A stretch of 64,000 nucleotides of DNA from Biscogniauxia marginata (Eukaryota; Ascomycota; Sordariomycetes; Xylariales; Xylariaceae): positions 248,001-312,000 of the forward strand of contig MU404058.1 of the NCBI GenBank assembly GCA_022695795.1, given 5' to 3'. Numbering within the stretch: position 1 is the stretch's first letter; the number at the start of each line of letters is the position of its first letter. A program made the position numbers and the translations under genes. Shown piece by piece: positions 1-64,000 of the stretch. The notes under the pieces were generated by a model. The model saw only the letters and a program-made list of their open reading frames with translations. It did no database searches and had not been told where the DNA came from.

Positions 1-3000
1 TTAAATATCTAGATATCTTTTTTATAATTTAAATAAATATCGATAGGTTTTTTAGTTCCATTAAGTTATAGTTTTTATTTTTTAATGTTTTAATAATTAT
101 TAATAGTTCCTTATTATAAATTTAATAATTTAGTTTAGCACCGTGTAATGCTTTAAATAAGTACGCGATTAGGTATTATTTTCCATTATTTTCTAATTAT
201 TTTAAAATTGCTTTAATGGCGAAATTTAAGGCGTTTATTTTTAGTCGTTTTTTTTATTTTCGTTTAGAAGTTTATATATAACCTTACTAGTTATTACTTT
301 TTTTAGCTACTAAAAAGCCTGTTTGACTTTTTCGGTGAAATGGAAAGCTTTTTTTATTTTTGTTAAGGTAGTTAGTTTCGTTAATAATTTAGTAATTTAC
401 TTAAAATCTTAAATAAGTTATTTAACGTAATTAATAAAGTTAAGAAATACGCGTATGTTTATAACACTTTTAGGTTTTAATTAATCCTTAATTATTATTA
501 TTTTTCTTTTTTAAATACGGATTTTTTTTAGATTTATCGTAAATTTTAAATAGTTTAGTTTTTTAATATATTATTTATTTTTAGTTAGATAAATAAATAG
601 GTTTACCTTTTTTAGGGCTTTTAATACTTGTTTTATATGTTTTTTATGTTTCTTTTCGCTTTTTAAGTAAATTAGTATATCGTTTAAATAAATAAATACG
701 AATTTATCCAGAAACTTACGAAGAACTATTATAATTATATATTAAAATGTAACGGGTACGTTAATAAGTTTAAACGGCATAACTTTATACTTATAATGTT
801 TATATACCGTTCGAAAGGCGGTGTATTATTTATGTTTTTTAGTTATTTTAATTATATAATAACTATCGCGAAGGTTTAATACTATAAAGATTTAGGCTTT
901 ATTAATTTACCTTTTTATAAGTTTTATTAGTAGTAATAAGTATTTTTTTTATTACCTTATTAAGGTGTCGGTAGTTAATTACTTATCATTATATTAAATT
1001 TCTTTTTTTATTAATTTGTTATTTTCCGTTTTTATTAATCTTTAGTATTATAATTACCGGGTATTTTAACGAGGATTTTAATTCTCGAATATATCCTTTA
1101 TTAAATTTCTTTTAAATTTCTTTTTATAGTGCTTTTTGTTTTTCTTAGTTTATAAGATATATTAAGAATAGTTTTAATTATTTTTTTTCCTTAAAATAGA
1201 TTTAGTGATTTTACTAGTTATGTTTTAATAATTCTTTTTTTATTTTATTTTTAAATAATTTATAAAAACGGAGGTATTTACGTAATACTTTTTTCGTTAA
1301 ATCTTTAAGCTTAGTTACTTGAATTATATAGGCGATATGTTTCGTCTTTATATTCGTTTTTTTAGTGTTATTTGCGGTATTTATCTTATAACTTGTAATA
1401 ATTAACTCCTCTTGATTTTAATCTTAATAAAGCGTGTTTATTTCGAAATTTATTTATAAATTACTTCTTTTAAGTTAATTTATTTCTAGGATTATGTCGT
1501 AACTTAATATATATGTAATATTAAAAATGACTTACTAATGGTTGGTTAACAGACAAGGGCTATGTCCCCGCACAGAAACTAGTACATTCTTTAAGTATAA
1601 ATAGGCTGCCTTCGGCAACACAACTCAGGTAGACTTTTCCCTCCTTAGACATCAATATTACACCAGTCTCACCCCTATCTTTCATATCGTCTATTGTTAT
1701 TTGCTTTTACATACGTACGTACCTACTAACACTTACTTAAAATGTTTTTAAATAGTTACTAAGAAAGGGACTATTTTTTTTAGCACCTTACTATTCTCGT
1801 AACTAAATATGTATTTTTTAAAGTTCCGTAGTTAATATAAACTTTATTTATATATTTATAATATATTATTTTTTTAAATTATTTTAATTAAAATATAGTT
1901 TTTATTTATTCCTAAATTTATAAGGGCTTTATATTCTTTTTTATTGTACTTGATTTTAATTATAATGGTATTATCGAGTCTCGACTAGACTTTATATAAA
2001 GACTTGTTATTTATGGCTTTTCGCTGCTTTATTAGCGAGAGTCTTTGCCGTTTTTTAGTTTTCTACGTCTTCTTTTTTTTAGGTTTTTTTAAGTCGCTAC
2101 GGCTTTAATATCTTTCTATTTTTAGGCTTTTATAAGAGCGTATTTTTAATAATCGTTATTTAAATAGTCTTTTTAATTACCTTTTAAGTAGTAAGGGGTA
2201 AAAAGTTTATTTTTTATATAAAACTTTGCATATTAAAACTTTAATTCTTTTTCGAGGGCCTTTTTATAGCTTAAATTTATTTTTCTATTAATTTAAAGCC
2301 TTTTAAAGTTCTAAATTATCTTTAAATAAAAGGCATAATCCTTAAATTTATTTATTAAAGGTAACTCGATATTTCCTTATAGATTTATATATATTTCTAA
2401 AAACTCTCCTTTTTTTTAAAGTATATCTTAACGATTCGTTTATAGTTTAATTTAGTTATACGTATTTTTATTTATTATTTTATTAAATTTTTTTTTATTA
2501 AACCGAATAAATTAGTGTCGTATTTAGCTCGTTTTTTGAGCTAATATGGAAGATGTAATCCTTTTTATAATTCTTATAATTCTTCCTTAATTTCGTTTTT
2601 TTCGAAACCCGCTTCGAGTAAATCGTGTATATCGCATAGTATTAAAATATAATATATATAACTCTAAATAATTACTTTATTGCTTTTTTTAAAACTTAAA
2701 TAAAGATAATACGTTTTAAGATAATGTGGCTATTATGGGACGTTATCGCAAATATATTCGTTTTTTTCCGTGTTATCGCTTTCTAGTTTTTAAGGATAGT
2801 AACTAGCTTTATTTTTAAAGCTTTAATGTAGCGATATATATTCTTTTTTTTGGTTTTTTTACCATTTTTAGCTTTATTTTAAGTTTTTCGCTTAATAACT
2901 TATTAAGTTAATTAATATTATTTATATAAAACTTCTAATTTAAGTTATTATATTTACTTTTTCCTTAATATATTTCGCATTTATCGTCGTTATAATGGCT

Positions 3001-4466
3001 TTAATATAGCTTATTATGGTTTAACTTAATTCCTAAGTCGTATTTTAGTTTATAAGTATTATACTTATATGGTAGTTCGCTTTTATTATATCCTTATTTG
3101 GCTTGTTTTAGCGTGAAATACCTTAAATACAAATGATTATACTTTAAATAATTTTTATAATCGACTTAATAATAATTATTAATTTCTTTTTATAAAAATT
3201 TCCTCGTTTTTCTTTGCCTTAATAATAATAATAATAAATACTTAATTTACTTTTTTATTATTTTCGAAATAAACCTTTATTTCGAAGGTTTTTTTCTCGA
3301 GTTAAGAAATCCTTTTTATTTTTTAAGGTTTCGGTACTTGTTTTTATAATGTCTTTTTTTTCTATAATTAAAACACTTAATAGTTAATTTATTTTGTTTT
3401 TTTGTTCCTTTTAAGTAACGTTAATTTCGATAAGGTTTAATTTAGTTTTAATACTTTTCCTTGTTTTAATACCACTTTTATAATTTCCTCTTTTTTACTA
3501 ATCGCCGTTCTTTTATTATATCGTCTTTTTCTTTTTAAAGTACCGTTTAAAGTTTTTTTTATTAATAATTATTATTATTATAACGTAGTTATTAAACTTT
3601 TTTAGGTTCTTTTTTTTATATAGGTTTATTTTATATAACTTATTTTTTATATAGTTTTTTAGTTCTTAATAAAACAAGTAATATAAGCTTTTAATAAATA
3701 GTTATAATTAACTTATAAGTTTCTTAAACTTAATAGCGTAATTTAAAGCCTTTTTATTTTATTATAATTTATAAAGTCAAGCTTCGACTTATTATTTAAG
3801 AATTAAGTTGTTAAATATAAACCTAAATTATTTTTTAAATTCTTTATAATCCTTAAAGACCTTTTTTATGTCTTTTTAGGCGTTTAGTCTATTTTCTAGA
3901 TAATCTTTTAATACTAGTTAAAACCAGGTTAAAGTAGTTTTAATAAGGAGTTAAAATACCGTGAAAACCTTTTATTCCTTAATAGTAATTATTCCGTAAT
4001 AAAACCATAAATAGGTTTTAACTTAAATTAAAAATCCTTTTAAATCGCTTAACCTATTATATTTACTAAGTATAATTAGTTTAAAACCTTTTATATTAAG
4101 GGTCGTTATATTATTTTTGTCGTTTAAGTTATTAAGGTCGCTATTATTTAAAAGTGATTTTACTTATTTGTTTTTTTAAGTGTTTTTTCCTCCTCCTTTT
4201 CTTTTTATTAAGTTTTAAAAGTGTCTTTTTAAGGCTCTTTTTTAATTACAACTATAATTAACTTTTATATTGGTTTTTTTAAACCTTTTTATTATACCGT
4301 AAAAAAGTTTAAAGCTTTCGTTTAAAAACTTATTAATTATTATTATTTTACTTATTTTTTTTCTTGTTACCCTTTAGTTTTAAGGAGTATACTTACTCTA
4401 AGACGGTTCGACCAAGAATCCCTTTTCTTAAATCAATGTTAAACATTAATTAAAGAGCTATTAAAA
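1..4466 (-). mobile_element. RIP-degraded Ty3/gypsy retrotransposon, internal region (3' end off window)
   Basis: Very AT-rich, with stops in all frames. It is homologous to the other gypsy copies in the window. Read on the minus strand, a reverse transcriptase segment lies near 665-710, where the catalytic motif reads YLND instead of YLDD, the Asp-to-Asn change expected from G-to-A mutation. A degraded gag zinc-knuckle segment is near 3320-3400. Its 5' LTR is the minus-oriented LTR at 4467-4987; the 3' LTR lies beyond the left window edge. A short GC-normal solo LTR is inserted at 1536-1731. No functional protein can be encoded. Confidence 0.85.
1536..1731. mobile_element. Un-RIPped solo LTR (about 196 bp) inserted in the gypsy relic
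   Basis: Comparison with the same site in the other copies (about 28755, 33945, 57746) shows a 196-bp insertion flanked by 5-bp direct repeats CTTAC (1531-1535 and 1732-1736). The insert ends in CA, holds a TATAAATAG box, and has normal GC and CpA content, so it arrived after the host element was mutated. Size, ends and promoter-like content fit a solo LTR, possibly Ty1/copia; the family is an inference. Confidence 0.7.
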
Positions 4467-4987
4467 TGTAATAAACCTCCTTATATATTCCTAGTTAATT
4501 AACTTTATAAGTAAATACGTATTAGGTTTTCTTGTTTTAAAGGTAATAATGAATTAAGATTAATTTAAGTAATTTATAATGTTTTATTCGTTAAAAAGAT
4601 TTTAAGGTACTTTTATTATAATATTAAAAAGTAATTATAATTTTAAATTAATAGCTAAAAAACTAGAATAAATAACTAGATATAAAAGAAATTTTATCCT
4701 TTTTATACTCATTTTCCTTTTATATATAATTTCCGTTTTAATATGTTAAATACCTTTAAATGAGTTTTATTTATACTTATTTATTCTTTATTAAATACTA
4801 TTAAATAAGTCTTATTTACACTTATCCATTCTCCATTAAATACTATTAAATAAGTTTTATCTACACTTATTTATATCACGTGATAATAGGTCGCCTTTCC
4901 CTTCAGGATCCATATCCGAGCCGGACGCAAGAAGAGTGGGAACAGTACCCCTGTCACTTGATTGCTTACCCTGGTTGGTTCGTGACA
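4467..4987 (-). repeat. 5' LTR of minus-strand gypsy element
   Basis: Begins TGTAATAAACCTCC and ends GGTTCGTGACA, matching the minus-oriented LTR ends seen elsewhere (TGTGACGAACCTCC ... CGTAACA). The first 400 bases are RIP-degraded while about 4880-4987 has normal composition. Confidence 0.75.
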
Positions 4988-5080
4988 TCTCAATCCATTA
5001 TTACCTCTAAATCAAGAAAACTTAGTACGTACTTACCTGTGAAGTCAGCTGACTAGGAACACACAAGGAGGTTCGTTACA
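4988..5080 (+). repeat. Fragment of a plus-oriented gypsy LTR (3' end only)
   Basis: Matches the last about 93 bases of the plus-oriented LTRs (for example 35480-35576), ending GGAGGTTCGTTACA. It abuts the opposite-facing LTR at 4467-4987 and is only lightly mutated. It marks the left border of the gene island. Confidence 0.7.
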
Positions 5081-6142
5081 CTTATATAGCTTATTTGCTT
5101 GTAAAGCACATTTTATTATTATTATTATTATTATTATTTTATATTTATATAATATAATAATAAATTAAAAAGTAAATAAAATCTTTATAAATAAAAGGAA
5201 AGTTTAATTATAATTATATTTTATTAATTTTAAATTAATAATGTTTTTTAAAAGTTTTTAAAAGTTTTTAAATCATTTTTATATTAACTTAATATAAAGA
5301 AATAGGCTTATTATAAAGATTTAGTCATTTAATAAACTATTTAGTGTTTTTACGCAGTTATAATTCTCTTATATTTTTGTCTTGTTAATTACGTGGGTTA
5401 AGTATAAATGCCGTTTTCAAATCTCCTGCCCAACATAAGCTGCCTATGTCATCTAAGATTATCAGATGAGACATGATAACTCGGAAGTTCAGGAGAAGCA
5501 TATTTCATGAAAAGCCTCACCGGTCTCTTCTGGTTTGAATTGCGTCATGCCTTATTACACTAGTAGAGTTTGATTATGCCTACCAGATAACAGAAATTAA
5601 AGAGGCTTTGTATGTCTGAGACCGAGAGGCGCCTGCAATAATATTACTGGCTAACTACCGCAATGTCCCACACAGCCTTATATTAGGACAGTATTCTACT
5701 ACCATACTAATATCATTGATACAGTTTTCATTAATTAGTAGGTATAAGACCGGGTTGCTTCTGGCCAATCTGCAACTCGAAGTTGGACTCAGTTTCCTGT
5801 ACCCCTTTGTTAAAATCATATATAATTGTAGTTTAGGCATCTCCCTATTGTAAGATATGGCTTGTGGTGAACTTGAAAGCGCCTGCTATAGGCTGTGTCT
5901 AACACACCTTGGGTCTTCGGCCTATCGGTAAGAAGTGTAACCACATCAATTCTGCAGTGAAATATGAATTTACTCACCCGGACTGTTCGTAAAAATGCAC
6001 ATTGATAACGAGGTAAAATATTCCTCTTCATAGATAAATCTAAGCCACATGTGCCATCCCTATCTTAAAGTCGTGTAGGTTCTACACTCTACAATGTATT
6101 TGTCTGGCTTGCTCTTTGTTTAAAATCGGTTTGTAGTCAGAT
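5081..6142. other. Transition zone without a recognised gene
   Basis: Starts with a TTA microsatellite (about 5113-5139) and AT-rich sequence to about 5390, then normal composition. Small open frames on the minus strand (5655-6031) resemble no family I know and show no splice-supported continuation. The last part probably contains the promoter of the DUF6594 gene. Confidence 0.5.
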
Positions 6143-7253
6143 ATGCCACAAGTTAACGAGCCAGAATCTTTTAATATGGAGTTCTTAGAGCCAGGCGGCT
6201 ATGACAGGTTGGCTGAATACATGGCCCGTCATCCCCAGCTCGGTATTTTTCGACGCTTCGGAGCCTTGGCATATGAGACGCTACTTTACTACCAGGCTGA
6301 AATTTCTGAGCTTGAATGTCGTTTGAGAAGTACTCAGGCTGAAGATAGAAATTCAGAAAACGAGAATCGCAGAGACTATGGTAGGGCATGGAACAAAATT
6401 ATGGAATCAGCCGCGTTAGAAGACCACGATAATCCTGAGCGAGAACAATATGATCTCATTATCAGGCTCAGGAAACTAATGGGAGAATATGGTAAGTCGT
6501 TACAAGGGACCGTTTTATATGAGGAACGGAACTAACCACCTTGGGAAACAGAAAAGGCGCTTTATTACCATGAGCCGACTCTCTCCTTACGACGTCCGCA
6601 CAGAAAGCTGCTCGAAGACCTGCAGGAGTGGATGGAAAGGCCTAGTTTAGGGAGAATTGAAATTCATAGTTGTGACTGGAAAACTTGGAGCAGAGACAAA
6701 GAAATTGAAGATGACCTCGTCACGTTCGAAAACTCAACCATGGACCAATTCACATCGCTCGTTACATACAAGCTGGTCGATGTGTACCACAGTATTCTGG
6801 GGAGACACATCCATGTGAGAATAAAGATGTTACCGCATTTATATAACATCATAACAACAATTTCTAACCGTTTCTTAGAAGAAGAGGAACGAAAACGAGG
6901 ACACCGGACTCCCAGTCACCAACGCAGATCACCGCCACATGGTAACGTATCCACACCGAACCATTGCCCGGTTCACACGAACTACTACCGTGTTGATGGC
7001 GTGCATGTTTCCAATTGTGGCTATTGTCATATTGTACACGATCGAAGACATGAAAAAACGCCTCGGCATAATTGCGGGTCTGACGGGCTTTTTCTCCATA
7101 GCAATGGAGATTTTCACAATGGCAACACTGCCCGAAATATTCGCGGCGACCGCCGCGTGAGTTCTTTGTTGCCACTCTATGCCACATTTACTAACTTGCC
7201 ATAGGTTCTCGGCCGTCCTGGTCGTCTTCATTGGAGCCTCTAGCAGCACCTAG
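6143..7253 (+). CDS. DUF6594-family membrane protein (intact, 4 exons)
   Basis: Exons 6143-6491, 6552-6814, 6879-7156 and 7205-7253 join to a 312-residue frame; introns are 60, 64 and 48 bp with GT-AG ends. The N-terminal part has the family signature (GGYDRLAEYMARHP, then FRRFG) followed by a charged, probably coiled-coil stretch. The C-terminus holds three hydrophobic segments, around TTTVLMACMFPIVAIVILY, RLGIIAGLTGFFSIA and FAATAAFSAVLVVFIG, as in fungal DUF6594 proteins. The family is widespread in Pezizomycotina and its biochemical role is unknown. No disabling mutation is seen. It may be only a neighbour of the peptide cluster. Confidence 0.88.
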
Positions 7254-8336
7254 GCTATTAATGTGGACAGTTTGACACCCTTTCGGGGTAAAGTTGTGCT
7301 AGTGTATTAGAGACATAGTGCATAGATACTGTGCGTTATTTGAGAACGGCTGGAAGGCTTTTCCTTCTTTTTAAGGCGTTAAGGATTGGATGGCCGGATG
7401 GAATTTACCGGCGGAGGCATACAGGATGTCTTAGATGTTTTAGGTAGGTTTTGTCCGAGCGTTCTACCCTCTCTTCCCTCTTATTTTTCTTTTATTTTCC
7501 GTTACCTTGGTTCTAGAAATGACGAAACGAATATATATACTATGATACAATATACATAAACGAAGTCGCACATAGAAATAGAGTTATAAAATATCCAAGA
7601 TAACGCCAAGCTTCCCAGTTAAGACGAATATAGACAGGTACGTTCCCGTTTGGGTAATTTGACATGTTGCACTAATAGAGCCTCATTAGGTGCTACAAAT
7701 CAATTTGCTACGCCCTGATTTGACGGTATTCTGCTCCGATATGGATACATATAAGCCACCTTCACATTTACATATTGTATTCGATTCTCCAGTCCTTTCC
7801 CTTCAAGGCCATATCTGGTTTTGTCACACTATCGATATTCTTTGATCTTAGAGGATTAAGAATGGGCTACAGATAAATGCCAAATACAAAGTATTTTAAG
7901 AAATGAAACTCGTAAAATATGGTCAAGTGCACTGCTTAAAAAGTGCATCTTAAAATATATCTATGAAGACTCGATATTCTTTTCTATGAAAAGAAATCAA
8001 TAGAATACCTCTTTCGCCAATTATACCCCTCATTCGAGATGACACAAGCCTCCCCCCACATGCTTGCAGATATCACATCGCTTGGACGTATCCCTTTGGT
8101 GCTTCCCGTAGGACAGAACCATGCATGAAGCCGTGTCGTATTGCCAGCTCAATTTGAGTCGGTGTGAGTTGGGCTCTGATCTGGCTCTTGTCTCCTGAAT
8201 GCTCTAAAATTTCGACCTTTGATTTTCTAATAGTTCTCGCAGATAATATCGTCAACAAGTGCGAGGGCGGACGAGACTAATATCAGTTCACATTTGTTTC
8301 TTGACTTAGGAGCTACTACTACTTCTTCTATATACC
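7254..8336. other. Intergenic region upstream of the amidase gene
   Basis: No gene recognised. A minus-strand open frame at 8073-8258 (61 codons) has no family resemblance. A TATA-like stretch TCTATATA lies just upstream of the amidase ATG. Confidence 0.5.
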
Positions 8337-10468
8337 ATGGAGACGCTGGAGGAACCTGTCGGGCACCGACTTGACGTGGTTACGGCTACGGCAGGTGATC
8401 TGCGCCAACTTCTCGAAGACGGAAAATACACCAGTGTAGAGTTGGTCCATCACTATCTCACTCAGATATCCAGACACAATCACGATGGCATGAAGCTGTA
8501 TGCTGTCACAGCAACTGCACCAGTTCGTAAGCTGCTCGAAGAGGCCATGGATTTAGATGTGGAGAGGCTAGTGTGCGGTGCCAGGTCGCGCCTCCACGGA
8601 ATTCCAATCACCCTGAAGGTTGCACTTTTGCCCGCGAGCTAATATGGCATCATTGACCTAGCTAACTAATTTCTCAACAAAGGACTTTTTTCTGACACCC
8701 TCTTTTGGCATGGATACGACTTGCGGGTCATTCGCGCTGAAGGGTCTTAAAGCTAGCGAAGATGCCACTATTGCAACCATGCTCAAGGAGGCGGGTGCCA
8801 TCGTGATCGCCCTGGATAATCTTTCCGTCCGTTGCCCCTCTATGTATTTGTGTGCTTTGGAAAAGTTTTGACAGTTGATTAGGAATGGGCTAATTGCAAA
8901 GGCTCCAATCTCACCGCTGGCTGGTCTGCTTTCGGTGGCCAGGTCAGAGCACTGCATAAATACTGAACATATGATGTGAATGCTAATGAACTGCAGACCC
9001 AATCACCTTATGTCTCGGGGGGTGTCGATCCTAAGGACAAGTGGCTAGGTCACAGCGTAAGTCACTGGTTTGCGTTTGAATTGGTATTAGCTGACCGTTT
9101 TTCAGACACCAGGTGGCTCCTCGTCAGGTTCCGCCGTTGGCACGACAGCTGGCTTCTCTCCAATCAGCATCGGCAGCGAGTCAGACGGTTCAATCGTGCA
9201 ACCGGCAATTCGTGCTTCTCTGTATAGCATGAAAGGAACCGGTAAGCTAATTTTGGAGTTCTTTATTGCCCCTTGTGGCCTGTTTAATGGGTAAAACATG
9301 TCTATTCTGGCTTGTTGTATGGTTTCTTGCTCCCGAGACATGTTTCACGGGTTAAAAACAGCGCAAATATAGCAATTACTGACTCCTGTTTCTGCAGTGG
9401 GGGATATCAACATGAAAGGGACCATGTCTGGAGGTGCGGGATTCGACAGTGCCGGGCCGATAGCCAAGTCTGTGGACGACATCGCCGACGTAATGGATAT
9501 CCTTCTCCCCGGAAGATACTTCCGCTCATATTTAACCAAGTCATGGCAAGGACTTCGCATTGCATACTTGGACTATAAGACTTGGCAATTTGCCGATTGG
9601 ATATGTGACCCAACTCCGGCTTTTGATGAGGAGCATGTAAGAACTGGCAATGATGATGCATAACGCGCATATACTCACTTATCTCTGCCCTTTTAGGAAG
9701 CTGCTATGATCAACGCCATGAAGAGGGCAGAGATGTTGGGCGCGCAGGTCGTTTTCAATGCACCGTTGTTGCTGCCGAGTAAGATTATAGAAAAGTATGG
9801 CACGGTTCAACCTGGCGAGCTTTTTAGTAAGTGTTTACTAAGATTCTGAGATTATTTCCCGCCTGTGTAAAATGACTAAATGGATAACCAGACCACGAGC
9901 TGCCTGTTAGCTTTCGGAAATTTCTTGCCTTGTTTAACGATCCCAATCTGCGAACACTCGAAGACTTGGTTGATTTCAACAAGAATCATGCGGAGCTTGA
10001 GCTTCCAAGCGGTAAGATACGTGAATGGCACGCTTTTGTCGCATATATTGATATGCGTCTTTAGATCATCCAAGCCAGAGCCAGTTAGAGCAGGGACTGA
10101 GAGACAATATGACCGATGAAGAGTACGAGAGTGGCCTTCAACACCTTCGCCAGAGCTTCTGCCACGCCGTGGATAAGTGCCTCCAGACAGCAGGAGCGGA
10201 TGTGATTATGGCGTCGGGGGAGTCCTACCTGACGAGCATTGCTTCTGGCGCTGGCTATCCCATTGCTAGCGTGCCGCTGGGACTATCCTCTTACAATGGA
10301 CGGCCCCATGGTATGGAGATCATGGCATGCAATGGCGAGGAGGAACATATTTTCAGGGTTATGTCAGCCTGGGAAACAACGTTTCCGGAGGCGAGAATCC
10401 CACCCCCATCGCTTTTGCAATGGCACACAGAGTCTGATTTCCAAGAGTATTTACTGGGCACAGAATGA
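8337..10468 (+). CDS. Amidase signature-family enzyme (intact, 9 exons)
   Basis: Exons 8337-8618, 8683-8826, 8883-8942, 8997-9056, 9106-9241, 9398-9636, 9697-9826, 9892-10011 and 10065-10468 give an uninterrupted 524-residue protein. Members hydrolyse amide bonds with a Ser-cisSer-Lys triad. Predicted residues are Lys94 (GIPITLK-D), Ser187 in the GGSSSGSAVG signature and Ser211 in SESDGSIVQPA; the Ser187-Ser211 spacing of 24 equals that of fatty acid amide hydrolase. No signal peptide is evident. Introns are 49-65 bp except the fifth, 156 bp; two have less usual donors (GTTGCA, GTCCGT). The substrate is unknown. It lies 6 kb from the UstYa group, so cluster membership is unproven. Confidence 0.92.
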
Positions 10469-11529
10469 AGCGGCCAATGAATCTCTCCCGTTCAGTGCCC
10501 TGTGGTGCTCGATGGTTAGAACATCTTTTCATGTAACGAAGGTAGCAACTTGAAGCAGTTAAATTGAATGACTCCTTAGTTATCCGGTTCCACCTTAGAG
10601 CTTTCCAGTGAAAATAAAGAAAATATCTTGTGAGGTTGAATCCCACTCCGTCCCAGCTTGATTTACTTTACATCCTACAATTCAATTTAATTTAGTTTAC
10701 ATACATTTTAACCTTTATAAAGTACTTCTGTTTTATCTGTTTCTAGTTATGCACTATACTCTATCTATTTTGTTGTTACCCCCGTATTTAACCGCCTAGG
10801 TATGTATTAACTCCACTAGGCAGGTCTTCATTAGATCCACTTAAGAACCTTATTTAGACTTCACTTTACCAGGGATATCGTTTCCAATATACCTAGGTAC
10901 TTAGTTCATATCCCCATTAAACATGATGTTAAACGAATAAAGTTAATTAATCACTGCCACGACCTTAATTAAGCCAAGATATGGTCGTTACAAATGAGTA
11001 CGATTTTTAAAAATTACTATGACATAATTCATCATGGCTTCGAATGTATGGAGAGCTTCGAGTGAATGTATCGCAAAATTGAAATGTTTTTAACACTACA
11101 AGTAATAATTAAAAGAGCTTTTAAGTGGCTGGTGACTGTGACTGTGATGTTCGACGCCGTTCTGCCTGTCTTGTAAGCTTAGTAGCCCCTTTAGGCGTAT
11201 TCTACAGCTGGATGATACGTTCCTCGGGTATCCTACGTGAATCCTGCACAATGTGTCGTTCTGATTTTTAAATACAATTGGCTAGCATCCATGAACACCG
11301 TCATTCTCATCTATGTCCCAGATAAGGTACTAGAAATATCTAGGCCTGGTTATTCTCGCCTAGATGTATTTAAATTCTACTATCCACTTGCAGCCTGTCT
11401 ACGTGCATGCTGGAATTATATAGATGAAATTTCTATTTAGAGAAGAAACGTTTAACAGCTCTACATAATCAGTGCTGTAACTATCCAGAGTATAAACACT
11501 CCGCCTAATTTACAACAAGTCCTTTTCAG
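10469..11529. other. Intergenic region, moderately AT-rich
   Basis: No gene recognised. The 67-codon plus-strand open frame at 11237-11440 has no family resemblance or splice context. Several TAGGTA/CCTAGGTA-type short motifs occur around 10795-10900. Confidence 0.45.
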
Positions 11530-12525
11530 AGCCCTTACCGCCTCCAGGAAGCTTGGACGGCCAAAAAGTGGTCATTGCCGGCGGTATAATGGGCAGTAGC
11601 CCAGAGGCTACTATTCACTTTGTCGGATCGGGAGCGCAGGACAAGGCAAGGTTCAGGTTACGGAACTAAACATAAATCGTTACATCTCCTACCTTGAATT
11701 CGCAAAAGGATTGAAGAAGAAACAGAGTTCTTATTACCGGGGCAGCAGTGCCGACTGTGTGGTTCTCGACACTGGCTGCTTGAATCCGCACTACGTTGAA
11801 TCCCCAGAGGGTTGGTATGCATACATCCTTAGGCTTTCCTTTCATATAATGGCCCTGCACTTATTTTCCTTACTCATCTTGCGAAGGGGGAAGAGTCTAT
11901 ACAAGTTAATATACTCAATACTACTTACCTAGCACTTCTACTCCTCCCTAGATGAAGGCTTAGGCCCAGGCACAAGCTTTTGCCCCACTATACCTCATTT
12001 TTGTCGCCTCGCGCCACCATCTAGACATCACGGTGTGATCTGAATAGGGTATCAAGGATGGGAATATCCTCAGAAACTTGAGCAATGAAGGACCGTGGCT
12101 ACTGGAAGAGCTGTTGCCGAAATACCCCAATAGTAAGTTGATGCTCACATACACCGTGGAGTAAATAGGCAAACTAGCACAACGCATCGACGGAAAAAGT
12201 ATGATCGTATATCTCTAGTCATTTTCCCCCACACACAGCAATTAATCCTCAATTACTCCAGCACATTTTTACCATATCACCTTTCTAACCGTATGCCTCG
12301 CAAAGCCCGGTGGTGATTATCAACATCGTTTGTTTTGGACACGTCAACACGGATATTCAACTTACTTCCAAAAACTTGCTCTTCTCCAGTTTCACTTCGT
12401 GTATTTTCGTCCGGTCTAGCTAAAGCCCGCTATGAGGGGATAAATTTTGATTTCTTTCTATTCTGATCGAGATTATCGCAGGTATGGGCAGGAATGCTGC
12501 CAAGTTCATGGTACATCTGCACAGG
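11530..12525 (+). pseudogene. Decayed short-chain dehydrogenase/reductase (SDR)
   Basis: Pieces of a fungal SDR appear in the right order but in broken frames. Near 11540-11630 the Rossmann entry reads LDGQKVVIAGG followed by EATIHFV and GA. A segment at about 11696-11815 recalls the strand ending in an acidic residue (VVLD). At 12055-12160 the active-site motif YxxxK is kept as YPNSK (12123-12137). At 12308-12420 the post-catalytic strand and PG-type loop are recognisable as PVVIINIVCFGHVNTD. The cofactor glycine motif is degenerate, stops fall between and inside pieces, and the middle is shortened. It cannot encode a working enzyme. It may be a lost tailoring gene of the neighbouring cluster (inference). 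Confidence 0.7.
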
Positions 12526-13375
12526 TACTAATCTGAACGTAATTCAGAAAGGCGATTCCGAACATACTAAAATATATTAGTAGGAAAGCCCAATAATTGG
12601 CGTGGAACGAAATTATTGGCGAGTTAATCGCTAATGTTCCCAGTTTGCGAAGCTCTCTTCAGGAGAGCCATATATGAAATCCACATTATTATTTCAGAGC
12701 CATATTCACACCTCGCTTGAGCGTCTCAAGGCCATGCAATTAACCAGTATCTGTAATAAGGGGTAAGAGCTTGCATTTAAATAACTATAATACGTTATGG
12801 TCCGCCTTGGTCTTTCAAATTACCATGGCGACGAAGCTCTGCTTTTATGCTTTTATGCTTTTCCTATTTGGGACTAGTGCGGGGGTCGGCGTATCTTTAC
12901 ATCGTTTACTCCAACTGTATGAATACCCAACGTACGACTGTCATATGCAATAGAGACCAATACCCCCCATCACATGCCCGTAGTGATCAAATCATCCCAG
13001 CGTGTGTGTGGGTCCTCATGACAGTATCTACCTAGGTGTCGTATCTAGTGAATAAATGATACTTCCGTGAACCTATATAGCGCCCTGAGAAACCTTGCCT
13101 AAAAATATCTTCCATTTTCTGAAGTGTTTTCAAATGTACGAGTTTCCATCACTAGGAATATGAAATTTATTAGGCATATAAATGTAAGCTTTTTGCCTGT
13201 GGGGTGCTAACACATCTTGTTCTAGGTACAGAGCATAGGCTTAGTACGTCAGCCTTCTTTCCTTGTTGCTATTAATCTCGTTCTTATGTTTAATTGATAT
13301 GAAATTAAGTTATAAGAACTGCCTATTGTGGTATAGTTTAGCCTAACGAACAATATTGTGCTTATCTTGATACAT
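12526..13375. other. Intergenic region without a recognised gene
   Basis: Open frames at 12771-12953 and 12847-13035 overlap in different frames and match nothing I recognise. Composition is mildly AT-rich without RIP. Confidence 0.4.
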
Positions 13376-13954
13376 CTATACGACAGCAATAAAACGATAC
13401 TCCTTCTCACAATCTGGGATCGTGTCACAGTTCTCGATACGAATTTCGACCTCCTGAGGCTCTGTCGGATACATGATCTTCACCTGACCATCACCCCCAA
13501 ATTCATGGATCTCGGACAAGTAAATCTTCAAGTCCTCACTAGCTACCCTCCTGTTATTCTCGTCCCGGTCCTCTTGAAGGTGAATATCTCCTATACCCAG
13601 TGTGAGACAATCAGTCCAGTCTATTATCTGGGTATCTTCCTTGCCAAACTTGGGAACCATGACAATCCCTTGTTCAAACCTCATCCTCTTGAAGCCTTGA
13701 TCAATGGCATCTTCGGCCCAACATTCAAATAGACCGAAAGCCTCACAGCTAGGACATGCGTAGAGGTATCCAGAGAAGACCCCGCCACAAGCTAGACACT
13801 TCCGGCCTAAACAGGTAGGGCATTGCAGGTTCTCTTGTATATCCACGTTAAGTGTGGGGATTGTTCTGTTATCCTGGACGAATTTATGACCACACCCAAA
13901 TATGATAAGGGTGCCGGATAGAGAGATGATATTATCTTCTACTTTTCGTGACAT
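13376..13954 (-). CDS. Cysteine-rich hypothetical protein (192 aa)
   Basis: Single uninterrupted frame of 192 codons. I do not recognise a family. The N-terminal half has a Cys cluster arranged FGCGHKF ... QCPTCLGRKCLACGG ... ACPSC ... FECW, which looks like a zinc-binding knuckle or ribbon; the C-terminal half is acidic and hydrophilic. No signal peptide or membrane segment. The next gene on the same strand, upstream of this ATG, is the transporter (its stop at 14232, 277 bp away). A purely fungal zinc protein of unknown role is the best description. Confidence 0.6.
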   Translation of the reverse strand: MSRKVEDNIISLSGTLIIFGCGHKFVQDNRTIPTLNVDIQENLQCPTCLGRKCLACGGVFSGYLYACPSCEAFGLFECWAEDAIDQGFKRMRFEQGIVMVPKFGKEDTQIIDWTDCLTLGIGDIHLQEDRDENNRRVASEDLKIYLSEIHEFGGDGQVKIMYPTEPQEVEIRIENCDTIPDCEKEYRFIAVV

Positions 13955-14231
13955 GTTGATTCTGTGTAGTTAATATGATTGGTTCTCTGAGTACAAAGTG
14001 CGATTATTATTTTCTTAAATGCACAAGTCAGTATGAATCATTCGTTCTTATAGATTCTATGGGTCAATAGACTAGATTATGCAATTGTATCGAATTTTTG
14101 CTTGACCAACAAAGGGCCTTACATTGTTCCAGGATCCCTATGTAGTGCAGCAAAGAAGTGCATAATGTGACAAGGAAATATAAAACAAAGAACCTTTCTT
14201 ATCAGAACAAGATGAATGAGATTATTTAAAC

Positions 14232-15732
14232 TTAGATAACGTTGAAAAGACCCGGCCCAACTTTGACGATACGACTCGCTACCATACTCATACTCGAAGC
14301 GGCAAGAAGGACTCCGCCCCATACTATCAGCCCTACCCAGTTATTACCGTTACCCAAGATAGCGCCTGCTATAGGGTTGCTGACTAAAACCCCAAATCCA
14401 ACGAAGGATAATGTCATCCCAAGACGTGTCCCGATCTTACTCTTGTCTAGTGAGAGATTAACCACGCCCGCAGCTGGGAGGCCCAAAAAAGCGCCCGCAG
14501 AAAATCCGTACAGGACGCAGAGAATCGCAAGAGCGGGCTCTGTCCTGATTGCAATTAGACAGAAAGTCAAGATAGTGCTCACTACGGCCATAATTGTTTG
14601 CATGTTAATCGAGCCTATCTTGTTGGCATAGTAGCCCGGGATTAGCCGGCCAGCTAGAGAGCTTCCGTTAATAATGACTAGCAGGTATTCAGCCAGAGAC
14701 GGCGAGATGCTTGTCCAGTCGAGCACAAATAGCTGAATATAGTAGAAAATAATGTACAGGCCCATAAAGCCAAAGAACAGACTAAGGTTCAGTAGGAGGT
14801 AAGGAATGTCCTTAAAGGCCCCGTAATCGATAAGGCTACGCGTTCTTATCGGCATAGTTCTTAACTTCATTATAAGCAGCGGGACAAGCGAGGTGACAAG
14901 CAGTATGAAACCTAGGACGCGAGTTGCCCACCCGAAGCCAATTCGAGACTGAAGTTTGGTAAAGGTACTTGGATATATGACACCACCTGTAAATGAGGTC
15001 AACATCACTTGTTCCGGCACCACTAATCCTCCTGATCCAACTTTAAGTAAAATCATGGCTATATTCACCAAGCGCGCTACCAGCGGAGGAAGCACCGACT
15101 GCCAATGCGGTACTAGCATCGAAGTATTGGGATACAACCGCTGGTGCTGGCAAATACAGACAGCCAAACCCAAGACCCATCATGACAGCCTGAGTTAGGA
15201 ATACCTGCCAGTATTGAGTCGTGATACTCAGCAGGAACATTCCAGCGACCAGTAAGAGGGACCCTGCACATAGTAACGATCGTAAATATCCCAAATCAAA
15301 AATTGGCCCAACAACGATGGATACTAGGAATAGTAGAAAGGTCTGGGTGGAGCCAATCCATGAAACATTGGACGACGTTTGAGAATCGAGAAGATCAAGC
15401 GCGTAATATGTCTGAAAGACTCCGTACGTGTTCATCAACCGCCTAATACGGATAATGGTATTAGCAAGCTGAATTTTTATAGTAACCTGCACTGTAACGA
15501 AACTGACTGACCAGATGTTTAAATTCAAACAAAATGCGCCCAACACTTGCAGCCATGCAAAAAGATCTTCCTTTGGTGCATCAACATCCTGTACAAGCTG
15601 CGTAGGAATCATGTCTTCTATATTAATTCTGTCAGGCGCATCAAGACCTGGGGAATCATGATCTTTATTGCTCATGTTGCGTGAGTGGTCTTTATTTGTC
15701 TGTTGCAAGCTCATTGGTGGTTCACGTTGCAA
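14232..15732 (-). CDS. MFS transporter, monocarboxylate (MCT) type (intact, 3 exons)
   Basis: Exons 15732-15512, 15442-15069 and 14986-14232 give 449 residues; introns are 69 and 82 bp. Features of fungal MCT-type carriers are the hydrophilic N-terminus, AWLQVLGAF leading to MNTYGVFQTYY, SWIGSTQTFLLF, the VSQYFD ... AVGASSAGSALGGVIYP segment created exactly by the second splice, and IGFGWATRVLGF. About twelve hydrophobic segments follow. It should sit in the plasma or vacuolar membrane and move a small organic anion or a product. Placed next to the UstYa group it could export the cluster product (inference). The start could also be Met7. Confidence 0.9.
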
Positions 15733-16474
15733 TCAAAAGTCATCAGCAAAGAAAATAATGGGTGACGATCGACTTAATCGCGTACAAGGGCTCCGAGATC
15801 AGTTCAACGCGCACGTGATAAGTCATTTTCGTGCTGCCTTGGTATGAATAACCTTGAGTTCGTACGACATAGCTATCCCTAGGGGCTGTTCCGGTCTGCC
15901 TAGGTCGAACTCAATATATATCATATATAGGCCGTTACCTACAGTAAAGCTAAAGAGTATTGAGTACTTCAAGATTCTTTTAATTTGATATACTAGTATT
16001 TTCTTTCCAATAAATCGTGTCATTTGAAATATGAACCTTTAACAATATAGAAAGACATTTCAGAAGAGCAACATTCGTCTTCATTCGTGATATCTGACAT
16101 AGGTGTCCCAAGTGGACAGGGATCCCAATATGTATGTACCCAAATACAGTACAAAGGCCTTTCCTCCGTTACATGCATACCCCCTATTACACACTTGGCA
16201 CCAGCCACGACAAACCGTACAAAGCCATCTCACATGGATGCTAGTGGTGGTCAAAGCGTCATATAGTATTTAAGTTGGCTTTCACTGTGTAAGGAGACTA
16301 GTTCTCCAACATCAATACAACACCTAATTAAACCGTTCGCTTTTACACTGAATCAATGCCAACAATACCTATATTATGTTTCAATATGTTAATCAATCTA
16401 TTGAGACAGATTGCTTTGCCTGCTGTATTGCTGTAGCATCGAAAATCCCGTTTCCGGAGGTTACATGAGGCTCG
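15733..16474. other. Intergenic region between transporter and UstYa-like gene 1
   Basis: No gene recognised; minus-strand open frames at 15823-16023 and 16020-16208 match no family. It must include the transporter promoter (right side of its ATG) and the terminator of UstYa-like gene 1. Confidence 0.4.
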
Positions 16475-17499
16475 CTACGTCCCTCCCGCAGCTGCAGTGC
16501 CCGTCTCTGTCGGCCAAAGGACCCGGCCATCTGGGCAGGACTTGAAGCGCTCTATCATCGGTCGCGGCACCTCGTCTTCGTGCTTGAAGCACGCTGTGTG
16601 CTCCAGGGCCCACTTCTCCAGCTGACCCCAATCTTTGCACATTCTCACCTGACCAGCCCCTGTACCTGGAGGGTTTTGAAAACCAGCGTAGCGAGGCGTG
16701 TCATCTGCATTGCAGATGACATCTTGACGTAGTTGGTCGAGGCAGTGAAGCGCATGGACGAGGGCAATGCGCTGGGGAACGCCTTGTTCAGTATACATAA
16801 TGTAGCGGAAAAGCGTGCGCTGGTGTGGCCAAAGTCAGAGACAGCTATACGTAGATCAATATTATGGGTTTCTGTAAAATCAACTTACCAGACAGTGTAG
16901 GTGATGGAACCCCTGAAGCAAATACACCCCTTTATCCTCATCCCATGGGAACCTTAGAGCATGCGGAAGACGTTGCTCGTTGACGTAATCTTGTGATAAT
17001 GCTACAACTCCTAAGTCGCCGCTAAGTCTCTCCCATACGTCGGAGGCCGTAGTAAGATTGTCCGCAGTATATTCTGTGGATGAATAAATCTGTATCGGTA
17101 TCTCACGCTTGAGGCCCGCTGTTAAGAATCAGTGGAGGTTACCTTGAGAGCGGAAAGACAACTATTTGTACCAAATTGCGAAGCGCCGTCGGACGCTTGA
17201 GGTATTGATAACGGTTGGCCTCGGCAAATAAAAACCATATTGGCCGTCAATGAAATAGCAAGTAAGAAAGCTAAAGAGGTTGTGAATATCCATGACAAAG
17301 TCCTTGGCCAGCAAGAAAGCTGTTTATGTGGTGTCTCGGGAATTTCGTCACTCCACCTTTCCATTGAATCCCGTCGAAGGGCATGGTATGTCTCCCGATT
17401 CATTGGAATATAAGGTATTATGAACTTCTTGATCATAGACATAAGGGACGAAAGGTCTGGTTGTCTTGTATCTATTTTGACCCGTTGCCTAAAAGACAA
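16475..17499 (-). CDS. UstYa-family (DUF3328) oxidase-like protein 1 (intact)
   Basis: Exons 17499-17172, 17118-16889 and 16819-16475 give 300 residues; introns are 53 and 69 bp. UstYa-type proteins perform oxidative steps, such as side-chain cyclisation, in fungal peptide pathways (ustiloxin, asperipin, cyclochlorotine). Visible signatures: one membrane segment near residues 68-92 (TLSWIFTTSLAFLLAISLTA), AGLKREIP, the first HxxHC motif as HHLHC at the end of exon 2, and the second as HALHC followed by DQLRQDVIC. The true start may be a later Met (for example the one before NRETYHALR). It lies 440 bp downstream of the peptide gene on the same strand. Confidence 0.9.
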
Positions 17500-17941
17500 G
17501 AGATTATATAGGAGGAGACTATAAAGTGATTACATGATAATCCAGTATTAAAGATACATAGCTGGACGGCTGCATTGGCCTTCTCGCATGCAAACAGATC
17601 CATTGTATTCTGACCAACCCTGGTCGATCCGTCCCTCGCCACTGCAGCATTCTGCTGGGTGGTCGCCACCAGGAGATCCCTTACAGGACGAGACACGCAT
17701 AGGAAATACGCGCTAAAGGGCCGGCTTCAAACTGCTCCAAAATGTGTAACTCGAGCTATCTGCCTGCATATAACAGACGCAACCATATATATTATATTAC
17801 ACCTTAACACGTTGAAGTACTTTATGACGATTCGGTGACTGCAGATGTATTTAATTAAGCAAATGTATAACTAGAGGTGCTTATTCACCCAACAACACTC
17901 CGCAACAACACAACTATAAATCTGGCAGACAAATAACCAAC
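17500..17941. promoter_or_regulatory. Spacer between peptide gene and UstYa-like gene 1 (probable promoter)
   Basis: Contains the 3' end of the peptide gene transcript and, by position, the promoter of UstYa-like gene 1. A TATATATTATATTA stretch occurs near 17786-17800. A minus-strand frame at 17472-17696 matches nothing. Confidence 0.35.
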
Positions 17942-18277
17942 TCAAGAACCATCCGCATCAATCCAGGACTGGTCAATACCAGCTGGATAGACGACAGCCT
18001 CGTCAGAATCTACACCTATTATATTCTTAGCTGATTCTGCCTACTGTGAAGTGGAGCTCTCAGAGACCATACCGTCTCGTGCATCTACCCAGGATTGATC
18101 CACACCAGCCGGGTAAACGACAGCCTCATCGGAGTCTGGACACACAGGAACGTTTCAGAAACTCTCAACTCAATATTAGTAGGCTTGGTGAGACTTACCG
18201 GACCCTATACTACGCTGAATAGTACCGGCGGCGGCCATACCGGCCATGATCTGTAAGATGAATATGGTGGCTTTCAT
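17942..18277 (-). CDS. Candidate secreted RiPP precursor peptide with two core repeats (71 aa, 3 exons)
   Basis: Exons 18277-18199, 18135-18073 and 18015-17942; introns of 63 bp (GTAAGT...CCAG) and 57 bp (GTATGG...ATAG), both phase 1. Residues 1-18 form a signal peptide (MKATIFILQIMAGMAAAG). Two repeats follow, at residues 27-45 and 50-68: DSDEAVVYPAGVDQSWVDA and the same with Ile at the two variable Val positions. Each repeat has its own exon. The repeat exons differ at about ten codons, eight of them silent. Tyr and Trp in each unit are plausible targets for UstYa-type cross-linking, and YPAG(V/I)D recalls the Tyr-first, Asp-last cores of phomopsin-type peptides. No Lys-Arg Kex2 sites are present, only Arg22 and Arg46, which is atypical. 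If intron 2 is retained the protein stops at TAG soon after the first repeat. Confidence 0.72.
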
Positions 18278-19235
18278 ATTGATTTAAATGTAGATACGAA
18301 GTTTTGCGTGAAAGAGAAAATTTCTACCCAATACAAGCTTTTGTGATTTTTGAGTCAGGTAAAGGCCAAAGTCCATTTTGCAGCGGAACCTAACGCTTTA
18401 AGTCATTCTGTGTTTACCTATCTTGGCTAGATACATCGAGACATGCCAACATGTTCCGTAGTAACAGGTTACATATATCGCATTTTCCAGGTCTCCTGAA
18501 CTTTCGGCCACAATTCCGGGATGGAATATCGAGACGCAATGATTACGAAGTAAAACAATGTCGATCAGTCCTAATGTTTGAATATCTTTATGGTGTGAAC
18601 TTCATTTCATGTTGCAGAACAGGTTATCACCCCGCCCTCGATACTCAGCTGCAAAGGACCAACTGCGTGATAGTTTTAGAGGTATATTCGAGTCCAGTTA
18701 ATCTATGACATAAAGGTATGTAAGGAATACGAGGTTCGCAGACAGATCTAACGTGTCACGATTCCACAACTCTCAGTTAGACCAGAGTGCTATATTTTGC
18801 AGTGCGCTAGACACTCAAATAACCGACCCACTTTCAATAACAATTGTACATGTTCTTGGATTTAGCTAGGCAGGTATTAGAAGACAACTCAAGTTAACTA
18901 GCGAGATATTTAAATTTAAGGCCGTAGCGTTTTAGCCACCTCATAGTACCTTATGTTAGGTACCTATACATACTTACCATCCCTGTTAAAATCTATAACG
19001 GCCGACTCCTTAGTGCACGACTAATCATTGGTGAGTAGTTTATAGTTACGTTTATATGTAGGTAGTTGCATAGTTTCTGTGAGGACTACGTACGTAAGGA
19101 TACTATAAGCTCCCTAAAATCGATACAACTCGCATAATCTCACTCCTAGCAGTACCTACCACAAGTTGCAAACCCCTCATTACGTGCACCATGTCATGCA
19201 GCTTTCTCGGATCTCGGAGAACACTACCACGAACA
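18278..19235. other. Promoter side of peptide gene and gene-free spacer
   Basis: The first few hundred bases above 18277 should hold the peptide gene promoter. A plus-strand open frame at 18451-18708 (85 codons) has no family resemblance and no signal peptide. The remainder to 19100 is AT-rich without RIP and shows nothing recognisable. Confidence 0.4.
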
Positions 19236-20141
19236 TTAACTTGTTGGGTGTGATTCAAGGAAGCCACGAAGATTATTGACCCGATGCTCCTCAGCCCATC
19301 CAACTAACTCGCTGTAATTACGACATAGCCGGGCGTTACCCCAACCAGTCACTCCACCGAGTACAGGGTCGATGGGCTCTAACGTCGTATCAGCCGCACA
19401 AGTGAGGCTCTGTCGCAAGTAATCGAAGCAGTGCCGCATGTGGGGGAATGTGCTCGCGTCATTGTCGGCAGGGTTCGAGTGCAACGTCATGTAATAGTTG
19501 CGATGGATCGACCACTAGTAGGTAAAGATAATCACTCAACGTTTGCTCGGATATGTAGATAATGTTTGTAGGCTATGGGGTCACCTACCAAGCAGTGTAA
19601 CTGATGGATAATTGATAACGTATAAACTTGCTGGTTGCCTGGCGGGTATCGCACTGATCCTTGCCCGACTGAGGTTGAGGTATTTTTGTCAGCAGGGGCA
19701 TTCGGACGTAGGCTATGGACCCGATATTAAGTATTGTTACGTACGAGGTACGATGGATTCCCAGGCTTCCTCAGTACTATTATCATCACTGGGATCTGCA
19801 CCAAAGGTTCGGTTATATGTGAATGCCAAGTTGATGGTATGGAGACCAATATTAGGTGATTGATTTGACTTTGAGGAAGGTTGCTCGAATGCGATGGTAG
19901 TATCACATGACGATATCGAGGACGCAGTTACTCCTATGATGATACCCATGCAGCATGAAAGAATAGCAACTGTCGTGATAGAGACGAGGCGACTGATGCG
20001 GGATATCTCGTTTCTCTGCGATCTCAAGTGCACAGGTTCTCTGTCACTTGGGATAGATAGGCTGCGTAGTATTCGTTCGTAAAAGGCCGTCATTATTGAA
20101 TGTAAAGGATGTTTATACCGATACTCTAGCTCATGCATCAC
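19236..20141 (-). CDS. UstYa-family (DUF3328) oxidase-like protein 2 (intact)
   Basis: Exons 20141-19745, 19668-19589 and 19514-19236 give 251 residues; introns are 76 and 74 bp. A basic N-terminus precedes one membrane segment (LVSITTVAILSCCMGIIIGV). Then come AWESIVPLGQGSVRYP (restored by splice 1), the first motif HQLHC at the end of exon 2, WSIHRNYY, and the second motif HMRHC followed by FDYLRQSLTC, a strongly conserved family block. The exon break directly after the first HxxHC motif is shared with genes 1 and 3. It is divergently transcribed from gene 3 with 457 bp between the ATGs. Role as for UstYa: oxidative modification of a peptide (inference). Confidence 0.9.
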
Positions 20142-20598
20142 TCATAGAAAAGGTCATTGGCGTTAAATAGGTCACTTACTCAGTATATTGCCCTAGCATA
20201 CAATTCGACAAGATTATCAGTTATCTCAGTGTGAAGTCGCTGTGCATTGAATTTAATCAATGCAGTGTGACACCAGGGGACTTTCGTCACAGTAACCTGT
20301 CTACTAGTTTGTACCTTTACATTTAGACTTGCATCATATCCACACGCTCTCCCCCGCTACGTTGCAGACTGATCGATGATTAGGAAAATTTTGTAACACC
20401 TCTCTAGGTAGGTAGTACTGGAGTGTAGATGAAAAGAACTATCCCTAGTCACGATCGGAGAGTTTCTAACCATGTCAGCGGCGCTATCTATTTTTCCTCG
20501 CATACAATTAGGAACACCAAGTTAGAGCGCTCTATTCAAGCCTGAACTTGTGATATAGCACGGATAGAGGCGTATCTAAAAACGGTTGATACATCACA
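20142..20598. promoter_or_regulatory. Divergent promoter region between UstYa-like genes 2 and 3
   Basis: 457 bp separate the two start codons, so both promoters must lie here. It contains CTAGGTAGGTAG at 20404-20415; the same 12-mer recurs at 21933-21944 downstream of gene 3. The sharing suggests co-regulation, but this type of motif is frequent in fungal intergenic DNA. Confidence 0.5.
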
Positions 20599-21697
20599 AT
20601 GCTGAGCTTAAACAGGGACCGTGCAGGAAACAACGATTCTATGTCAAGTCAGTCCGACGAGCCTCTCTTGATGATCGAGGATGCCATATACAGCAATACT
20701 CAGCAGATATCAGGGGATTGGAAACCAAAACTTCAAACCCCCTTGTATCTCCATGGGACATTGATCCTGCTTTATTCTGCAATATATTTGCTGATTATAC
20801 TCTCTACATCTCATCCAACCTGTCCTAATACTCGAATCGATTCCCAAAATTCTCGTCCACGTATGGCTCCTTTTCATAGTTTTCCTCGTTTTGGACTCCG
20901 TAGATGTATCTCTAATTAATTTTAAAGTTCCAAGTCATGAAGGCCTTATCTGGGAAGAACGCAAATTTCCTACCAATCTAGTGAACAACCCATTTTCAGG
21001 GAGCCCTCGGCCGAAGCTAGACGATGCATGGCATCATCTCCTCCGCAGTAGGAAGCTTACCCAGAACACGAAAAGTTTTGATTTGTTTTAATAACTATTT
21101 TTATCTAGATGACAACATTCGGGTCCCGAAAACTTACTTAGAGGAGCTAAATTTAACGTCAGTGTATACCAAGGATGGGATGGAAGGAATTGCCTCCCTT
21201 AGTGTATATCACTCGTTACATTGTTTAGTATGTATCACTTAAGCACTTCAGAGACACTATCAGCTGTTTCTGGAGCTGACAACTGCAGAAAAAAGTAAAA
21301 AGGATGTTATTCAAGGACTATTACCATAAGGGCAAAACGGAAGAAGCAATGGCTAGGGAGATAAAGCATGTGGGTAAGTTTGAGAGCTGGTCATTCAAGT
21401 TGTATGCTACTTGGGTATGTATACCAACATTAATGTTTTGATACAGATCATTGCGTAGAATACATTCGGGAGGCTCTTATGTGCCAGCCAGACATGTCTA
21501 TGGTGACCTTCCGCTGGATTAACAACACAGCTCAACATGAGGATAAATCTGCCTTCTACCCGACAAATTTCGATACCTCAATGCATATGTGTGCCAATTG
21601 GGAGGCCTTGGACTCGTGGGCTGAGGAGCGCACCTTCAATTTGTTTGAGGTTGACATGTTGCAACGGCCAATGCCAGATGAGCAGATGAGACAATGA
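20599..21697 (+). CDS. UstYa-family (DUF3328) oxidase-like protein 3 (intact, 5 exons)
   Basis: Exons 20599-20860, 20928-21047, 21109-21227, 21289-21373 and 21447-21697 give 278 residues; introns are 67, 61, 61 and 73 bp. One membrane segment (LHGTLILLYSAIYLLIIL) is followed by LIWEERKFP, the DDAWHHLL block, DNIRVPKTYLEELNLTS, the first motif HSLHC, and the second motif HVDHC followed by VEYIREALMCQPD. The second His of that motif is formed across the last intron. It belongs to a clearly different UstYa subtype from genes 1 and 2 (more introns, DNIRVP block), so the three are not recent tandem copies. Confidence 0.9.
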
Positions 21698-22064
21698 GTT
21701 CTAGTAGCGAGTCGTTTGATGATTGCGACCCATGATCGATCCCTGTACTCTATATAGCCTCGACGAATGAACACAATGCACCACTGAACTTTCTAAACAT
21801 TTCAGCTTTGAATTATCCGTTTTGTGGTAGACTAGAGAAATTTGTGCAATGTATTTACTTTAGGTAATTAGTTGCAGTACTCTTTGTTGAGATGAGACAA
21901 AGATGTGAGGATAGGATCAGTTCAAGGTGAGTCTAGGTAGGTAGGCAGAGCCCACCTATATATATAGATACAGCTGACCAGGGGTCGTACAGCCCATTTC
22001 AACATTCTTCATACGACATATGGTCGGCACGCCATTTGTATTTGGGATGATCCTACATAACACA
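21698..22064. other. Convergent spacer between UstYa-like gene 3 and the methyltransferase
   Basis: Both flanking genes end here, so it holds their 3' ends. It contains CTAGGTAGGTAG (21933-21944) and a TATATATATAG stretch near 21958-21968. No gene seen. Confidence 0.4.
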
Positions 22065-23519
22065 TCATTCCTTCAAAATTGCTTCCACGATACCATCTGC
22101 ATCATTCTGTAATGGAAGCCAGAACTTGACAACTGTTAGACCGGCCTCCTCGAGCAATGCCTGCCACTGTCGCTCAGTTCTCTCCATGCCTGCGTTAAAC
22201 GCCATCATAGACATATCGAGCATAGCATGAAATGTTGAAGCTCCACGTTCTGGAATGATCATTTCATGCAGCAAGAGCTTAGAGTAGCCAGGCTTCATGG
22301 CCTTCTTGACTTGCTCTAACATCGTTAAGCATTTGGGATCAGACCAGTCATGTAATATATGATGATAGAAGTATGCTCGTGCCCCTAGTATATATCAGCT
22401 TAGTTTGTTGGATCGAAGGCTTTCTTTTCTTACCTATTACTAGCTACTCAGCGAAGAAATTGTACGTCATTAGCTCGATAGCCGGATCAATATTTCGTAT
22501 GTTGCCGATTACGGGCGCCAGGTCTTGAAGAACCAGCCGCCCTTCTAGATGAGGATACTTCGAACGGAATGCAAGAAGGTCATGGCCCTTTCCGCCCCCC
22601 ACGTCTACAAGCAGAGATGAATCATTGGCAATAACAACTTCATCCAACAGCCTTTCCTTCACAGGAAACCAATCCACCCAATACTCTCTAGCTCCCATTG
22701 TGTTCCCCATGAAATTATTGAAGTCTTTCAAGACCTGTGGCCTGGAGCTGATTAGTTGGAATGTTGTCAGTTTTGTTTGGAAGGCATATTGCATGAAGCC
22801 ATCGTGCGGATCTGTAGGACAACGATAGCCGGCTTCTTGGAGATATGTAGGTGCTTTATTTGCTGCTCCTACAATTATTTCACCGCTGGTAGAATTGGAT
22901 ATTAGTTGATGGCCTATATGTCCTGGTCTAGTTTGCGGAACTTAGTGATATATCGGTTACTCACACCATCCTATGCCCAGCTGCAATTCCTTCCGTCGTC
23001 ATAGCCTTGGTCACAGGTGTCGTTGTCCACATCCGTTCGCCGACCTCTTCAACGAAGCCTGTCGAAGCTAATGGTCTTAAAATTCGTACTAAGACCTAGG
23101 TCAATATTTTTCGGACCAGGACTGTTAAGTATCCCTAAAAACCAGGGAAACATACCGATCAGCAATTCTTCCCCTCTTGATAGCGTGGCAAGCTCCTTTG
23201 AGGACACTGGGCCGCCATGATCTACAATCAATTTGAAAAGATGGAGGTCGACAGCAATCCTAGCAGCGACAGCAACAACAGGCTATCGTTCTTGGTGAGC
23301 CCAAAGCCACTAGATGGTTAAGGATGAGAGATGTAAGTGAACAAAACGGCGTACCGAAAAAGCTAGGTCCACCGCGACAGTCTCTAGGTTCTCAAGGGAA
23401 TTTGAGAGTCTTCTGCTTAGTTGTATAGCCTCCGTTCTAGCATTCTGGTCACCGTTTGATATTTTCGCACTAATATGGCCGAGCTTTTCTATGAGGGCAC
23501 AAATCTGATCTGGATCCAT
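22065..23519 (-). pseudogene. SAM-dependent O-methyltransferase with one premature stop
   Basis: Exons 23519-23355, 23282-23156, 23088-22965, 22885-22434 and 22384-22065 form a 395-codon frame typical of fungal secondary-metabolism O-methyltransferases (start at the Met of MDPDQ). Landmarks: AARIAVDLHLFKLIVDHGGP of the N-terminal dimerisation part, APTYLQEAGYR, the SAM-binding LLVDVGGGKGHDL, and the catalytic His region HHILHDWSD. Codon 286 (22446-22444) is TAG, where the family context expects a residue such as Gln; CAG to TAG is a CpA-to-TpA change of RIP type. It removes the catalytic His. No alternative splice avoids it. If read through or sequencing error, the gene would be intact. Likely substrate: a cluster product hydroxyl. 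Confidence 0.82.
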
Positions 23520-24189
23520 CGTGTAGTCGGCCCTGAGACTTCTCGATGCGTGAGTAAAAGCTTCAAACAAAATACGCCGCAAGCTAATGCGGCAACTGTA
23601 CACTCTAGGTGTATTGCTTTGATGAATGCTTCGAATGTTACTCGAGAGTGATACGTGTGCTTGCAAGTTGGAAGGTTACGGTGATTTAATTAATGTGACA
23701 AGGGCTGGGGACTTGGAACTGTAGTTCAAATTTATTGGTCTCAAGGGACTTAAGAGTCTAAATTCAATCATGAGGTCCTCCAGGAATCCGCTGCCTATTT
23801 ATACACAGCCTGCTGCCTGCGGCATCTCTCATCCTATGCACGTTGAGATCATTGAATTCAACCCTGGTATCTGCATCCAACAGGCCTTGACGGCGCCGCC
23901 AGGTGTCCTTCCATGTGGCAATCAATGAGATAGATCGACAGAAAATTGTATAAGGCTCTCATGGTTGGTAACACAAGCCAGTTATTTACAAGGTATAAAT
24001 GGTAAGGGCGGAGAGAGCGGTGAGTTGCATTTCTATGACGACTAAGGCGCATGAGAAAGTTTTTGGATCATCATAAAAAGCAAAATACTGTCACGGCTCG
24101 GCAACCAACGCCAGGCCTGGCAGCAGGACAATAGGCAAAGCACCCCGGCATTGTATTCACTACAGAACAATAAGGTCAAAGCAAAAACC
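23520..24189. other. Upstream region of the methyltransferase, island edge
   Basis: The methyltransferase frame stays open upstream to another Met at 23666, but family length favours 23519. The 64-codon minus-strand frame at 23858-24052 matches nothing. Base composition is normal up to about 24240. Confidence 0.4.
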
Positions 24190-24473
24190 TGAAATTTATT
24201 TAGCTGCTAGAATGGCCCTAGCGACCATTCTAGATTTTCTTTCTTCTTCGCCTTTAGTATTTTCGTTAATAAACCAAGAAATTAAGCATTGTTTTAAATC
24301 CTTTTATATTACCGTGATAATTATTAAAATTAATATAATAATTGTCATAGTAACGTAAAAGGGTTTAAAGCAATGCTTAATTTCTTGGTTTATTAACGAA
24401 AATATTAAAAATAAAGAAAAAAGAAAATCTAAAATAATTATTAAAGCTATTTTAATAGCTAAATACATTTTAA
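24190..24473. repeat. 284-bp palindrome (foldback element) on the RIP boundary
   Basis: The left arm 24190-24331 and right arm 24332-24473 are inverted copies with almost no spacer; for example TTCGTTAATAAACCAAGAAATTAAGCATT (24262-24290, here given only as landmarks) recurs inverted at 24375-24403. Differences are nearly all C/G in the left arm to T/A in the right arm. It could be a MITE/foldback element or the paired ends of a deleted DNA transposon. No coding content. Confidence 0.8.
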
Positions 24474-24785
24474 ACTTTATATAGTTCTTATTATATAATA
24501 GTAAATATAATAATAAAATAGTTATTTATTATTTTATTATTAAGCCGTGATATTATTTCTTTTTAAAAGTTAGTTTTTATTTTTAAATGTTAATTAAAAA
24601 AATTTAGTTTATTTTAAATTTAAACTTAAAAGAATTACTTTTTAAATAAAGAAAAAATGATCTTAAGTTTATATTAAAACTTAAATTTACCGCTTAATAC
24701 TTTTTATTATTATTATAACTTTAATAAAAACTTTATTTTATTTTTATTTTTTATAATATCATAACGTGTTTTATAAGCGAGTAAG
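24474..24785. other. RIP-degraded AT-rich DNA, unidentified
   Basis: Strongly AT-rich stretch between the palindrome and the first LTR of the nested block. No frame, LTR end or repeat recognised. Confidence 0.4.
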
Positions 24786-25239
24786 TGTAACAAACCTCCT
24801 TGTGTGTTTCTAATTAACTGACTTTATAAGTAAGTACGTACTAGGTTTTCTTGTTTTAAAGATAATAATAAATCGAGGTTAATTTAAAAGATTTATAATG
24901 CTTAGTTCGTTAAAAAGATTTTAAGGTATTTTTATTATAATATTAAAAAGTGATTATAGTTTTAAATTAATAGTTAAAAAATTAAAATGAATAACTAAAT
25001 ATAAAGAAAATTATAAATTTTTTTATTTTACTTTTTATTTTAATATATTAAATATTTATTAGATTTAACTAGATTTTAAATTATTTTAAATTTACTTATT
25101 AATACTCTTTTAAAATCTTAGATTTATTAAGATCTTAGTTATGTAATGTTATATTATATTTTCTTTTTAAGAAGTTTATTTCGGGGTATTCTTAACTCGT
25201 TTCGTTTTTTGATTTTTTTAAACTAGTTAGTTCATAATA
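24786..25239 (-). repeat. 3' LTR of outer gypsy element A
   Basis: Starts TGTAACAAACCTCC and ends TTCATAATA, matching the minus-oriented LTR set. 454 bp, RIP-degraded. Confidence 0.7.
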
Positions 25240-28200
25240 TTATTTCTCTTTTCTTTTAATTTTTGTCTTTAAAGATTTCTTTTTTTTAAGTAAGTTCTTT
25301 TTTTTTAATATGTTTAATATTAATAAATTAGTTATAAAGGTTTGTAAGAACTAGCGTAAGACTCGTGACTTTTTTACCGCTTATATTCAGCTTTATAAAT
25401 ACGAGGTTTTTCTTTATTTTCCTTGTTTTAAAAGTGGTTTTTTTTGTTTTATAGTTTTAGGTTTTAAGACTTATTTTAATTATATTATTAAAGTTCGTTA
25501 TTATTATGACGATTTGAATATCGAAATGTTATTTTTATTAAATATAAGTTATAAACGTAATTGTATCGTTTTTAAACGTTAAAAGGTCGAGAAAAAGCTT
25601 TAAGTATTAATTAGTTATTTAACTTATTTATATAAGTAAAAAGAGTTTTTTTAAAAACGGGGCTTGGAAATGTTAAAATGTAGTTTATTTTTAATTAAAG
25701 AGTTAAAGCGTATTAATCATAAAAAAAAGGAATAAAGGTGATTAAAAATGAAAAACGTTTACTTTATTAAAGAATAACGGCGAATAAAGAAATCGCTATG
25801 TTTATTTAAATTTAAATAAAATGTATTTATTTTAAAGGTTTTCCCCTTTTTCGATTAATTTTTATTGGATTTTTAAGTATTCCTGGCTAATCCGGGTTTT
25901 GGCGGTGAAAATTTTTAAGCGTTTTAGCTAAGTTTATTAAGTGTTTAATTAGTTTTTAAATATTTTTTTAGTAGGTATTTTTTTTATTTCGTATTTATTA
26001 AGGCTTTTTTAAGTTTTAATTATTTTTCTAGTAAGGTGTTTTTTAATGTTAGTTTTAATAGTAAAATATGGAATATAAGATATATTTTAGATTTTTTTAA
26101 TTTAAGTTTTTTATTAAGTCGTTTTATTTTGATTTAAAGCGTTTTTATTAACGCGTTTTATTATTAGCGAAGTAAATAAATTATAATTCTTTTTATAATC
26201 GTAATTATATTATTTAAACCTTTTCGAATAGTATTTTTACTTTTAAGGCTTTTATTTCGATTTTTAGTGTTTTCGTGAGTTTAATTAGTTATTTTTGGAT
26301 TTCTGCTTTTTAACCGTATATTACTTTATATAATGACATTTTTATGTTTTTATTAATTAAAGTATTATACGCTATTTAGGCTATTAATAGTAATTTTATT
26401 TAATTGTTTATTTCTTAATTAATATAGTTTTATAAATATAGTTTTATTATTTAATTTAATTTTTTTGTTTATTTATTTAATTAAAAATAATATATTATAA
26501 ACAATTTTTATTTAACTTTTATTTGTTTTATTAAGTTAATTTAAAATTTTAACGTAAATAACTTATTTTTATTTGAAATAATACGTTTTAATAATTTATA
26601 TTTATTAATATACTTTTTTTAAAAACTAAAAGTTAATTATTTTGCTATGCTTAATTCATTAAATAGTAAAAAGTAAGCATATTTCGTGAGTTTATTAACA
26701 ATTATTTATATATTATTATAAGGTACTTTTATAATAAGATTTTTTAACTTAAAGAATTTCACTATGAAATTTTATATAATTATGTATCATGCTTTTTTAG
26801 GTATTTAATTTAATTATAATAATTTATATAATTTATATTGTAATATTTTAGCTTTATTATAAATATTATAACTTTTTATAGCTTTTTTAACTATTTATCT
26901 TATTTTTAAAAAGTTAAATTCTTTTTATAATCGTTTTAATATTTTAAAGATTCCTTAATAACTATATAAAGGGTGTTTATAAAATTCCTTAACAAATTCG
27001 TTTTATACTCGTTTTAATATATAGATTTTTTCTTTATATAAAAAAAGTTTATTATTAAATCTTTGTTAAGATTATAATTATTTTTAGTTTTTTATATTAA
27101 TTTATATATAAGTTAGTATAATTAATTTATTAATTTATTATTTAAATATTTGGATATTTCTTTTATTAATTTTCGATTTATAATCTCTTTTTTTATTAAA
27201 AAGATTTATTTAAATGTTTTCTTTTTTTTAATGTAATAAATTTTAAAATTAAAATTAAATAAGAAAATCATTTAATGTTTATGTTTTTAATTAAGCGTTT
27301 ATATTGTTATAAACCGTGTAAGGTTTTTATGGTTTAAATAAATGTTAATAAGTTTTTTGGTTTTATTAAGTTATAATTCTTATTTTTTTAATATTTTAAT
27401 GATTATTAATAGTTTTTTATTATAGATTTAATAGTTTAGTTTAGTATTATATAATGCCTTAAATAAGTATACGACTAAGTATTATTTTTTATTATTTTTT
27501 AGTTATTTTAAGATTATTTTAATAGCGAAATTTAAAATGTTTATTTTTAATCGCTTTTTTTTATTTTCGTTTAAAAGTTTATATATAACCTTATTAATTA
27601 TAACTTTTTTTAGTTATTAAAAAGTTTATTTAGCTTTTTTAATAAAATAGAAAATTTTTTTGGTTTTTATTAAGGTAATTAATTCCGTTAATGGTTTAGC
27701 GATTCGTTTAAAATCTTAAATAAGTTGTTTAACGTAGTTAATAAAGCCAAGAAATACGTATATATTTATAATATTTTTAGGTTTTAGTTAATCCTTAATT
27801 ATTATTATTTTTTTAAATATAAATTTCTTTTAAATTTATTATAAACCTTAAATAGTTTAATTTTTTAATATGTTATTTATTTTTAGTTAAATAAACGAGT
27901 AAATTTACTTTTTTTAGGGTTTTTAATATTTGTTTTATATGTTTTTTATGTTTTTTCTCGTTTTTTAAGTAAATTAATATATTATTTAAAAACTTATAAA
28001 AGATTATTATGATTATATATTAAAATGTAATAAGTGTATTAATAAATCTAAATAATATAATTTTATATTTATAATGTTTATATATTATTTAAAAAGTGGT
28101 GTATTATTTATATTTTTTAGTTATTTTAATTATATAATAATTATCACGAAAGTTTAATATTATAAAGATTTAAGCTTTATTAATTTGCTTTTTTATAAGT

Positions 28201-29630
28201 TTTATTAATAATAATAAATACTTGTTTTTTTTATTACTTTATTAAAATGTCGGTAATTAATTACTTTTCGTTTTTATCGACTTTTAATATTATAATTACT
28301 AGGTATTTTAATAAAAATTTTGACTTTTTAATGTATTTTTATGAAGGTTTTTTTAGATTTTGTTTTATAATGTTTTTTGTTTTTCTTGATTTATAAGATA
28401 TATTAAGAATAGTTTTAATTATTTTTTTTCTTTAAAGTGGATTTAGTGATTTTATTAGTTATGTTTTAATAATTCTTTTTTTATTTTGTTTTTAAATAAT
28501 TTATAAAAACGGAGGTATTTGCGTAGTACTTTTTTTATTAGATTTTTAGGTTTAATTACTTGAATTATATAGGCGATATGTTTCGTTTTTATATTCGTTT
28601 TTTTAGAGTTATTTATAATACTTATTTTATAACTTATAATAATTAATTCTTTTTAATTTTAATTTTAATAAAGCATGTTTATCTCGAAATTACTTTTTTT
28701 AAGTTAATTTATTTTTAGAATTATATCGTGGTTTAATATATATATAATGTTAAAAATGATTTATTTAAAATGTTTTTAAATAATTATTAAAAGAGGAATT
28801 GTTTTTTTTAGTATTTTTTTTTCGTAACTAGATATATATTTTTTAAAGTTTTATAGTTTATATAAACTTTATTTATATATTTATAATATGTTATTTTTTT
28901 AGGTTATTTTAGTTAAGATATAGTTTTTATTTGTTTTTAAGTTTATAAGGGTTTTATATTTCTTTTTATTATACTTGATTTTAGTTATAATAGTATTATT
29001 AAGTCTTAATTAAATTTCGTATAAAGATTTATTATTTATGGCTTTTCGCTGTTTTATTAGCGAGAGTTTTTACCGTTTTTTAGTTTTTTACGTTTTTTTC
29101 TTTTTAGGTTTTTTTAGGTCGTTATGGCTTTAATTTCGTTTTATTTTTAGGTTTTTATAAAAGCGTGTTTTTAGTAATCGTTGTTTTAATAGTTTTTTTA
29201 ATTACTTTTTATATAATAAGGGGTAAGAAGTTTGTTTTTTATGTAGAATTTTGTATATTAAAATTTTAATTTTTTAAGGGCCTTTTTATAGCTTAAATTT
29301 GTTTTTTTGTTAATTTAAAGGCTTTTAAGGTTTTGGATTATTTTTAAATAAAAGGTATAATTCTCGGGTTTGCTTATTAGAGGTAATTTAATGTTTTTTT
29401 ATAAGTTTATATATATTTCTAGAAATTTTTTTTCTTTTTTGAAATATGTTTTAACGATTTATTTATAGCTTAGTTTAATTGCATATATTTTTATTTATTA
29501 TTTTATTAAGTATTTTTTATAAAACTAAATAAATTAATATCGTAATTAACTCGCTTTTTAAGTTAATATAAAAAATGTAGTTTTTTTTGTAATTTTTGTA
29601 ATTCTTTTTTAATTTTGTCTTTTTTAAAAC
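25240..29630 (-). mobile_element. Gypsy element A internal region, left part
   Basis: Homologous to the other minus-strand copies, read on the minus strand from integrase (left) towards gag (right). Every frame is closed by stops. The segment matching the reverse transcriptase catalytic motif (about 27990) is shortened by a small deletion. The element is split at 29630 by element B and resumes at 44800. Confidence 0.75.
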
Positions 29631-30033
29631 TGTGACGAACCTCCCTGTGTATTCCTAGTCAGCTGACTTCACAGGTAAGTACGTATTGGGTTTTCTTGAT
29701 TTGAAGGTAATAGTGGGTTAAGATTGGTTTAATTAATTCACAATGTTATATTCGTTAAAAAGGTTTCAAGGTACTTTCATTATAATATTAAAGAGTGACT
29801 ATAGTCTTAAATTAATAGTTAAAGAATAAATAACTAAATACACAAGGAAATTCCAATTTATTTATACTTATTTCTCCTTTTTTTAAAACAAGTAAATCGT
29901 TAAATCGCTTTGCTAAAAAAAGCGATTTATTAAGTTATTAAATCACTAAATCGCTTTATTAAAAGGAGCGATTTATTAATTCTCTCGTTAAACCACGTAA
30001 CTAGCACGTGATTTCATTCTAGGGTTCGTAATA
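29631..30033 (-). repeat. 3' LTR of gypsy element B (403 bp)
   Basis: Starts TGTGACGAACCTCC, ends GGTTCGTAATA. Target duplication AAAAC is at 29626-29630 and again at 44795-44799 after the sister LTR. It contains two copies of a 46-bp hairpin-like repeat where the sister has three, which accounts exactly for the length difference (403 versus 449 bp). Confidence 0.85.
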
Positions 30034-33000
30034 TTATTCTTTCTTTTCGAGAATCTTTATCTTAAAGATAAAAAGAGGGCTTTACTGTTTTTCTTTTTTA
30101 CTTGTTACTTTCTTTAAGCTATTTTACTTTCTTTTTTTCATTATGTCTCATCGTATAACTAAAGCTCGAAAAGAAGTTTTTAATTACTTACGACGTGCCG
30201 AAAAATAAACAGAAAATAAGGTTACTTTTTTAAAATTTATTACTTTAAACAGAAAAAAAGAGATAGCTTGTTTTCACTATAAACATTCTAAGAAGAAGTA
30301 TATAGCTTTTAAGGATTTTAACTGTTATGTTAAGTATATTTAACTAAACCGAACTCGTTATAACGTATTTAGAATTACATATAAAGGTATAACCGAAATT
30401 ATAAAATAATTTTAAAAAGTTAAGGCTAAATTAAAGGCAGCGGAGTTTCGTTATTAAGTTATATAATTAATTATCAAGGAAGAAATGAACTACGTACGCC
30501 GTCTGCGTACCGAACGTCGGTTATGGTTAAGTAAACTGTAAAAAATGATTTTTTGAGGTTTTAACTCCATTAAAGAGCTAGAGCGTGTTAAGCGCGAGAA
30601 AAAGGAACAAAGGCGTCTTGTTAAAGGACTGTAGCGCAGGGAGAGAGAGCGGCGTTAGTCTAAACTTACATAAAACCTGCTTACTTCCGGGACCTTCCTT
30701 TCCTCTTTCTTTAATCAACAAAATTTAAATTTCGATATTTAAGCTTTCTTAACCGGTTTAGGTTTTAACGGTGAAAATCTTTAACTTCTTTTATTAGGTT
30801 TTTTAAATGCTTAAGTGGTTTTTAAGTGTTTTTTTTCGGTGGGTAACCCTTTTACTTAACAAAATATTGCAATTAACTTTTAACTCGTTTTAAATCTAAT
30901 ATTTTTTTTACTTCGTACTCATTAGGGTTTTCTTTAAATTTTAGTTGGTTTTTTAGTATAGCGTTATTTAGTGCTGGTTTTAAAAGCGAAATATGAAATA
31001 TAGGATGTATTTTAAATCTTTTTAGTAGTATTAACTTATAATTAACTTTCGAAATAACCTTTTTAATTTTATATGGTTTTAATTTCTTAAATTTAAGTTT
31101 TTCGCTGGGTCACTTTGTTTTAATTTAAGGTGTTTTTAATGTTACGCCTTGTCGTTAACGAAGTAAGTAAACCATGTTTTCTCTCTTAAAAATTAATTCT
31201 TTAATTCTTTTTTATTATAATATTTTGTTATTTTATCTTAAATAAATTATAATTTTTTTATAGCCATTATTATATTGTTTAAACTTTTTCAGATAGTACT
31301 TTTACTCTCGAGGCTTCCGTTTTAACTTTTAGTGTTTTTATGAGTTTAATTAATTGTCTTTGGATTTCCGCTTTCTACTTGTATATTGCCTCGTGTAATA
31401 ACATCTTTATGTCCTCGTTAACCGAAGTGTTATATATTATTTAAGTTATCGGTAATAATTTTACTTAATTGTTTATTTCCTAGTTAATATAACTTCGTAA
31501 ATATTGTTTTATTATTTAGTTTAATCTCTTTATTTATTCGTTAATTTAGGAATAATACGTTATAAATAATTTTTACTTAATTCTTATTCGTTTTATTAAG
31601 CTAGTTTAAAATTTTAACGTAAATAACTTATCTTTATTTAAAATAATGCGTTTTAGTAATTCATGTTTATTAACGTACTTTTTTAAGAAATTAAAAGTTA
31701 ATTATTTTACTGTGCTTAATTCGTTAAATAATAAGAAGTAAACGTATTTCGTGAGTTTGTTAACGATTACCTATATACTGTTATAAGGTACTTTTATAGT
31801 AAGATCTTTTAACTTTAAAAGTTTCACTACGAAATCCCATATAATTATGTGCCACGCTTTATTAAGTATTTAGGTTAATTATAATAATTCGTATAGTTTA
31901 TATTGTAATGCTTTAGCCTTATTATAAATGTTACAATTTTTTATAATTTTTTTAATTGTTTATCATATTCTTGGAAAGTTAAATTCTTTTTAAAGTCGTT
32001 TTATTATTTTAAAAATCCCTTAGTGGCCGTGTAGAGGATGTTCGTGAAATTCTTTAACGAATTCGTTTTATACTCGTTTTAATATGTATACTTTTTTTTT
32101 ATACGAGAGAAGTTTGTCGTTAAATCCTTATTAAAACTGTAATTATTTTTCCTTTTAATTATAATTTTCTTTGAAACGTTGTTTTTAGTTTTTTATGTTA
32201 ATTCGCATATAAATTAATATAATTAATTTGTTATTTTGTTATTTAAATATCTAGATATTTTTTTATTGATTTTTAATTTATAATCTCCTTTTTTGTTAAG
32301 AAGATCTACTTAAATATTTTCTTTTCTCTTAATATGCTAGATTTTAAAATTAAACTTAAACAGGAAAATTATTTAACGCTTATGTTTCTAATTAAGCATT
32401 TATATTATTATAAATCGTATAAAGTTTTTATAGTTTAAATAGATGTCGATAGGTTCCTTAGTTCTATTAAACTATGGTTTTTATTTCTTTAATGCTTTAA
32501 TGACTATTAATAGTTCCTTATTATAAATCTAATAATTCAATTTAATATTATATAGTGCTTTAAATAAGTACGCGACTAGGTACTATTTCTTATTATTTTT
32601 TAATTACTTCAAAACTGCTTTAATAGCGAAATTTAAGGCGTTTATCTTTAATCGTTTTTTTTTATTTTCGTTTAGAAGTTTATATATAATCTTATTAGTT
32701 ACAACTTCTTTTAGCTACTAAAAAGCCTACCTAGCTTTTTTAGTGAAATAAAAAGCTTTTCTTGTTTTCGTTAAAGTAATTAATTCCGTTAATGGTTTAG
32801 CGATACGCCCGAAATCTTTAATGAGTTATTTAATATAATTAATAAAGCCAAGAAATACGCGTACGTTTATAACACTTTTAAGTTTTAACTAATCCTTAAT
32901 TATTATTATTTTTCCTTTTTAAATGCGGATTTCTCCTAGACTTATTATAAACCCTAAATAATCTAGTTTTTTGATATGCTATTCACTTTTAATCGGATAA

Positions 33001-35070
33001 ATAAGTAGGTTCGCCTTTTTTAGGGTTTCCAACATTTGCTTTATATGTTTTTTATGTTTCTTCTCGTTTTCTAAGTAAATTAAGATATTATCTAAGTAAA
33101 TAAATACAAATTTGTTTAGAAACTTGCGAAAAACTATTATAATTATATGTTAAAATGTAACGGGTGTATTAATAAGTCTAAATAGCATAACTTTATACTT
33201 ATAATATTTATATATTATTTAAAAGGCTATATATTATTCGTATTTTTTAGTTATTTTAATTATATAATATTTATCGCGAAAGTTTAATACTATAAAGATT
33301 TAAGCCTTATTAATTTGTCTTTTTATAAGTTTCATTAGTAGTAACGAGTATCCGTTTTTCTTAATTATTTTATTAAAATGTCGGTAGTTAATTACTCGTC
33401 GCCACATTAGATTTTCTTCTTTATCGACACGTTACTTCCCATTTTTATCGACTTTAAATATTATAATTGCCAGGTATCTTAACGAGGATTTTAACTCTCG
33501 AATATATCTTTTATCAAGATCTTCCTAAATTTCTTTTTATAATACTTTTTATTTTTCTTAATTTATAAAATATATTAAGAATAATTTTAATTATTTTTTT
33601 CTTTAAAGTAGATTTAGTGATTTTATTAACTATGTTTTAATAATTCTTCTTTTATTTTATCTTTAAATAATTTATGAAAACGGAAGTACTTACGTAATAC
33701 TCTTTTCGTTAGATTTTTAAGCTTGGTTACTCGAATTATATAAGTGATATATTTCGTTTTTATATTCGTTTTTCTGGAGTCATTTACGGTACTTATCTCG
33801 TAACTCGTAATAATTAATTCCTCTTATTTTTAATCCTAATAAAGCGTATTTATCTCGAAATTTATTTATAAATTACTTCTTTTAAGCTAATTCATCCCTA
33901 GTATTATGTCATAATTTAATATATATATAATATTAAAAATAACTTGCTTAAGGTGTCCTTAAATGGTCATCGAGAGAGGAACTATTTCTCTTAATACTTT
34001 ACTATTCTCGTAACTAAACATATATCCTTCGAAGTTCCGTAATTAATATGAACTTTATTTATATATCTATAATATCTTGTCTTTTTAAGTTATCTCAATT
34101 GAGATATAGCTTTTATTTACTTTTAAGTTTATAAAGGCTTTATACTCCTTTTTATTGTACCTAACTCTGGTTTTAATGGTATTATCGAGTTCTGATTAAA
34201 CTTTATATAAGGACTTGCTGTTTATGGCTTTTTACTACTTTACTGGCGAGAGCCTTTGCCGTTTTTTAGTCTTTCACGTCCCTTCTTTTTTAGGTTTCTT
34301 TGAGTTATTATAACCCGGATGTCTTTTTATTCTTGGGTTTTTATAAAAGCGTATTTCTAGTAATTATTATTTAAATAATCTCTTTAATTACTCTTCACGC
34401 AGTAAGGGGTAAAAGGTCTATCCTTTATATAAAACTTTACATATTAAAACTTTAATTCTTCTTCGAGAGTCTTTTTATAACCCAAGTTTGTTTTGTTAAC
34501 TCGGAATTTCTTAAAGTTCTAGATTATCCTCGAATAAAAGGAATAATTCTTGAGTTTACTTGCTAGGGGTATCTCGATGTCTCCTTTTAGGTTTATATTA
34601 ATTTTTAAAAGCTTTCCTCTTTTTTTAAGATATGTTTTAATGATTCGTTTATAACCTCGTTTAGTCGCACGTGTTTCTACTTATTACTTTATTAAGTGTT
34701 TTTTTATAAAGCCGAATAAATAGGTGTTATATTTAGTTCGTTCTTCGAGTTATTATAAAAGATATAATTCCTTTTATAATTCTTATAATTCTTTCTTAAT
34801 CTCGTTTTCTTCGAAACCTGCTTTAAGCAAGTTATATACGTCGCATGATATTAAGGTATAACATATATAACCTTTAATAATTACTTTATTGTTTTTTTCG
34901 GAACCGGGGTAAAGATAATATGCTTAAAAAAAATGTGGCTATCGTGAGATATTATTATAAATACACTTATTTTCTTTTATGTCATTACTTTTTAGTTCTT
35001 AAGGATAATAACCGGTTTTATCCTTAGAACTTCTATGTATTTAATAGGCGTCGTTAATATAAAAGCTTTA
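30034..35070 (-). mobile_element. Gypsy element B internal region, left part (pol)
   Basis: Minus-strand pol with the reverse transcriptase motif near 33080-33130 reading YLDN, a RIP-type Asp-to-Asn change. Many stops. Interrupted at 35070 by element C; the gag part continues at 42735-44345. RIP is weaker at about 30450-30720 than elsewhere. Confidence 0.8.
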
Positions 35071-35576
35071 TGTTACGAACTAACAGGGGTTGGAAAGGTG
35101 GATGGTCATGTGAACACGGGTCACGTGACATATGGTAGCATTCTCTGTGGCTCTCACAGAGAACGAGAGAGAATGATTATATTCTCTCTTGCTCTTACAG
35201 AGAATGAGAGAGAATGATTGTATTCTCTGTTGCTTTTACAGAGAATGAGAGAGAATAATTGTATTTTTTGTTGCTTTTATAGAGAATAAGAGAGAATAAT
35301 TAAAAATGTTAGGCATTATTTTAGAAGGAAATTTAATATAAAAAGGATGGGATTTTTCTTGTTTTTAGTTATTTATTCGAGTTTTTTAGCTATTAATTTA
35401 AGATTATAGTCACTTTTTAATACTATAGTGAGAATACCTTAAAACCTCTTTAACGAACAACTATTATAAAATACTTAAATTAATCTTAACCTATTATTAC
35501 TTGCAAATCAAGAAAACTTAATACGTACTCACTTGTGAAGTCAGCTAATTAAGAAGTCATAAGGAGGTTCGTCACA
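35071..35576 (+). repeat. 5' LTR of gypsy element C (506 bp)
   Basis: Starts TGTTACGAAC, ends GGTTCGTCACA. It is preceded by target duplication CTTTA (35066-35070). The left 150 bp are nearly free of RIP. A 41-bp tandem repeat occupies 35150-35301 (three full units plus part of a fourth), built around the inverted words ATTCTCT and AGAGAAT. Confidence 0.9.
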
Positions 35577-38500
35577 TTTTAATAGCTCCTTAATTAGTGC
35601 TTAATATTGGTTCAAGAAAAAAAGGGACTTTTAATTAAACTGTCCCAGGATAAGTATGCCCCTTAAGACCAAAGGGTAATAAGAAAAGAAATAAGTAAAA
35701 GAATAACAATTAATAAGCTTTTAAACGAAAGCTTTAGGTTTTTTTACGATATAATTAAAAGGTTTAAAGAAACTAACACAAAAGTTTATTATAGTTATAA
35801 CTAAAAAAGAGTCATAAAAAGACATATCGGAAAATCAACAAGAAAAAGCATCTAAGAAAGAAAAAAAGGAGGAGGAAGAAATACTTAAAAAAGAAGATAA
35901 ATAGGCAAAATAACCTCTACCTCTTAAAGATAAGTAATTACCCTTAGACGATAGCGACCCTAACGACTTAAACGACAAAAATAATATAATAACTCTTAAC
36001 GTAAAGGGTTTTAAACTAATTATACTTAGTAAATATAATGAGTTAAACGACCTAAAAGGATTTTTGATTTAAGCTAGAACCTATTTATAGTTTTATTATA
36101 AAACGATTACTACTAAAGAATAAAAGGTTTTCACGGTATTCTAGCTCCTCGCCGAAACCGCCTTAACCTGGTTTTAACTAGTGTTAAAGAATTACCTAGA
36201 AAACGGATTAAACGTCTAAGAAAACACAAAAAAAGTCTTTAAGAATTATAAAAAATTTAAAAAACAACTTAAATCTATATTTAATAATTTAATTCTTAAG
36301 TAACAAGCCAAAGCTCGACTTTATAAACTATAACAAGATAAAAAGGCTTTAAATTACGCTATTAAGTTTAAAAAACTTACAAGCTAGTTATAATTACTTA
36401 TTAAAAGCCTATATTACTTATTTTATTAAGAATTAAAAAACTATATAAAAAATAAGTTATATAAAATAAACCTATATAAAGAAAGGAACCTAGAAAAGTT
36501 TAATAACTACGTTATAATAGTAATTACCATCGATAATAAGAACTTTAAACGGTACCTTAAAAAGAAAAAAACGATATAACGAAGAAATGATAATTAACTA
36601 AAAAAAGGAAATCACAAAAGCGGTGCCGAAACCAGGAAAGGCACTAGAACCAAGTCAAACCTTATTAAAATCAACGTTATTTAAAAAAAACAAAAGAAAC
36701 GAGACAAATCAACCATTAAGTGTTTTAATTATAAAAAAAAAGGACATTATAAAAACGAGTGCCGAAATCCTAAAAAACAGGAACTAAAAATAAGAGGAAT
36801 TCCTTAACCCGAGAAAAAAGTCGCCGAGGCAAGAATTTAATTCGAAAATAACAAAAAAATAAATTAAGTATTTATTATTAGTACTATTAAGGCAGAAAAA
36901 ATCGAGAAGGCCCCTATAAAAAAAGTTTATAGATTTTATTAAGTTAATTATAAGAACTATCCAGAGGATGACCACTCGTATTTAGGATATTTTACACTAG
37001 AATAAGCTAGATAAAGATATAACGAAAATGAACTACTATATAAATACGATAACTATAAACTAAGATACGACTTAGGAATTAAGTTAAACCATGGTAATCT
37101 ACATTGGAGCTATTATAAAAACGATAAATGCGAAACTTATTAAAAGAAAAGCCAGCATAATAACTTAAATTAAAGGTTTTATATAAATAATAATTATAAT
37201 GTTTATTAGAGCTTAAAGGAATATGTATCGTTATATTAAAGCTTTTATATTAATGACGCTTATTAAATATATAAAAGTTTTAAGAATAAAGCTAGTTACT
37301 ATCCTTAAAAACTAGAAAATGACGACACGAAAAAAAATAAGTGTATTTATAATAACACCCCACAATGGCCACATTACCTTAAAGCATGTTATCTTTATCT
37401 AAGCTCCGAAAAAAGCTATGAAGTAATAACTAAAGGTTGTATGTGTTACACCTCGGTATTATACGACGTACACGACTTACTTAAAATAGGTTTCGAAAAA
37501 AACGAGATTAAGGAAGAATTATAAGAATTATAAAAGGAACTACATCTTCCATAATGGCTCGAAAAACGAACTAAATACGACATTAATTTATTCGGCTTTA
37601 TAAAGAAACACTTAACAAAATAGTAAGTAAAAACACGTATAACTAAACAGGGTTATAAACAAATTATTAAAACATACTTTAAAAAAAAAGAAAAACTTCT
37701 AAAAATTAATATAAACCTAAAAAGAGATATCGAGATACCTTTAACAAGTAAACTTAATAATTATTCATTTTATTTAAAAATAATTCAGAACTTTAAAAAG
37801 TTCCGAATTAATAAAATAAACTTGAGTTATAAAAGGGCCCTCGAAAAAGAATTAAAGTTTTAATGTATAAAGTTTTATATAAAAAATAAACCTTTCACCC
37901 TCTATTACGTAAAAGGAAATTAAAGAGATTATCTAAGTAATGATTACTAGAAACACGCTCTTATAAAAGCCTAAGAATGGAAAGATATTCGGGTTATAAC
38001 AACTAAAAGAAAACTAAAGGAAAAAAGACGTGGAAAACCAAAAAACGGTAAAGGCTCTCGCTAGTAAGGCAGCGAGAAGCCATAAATAATAAGTCCTTAT
38101 ATAAAGTCTAGTCGGGACTTAATAACATTATTATAACTAAAGTTAGGTATAATGAAAAGGAGTATAAAGCCCTAATAAATTTAAGAGTAAATAAAAGTTA
38201 TGTCTTAATAAAGGTAACTTAAGAAAACAAAATATTATAAATATATAAATAAAATCCATATAAACTATAAAACTTTAAAGGAAACATATTTAGTTACGAG
38301 AATAATAAGGTGTTAAGAGAAATAATTCCTTTCTCGATAACTATTTAAAGACATTTTAAATAAGTTATCCTTAATATTACATATATATTAAATCACGACA
38401 TGATTTTAAAAATAAATTGGTTTAAAAAAAGTAATCCACAAATAAATTTCGAGATAAACACGCTTTATTAAGATTAAAAATAAGAGAAGTTAATCATTAC

Positions 38501-41500
38501 GGGTTACGAGATAAGTACCGCAAATAACTCTAGAAAAACGAATATAAAAACGAAACATATCACTTATATAATTCGAGTAACTAAACTTGAAAATCTAATA
38601 AAAAGAATACCGCGTAAGTACCTCCGTTTTTATAAATTATTTAAAGATAAAATAAAAAAAGAATTATTAAAACATAATTAATAAAATCACTAAATCCATT
38701 TCAAAAAAGGAAAATAACTAAAATTATTTTTAATATATCTTATAAATTAAGAAAAACAAAGAGCATTATAAAAAGGGATTTAGGAGGATCTTAATAAAGG
38801 ATATATTCGAAAATTAGAATCCTCGTTAAGATACCCGGCAATAATGGTACTTAAAATCGACAAAAACAGAAAGTAACATGTCAATAAAGAAGGAAACCTA
38901 GTATAGCGACAAGTAATTAACTATCGACACCTTAATAAAATAACCAAAAAAAACGGGTATTTATTACTACTAATAAAACTCATAAGAGAACAAATTAATA
39001 AAGCTTAAATCTTTATAACACTAAATCTTCGCGATAAATATTATATAATTAAAATAATCAAGGGATACGAATAATATATAGCTTTTTAAATAATATATAA
39101 ATATTATAAGTATAAAGTTATGCCATTTAAACTTATTAATACACCCGTTACATTTTAACATATAATTATAATAGTTCTTCGCAAGTTTCTAGATAAATTT
39201 GTATTTGTTTACCTAGACGATATCTTAATTTACTTAGAAAATGAGAAGGAATATAAAAAACATATAAAGCAAGTATTAAAAGCCCTGGAAAAAGCAAACC
39301 TATTTGTTTATCTAACTAAAAATGAATAACATATTAAAAAACTAGATTATTTAGGGTTTATAATAAGTCCAGGGGAAATCCGCATTTAAAAAGGAAAAAT
39401 AGTAATAGTTAAGGATTAACTAGAACTTAAAAGTGTTATAAACGTACGCGTATTTCTTGGCTTTATTAATTATGTTAAATAACTTATTAAAGATTTCGGG
39501 CGTATTATTAAACCATTAACAAAACTAATTACCTTAGCAAAAACAAAAAAGGCTTTTTATTTCACTAAAAAAGCTAGATAGGCTTTTTAGCAACTAAAAA
39601 AAGTTATAACTAATAAGGTTATATATAAACTTTTAAACGAAAATAAAAAGAAACGACTAAGGATAAACGCTTTAAATTTCGCCATTAAAGTAGTTTTAAA
39701 GCAATTAAAAGATAATAAGAAATAGTACCTAGTCGCGTACCTATTTAAAGCATTATATAGTGCTAAACTGAATTATTAGATTTATAACAAGGAACTATTA
39801 GTAGTCATTAAAGCACTAAAGAAATAGGAACTATAGCTTAATAAAACTAAGGAACCTATTAATATTTATTTAAACCACAAAAACCTTACACGATTTATAA
39901 TAATATAAACGCTTAATTAAAGATATAAGCGTTAAATGATTTTCTTGTTTAAATTCAATTTTAAAATCTAGTATATTAAGGGAAAGGAAAATATCTAAGT
40001 AGATCTTCTTAATAAAAAAGGAGATTATAAATTAAAAATTAATAAAAGAAATATCTAAATGTTTTAATAACAAAATAACGAATTAGTTATATTAGTTTAC
40101 ATATGAATTAATATAAGAGACTAGAAATAACGTTTCAAGGAAAATTACAATTAAAAGGAAAAATAATTATAGTTTTAATAAGGATTTAACGATAAACTTC
40201 TCTTGTATAAGGAAAAGGTATATATACTAGAACGAATATAAAATGAATTTGTTAAAGAATTTCACGAACATCCTTTACATAGCCACCAAGGGATTTTCAA
40301 AACGGTAAAACGACTTTAAAAAGAATTCGATTTTCTAGGAATACGATAAATAACCAAAAGAATTATAAAGAATTGTAATATTTATAATAAGGCTAAAGCA
40401 TTATAACATAAACCATACGGATTATTATAACCAACCTAGATACCTAACAAAGCATAGAATATAATTATATAGGACTTCGTAATGAAACTCTTAAAGTCAA
40501 AAGATCTTATTATAAGAGTACATTATAATAGCATATAAGTAATCGTTAATAAACTTACGAAATACGCTTACTTTTTATTATTTAACGAATTAAGCATAGT
40601 AAAATAATTAGTTTTCAGCTTTTTAAGAGAATACGTTAATAAACATGGGTTACTAAAACGCGTTATTTTAAATAGAAATAAGCTATTTACGTTAAAATTT
40701 TGAACTAGCTTAATAAAACGAATGAGAATTAAGCAAAAATTGTTTATAGCGTATTATCTTTAAACCGATAAATAAACAAAGAAATTAAACTAAATAATAA
40801 AACAATATTTATAAAGCTATATTAACTAGGAAATAAATAACTAGGTAGAATTATTACTAATAGCCTAAATAGCATATAACATTTCGATTAACGAAAACAT
40901 AAAAATGTCATTACACGAGGTAGTGTACGGGTAAAAAGCGGAAGCCTAAAAACAACCGATCAAACTCACGAAAGCACTAAAAGTCGAAACAAAGGCCCCG
41001 AGAGCAGAAGTACTATCTAAAAAGATCTAGATAGTATAACAACGGTTATAAAAAGAATTATAATTTATTTAAGATAAAATAACAAAGTATTATAATGAAA
41101 AAAGAATTAAGGGACTAATTCTTAAAAGAGGAAATATAATTTATTTACTTTGTTAACGATAAAGCGTAATATTAAAAACACCTTAAATTAAAATAAAGCG
41201 ACCTAGCGAAAAACTTAAATTTAAGAAATTAAAACCATATAAAATCGAGGAAGTTATTTTAAAAGTTAATTATAAATTGGCACTATTAAAAAGATTTAAA
41301 ATATATCTTGTATTTTATATTTCGCTTTTAAAACTAGCACTAAATAACGTTATACTAGAAAACTAACTAGAATTTAAAAAAAACCCTAATAAATACGAAG
41401 TAAAAAAGATACTGGATTTAAAACGAATCGGAGGTTAATTATAGTATTTTGTTAAGTGAGAAAACTACTCACTAAAAAAAAACACTTAAAAACCACTTAA

Positions 41501-42223
41501 GTATTTAAAGAATTTAACAAATAAATTTAAGAATTTTTACCGCTAAAACCCAAATCGCTTAGGGGGATTTAAGGACCCGGTTCGTAACTTAATCGGGACT
41601 AATTAAAGGAGGGGAAGACCCTTAAAGCAAGCATGTCTTGTTTAGATTCAAATTGACACAGCGATTCCTTTATACGTTATTATTTTTCATTAAAACGTTA
41701 TTACTTTGCCTTAAAAAGTTTTTACTCTTTTAATTTATTTAAATTTTTGAGTTTACGCTAAATAAATTTTACTTTTCGCTTACGAAGAAACTCGGATTAT
41801 TAATTTAGGCGAAACATACGAGCCGAGAGTTTTTAAAGGCTTTAAAGAATACGTTAATGCTCTTTAAAAGCCGCATGTTTTTCCTTATTAACGCGTAGTT
41901 TTTTTAAACGAATATTTTCTAAGGAATTAAAAGAAATGCGATTTTCGTCATATTAAAAAATGTTTATCTTAATATAGTTTTAACACTTTTTGCGACTTTT
42001 TAACATCTTATAAATAAAGCTTTAATTAAAATAGCGGAAACACGATATAATTTCGAAACTAAACTCGATAATCGCAAAAACCAACTTATAATAATATTTA
42101 GTAAAACTCTTTTTCGAATCTAGTTAAAAACGTTTAGTTATTCTACTTAAAAACATAATAAAAAATAGTGAGTATTAATTTAAAGCGTTTTAAGGACAAA
42201 ACAAAATTAGAAGGGAGAAATAA
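35577..42223 (+). mobile_element. Gypsy chromovirus element C, gag-pol internal region (RIP-inactivated)
   Basis: Full-length nested copy, 35071-42729 with LTRs. Plus-strand order fits Metaviridae: gag about 35640-36800 with a zinc knuckle near 36720-36765 (one Cys changed to Tyr), then protease and reverse transcriptase with intact YLDD at about 39210-39221, RNase H, integrase, and at about 41394-41505 a degraded chromodomain (starts YEVKKILD). The chromodomain places it among chromoviruses, which target heterochromatin. Dozens of TAA/TAG codons close the frame, so it is dead. Confidence 0.88.
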
Positions 42224-42729
42224 TATTACGAACTAATAAGAGTTAAAAAGGTGAATAATCATATAAACACGGGTTACGTAATATATAATAGCATTTTCTA
42301 TGGCTCTTATAAAGAACGAGAGAGAATGGTTATATTCTCTCTTGTTTTTATAAAGAATAAAAGAAAATAATTGTATTCTTTGTTGTTTTTACAAAGAATA
42401 AGAGAGAATAATTATATTCTCTGTTATTCTTACAAAGAATAAGAAAAAATGATTAAAAATGTTAGGCATTATCTTAAAAGGAAATTTAATATAAAAAGAA
42501 TAAGATTTCTCTTGTTTTTAATTATTTATTCGAGTTCTTTAGCTATTAATCTAAGACTATAATCACTTTTTGATACTATAGTGAGAGTACCTTAAAACCT
42601 CTTTAACGAACAACTATTGTGAAATACTTAAACCAATTTTAACCCATTGTTACTTGCAAATCAAGAAAACCTAGTACGTACTTACTTGTGAAGTCAGCTA
42701 ACTAGGAAGTCACAAGGAGGTTCGTTACA
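42224..42729 (+). repeat. 3' LTR of gypsy element C (506 bp)
   Basis: Same length as the 5' LTR, followed by target duplication CTTTA at 42730-42734. It differs from the 5' LTR almost only by C-to-T and G-to-A changes. Confidence 0.9.
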
Positions 42730-42734
42730 CTTTA

Positions 42735-44345
42735 ATATAACGATGTATGTTTCTTTAAGTTCTAATAAACATCGCAATTATTATTTATGTAAAACCTTCC
42801 GTTTAAGCTATTATATTGGCTTTTTCTTTAATAGGTTTCGTAATTATTGTTATTATAATGGCTTTAATGTAGATTATTATGGTTTAACTTAATTCCTAAG
42901 TCGTATTCTAGCTTGTAATTATTATATTTGTATAGTAGTTCGTTTTCGTTATATCCTTGTTTAGCTTGTTTTAATGTGAAATATCTTAAATATAAGTGGT
43001 TATCCTTTAAATAATTTTTATAATTAACTTAATAATATCTATAAACTCCTTTTATAAGGACTTCCTTATTTTTCTCTACTTTAATAGTAGTAATAATAAA
43101 CACTTAATTTACCTCTTTATTATTTTCGAAATAAACTTTCGCTTTAAAAGTTCTTTTTTTAGGTTAAGGAATCCCTCTTGTTCTTAGTTCCTGTTTCTTA
43201 GGACTTCGACACTCGTTTTTATAATGTCTTTTTTTTCTATAATTAAAATACTTAATAGTTAATTTATCTCGTTTTTTTGTTCCTTTTAAATAACGTTAAT
43301 TTCGATAGGGTTTAATTTGGTTTTAGTGCTTTTTCTAGTTCCGGCACCGCTTTTATGATTTCCTTCTTTTAATTAATCGCTATTTCTTCGTTATACCGTT
43401 TTTTTTTTTAAAATATCGTTTAAAGTTCTCGTTATTAATAGTAATTACTATTGTGACGTAATTATTAAACTTTCCTAGGTTCCTTTCTTTATATAGGTTT
43501 ATTTTATATAACTTATTTTTTATATAGTTTTTTAATTCTTAATAAAATAAGTAATATAGGCTTTTAATAAGTAATTATAACTAGCTTGTAAGTTTTTTAA
43601 ACTTAATAGCGTAATTTAAAGCCTTTTTATCTTGTTATAGTTTATAAAGTCGAGCTTTGGCTTGTTACTTAAGAATTAAATTATTAAATATAGATTTAAG
43701 TTGTTTTTTAAATTCTTTATAATTCTTAAAGACTTTTTTTGTGTTTTCTTAGACGTTTAATCCGTTTTCTAGGTAATTCTTTAACACTAGTTAAAACCAG
43801 GTTAAGGCGGTTTCGGCGAGGAGCTAGAATACCGTGAAAACCTTTTATTCTTTAGTAGTAATCGTTTTATAATAAAACTATAAATAGGTTCTAGCTTAAA
43901 TCAAAAATCCTTTTAGGTCGTTTAACTCATTATATTTACTAAGTATAATTAGTTTAAAACCTTTTACGTTGGAGGTTATCATATTGTTTTCGTCGTTTGA
44001 GTTATTAAGGTCGCTATCATTTAAAAGTAATTTTAGTTACTTGTTTTTAGAAGGTAGGGGTTATCTTGCTTATTTGTTTTTTTTTTAAGTGTTTTTTCCT
44101 TTTCCTTTTCTTCTTCCTTAAATAATTCTTCGTGCTAAGCTTTTAAGGTGTCCTCTTTTAAACCTTTTTATTATATCGTAAAAAGACCTAAAATTTTCGT
44201 TTAAGAGTTTATTAATTATTATTCTTTTATTTGTTTCTTTTTTTATTACCCTTTAATCTTAAGAGGTATACTTATCTTGAGATTATTTAACTAAAAGTCC
44301 CTCCTTTTAAACTAATGTTAAGCATTAATTAAGGAGCTATTAAAA
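42735..44345 (-). mobile_element. Gypsy element B internal region, right part (gag side)
   Basis: Continuation of element B after element C. Minus-strand gag with a degraded zinc knuckle near 43215-43260. Closed frames. Confidence 0.8.
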
Positions 44346-44794
44346 TGTGACAAACCTCTTTATATATTCCTAGTTAACTAACTTCACAAGTAAGTACGTA
44401 TTAGGTTTTCCTAATTTAAAGATAATAATAAGTTAAGATTAGTTTAATTAATTCACAATATTATGTTCGTTAAAGAGGTTTCAAGGTACTTTCACTATAA
44501 TATTAAAAAATGATTATAATCTTAAATTAATAATTAAAAAATGAATAACTAAATACACAAGGAAATTCCAATTTATTTATACTTATTTCTCCTTTCCTTA
44601 AAACAAGTGAATCGCTAAATCGCTTTGCCAAGAGGAGCGATTTACTAAGTCACTGAATCACCGAATTGCTTTGCCAAGAGGAGCGATTTACTAAGTCACT
44701 GAATCACCGAATTGCTTTGCCAAGAGGAGCGATTCACTGATTCTCTCGTTAAACCACGTGACCAGCACGTGGTTCCATTCTGGGGTCCGTAACA
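44346..44794 (-). repeat. 5' LTR of gypsy element B (449 bp)
   Basis: Starts TGTGACAAACC, ends GGTCCGTAACA, followed by target duplication AAAAC. It carries three tandem 46-bp units at 44609-44654, 44655-44700 and 44701-44744, each with the inverted words TCGCTTTG/GAGCGA that can form a hairpin. This end is much less RIP-mutated than the body. Confidence 0.88.
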
Positions 44795-44799
44795 AAAAC

Positions 44800-46781
44800 A
44801 CGTTTCGAGTAATTTATGTATATTATAAAGAATTAAAATGTAATATATATAACTTTTAATAATTACTTAGTTGTTTTTTTTGGAATTTAAGTAAAGATAA
44901 TAGGTTTTTAAATAACGTGATTATTATAAGACGTTATTATAAATATATATATATATATTTATGTTATTACTTTCCGGTTTTTAGAAATAATAACTAGTTT
45001 TATTTTTAAAGTTTTAAAGTATTTAATAAACCTCGTTAATATAAAAGCTTTAATGTAACGATATATATTCTTTTTATAATTCCGTTATTTTATTTTTTAA
45101 TTAATTAATTATTTTTGGTTTTAATTTAGGTTTTTCGTTTAATAATTTATGAAGTTAATTAGTATTATTTAGGTTTTAATGAATATTATAGTTATTATTT
45201 ATATAAAACTTCCGGTGTAAATTATTATGTTTAATTTTTTAATATGTTTTATATTTATTGTCGTTATAATAACTTTAATGTAGTTTATTATGATTTAACT
45301 TAATTCTTAAGTTATATTTTAATTTATAGGTATTATATTCGTATGGTAGTTTACTTTTATTATACCTTTATTTAGCTTGTTTTAACGTAAAATACTTTAA
45401 GTAGTTTTTAAGGTTAATTTAATAACATTTATAACTTTCGCGAATTGTAATAAATAAGTAATAGTATTTTAAGTAATGTTTATAAGTTTTTTTTATAACT
45501 TTAATAAATATTATAACTTTTTTTGTGGGAATTTTTTCGTTTTTTATTTTATTTTAATGGTGGTAATAATAAATACTTAGTTTACTTTTTTGTTATTTTC
45601 GAAAAGAACTCTTATTTTAAAGGTTTTTTTTTCGGGTTAAGGAATTTTTCTTATTTTTAGTTTTTATTTTTTGGGATTTTAATACTCGTTTTTATAATGT
45701 TTTTTTTTATAGTTAAAACATTTAATAGTCGACTTATTTTGTTTTTTTTGCTTTTTTTAAGTAGCGTTAATTTTAATAAGGTTTAACTTAGTTTTAATGC
45801 TTTTCTTTGTTTTAATGTCATTTTTGTAATTTCATTTTTTTTGTTAATCGCCGTTTTTTCGTTATATTGTTCTTTTTTTAAGGTATTATTCAAAGTTTTT
45901 ATTATTAATAGTAATTATTATTATAACGTAGTTATTAAACTTTTTTAAGTTCTTTTTTTTGTATAAGTTTATTTTATATAATTTTTAATAAAATAAGTAA
46001 TATAAACTTTTAATAAGTAGTTATAACTAATTTAAAGCTTTTTTGTTTTATCGTAGTTTGTAAAGTTTAGTTTCGGCTTGTTATTTAAGGATTAAGTTAT
46101 TAAATATAAATTTAAGTTGTTTTTTAAATTTTTTGTAATTTTTAAAGATTTTTTTATGTCTTTTTAGGCGTTTAGTTTATTATTTAAGTGATTTTTTAAT
46201 ACCGGTTAAAATTAGGTTAAGGTAGTTCCAACGAAGAGTTAAGATGTTATAAGAACTTTTTATTTTTTAATAATAATTATTTCGTAATAAAACCGTAAAT
46301 AGGTTCTTATTTAAATTAAAAATCCCTTTAAATTATTTAACTTATTATATTTATTAGGTGTAATTAATTTAAAACTTTTTATATCGGGGGTCGTTATATT
46401 ATTTTTATCGTTTAAATTATTAAGGTTATTATTATTTAGGGATAGCTTTGGTTATTTGTTTTTAAGAGGTAAAAGTTATTTTATTTGTTTATTTTCTTTT
46501 TTTTCCTTTTTAAACGATTCTTTTTGTTAAGCTTTAAAGGTATCTTTTTAAGGCTTTTTTTTAATTATAATTATAATTAACTTTTATATTGGTTTTTTTT
46601 AAACCTTTTTGTTATATCGTAAAAAAATCTAAAGTTTTCGTTTAAAAGCTTATTAATTATTATTTTTTTATTTGTTTTTTATTACCTTTTAATTTTAAGG
46701 GGTATACTTATTTTAAGGGGGTTTAACCGAGAGTCCCTTCTTTTAAATTAATATTAAATATTAATTAAAAAGCTATTAAAA
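44800..46781 (-). mobile_element. Gypsy element A internal region, right part (gag side)
   Basis: Resumes element A after element B. Minus-strand gag homology with zinc-knuckle remains near 45690-45730. Heavily mutated. Confidence 0.75.
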
Positions 46782-47084
46782 TATAACGAATTTTTTATAT
46801 ATTTTTAGTTAATTAACTTTATAAATAAATACGTATTAGGTTTTCTTAATTTAAAGGTAATAATAAATCGAGGTTAGTTTAAAAGATTTATAATATTTCG
46901 TTCGTTAAAAAGATTTTAAAGTATTTTTATTATAATATTAAAAAGTAATTATAATTTTAAATTAATAACTAAATATATAAGAAATCTTATTTTTTTATAC
47001 TTATTCCTTTTAAAGAGTAATATTTAATATTTTCTTTATTTCTTTATAAATATTTAAGATTCTTATAAACACGTCGTTATTTTA
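46782..47084 (-). repeat. Truncated 5' LTR of gypsy element A
   Basis: Begins TATAACGAATTTTTTATATA, the degraded LTR start, and runs about 300 bp before it is cut by the next LTR at 47085. Confidence 0.6.
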
Positions 47085-47545
47085 TGTTACGAACCATAAG
47101 ATTAAAGAAGTTCCTTACCAGGGTGTCGAAACACGGACTAAGAGTAGTTAGATTAATCGGTTCAAATTTTAATCATGATTTAACATTACATAATTAAATT
47201 CTTGTTACTTTAAGAATTTATGAGAATTTAATAAGTTAAATTCTTATAAATAAAAAGATTTAACGGTATTTAACATACCAAAATAAGGAGTATAAAAAAT
47301 AAAAAATAAAAATAAAAAAGGCAGGATTTTTTATGTAATTAGTCTCTCGTTCTTTAGCTATTAATTTAAGACTATAGTTACTCCTTAATATTATAATAAA
47401 AGTACCTTAAAATCTCTTTAACGAATAAAGCATTATGAATCTCTTAAATTAACCTCGATTCACTGTTACCTTTAAATCAAGAAAACCTAGTACGTACTCA
47501 CCTGTGAAGTTAGCTAACTAGGAACACACAGGGAGGTTCGTCACA
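47085..47545 (+). repeat. Solo or terminal plus-oriented gypsy LTR that truncates the diterpene cyclase gene
   Basis: Starts TGTTACGAACC and ends GGTTCGTCACA (461 bp). The left flank (TTTTA) and right flank (GCAGG) do not match, so it is not a simple insertion with target duplication; a deletion or rearrangement joined it to the cyclase coding sequence. The right end is less RIP-mutated than the left. Confidence 0.75.
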
Positions 47546-49442
47546 GCAGGCTCTTGGGAAAACAACGGTAGTTGAGAGAAGAAGGCAAGAAACATGCTGA
47601 TTTTCTCCGTGGGCATGGTGAAAGCGCTGGAGGCTTTCTCGCCCCACTCGTGAGAACTAGAAGCCTGAATTGCCGCTAAGCAGTAGGACTCTGATAAGAT
47701 ATTGGATCCATAAGTGACCTTTTCCACCCAAACGAATGCCGGTGTGTCCCATTTAGCTTCGTTTGCCTTAAGGTACTTGACGCCGAGGTCGATACTCTCT
47801 CGTGTCTCTTCGTCAAGAGCTTTAGCAAACCATGGTAGATGGGCAAGTCTTTTTAGAGTCAGTACGGCATAAGCTGTGATTTCCGCCGAATCCTTCCAAG
47901 AGCCGTTGGTTGACTGGGTGCTCAGGGTGCGTATGAGAATCTGCAAGGTCACTAGTGGGATGCGTTCTGAGATTATATGCCCGGGAAGTTCACGAAGGAT
48001 GTTGCTGCCCCAAGCTTAAACGACTCGTATTAGCGCCTCCGCTAGGAGCATCATGGAGTACTGTATCTCCAGGTTCTGCAGCCCATCGTCAGTAATGAGG
48101 GAGGTTTTATCAGCAGGGCGAGATAACTTACCCACTTGTCGGAGATTTTTCCCTCGTACCACGTCTGGTAGAGGTAATTAAGAGACTTCAAAACCTGTGG
48201 AAGATAACGGGATGCGCTTGCAGAACGAACAATAGCATTTAGTACATTACAGTTAGCGCTGAAAGACGCCGTAGACTCGTTGTTGTAAGTCTTAAAATGC
48301 GTCTGGGACTCGAATTCTTTGATCATATCCTCGCATGTCGTTGGTCGGTTCAGCAGGCTGAGGGTTATTATGGACTTCGCTGTATCGTCTGCATCCGGAA
48401 GAACTCCCGGGGCTGTATTTGAGATTAGCCATTCATCATAACGCACCATCTCATTCGTGGAGGTGTCGTACCAAACCCAGTGATTCCTGCACCATCTCGC
48501 TGTTGAGCTTCTAGGAAATCCGCAATTTAACGGATATTATCTTTTCCAAGATTTTCAACCGTGAATCCAGACTCGAGAAGCGTCGAAAGAACCTGCTGAA
48601 CTGTTAGTGGGGGTGTTGCTCACATCTGGTGGCCGAATTGACTTTACCCAAGTGGTCTCGAATACTATGATGGGAAACGCGGACGGAACCCCACCATTAT
48701 TAGTTTCTACGACAAAGCGTAGATAGGTCTCTGCAGCTTCACTCCATGTTGAAGAATTCATTAAATACGCAGCAGTAGACGACGGGGAGGCCATCATCGC
48801 CCCATGACGAAGGTGGTGAGCCGTCCTGTCAATGTCAATCTTACCAATGAAGGCTTCTAGAGAATGAAGCAGAGTCGTCTGCTTAGGCGAGTAGATAATT
48901 TCTTCAGTGAAAGTAGACAATTTTCGGGCATTCATTTCTGTCAAAATCTTTGCTCCTGGAAATTCGAGACCTATCCCCTCCTTGCGAAGCAAGCCGAGCA
49001 GGGTCGGAATCAGGATCTCGAAGCCTACATGGATTGTTGAATGAACGTCCCAATTTTTCAGTTTCCGGTTTAAATAGGCACAGCCTTTCGAAATCCGAGT
49101 TGGCAAATCGGGCATTGTTGCAACGCCTGAGATTGTGGGGCTAGCCTTAAGCTTCGTAATTGCGAGTAAAGCCGCCATTGTGTTCAGAATTGCATCGACC
49201 TCTGCCTTGTTCTCGCCAAATCCTCCCTCGGGGGACTGATTATCCAGTAGCTTCTGGAAACATTGTGGATATAACCAGCGAGTTATCGTCTGGTCTCCCT
49301 GCTTCGTGGTTTTCGTCACCATTGCTACCCAAGCAGTATCATAGATGGACAGAGTCATTGAACTTGATCCATGATAGTGGGATCCAAGCGATTCTGCTAG
49401 ATAGTTTATGATCCTGCTAGACCTCGCGTTTAATGAGTTCAT
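47546..49442 (-). pseudogene. Bifunctional-type diterpene cyclase (CPS/KS-like), class II part only, truncated
   Basis: Start ATG at 49442. Exons 49442-48648, 48592 to about 48132, and 48075-47546; introns 55 and 56 bp. The N-terminus MTLSIYDTAWVAMV, the PEGGFGEN block, HGAMMASPSSTAAYLM and the class II acid motif DADD (in VLPDADDTAKS, about 48380-48398) are typical of fungal copalyl-diphosphate/kaurene-type synthases, which are about 900-1000 residues. Only about 560 codons remain: the class I domain with its DDxxD is replaced by an LTR at 47545. In-frame TAA occurs at 48529-48527 (NIR-stop-IADFLEAQQ) and 48018-48016 (IRVV-stop-AWGS), both fitting CAA to TAA. The frame also slips between about 48500 and 48455 by one base, unless an intron was missed. 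It is not functional. Confidence 0.87.
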
Positions 49443-50640
49443 AGTGAATAGCTGGATTGTTCCAAGTGTTCAAAAAGTTTTCATGATGACTAGCCGAGAT
49501 ATTTTGTATTTTTACGAGTCTAAATGCGCAGGATGTTAATTCCCAAGCTAACATGTGATGATCTTTATCTAGTAAGATCCTCAGGTTTATATAGTCTTTA
49601 TTCAGCCTTGGAGGTAGTTCATTAACAAGTTCTAGGGACGAAATGATTATTATATGCGGAGTACTCACACCTATAAAGTTATTCACTGTATACATAGGAA
49701 TAGTGGTGCTGTGCTCAGGCAGGTGTCAAATCTCATGATCAGTTTATTTATTAATTAATTATACCTCTAGGCCACTAGTGGAAACATCCGCATCATGAAT
49801 ATTTCAGTATTTATAATAACAGAAAAGGAAATGCTCTGAAAAACGCCTATTCGAGACCGGTAGAGCCACATAGCTTCGGGGGTATTATACTGCCCCCTTT
49901 TCTCGGCCGATGTAATTTATCTCTACCGCACCTCTTAATCATTATTCCTCCAACACTAATTTAGGCAGCCAATGAGCTATTGAGGTGACGATATCCTGTC
50001 CTACGTACTGCTAGGGATTTTAACTACGCAACTAGAGACCATAGGCGATCATCAAGTACTTGGTTGGGACGAGTAAAATATTCCGCAGGATTCAAGGACG
50101 TCGGGACCGATAACATGCTTAAATTGAGCCAAGAAACTATCATTTATGTAGGTCTCAGTTGCCACATCCCATAGGATTCATGCAGTATGATCGCAGGGTA
50201 TGTAAATGCCCTCAGTTTCGCCAGTGTAACCTTGGGCAGATTGTAGATATACTTATGAATGCAGTAAGACGATACCTACCAAATCCTTATGTAGCAAGTC
50301 GGAAATTCACGGTAGGATCAGGTCGGAGTAAAACAAAGTACCAAGTCATATGATAACCATGCCGCGAATATCGTGGCCTCATGGGACAAATAGCCGGTCC
50401 GATTGTGTAATTTGGAGTAACATTAGTTAGACACAATACATAGTCACTAAGGAACCCCTGGTTCCCCTAAAATCACATTTCTACCCTGAAGTACCAATAG
50501 TCGTTGGTACGAAAGATAATAAATTATCACTCCTGACGTTGGAAGCGGGGGCGGGTACTATGCAAAGAGACCTGCACGTTGATGTGTAGATATACAGCGC
50601 TGATCATGAGGGATGAAAGAGATGTTCTGCACAAGGATTA
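49443..50640. other. Upstream region of the cyclase relic, no gene recognised
   Basis: Normal to mildly AT-rich DNA. The minus-strand frame at 49417-49695 overlaps the cyclase start in another frame and matches nothing; the 64-codon plus-strand frame at 50159-50353 is unrecognised. It probably held the cyclase promoter. Confidence 0.45.
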
Positions 50641-53454
50641 GATGTAATATTAAAAGTATTCGCCATGGTGTTAAGAAAAAGTATAAAGAAAAAAACAAAT
50701 CCCATAGCAAATACTTTATAAATACCAAAGCATTATTAAACACTATTAATTACTATATATACCTTTATATACTTCGTTTAAGTAGTAATTATCGTTTTAA
50801 TGATTATATTATTTAATAATACGCCTTACTATTAATTAATTATACGCTTCCTTAATATAAATAAGCTTAATTTAACTTTTCGAACTAAAAAGCGAAAAAG
50901 AAAACCGTTACGGAGATTTAAGCCCCTTTTCTCGCGATAGTTCGCCGGGCTTATTAATAGACTTTATAATACTTGATATTAATATACCTTTTAACCTTAA
51001 TAACGTATTTAACTAGATATATAAATAAAAACTTTTTAATAAACGTTTTTAAGCTTAATTTTCGGCTTAAAAGGCCCTTGCCATCGCGTAGACACCCCCC
51101 CCTCTTTATTTTTATTTGTATATAACCGTTTTGTAAAAAGTATAGTTATATTAATAACTTTATTACTACCTCGACTTATATTAATAACGAGAATAACTTT
51201 TTATAAAGCTTTTATCGAAACCCGGTAAGATTAATCTCTAGAAATCGATTTTTAAAACCCTTTTAAATTAGGTCGATTTAAACTTAACGCGAAATCCGTT
51301 TTCTTTATATACTTAAAATGCATTTTCCTATTAAAGAAATTCCTCGAAAAAATTAAAGCTTTTAAATTTTAACATTTTTATATTTATCGCGAATAATATA
51401 AAGATAACACACTTTATTATTACGTATTTAATAAATAGTTTAAAAAAATAAATTTGTAACGTTTATTATTTCGATATTAAGCGTTTTTATTTAAATATTA
51501 GTTTTACTAAAAATAAAACTATTACTTAAAAATATTTATATAAAAAAGGGTTTATATATATTAATAGAGATATAACGTAGCCACGTAAATATTAAAAAAA
51601 AGTTAAAATAAATTTCTAGTTTAAGGTTTTTACCTTTTAAACGAAGAAGGAATTCTTTAAGAGATTCGAAGAATGTGCCTCACGAGATTTAATTTTACAT
51701 TTTATAGTAATAAGCTTATATACGGATTAGAAATGAAGACTTATAATTTAGAAATATATTTTATTAAACCTTAATAAAATCTAGAACCTACCGAAAAAAC
51801 TCTAGAAATAAAAAAAGGAGAATCTTCTTAATAAACTAAATAAATGCTTTTTTACTTTTTAATATTACACTTTTCGTAATTATCTTGCCCGTCGGCGAGG
51901 GGTAATTACGTACGGGTTGTGGGGACTCGTAAGCCTATTAAGCGTCTTAGGGGGTTTCGGGGGTACTCTACTCTCGTGCCTCGGGGGGCCCCCCTCTTTA
52001 TACCCTCCGATATAAAGTAAACGCTATAAGTCTCCTCGGCATTTTTATAGGTAATCACCTCCCCCCTCGAGGGCGTTTTAGCCCGGAATAAGAAGTTCTT
52101 TTTGCTTATTAAGTATTCGTTTAAGGGTTTCTAGCTTTATATAAACGTTTATTTTATAATAATTTATATAACTTTCCTTTTTATTTTAGGTCCTTTTTTA
52201 TTTTCGTTTTTTAAGGGGTTCCCCTTTTTATAAGGAGAGGGTTATATATAATATTTAAAAAGATACGTTTTAGCGAATTAATAAAGACTTATTCGCGGTT
52301 TTATAAAAAGTAAAGCGTTAATATTTACTTAAAACGACTCCGCATATTATGTATTTACGGAGAGACCCGTCTTTTTAAGATAATATAAGCTCGATTTTTC
52401 GGGCTTTATTATTATATAGCTAGGGTATAAAACGCCGCGTTAATAAATAAGAACGTTAATTATATCGTCGTAAATAATATCCTTTTAAATAATAAGGGAC
52501 TTAATTAGTTTTACAAGTAAATACTAAGATGTTAAGTCGCTTTTTTAGTAATAAACAAATATATACGCTTTATAAGTTTTATAAACTAGGCCTTGCTATG
52601 TATTTACGTTTTTAACTAGGATTTTAAAGACTACTTTGAAATAAACATGAAATAAACGTGAAATAATTAAAAGGAAATTGTATATTTATAAAGATTAAAT
52701 TTCCACTTTTTATCGAACGAGAAGGACCTTACACTTTAAATAATTAAATAAAGGCTTTTAATTAATTTATTAAAAAGGTAGAAATTAATAATAGTTTCGA
52801 GGCATAAAGAATTAAAGTTTTTATTATATAAAATAAATTAAAAATTTAAAAACCCAAAAAATTGTTATAAAAAGGCGGTTATTTTTTAGTTTTAATCTTA
52901 TTTATAAACATAGCATTTTTTTAAACTTAATAAACGGAAGTAAATAAATCTCGAACCTTTAAAGCGGGAAAAGTAACATTAAGGTTATTACTAATTAAAC
53001 CACTAGTAATTTCCGAAATCCTAAATAAAAGCCGCATTCTAAATCGAAAAGTAAAGATAGCCGTGCGTTTACGCTTAGGCCTTTTATCCTCACTATCCGA
53101 AATCTCCTTATCCGCCTTCCGCTTCGAGGGTCCAGGCTCCTTATCCATATTCATCCTCTTTATCTTAGCCGCAACACTATTCACCCCTTTATAAATAAAC
53201 TTTTTAGTAATAAAAAAAAGTACGTGAATTAACATTATAACGTAAAGATTATATTTTATAATACTCTTCTTCTTAATTCGATAAATTTTATCCGTTTTAT
53301 TATTACGAGTTTTTATAACTCAATTAATAAGTAATTAAATAGAAAAAAGGAAAAACTATAATTAAAACTTAATACGAAAATAATGATATTAATTTAAAAT
53401 AATATTAAGCCGCTACTTTTTATTTATAAAACGAAAATAAAAAAGCTAAGTATT
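50641..53454. repeat. Unidentified RIP-degraded repeat region
   Basis: AT-rich, stop-filled and not homologous to the gypsy copies. A less mutated, GC-richer island lies at about 51885-52090. A minus-strand frame at 52927-53235 (102 codons) has a Lys/Arg/Ser-rich middle (PSKRKADKEISDSEDKRPKR) like a nuclear localisation segment and may be a remnant of a transposon protein. No terminal repeats found. Confidence 0.5.
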
Positions 53455-53923
53455 TATAACGAACCTCCTTATATGTTCTTAGTCAACTAACTTCACAAGT
53501 AAATACGTACTAGGTTTTCTTGATTTAAAAATAACAATGAATTAAGATTAGTTTAAGTGATTTATAATGTTTTATTCGTTAAAGAGGTTTTAAAGTACTT
53601 TCACTATAATATTAAAAAGTAATTATAATCTTAAATTAATAACTAAAAAACTAAAATAAATAACTAAATATATAGGAAATTTCAATCTATTTATACTTAT
53701 TCTTCTTAATACATATTCCCTTTTTACACCAACTATTATATAAAAAGAATCTATTTAAATCTGAAATTAACTTAAATTCCATTTATAATAATTTAAGAAT
53801 AACTTAAATCACATTACATAACGTTTTATTAAATGACGAAAATAAATCTTCTTATACTTACATTCTTAGTTCGTATTTTAACACCTTTATAAAAAATCCT
53901 TTTAATATAATTAGTTCGTAATA
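53455..53923 (-). repeat. 3' LTR of gypsy element D (469 bp)
   Basis: Starts TATAACGAACCTCC and ends TTCGTAATA, as in the other minus-oriented LTRs. Confidence 0.75.
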
Positions 53924-56900
53924 TTATTTCTCTCCTTTTAAAATCTTTATTTTAAAGATCTTTTTTAGTAAGTTCTTTTTCATTTATCATTTTTAATATA
54001 TCGGGGGTTTTTAAGTCCATTATAAAGCCTCATAAAAATTAACGCGAAACTCGCAATATTATTACTTTATTTATCCGCTTTACTAGCTATAAAGTGTTTC
54101 TTTATTTTTATTACTTTTAAATTAATTCTTTTTACTTTATGATTTTAAAGTTTAAAACCTGTTTTACTTACACTACCAAAGTCCGAAGTTATTATAACGG
54201 TAATAGCACCGCGATATTTAACTTATTTAATATTACTCGCGAACAAGAAAAGCTCGCTATAAAGCGTCGTCGTGCCGAGAAAGAGTTTTAAGCATTAACG
54301 AGACAAATAATCCATATATATAAATAAAAAGAGTTCTTAAGAAAACAGGGTTTTAAGATATTAAAACGTGGTTTTTCTTCCATCGAAAAAATGGAAAAAG
54401 TGGGGGAGGAAAAATAAAAGCGTTTAAAAAAGGAGTAAACCAAACTAAAAACTAAATAGCGTTCGTTAACTAAGTAAATTAATGCTGTTTCTACGGCCGT
54501 CCCCTCTTTCGACTTATCCTTTTTAAATCAGGATCTCGATTTTCGGGCCCTTTTAACCGATCCGGGTTCTAGCGATAAAAGTTTTTAAGTTTAACTATTA
54601 AATTCTTTAAATGCTTAAGTGGTTTTTAAGTATTCTTTTTAAGTAGGTATTCTTTTTATTTAACAAAATATTATAATTAATTTTTAATTCGTTTTAAATT
54701 TAATATTTTTTTTATTTTATACTTATTAAGGTTTTTTTTAAATTCTAGTTAGCTTTTTAGTAAGGCGTTTTTTAGTGTTGGTTTTAAAAGTAAAACATGA
54801 AATATAAAATATATTCTAGATCTTTTTAATAGCACTAACTTGTAATTAACTTTTAAAATAACCTTTTTAATTTTATATAGTCCTAATTTCTTAAATTTAA
54901 GTTTTTTATTAAGTCGTTTTATTTTAATTTAGAGTATTTTTAATATTACACCTTATTATTAGCGGAGTAAGTAAACCATGTCTCCTTTTTTAAGAATTAG
55001 TTCTTTAATTCTCTTTTTATTATAATACCTTGTTATTTTATTTTAAATAAATTATAATTCTTTTTATAATCGTTATTATACTACTTAAATCTTTTTAAAT
55101 AGTATTTTTGCTTTCGAGGCTTTTATTTCGACTTTTAGTGTTTTTATGAGTTTAATTAGTTGTTTTTGGATTTCCGCTTTTTACCCGTATATTGCTTTAT
55201 ATAGTGACATTTTCATGTTTTCGTTAACCGAAGTGTTATATACTATTTAAGTTATTAATAGCAATTCTACCTAGTTATTCATTTCCTAGTTAATATAGCT
55301 TTATAAATATTGTTTTATTATTTAGTTTTATCTTTTTATTTATTTGTTTATTTAGGGATAATATGTTATAAACAACTTTTATTTAACTTTTATTCGTTTT
55401 ATTAGGTTTATTTAAAATTTTAAAGTAAATAACTTGTTTTTATTTAAAATAATATGTTTTAATAATCTATATTTATTAACGTATTTTTTTAAGAAATTAA
55501 AAATTAGTTGTTTTACTATGCTTGATTTATTAAATAGTAAGAAGTAAGCATATTTTGTGAATTTATTAACGATTACTTATATATTGTTATAAGGCACTCT
55601 TATAATAGGATCTTTTAACTTTAGGAGTTTCATTATGAAATCTTATATAATTATGTGTTACGCTTTATTAGGTATTTAAGTTAATTATAGTAATTTATAT
55701 GGTTTATGTCGTGATGCTTTAGCTTTATTATAAATATTATAAATTTTTATAATTCTTTTAATTATTTGTCGCATCCCTGGGAAGTTAAATTCCTTTTAAA
55801 GTCGTTTTATTGTTTTAAAAATTCCTTGGTGACTATATAGAAGATATTTGTGGAATTCTTTAACGAATTCGTTTTGTACTCGTTCTAATATGTATACCTT
55901 TTCCTTATATAAGAGAAGTTCATCGCTAAATCCTTATTAAGACTATAATTATTTTTCTTTTTAATTATAATTTTCCTTAAAACGTTATTTCTAGTTTTTT
56001 ATATTGATTTACATATAAGTTAATATAACTAATTTATTATTTTATTGTTTAAACATCTAGATATTTCTTTTATTAATTTTTAATTTTTAATTTCTCTTTT
56101 TACTAAGAAGATTTACTTAGATATTTTCTTTTTCTTTAATGTACTAAATTTTAAAATTAAAATTAAATAAGAAAATTATTTAACACTTATATCTCTAGTT
56201 AAACATTTATATTATTATAAATCGTGTAAGGTTTTTATGGTTTAAATATATCTTAATAAGTTCCTTAATTCCGCTAAGCTATAGTTCTTATTTTTTTAGT
56301 GCTTTAATGACTATTAACAATTTCTTATTATAAATTTAATAATTTAGTTTAATATTATATAATGCTTTAAATAGGTACGCGACTAAATACCATTTTCCAT
56401 TATCTTCTAATTGCTTTAAAACTACTTTAATGGCGAAATTTAAAGCGTTTATCCTTAGTCGTTTCTTTTTATTTTCGTTTAGAAGTTTACATATAACCTC
56501 ATTAATTACAACTTTCTTTAATTATTAAAAAGCCTATTTAGCTTCTTTAGTGAAATGAAAAGCCTCTCTTGTTTTTACTAAAATAATTAGTTTTATTAAT
56601 AGTTTAGCGATTCGCCTGAAATCTTTAATAAGTTATTTAACGTAATTAATAAAGCCAAAAAATGCGCATATGTTTATAACACTCTTAGGTTTTAACTAAT
56701 CCTTAACTACTACTATTTTCCCTTTTTAAATATGGATTTCTCTTAGACTTATTATAAACCTTAAATAATCCAGTTTTCTGATATGCTATTTATTTTTAGT
56801 CGAATAAATAAATAGGTTTACTTTTTCTAGGGCTTTTAACATTTGTTTTATACGTTCCTTATATTCCTTCTCGCTTTTTAAGTAAATTAATATATCGTTT

Positions 56901-58293
56901 AAATAAACGAATATAAATTTATTTAAAAACTTATAAAAAATCGTTATAATTATATATTAAAATATAACAAGTGCGTTATTAAGTCTAAACGGCATAACCT
57001 TATATTTATAGTATCTATATATCGTTTAAAATGCGGTATATTATTCATGTCCTTTAGTTATTTTAATTATATAATATTTATCGCAAAGGTTTAATACTAT
57101 AAAAATTTAGGTTTTATTAATTTATTTTCTTATAAGTTTTATTAATAGTAATAAGTATTCGTTTTTCTTGGTTATTTTATTAAAATGTTAATAATCGATT
57201 ACTCGTCGCTATATTAGATTTCCTTCTTTATTAACACGTTACTTTTCATTTTTATTAATTTTTGGTATTATAACTATTAAGTATCTTAACGAGGATTTTA
57301 ATTCTTAAAAATATCCTTTATTAAGATCTTTTTAAATTCCTTTTTATAGTGCTTTTTATTTTTCCTAATTTATAAGATATATTAAAAATAATTTTAACTA
57401 CTTTCTTTTCTTAAAATAGATTTAGTAATTTTATTAGTTATGTTTTAATAATTCTTCTTTTGTTCTGTTTTTAAATAATTTATAAAAACGGAGGTATTCG
57501 CGTGGTACTTTTTTCGTTAGATTTTTAGGCTTAGTTGCTTGAATTATATAGGCGATATATTTCGTTTTTGCATTCGTTTTTTTAGAGTCACTTGCGGTAC
57601 TTATCTCGTAACCTGTAGTGGTTAACTCCTCTTATTTCTAATCTTAATAAAACGTGTTTATCTCGAAATTTATTCGTAAATTGCTTTTTTTAAGTTAATT
57701 CATTTTTAGCATTATGTCGTGACTTAATATATATATAATATTAAAAATGACTTGCTCAAAATGTCTTTAAATGGTTATTAAAAGAGGGATTATTTCTTTT
57801 AACACTTTATTATTCTCGTAACTAAATATGTATTTTTCGAAGTTCCGTAATTAGTATAAACTTTGTTTATATATTTATAATATTTTATCTTTTTAAGTTA
57901 TCTTAATTAAAATATAGCTTTTATTTGTTTTTAAGTTTTTAAGAGCTTTATACTTTTTTTATTATACTTGACTCTAGTTATAATGGTATTATTAAGTCTC
58001 GATTTAACTTCATATAAAGACTTATTATTTATAGCTTCTTATTACTTTACTAGCGAGAGCCTTTACCGTTTTTTGGTTTTTTACGCCTTTTTTCTTTTAG
58101 GTTTCTTTAAGTTATTATAGCTTGGATATCCTTCCATTTTTAGGTTTTTATAAGAGCGTGTTTCTAGTAATTATTTTTCATGTAATAAGGAGTAAGAGGT
58201 TTATCTTTTATGTAAAACCTTATATATTAAAACTTTAATTCTTTTTCGAGGGCCTTTTTATAACTTAAATCTATTTTTTTATTAACTCAAAAT
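53924..58293 (-). mobile_element. Gypsy element D internal region (pol, RIP-degraded)
   Basis: Minus-strand pol homologous to 30034-35070. The reverse transcriptase motif near 56890-56930 reads YLND. It is cut at 58293 by element E; the gag part and 5' LTR must lie beyond the window. Confidence 0.78.
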
Positions 58294-58679
58294 TATTACG
58301 ACTTAACAAGGGTAAAAGGAATTAAGGTGGTCATGTGATCTAAGGTCACATAATTATAAAAAGGAGAATACCAAGATTCTTAGTTGTTCTCCTGAGAATT
58401 TGGGAGAAGGTAGGTATAACTCCCTATAAAGAATAAAGTATAAATAAATTAAAATTTCCTACGTATCTAGTTATTCATTTTAGTTCTTTAACTATTAATT
58501 TAAGACTATAATCACTCTTTAATATTATAATAAAAATACTTTGAAACCTTTTTAACAAATATAACATCGTGAATTATTTAAACCAATCTCAATTCATTAT
58601 TACTTTTAAATTAAGAAAACCTAATATGTACTTATTTATGAAGTTAGTTAACTAAGAACACATAGGGAGATTCGTCACA
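58294..58679 (+). repeat. 5' LTR of gypsy element E (386 bp)
   Basis: Starts TATTACGAC, ends GATTCGTCACA. It lacks the 41-bp tandem repeats of element C, explaining its shorter length. Confidence 0.78.
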
Positions 58680-61600
58680 TTTTAATAACTCCTTAATCAA
58701 TGCTTAACATTGGTTTAGGAGAAGGAACCCTCGGTCAAATCGTCCCAGGATAAACATGCCCCTTAAGACTAAAGGGTAACAAGAAAAAAAACAAGTAAAA
58801 GAATAACAATTAATAAGCTCTTAAACGAAAGCTTTAAATTCTTTTATGATATAATAAAAAGGTTTAAAGGAATTAACATAAGAGTTAATTATAGTTACAG
58901 CTAAAAAAGAGTTATAAAAGGACACCTTAAAAGCTTAGCAAGAAGAATCATTTAAAGAAGAAGAAAAAAAGGAGGAAAAAACACCTAAAAAAAACAAATA
59001 AGTAAAATAACCTTTACTTCTTAAAAACAAGTAACCGAAACCACCTTTAAACGATAACGACCTTAATAACTTAAACGATAAAAACAATATAATAACCCCC
59101 GATATAAAGGGTTTTAAATTAATTATACTTAATAAATATAATGGGTTAAGCGATCTAAAAGGATTTTTAATTCAAGTCGAAACCTATTTACGGTTTTATT
59201 ATAAAACGATTACTATTAAAAAATAAAAGGTTTTCACGATATCTCAGCTTCTCGTTAAAACTACTTTAACCTGGTTTTAACTAGTGTTAAAAGATTATTT
59301 AGAAAACGGATTAAACGCCCAAAAAAACATAAAGAAAGTCTTTAAGGATTATAAAGAGTTTAAAAAACAACTTAAATCTATGTTCGGCAATTTAATCCTT
59401 AAATAATAAGCCGAAACTCGACTTCATAAATTATAACAAGATAAGAAGGCTTTAAATTACGCTATTAAGTTCAAGAAACTCGCAAGTTAATTATAACTAT
59501 TTATTAAAAGCTTATATTACTTATTTTATTAAGGACTAAAAAACCATATAAAGAATAAGCTATATAAAATAAATCTATATAAAAAAAGGAACCCAGGAAA
59601 GTTTAATAACTACGTTATAATAGTAATTATTATTAATAACGAAAATTTTGAACGGTACCTTAAAAAAAAAAACGGTATAACGAAGGAATAGCGATTAGTT
59701 GAAAAAAGGAAATCATAGAAGCGGTGCCGGAACTAGGAAAGGCATTAAAACTAAATTAAACCTTATTAAAATTAACGTTACTCGAAAAGAGTAAAAAAAA
59801 CAAAATAAATTAACTATTAAGTGTTTTAATTATAAAAAGAAAAAACATTATAAAAACGAGTATTAAAGTTCTAAGAAATAAGAACTAAGAACAAGAGGGA
59901 TTTCTTAACCCGAGAAAAGAACTTTTAAAGTGAGAATTCATTTCGAAAACAATAAGAAAATAAATTAAGTGTTTATTATTATTATTATTAAAGTAAAGAA
60001 AAACGAGGAAGTCCTTATAGAAAAAGTTTATAGATATTATTAAGTTAATTATAAAAACTATTTAAAAAATAACTACATATACTTGGGATATTTTATATTA
60101 AAACAAGTTAAATAAGGATATAACGAAAACGAATTACTATATAAATATAATAATTATAAATTAGGATATAACTTAAGAATTAAGTTAAACCATAATAAGT
60201 TATATTAAAGCCATTATAACGACGATAAATATAAAACCTACTAAAGAAAAAGCCAACATAATAATGTAAACTAGAGGTTTTATATAAATAACAGCTGTGA
60301 TATCCATTAAAACTCAAAAGAACACGCATTATTACATTAAAGTTTTTATATTAACGACGTTTGTTAAGTACATAAAAGTTTTAAAGATAAAGCCGGTTAT
60401 TATTTTCAAGAACTAGAAAGTAATAACATGAAAGAAAATGAGTATATTTATAATAACGTCCCACGATGGCCATATTACTTTAAAGCATATTATCTTTACC
60501 TAAGTTCCGAAAGAAGTAACGAAGAAATTGCTAAAGGTTATATATATTATACCTCGGTACCATGCGACGTACACGACTTGCTCAAAGCGGGTTTCGAAAA
60601 AGACGAAGTTAAGGACGAATTATGGGAATTATAAAAAGAACTACATTTTCTATAATAGCTCGAAAAACGAGCTAAGTATGACACTAGTTTATTCGGCTTA
60701 ATAAAAAAACACTTAATAAAATAACAAACAAAAATATGTGTAACTAAACTAGATTATAAATAAATCGTTAAAATATACTTTAAGAAAAGGGGAAAGTTTT
60801 TAAAAATTAATATAAACCTATAAAGAAACATCAAATTACCCTTAATAAACGAATTTAAGAATTATACATTTTATTTAAAGATAATCCAAAACCTTAAGAA
60901 ATTTTAAGTTAATAAAAAAATAAATTTAGGTTATAAAAGGGCCCTCGAAAAAGAATTAAAGTTTTAATGTATAAAGTTTTATATAAAAAATAAACCTTTT
61001 ACCCCTTATTATATAAAGAATAATTAAAAAAATTGTTTAAATAATGATTACTAGAAACACGCTTTTATAAAAGCCTAAGAATAAAAGGATATCCGGGTTA
61101 TAATAACTCAAAGAAACCTAAAAGAGAAAAGACGTGAAAAACCAAAAAACAGTAAAAGCTCTTATTAGTAAAGCAGCGAAAAGCCATAAATAGCAAGTCC
61201 TTATATAAAGTCTAGTCGAGACTCGATAATACTATTAAAACCAGAGTTAGAAACAATAAAAGAGAGTACAAAGCCCTTATAAACTTAGGAATAAACAAAA
61301 GCTATATCTTAGTTAAGATAACTTAGAAAAACAAGATACCATAAATATATAAATAAAGTTCATATTAATTACGGAACTTCGAAGAATACATGTCTAGTTA
61401 CGAGAATAGTAAAATGCTAAAAAAGATAGTTCCTTTCATGGTAACCATTTAAAGACACCTCAAGCAAGTCATTTTTGACATTACATATATATTAAGTCAC
61501 GACATGATTCTAGAAATAAATTAGCTTAAAAGAAATAATTCACGAATAAATTTCGAGATAAACACGCTTTATTAAGATTAAAGATAAAAGGAGTTAATCA

Positions 61601-63973
61601 TTATAAGTTACGAAATAAGTATCGTAAGTAACTTTAGAGAAACGGATATAAAAACGAAACATATCGCTTATATAATTCGAGTAACCAAGCTTAAAGATTT
61701 AACGAAAAGAGTATTACGTAAGTACTTCCGTTTCTATAAATTGTTTAAAGATAAAACAAAAAAATAATTATTAAAACATAACTAGTGAAATTACTAAATC
61801 TATTTTAAGAAAAGAAAACAACTAAAACTATTTTTAGTGTATTTTATAAATCAAGAAAAATAAAAAGCATTATAAAAAGGAATTTAAAAGGAATTTAATA
61901 AAAAATATATTCAAGAATTAAGGTCTTCGTTAAAATACCTAGTAATTATAATATTTAAAGTTGATAAAAACAGGAAGTAACATGTTAATAAAGAAAGAAA
62001 CTTAATATAGCGACGAGTAATCGACTATTAACACCTTAATAAAATAACTAAGAAAAACGGATATTTATTACTATTAATAAAACTTATAAAAAGACAAATT
62101 AACAAAGCCTAAATCTTTATAGCACTAGATCTTCGCGATGAATATTATATAATTAGAATAACCAAAGGACATAAATAATATATCGCATTTTAAACAATAT
62201 ATAAACACTATAAATATAAAGTTATGCTATTTAAACTTATTAACGCACTTACTACATTTTAACATATAATTATAATAATTCTTCGCAAGTTTTTAAATAA
62301 ATTTATATTTGTTTATTTAAACGATATATTAATTTACTTAAAAAACGAGAAGAAACATAAGAAACATGTAAAACAAGTGTTAAAAGCCCTAGAAAAAGCA
62401 AACCTACTTATTCACCCGACTAAAAATAAATAGCATATCAAAAAATTAGATTATTTAAGGTTTATAATAAGTCTAAAAGAAATTTACATTTAAAAAGGAA
62501 AAATAATAATAATTAAGGATTAGCTAGAACCTAAAAGTGTTATAAATATATACGCATTTCTTGGCTTTGTTAACTACGTTAAATAACTCATTAAAGATTT
62601 CGGGTATATCGTTAAACCATTAACGGAATTGATTATCCTAGCGAGAACAAAATAGACTTTTTATTTCACTAAAGAAGCTAAACAGGCTTTTCAATAATTA
62701 AAAGAAGTTATAACTAGCGAGGTTATATATAAACTTTTAAACGAAAATAAAAAGAAACGATTAAAGACAAACGCCTTAAATTTCGCCATTGAAATAGTTT
62801 TAAAGTAACTAGAAAATAATAAGAAGTGGTACCTAGTCGCGTACTTATTTAAAGCATTATATAGTGCTAAACTAAACTATTAAATTTATAATAAAGAACT
62901 ATTAATAGTTATTAAAGCATTAAAGGAATAGGAACCATGGCTTAGTAAAACTAAGGAACCTATTAATATTTATTTAAATCACAAGAACCTTACATAATTC
63001 ATAACAATATAAACGCTTAATTAAAAATATAAGCGTTAAATGATTTTCTTGTTTAAATTCAATTTTAAAATCTAGCACATTAAAAGAAAGGAAAATATCT
63101 AAGTAGATCTTCTTAATAAAAGGGGAGATTATAAATTAAAAATCAATAAAAGAAATATCTAGATGTTTAAATAACAAAATAACGAATTAATTATATTAGT
63201 TTATATATAAATTAATATAAGAAACTAGAAATAACGTTTTAAGGGAAATTATAATTAAAAAGAAAAATAATTATAGTCTTAACAAGGATTTAATAACGAA
63301 CTTTTCTTATACAAAGAAAAGGTATATATATTAAAACGAGTATAAAACGAATTTATTAAAAAATTTCATAAATATCCTTTATATAGCCACCAAAGAATTT
63401 TCAAAATAATAAAACGACTTTAAAAAGAATTTAACTTTCTAGGAATGCGATAAACAATTAAAAGAATTATAAAGAATTACAATATTTATAATAAGGTTAA
63501 AGCATTATAACATAAACCATACGAATTATTATAACTAACCTAAATACCTAACAAAGCGTGGCACACAATTACATAGGATTTCGTAATAAAACTCCTAGAG
63601 TTAAAAGATCTTATTATAAGAGTACCTTATAACAATATATAGGTAATTATTAATAAACTCACGAAATATGCCTATTTTTTACCATTTAACGAATCAAGTA
63701 TAATAAAATAACTAGCTTTTAATTTTTTAAGAAAATATGTTAATAAATATGAACTACCGAAACGCATTATTTTAAATAGAGATAAGCTATTTATTTTAAA
63801 ATTTTAAATAAACTTAATAAAACGGATAAAAGTTAAATAAAAGTTATTTATAACGTATTATCCCTAAATAAACAAATAAATAAAAAAACTAAACTAAATA
63901 ATAAAACAATATTTACGAAGCTATATTAACTGGGAAATAAATAACTAAGTAGAATTACTATTAATAGCCTAAA
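58680..63973 (+). mobile_element. Gypsy element E internal region (RIP-degraded, right end off window)
   Basis: Plus-strand gag-pol homologous to element C: zinc-knuckle remnant near 59820-59870, a surviving 68-codon open stretch at 60428-60634 between gag and protease/RT, reverse transcriptase near 62310-62340 with YLND, and integrase to 63973, where homology to element C (about 40875) ends abruptly. Many stops. Confidence 0.82.
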
Positions 63974-64000
63974 TGTTACGAGACTCCTAAAATGAGGAAA
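63974..64000 (+). repeat. Start of another LTR inserted in element E (cut by window end)
   Basis: Homology to element C breaks at 63974 and the new sequence begins TGTTACGAGACTCC, resembling the TGTTACG LTR ends in this window. Only 27 bases are visible. Confidence 0.45.

What the first reader, a model, noticed from the sequence alone, without database searches (positions are those of the whole stretch)
14232..23519. Candidate fungal RiPP (dikaritin-like) gene cluster with an unusual precursor
Seen: within 9.3 kb lie a small secreted protein with duplicated cores, three UstYa-family genes, an O-methyltransferase and an MFS carrier. Known: ustiloxin, phomopsin and asperipin clusters combine a repeat-containing secreted precursor with UstYa-type oxidases, methyltransferases and MFS transporters. 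Inference: this is a peptide pathway, and the YPAG(V/I)D-containing core does not match the published cores I know (ustiloxin YAIG, phomopsin YVIPID, asperipin FYYTGY).
Basis: partly seen in the sequence, partly recalled or inferred. Interest (0 to 1): 0.92.

Follow-up and report, generated by a model that had tools for sequence, protein, structure and literature searches.

The report
Fungal modified-peptide cluster with conserved precursor
In the fungus Biscogniauxia marginata, a small secreted protein with two near-identical cores sits among three oxidase genes, a methyltransferase and a transporter, and the same core family recurs with such genes in other fungi, so it is very probably a pathway for an unknown modified peptide.

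Summary
The window is contig C4 of Biscogniauxia marginata, judged by equal contig length. The precursor at 18277-17942(-) is real: an annotated 71-aa protein matches its three exons, and 8 of the 10 codons that differ between its two cores differ silently. Three UstYa genes, an O-methyltransferase (OMT) and an MFS gene are confirmed exon by exon.

A protein search gave 21 family members, this one included (19 at E<=1e-4), with a nearly invariant unit DSDEAVVYPAx(V/I)DQSW(V/I)DA. Of 20 from other genomes, 12 share a contig with a UstYa#2 homologue, an OMT homologue or both; 5 do not, 3 lie on contigs under 1 kb.

Differences from classical dikaritins: no tyrosinase found on the contig, an OMT instead of an N-methyltransferase, single Arg instead of dibasic sites between cores. 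The OMT has an in-frame stop here, so the local product may lack methylation. The family may already sit unnamed in a 2020 survey (type G-6); I could not see its logo. My paper searches showed no product. The chemistry is inferred.

The parts
17942..18277 (-). precursor gene (3 exons: 18277-18199, 18135-18073, 18015-17942), 71 aa: hydrophobic N-terminus then two cores
   Evidence: agreement with annotated protein P0001; N-terminal hydropathy up to 2.2 in 9-residue windows
18080..18135 (-). core unit 1, DSDEAVVYPAGVDQSWVDA (the first base of its first codon is at 18199, before intron 1)
17954..18010 (-). core unit 2, DSDEAVVYPAGIDQSWIDA
16475..17529 (-). UstYa#1 (start codon not fixed), motifs HHLHC (16906) and HALHC (16756)
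   Evidence: PF11807 43.1 bits on the last exon, 16.4 on the middle one; motifs
19236..20093 (-). UstYa#2 (start inferred), motifs HQLHC (19606) and HMRHC (19442); homologues share contigs with the precursor in other fungi
   Evidence: PF11807 57.7 bits on the last exon; 53 homologues at E<=1e-8; motifs
20599..21697 (+). UstYa#3 (start inferred), motif HSLHC (21210) and a second motif ending in DHC (21440) whose first His is inferred, by eye, to lie in the preceding exon
   Evidence: PF11807 57.8 bits on the last exon
22065..23519 (-). O-methyltransferase (Methyltransf_2, with a dimerisation domain) with an in-frame stop at the end of the exon 22941-22444
   Evidence: annotated as P0075, 372 aa, contig 915,867
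14232..15714 (-). MFS carrier
   Evidence: MFS_1 28.0 and 32.4 bits on two exon pieces, under the 33.4-bit cut-off singly

Best explanation
This is a biosynthetic cluster for a ribosomally made, UstYa-modified peptide. The small secreted precursor carries two copies of a 19-residue unit. Inferred steps: it enters the secretory path; UstYa oxidases bind the conserved acidic and Trp-containing flanks and oxidatively cross-link side chains within Y-P-A-x-(V/I)-D-Q-S-W, the invariant Tyr and the beta-branched V/I being the likeliest partners, as Tyr and Ile are in ustiloxin and phomopsin; the units are cut apart at the single Arg between them; an OMT methylates an oxygen in the relatives that carry it; the MFS carrier exports the product. 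Shown: gene set, precursor structure, conservation, constraint on the cores, shared contigs in other species. Inferred: every reaction and the product. In this genome the OMT is probably defective, so the local product may be unmethylated.
For: Three PF11807 genes with HxxHC motif pairs, the third pair partly inferred. Precursor family of 21 proteins with 48 units, 47 of full length: D3, A5, Y8, P9 and A10 in 47 of 47, W16 in 45 of 47, while position 11 is S/Q/E/K/G/N: one open position in a fixed frame. Mostly silent divergence between the two window cores. Shared contig with a UstYa#2 or OMT homologue for 12 of 20 relatives, serial tags in A. pinea and B. gryllotalpidicola. UstYa and OMT with close tags also in Monosporascus ibericus (DL764_008805/008807), Hirsutella minnesotensis (HIM_01340/01342) and Arthroderma sp. 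PD_2 (FQN49_000912/000913), where no precursor was among my hits. Four of 16 other UstYa-bearing contigs of the same genome carry small repeat precursors within about 3 kb of a UstYa exon, one of them also with single-Arg separators.
Against: No transcript or mass-spectrometry data. No dibasic site between the window's units. No tyrosinase match on C4. OMT interrupted. Five of 20 relatives were not linked (P0007, P0008, P0009, P0013, P0015) and three lay on contigs under 1 kb. In Biscogniauxia mediterranea the best OMT is on another contig (81,245) than precursor and UstYa (48,945). A shared contig of megabase size (for instance Seiridium, Penicillium herquei) is weak evidence for closeness; the Seiridium UstYa model P0062 matches over only 20% of the query, and P0021 of P. 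herquei has E 0.77 although it bears the motif. Conservation of UstYa#1, UstYa#3 and MFS in other species was not tested.
Confidence: 0.87

Rival explanations
1. The repeat protein is a precursor of a linear secreted peptide (pheromone-like signal) processed by proteases only, and the UstYa genes next to it serve something else.
For: Secreted repeat proteins without UstYa neighbours are common: 6120 of 7878 in PMC7329392 (section 7 read). The high conservation of the unit over distant fungi would suit a signal.
Against: UstYa#2 homologues share contigs with 9 of 20 relatives, with consecutive numbers in three species. The unit keeps Tyr in 47 of 47. In that survey almost all pheromone-like repeat proteins, with three exceptions, lacked UstYa neighbours (abstract passage).
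Confidence: 0.07
2. A decaying cluster: it once made the peptide but in this genome no longer works, as the stop in the OMT shows. This overlaps with the best explanation, which concerns what the cluster is.
For: In-frame TAG in the OMT. The annotated model P0075 avoids it only by leaving out about 23 residues that all 10 relatives I aligned have (10 chosen of the 119 other listed hits). The AT-rich flanks show a RIP-like signature.
Against: The silent-rich divergence of the two cores. The exon pieces of UstYa genes and MFS lie in stop-free frames with splice sites that look plausible by eye, not checked further. The island shows no RIP signature (TpA/ApT 0.87-0.88). Loss of the OMT need not stop the pathway.
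Confidence: 0.2
3. UstYa, OMT and MFS belong to a polyketide or non-ribosomal peptide pathway, and the precursor is a bystander.
For: UstYa proteins also act in non-RiPP pathways (passage of PMC12048977).
Against: Of the 16 ORFs of 120 aa or more in the window, 14 were scanned against Pfam and none matched a PKS or NRPS domain; the two not scanned are plus-strand frames opposite other genes. The association recurs in other species.
Confidence: 0.03

Closest known systems
Dikaritins / ust-RiPS (ustiloxin, phomopsin, asperipin-2a)
   Same: Secreted precursor with repeated cores holding Tyr; UstYa (DUF3328) oxidases beside it; a methyltransferase and an MFS carrier.
Kex2-processed repeat protein type G-6 (#13) of Umemura 2020, PMC7329392
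   Same: 46 of 49 members have a UstYa gene nearby; profile said to hold Tyr and several Asp; of its 19 genera 5 recur among my precursor hits and 6 more only among OMT or UstYa hits (against 10, 24, 29).
   Different: Identity cannot be decided: the logo is a figure I could not see, and 8 of 19 genera do not recur in my (partly capped) lists. No OMT is named in the passages I read. The survey asks for Kex2 sites, which the window's precursor lacks between units.
Lichen RiPP clan R1 (PMC12048977, passages)
   Same: UstYa genes plus an O-methyltransferase.
   Different: Clan R1 has tyrosinase and sulfatase genes, and no repeated precursor was found in it.
Victorin and epichloecyclin precursors (PMC9233826, passages)
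   Same: Multi-core secreted precursors of cross-linked peptides.
   Different: Other cross-link partners; sequences were not compared here.

Membership tests
dikaritin | UstYa (DUF3328) protein gene beside the precursor | tested here: met
   PF11807 matches 0.9, 1.0 and 3.2 kb from the precursor; each gene over the cut-off.
dikaritin | two HxxHC motifs in the UstYa protein (criterion quoted in PMC12048977) | tested here: met
   UstYa#1 and #2 directly; in UstYa#3 the second motif spans an intron and its first His is inferred by eye.
dikaritin | precursor with N-terminal leader and repeated cores | tested here: met
   the leader was judged by hydropathy only, no signal-peptide program was available.
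dikaritin | Kex2 dibasic sites between cores | tested here: not met
   Window: single Arg. Dibasic between intact units in 8 of 21 family members; P0018 has one among degenerate units.
dikaritin | tyrosinase in the cluster (part of the five-gene definition quoted in PMC12048977, which adds that clusters lacking one or more of the genes are accepted) | tested here: not met
   13 PF00264 matches in the genome, none on C4.
dikaritin | methyltransferase | tested here: inconclusive
   A Methyltransf_2-type OMT is present and has close relatives elsewhere, but is of another kind than the N-methyltransferases described and is interrupted here.
dikaritin | transporter or peptidase | tested here: met
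   MFS gene; no peptidase domain among the scanned ORFs.
dikaritin | side-chain cross-linked product | not testable with these tools
   Needs mass spectrometry and NMR.
Umemura type G-6 | match to the published repeat profile | not testable with these tools
   The logo is a figure and no supplement look-ups were allowed.

The most novel reading that the evidence does not exclude
A widely conserved, tyrosinase-independent, O-methylated UstYa peptide made from an almost invariant unit with one open position (YPA-x-V/I), possibly with a second cross-link at the conserved Trp, and freed at single Arg residues. Such constancy over distant Ascomycota would fit a signal of the fungus itself better than a fast-changing toxin.
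Probability: 0.25. Interest if true: 0.75.

Novelty: new variant of a known kind. Interest (0 to 1): 0.55.

Why it matters
Few UstYa peptides of fungi have known products (PMC9233826 names three confirmed dikaritin groups, with victorin and the epichloecyclins besides; passages). A precursor family with a nearly fixed unit and one free position, tied to the same oxidase type and methyltransferase type in several genomes, is a clean starting point for asking how UstYa enzymes recognise and cross-link a core. The lichen survey (PMC12048977, passage) says that O-methyltransferases had never been reported in dikaritin clusters; here OMT homologues share a contig with both precursor and UstYa in 7 of 20 relatives and have serial tags with them in two.

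Tried and rejected
Core strings (six fragments) in the full-text library: one hit, a cone-snail paper, unrelated. Searches for papers on such a peptide: I saw listings, capped at 12 to 40 rows, and none named a product of this family; eight papers were opened for passages or one section, none whole. The Beauveria transcriptome paper (PMC12142624, passages) reports UstYa genes induced in insects but gives no link to this precursor; PMC6339444 (passages) does not hold the strings EAVVYP or DQSW. The phomopsin and Aspergillus ust-RiPS papers are not held. No solved structure matches the UstYa#2 relative P0022 by sequence. An AlphaFold model of P0022 (alignment A4, 48 of the 53 UstYa hits; mean pLDDT 75.7) puts the two HxxHC motifs near the starts of two long helices, but Foldseek had 0 matches at E<=0.001 (11 at E<=10), so it gives no mechanism. 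No Rfam match in the window.

Limits of the counts. The own precursor P0001 is not in the linkage count; the 3 relatives on contigs under 1 kb stay in the denominator of 20. The OMT list was cut by the tool at 120 of 298. The contig label is the length of the longest contig of a protein cluster, so clusters standing for several strains can be missed. The repeat scan covered 18 stretches of at most 9,901 bases on 16 contigs and had no control set without UstYa genes; my note counts 8 units in L022 and L031, a recount gives 7 and at least 7.
Full report
What the window is. It is 64 kb of contig C4 of a 45.3-Mb fungal genome. C4 is 915,867 bases long, the length given for the contig of P0001, annotated as Biscogniauxia marginata F5X99DRAFT_215343, and of the OMT P0075; so the organism is taken to be B. 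marginata. The cluster lies in an island (6-24 kb, about 44% GC) between AT-rich stretches (22-24% GC) with a RIP-like dinucleotide signature: TpA/ApT 1.30-1.35 and (CpA+TpG)/(ApC+GpT) 0.48-0.49, against 0.87-0.88 and 1.19 in the island.

The observation. Pfam, run exon by exon, confirms MFS (pieces just under the cut-off), three UstYa genes and a Methyltransf_2 gene at the coordinates given. The precursor has its ATG at 18277 and its stop at 17944-17942, with GT..AG introns 18198-18136 and 18072-18016. The exons of 79, 63 and 74 bases make 71 aa; translated separately they give 69 of the 71 residues of P0001 in order, and the remaining two codons are split by the introns. The in-frame stop between the two cores thus lies in an intron. 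The two cores differ at 12 of 54 bases, in 10 codons, 8 silently; in 20,000 random trials with the same number of changes the mean was 7.8 residue changes and 1 trial had only 2. A search of the genome with the unit found only these two copies.

The precursor family. A search of 5.8 billion proteins gave 21 proteins at E<=10 among 22 candidates, 19 of them at E<=1e-4; the two weakest (E 0.013 and 0.77) still bear the motif. Named sources are Biscogniauxia, Clonostachys, Seiridium, Xylariaceae, Hypoxylon, Cordyceps, Beauveria, Anthostomella, Xylaria, Aspergillus and Penicillium. They hold 48 units, 47 of full length. D3, A5, Y8, P9 and A10 are invariant in 47 of 47, W16 is found in 45 of 47, and position 11 is S 19, Q 12, E 6, K 5, G 4, N 1. 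Dibasic sites lie between intact units in 8 of 21; the window's units are separated by a stretch with one Arg.

Co-location. The label used is the length of the longest contig, with locus tags where they are serial (recount). Of 20 precursors from other genomes, 7 share a contig with both a UstYa#2 homologue and an OMT homologue (Clonostachys byssicola, Seiridium cardinale, Xylariaceae FL1019, Anthostomella pinea, Xylaria cf. heliscus, Hypoxylon cercidicola, Beauveria gryllotalpidicola), 2 with UstYa only (Aspergillus spectabilis, B. mediterranea), 3 with OMT only (Cordyceps fumosorosea, Xylariomycetidae FL0641, Penicillium herquei), 5 with neither (P0007, P0008, P0009, P0013, P0015), and 3 are on contigs under 1 kb. 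Three of the five misses are from Beauveria, where the UstYa and OMT clusters listed stand for 11 and 21 sequences and may show another strain's contig. Tags are serial in A. pinea (120090, 120100, 120120) and B. gryllotalpidicola (003175, 003174, 003173); the numbers 433838 and 433839 in H. cercidicola are consecutive, though such numbers need not follow position. A shared contig of megabase size does not prove closeness, and the Seiridium UstYa model covers only 20% of the query. In B. mediterranea the best OMT is on another contig.

The OMT. Its relatives are widespread (298 hits at E<=1e-60, 120 listed). In this genome the exon 22941-22444 runs into an in-frame TAG inside a conserved stretch. 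The annotated protein P0075 (372 aa) lacks about 23 residues there that all 10 relatives aligned with it have. Elsewhere in the genome the next match by E-value is 38% identical (contig C79); shorter pieces reach 50%. The methyl step may be lost in this species, or the stop may be an assembly error.

Mechanism. Known: UstYa enzymes are needed to cyclise ustiloxin, phomopsin and asperipin cores through Tyr (passages and section 7 of PMC7329392; passages of PMC9233826). Inferred: the invariant Tyr and the V/I four places on are cross-linked, with the Trp a second possible partner, since three UstYa genes are present. The acidic stretch before the Tyr and QSWVDA after it would be recognition or spacer parts. 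The lack of a tyrosinase match on C4 argues against a tyrosinase step as in ustiloxin, unless an enzyme encoded elsewhere acts. Release at single Arg is inferred from the precursor; another UstYa-linked precursor of this genome (L031, contig C1) has at least seven units also separated by single Arg.

Known or new. The motif strings are in no paper of the library except one unrelated. A 2020 survey of repeat precursors lists a type, G-6, with 49 members, 46 beside UstYa genes, whose repeat holds Tyr and several Asp, in 19 genera (passages). Of these, 5 recur among my precursors (Cordyceps, Beauveria, Hypoxylon, Aspergillus, Penicillium) and 6 more only among OMT or UstYa hits (Monosporascus, Talaromyces, Histoplasma, Emergomyces, Emmonsia, Blastomyces); 8 do not. 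So the family may have been counted before without a name or a product; I could not view the logo. A Hypoxylaceae survey found ustiloxin-like clusters by precursor similarity (passages of PMC8403587), and 23 fungal RiPP clusters were predicted for A. pinea without detail in the one passage I saw (PMC10763133). I judge this a new variant of a known kind.

Limits. No expression, chemistry or full synteny. The model of UstYa#2's relative is of middling confidence and has no PDB match.

Noticed in passing
L022 (G000:C39:266000-275900), minus strand, about 1000-1570: Repeat precursor with a signal-like N-terminus and 7 units of (S/D)PQFVIDGYEETAPSSE, mostly between KR sites, about 3 kb from UstYa exons.
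   Followed up: partly
L031 (G000:C1:1255000-1264900), minus strand, about 3050-3500: Signal-like N-terminus and at least 7 units of SELDADVAYDKPVKVARG, separated by single Arg as in the window's precursor, about 1.7 kb from a UstYa exon.
   Followed up: partly
L018 (G000:C15:250500-260400), minus strand, about 3000-3300: Three units of NWN(A/G)AAWSNFVKSYVDGAE with KR sites, about 1.9 kb from a UstYa exon.
   Followed up: partly
L027 (G000:C21:301000-310900), plus strand, about 6560-6790: Three units like TNWYADSAAGMAESL with basic sites, about 1.3 kb from a UstYa exon; of 16 other UstYa contigs examined, 4 had such repeats.
   Followed up: partly
47518-49469, minus strand: Exons of a gene resembling a class II diterpene cyclase by its DxDD motif (DADD at 48395; name recalled) in a second small GC island; Pfam gave only a weak Prenyltrans match.
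   Followed up: no
8310-10468, plus strand: Pieces that look like an amidase by recalled motifs; Pfam gave nothing at E<=0.01 for three pieces and only a weak unrelated match for a fourth.
   Followed up: no
6137-7204, plus strand: DUF6594 gene spread over two adjacent frames-stretches.
   Followed up: no
1-6000, 24001-47500, 50201-64000: AT-rich stretches with RIP-like dinucleotide signature around two gene islands.
   Followed up: partly
P0019, Biscogniauxia mediterranea: The annotated precursor seems to read its second unit in a shifted frame, so the public model probably misses an intron (by eye).
   Followed up: no
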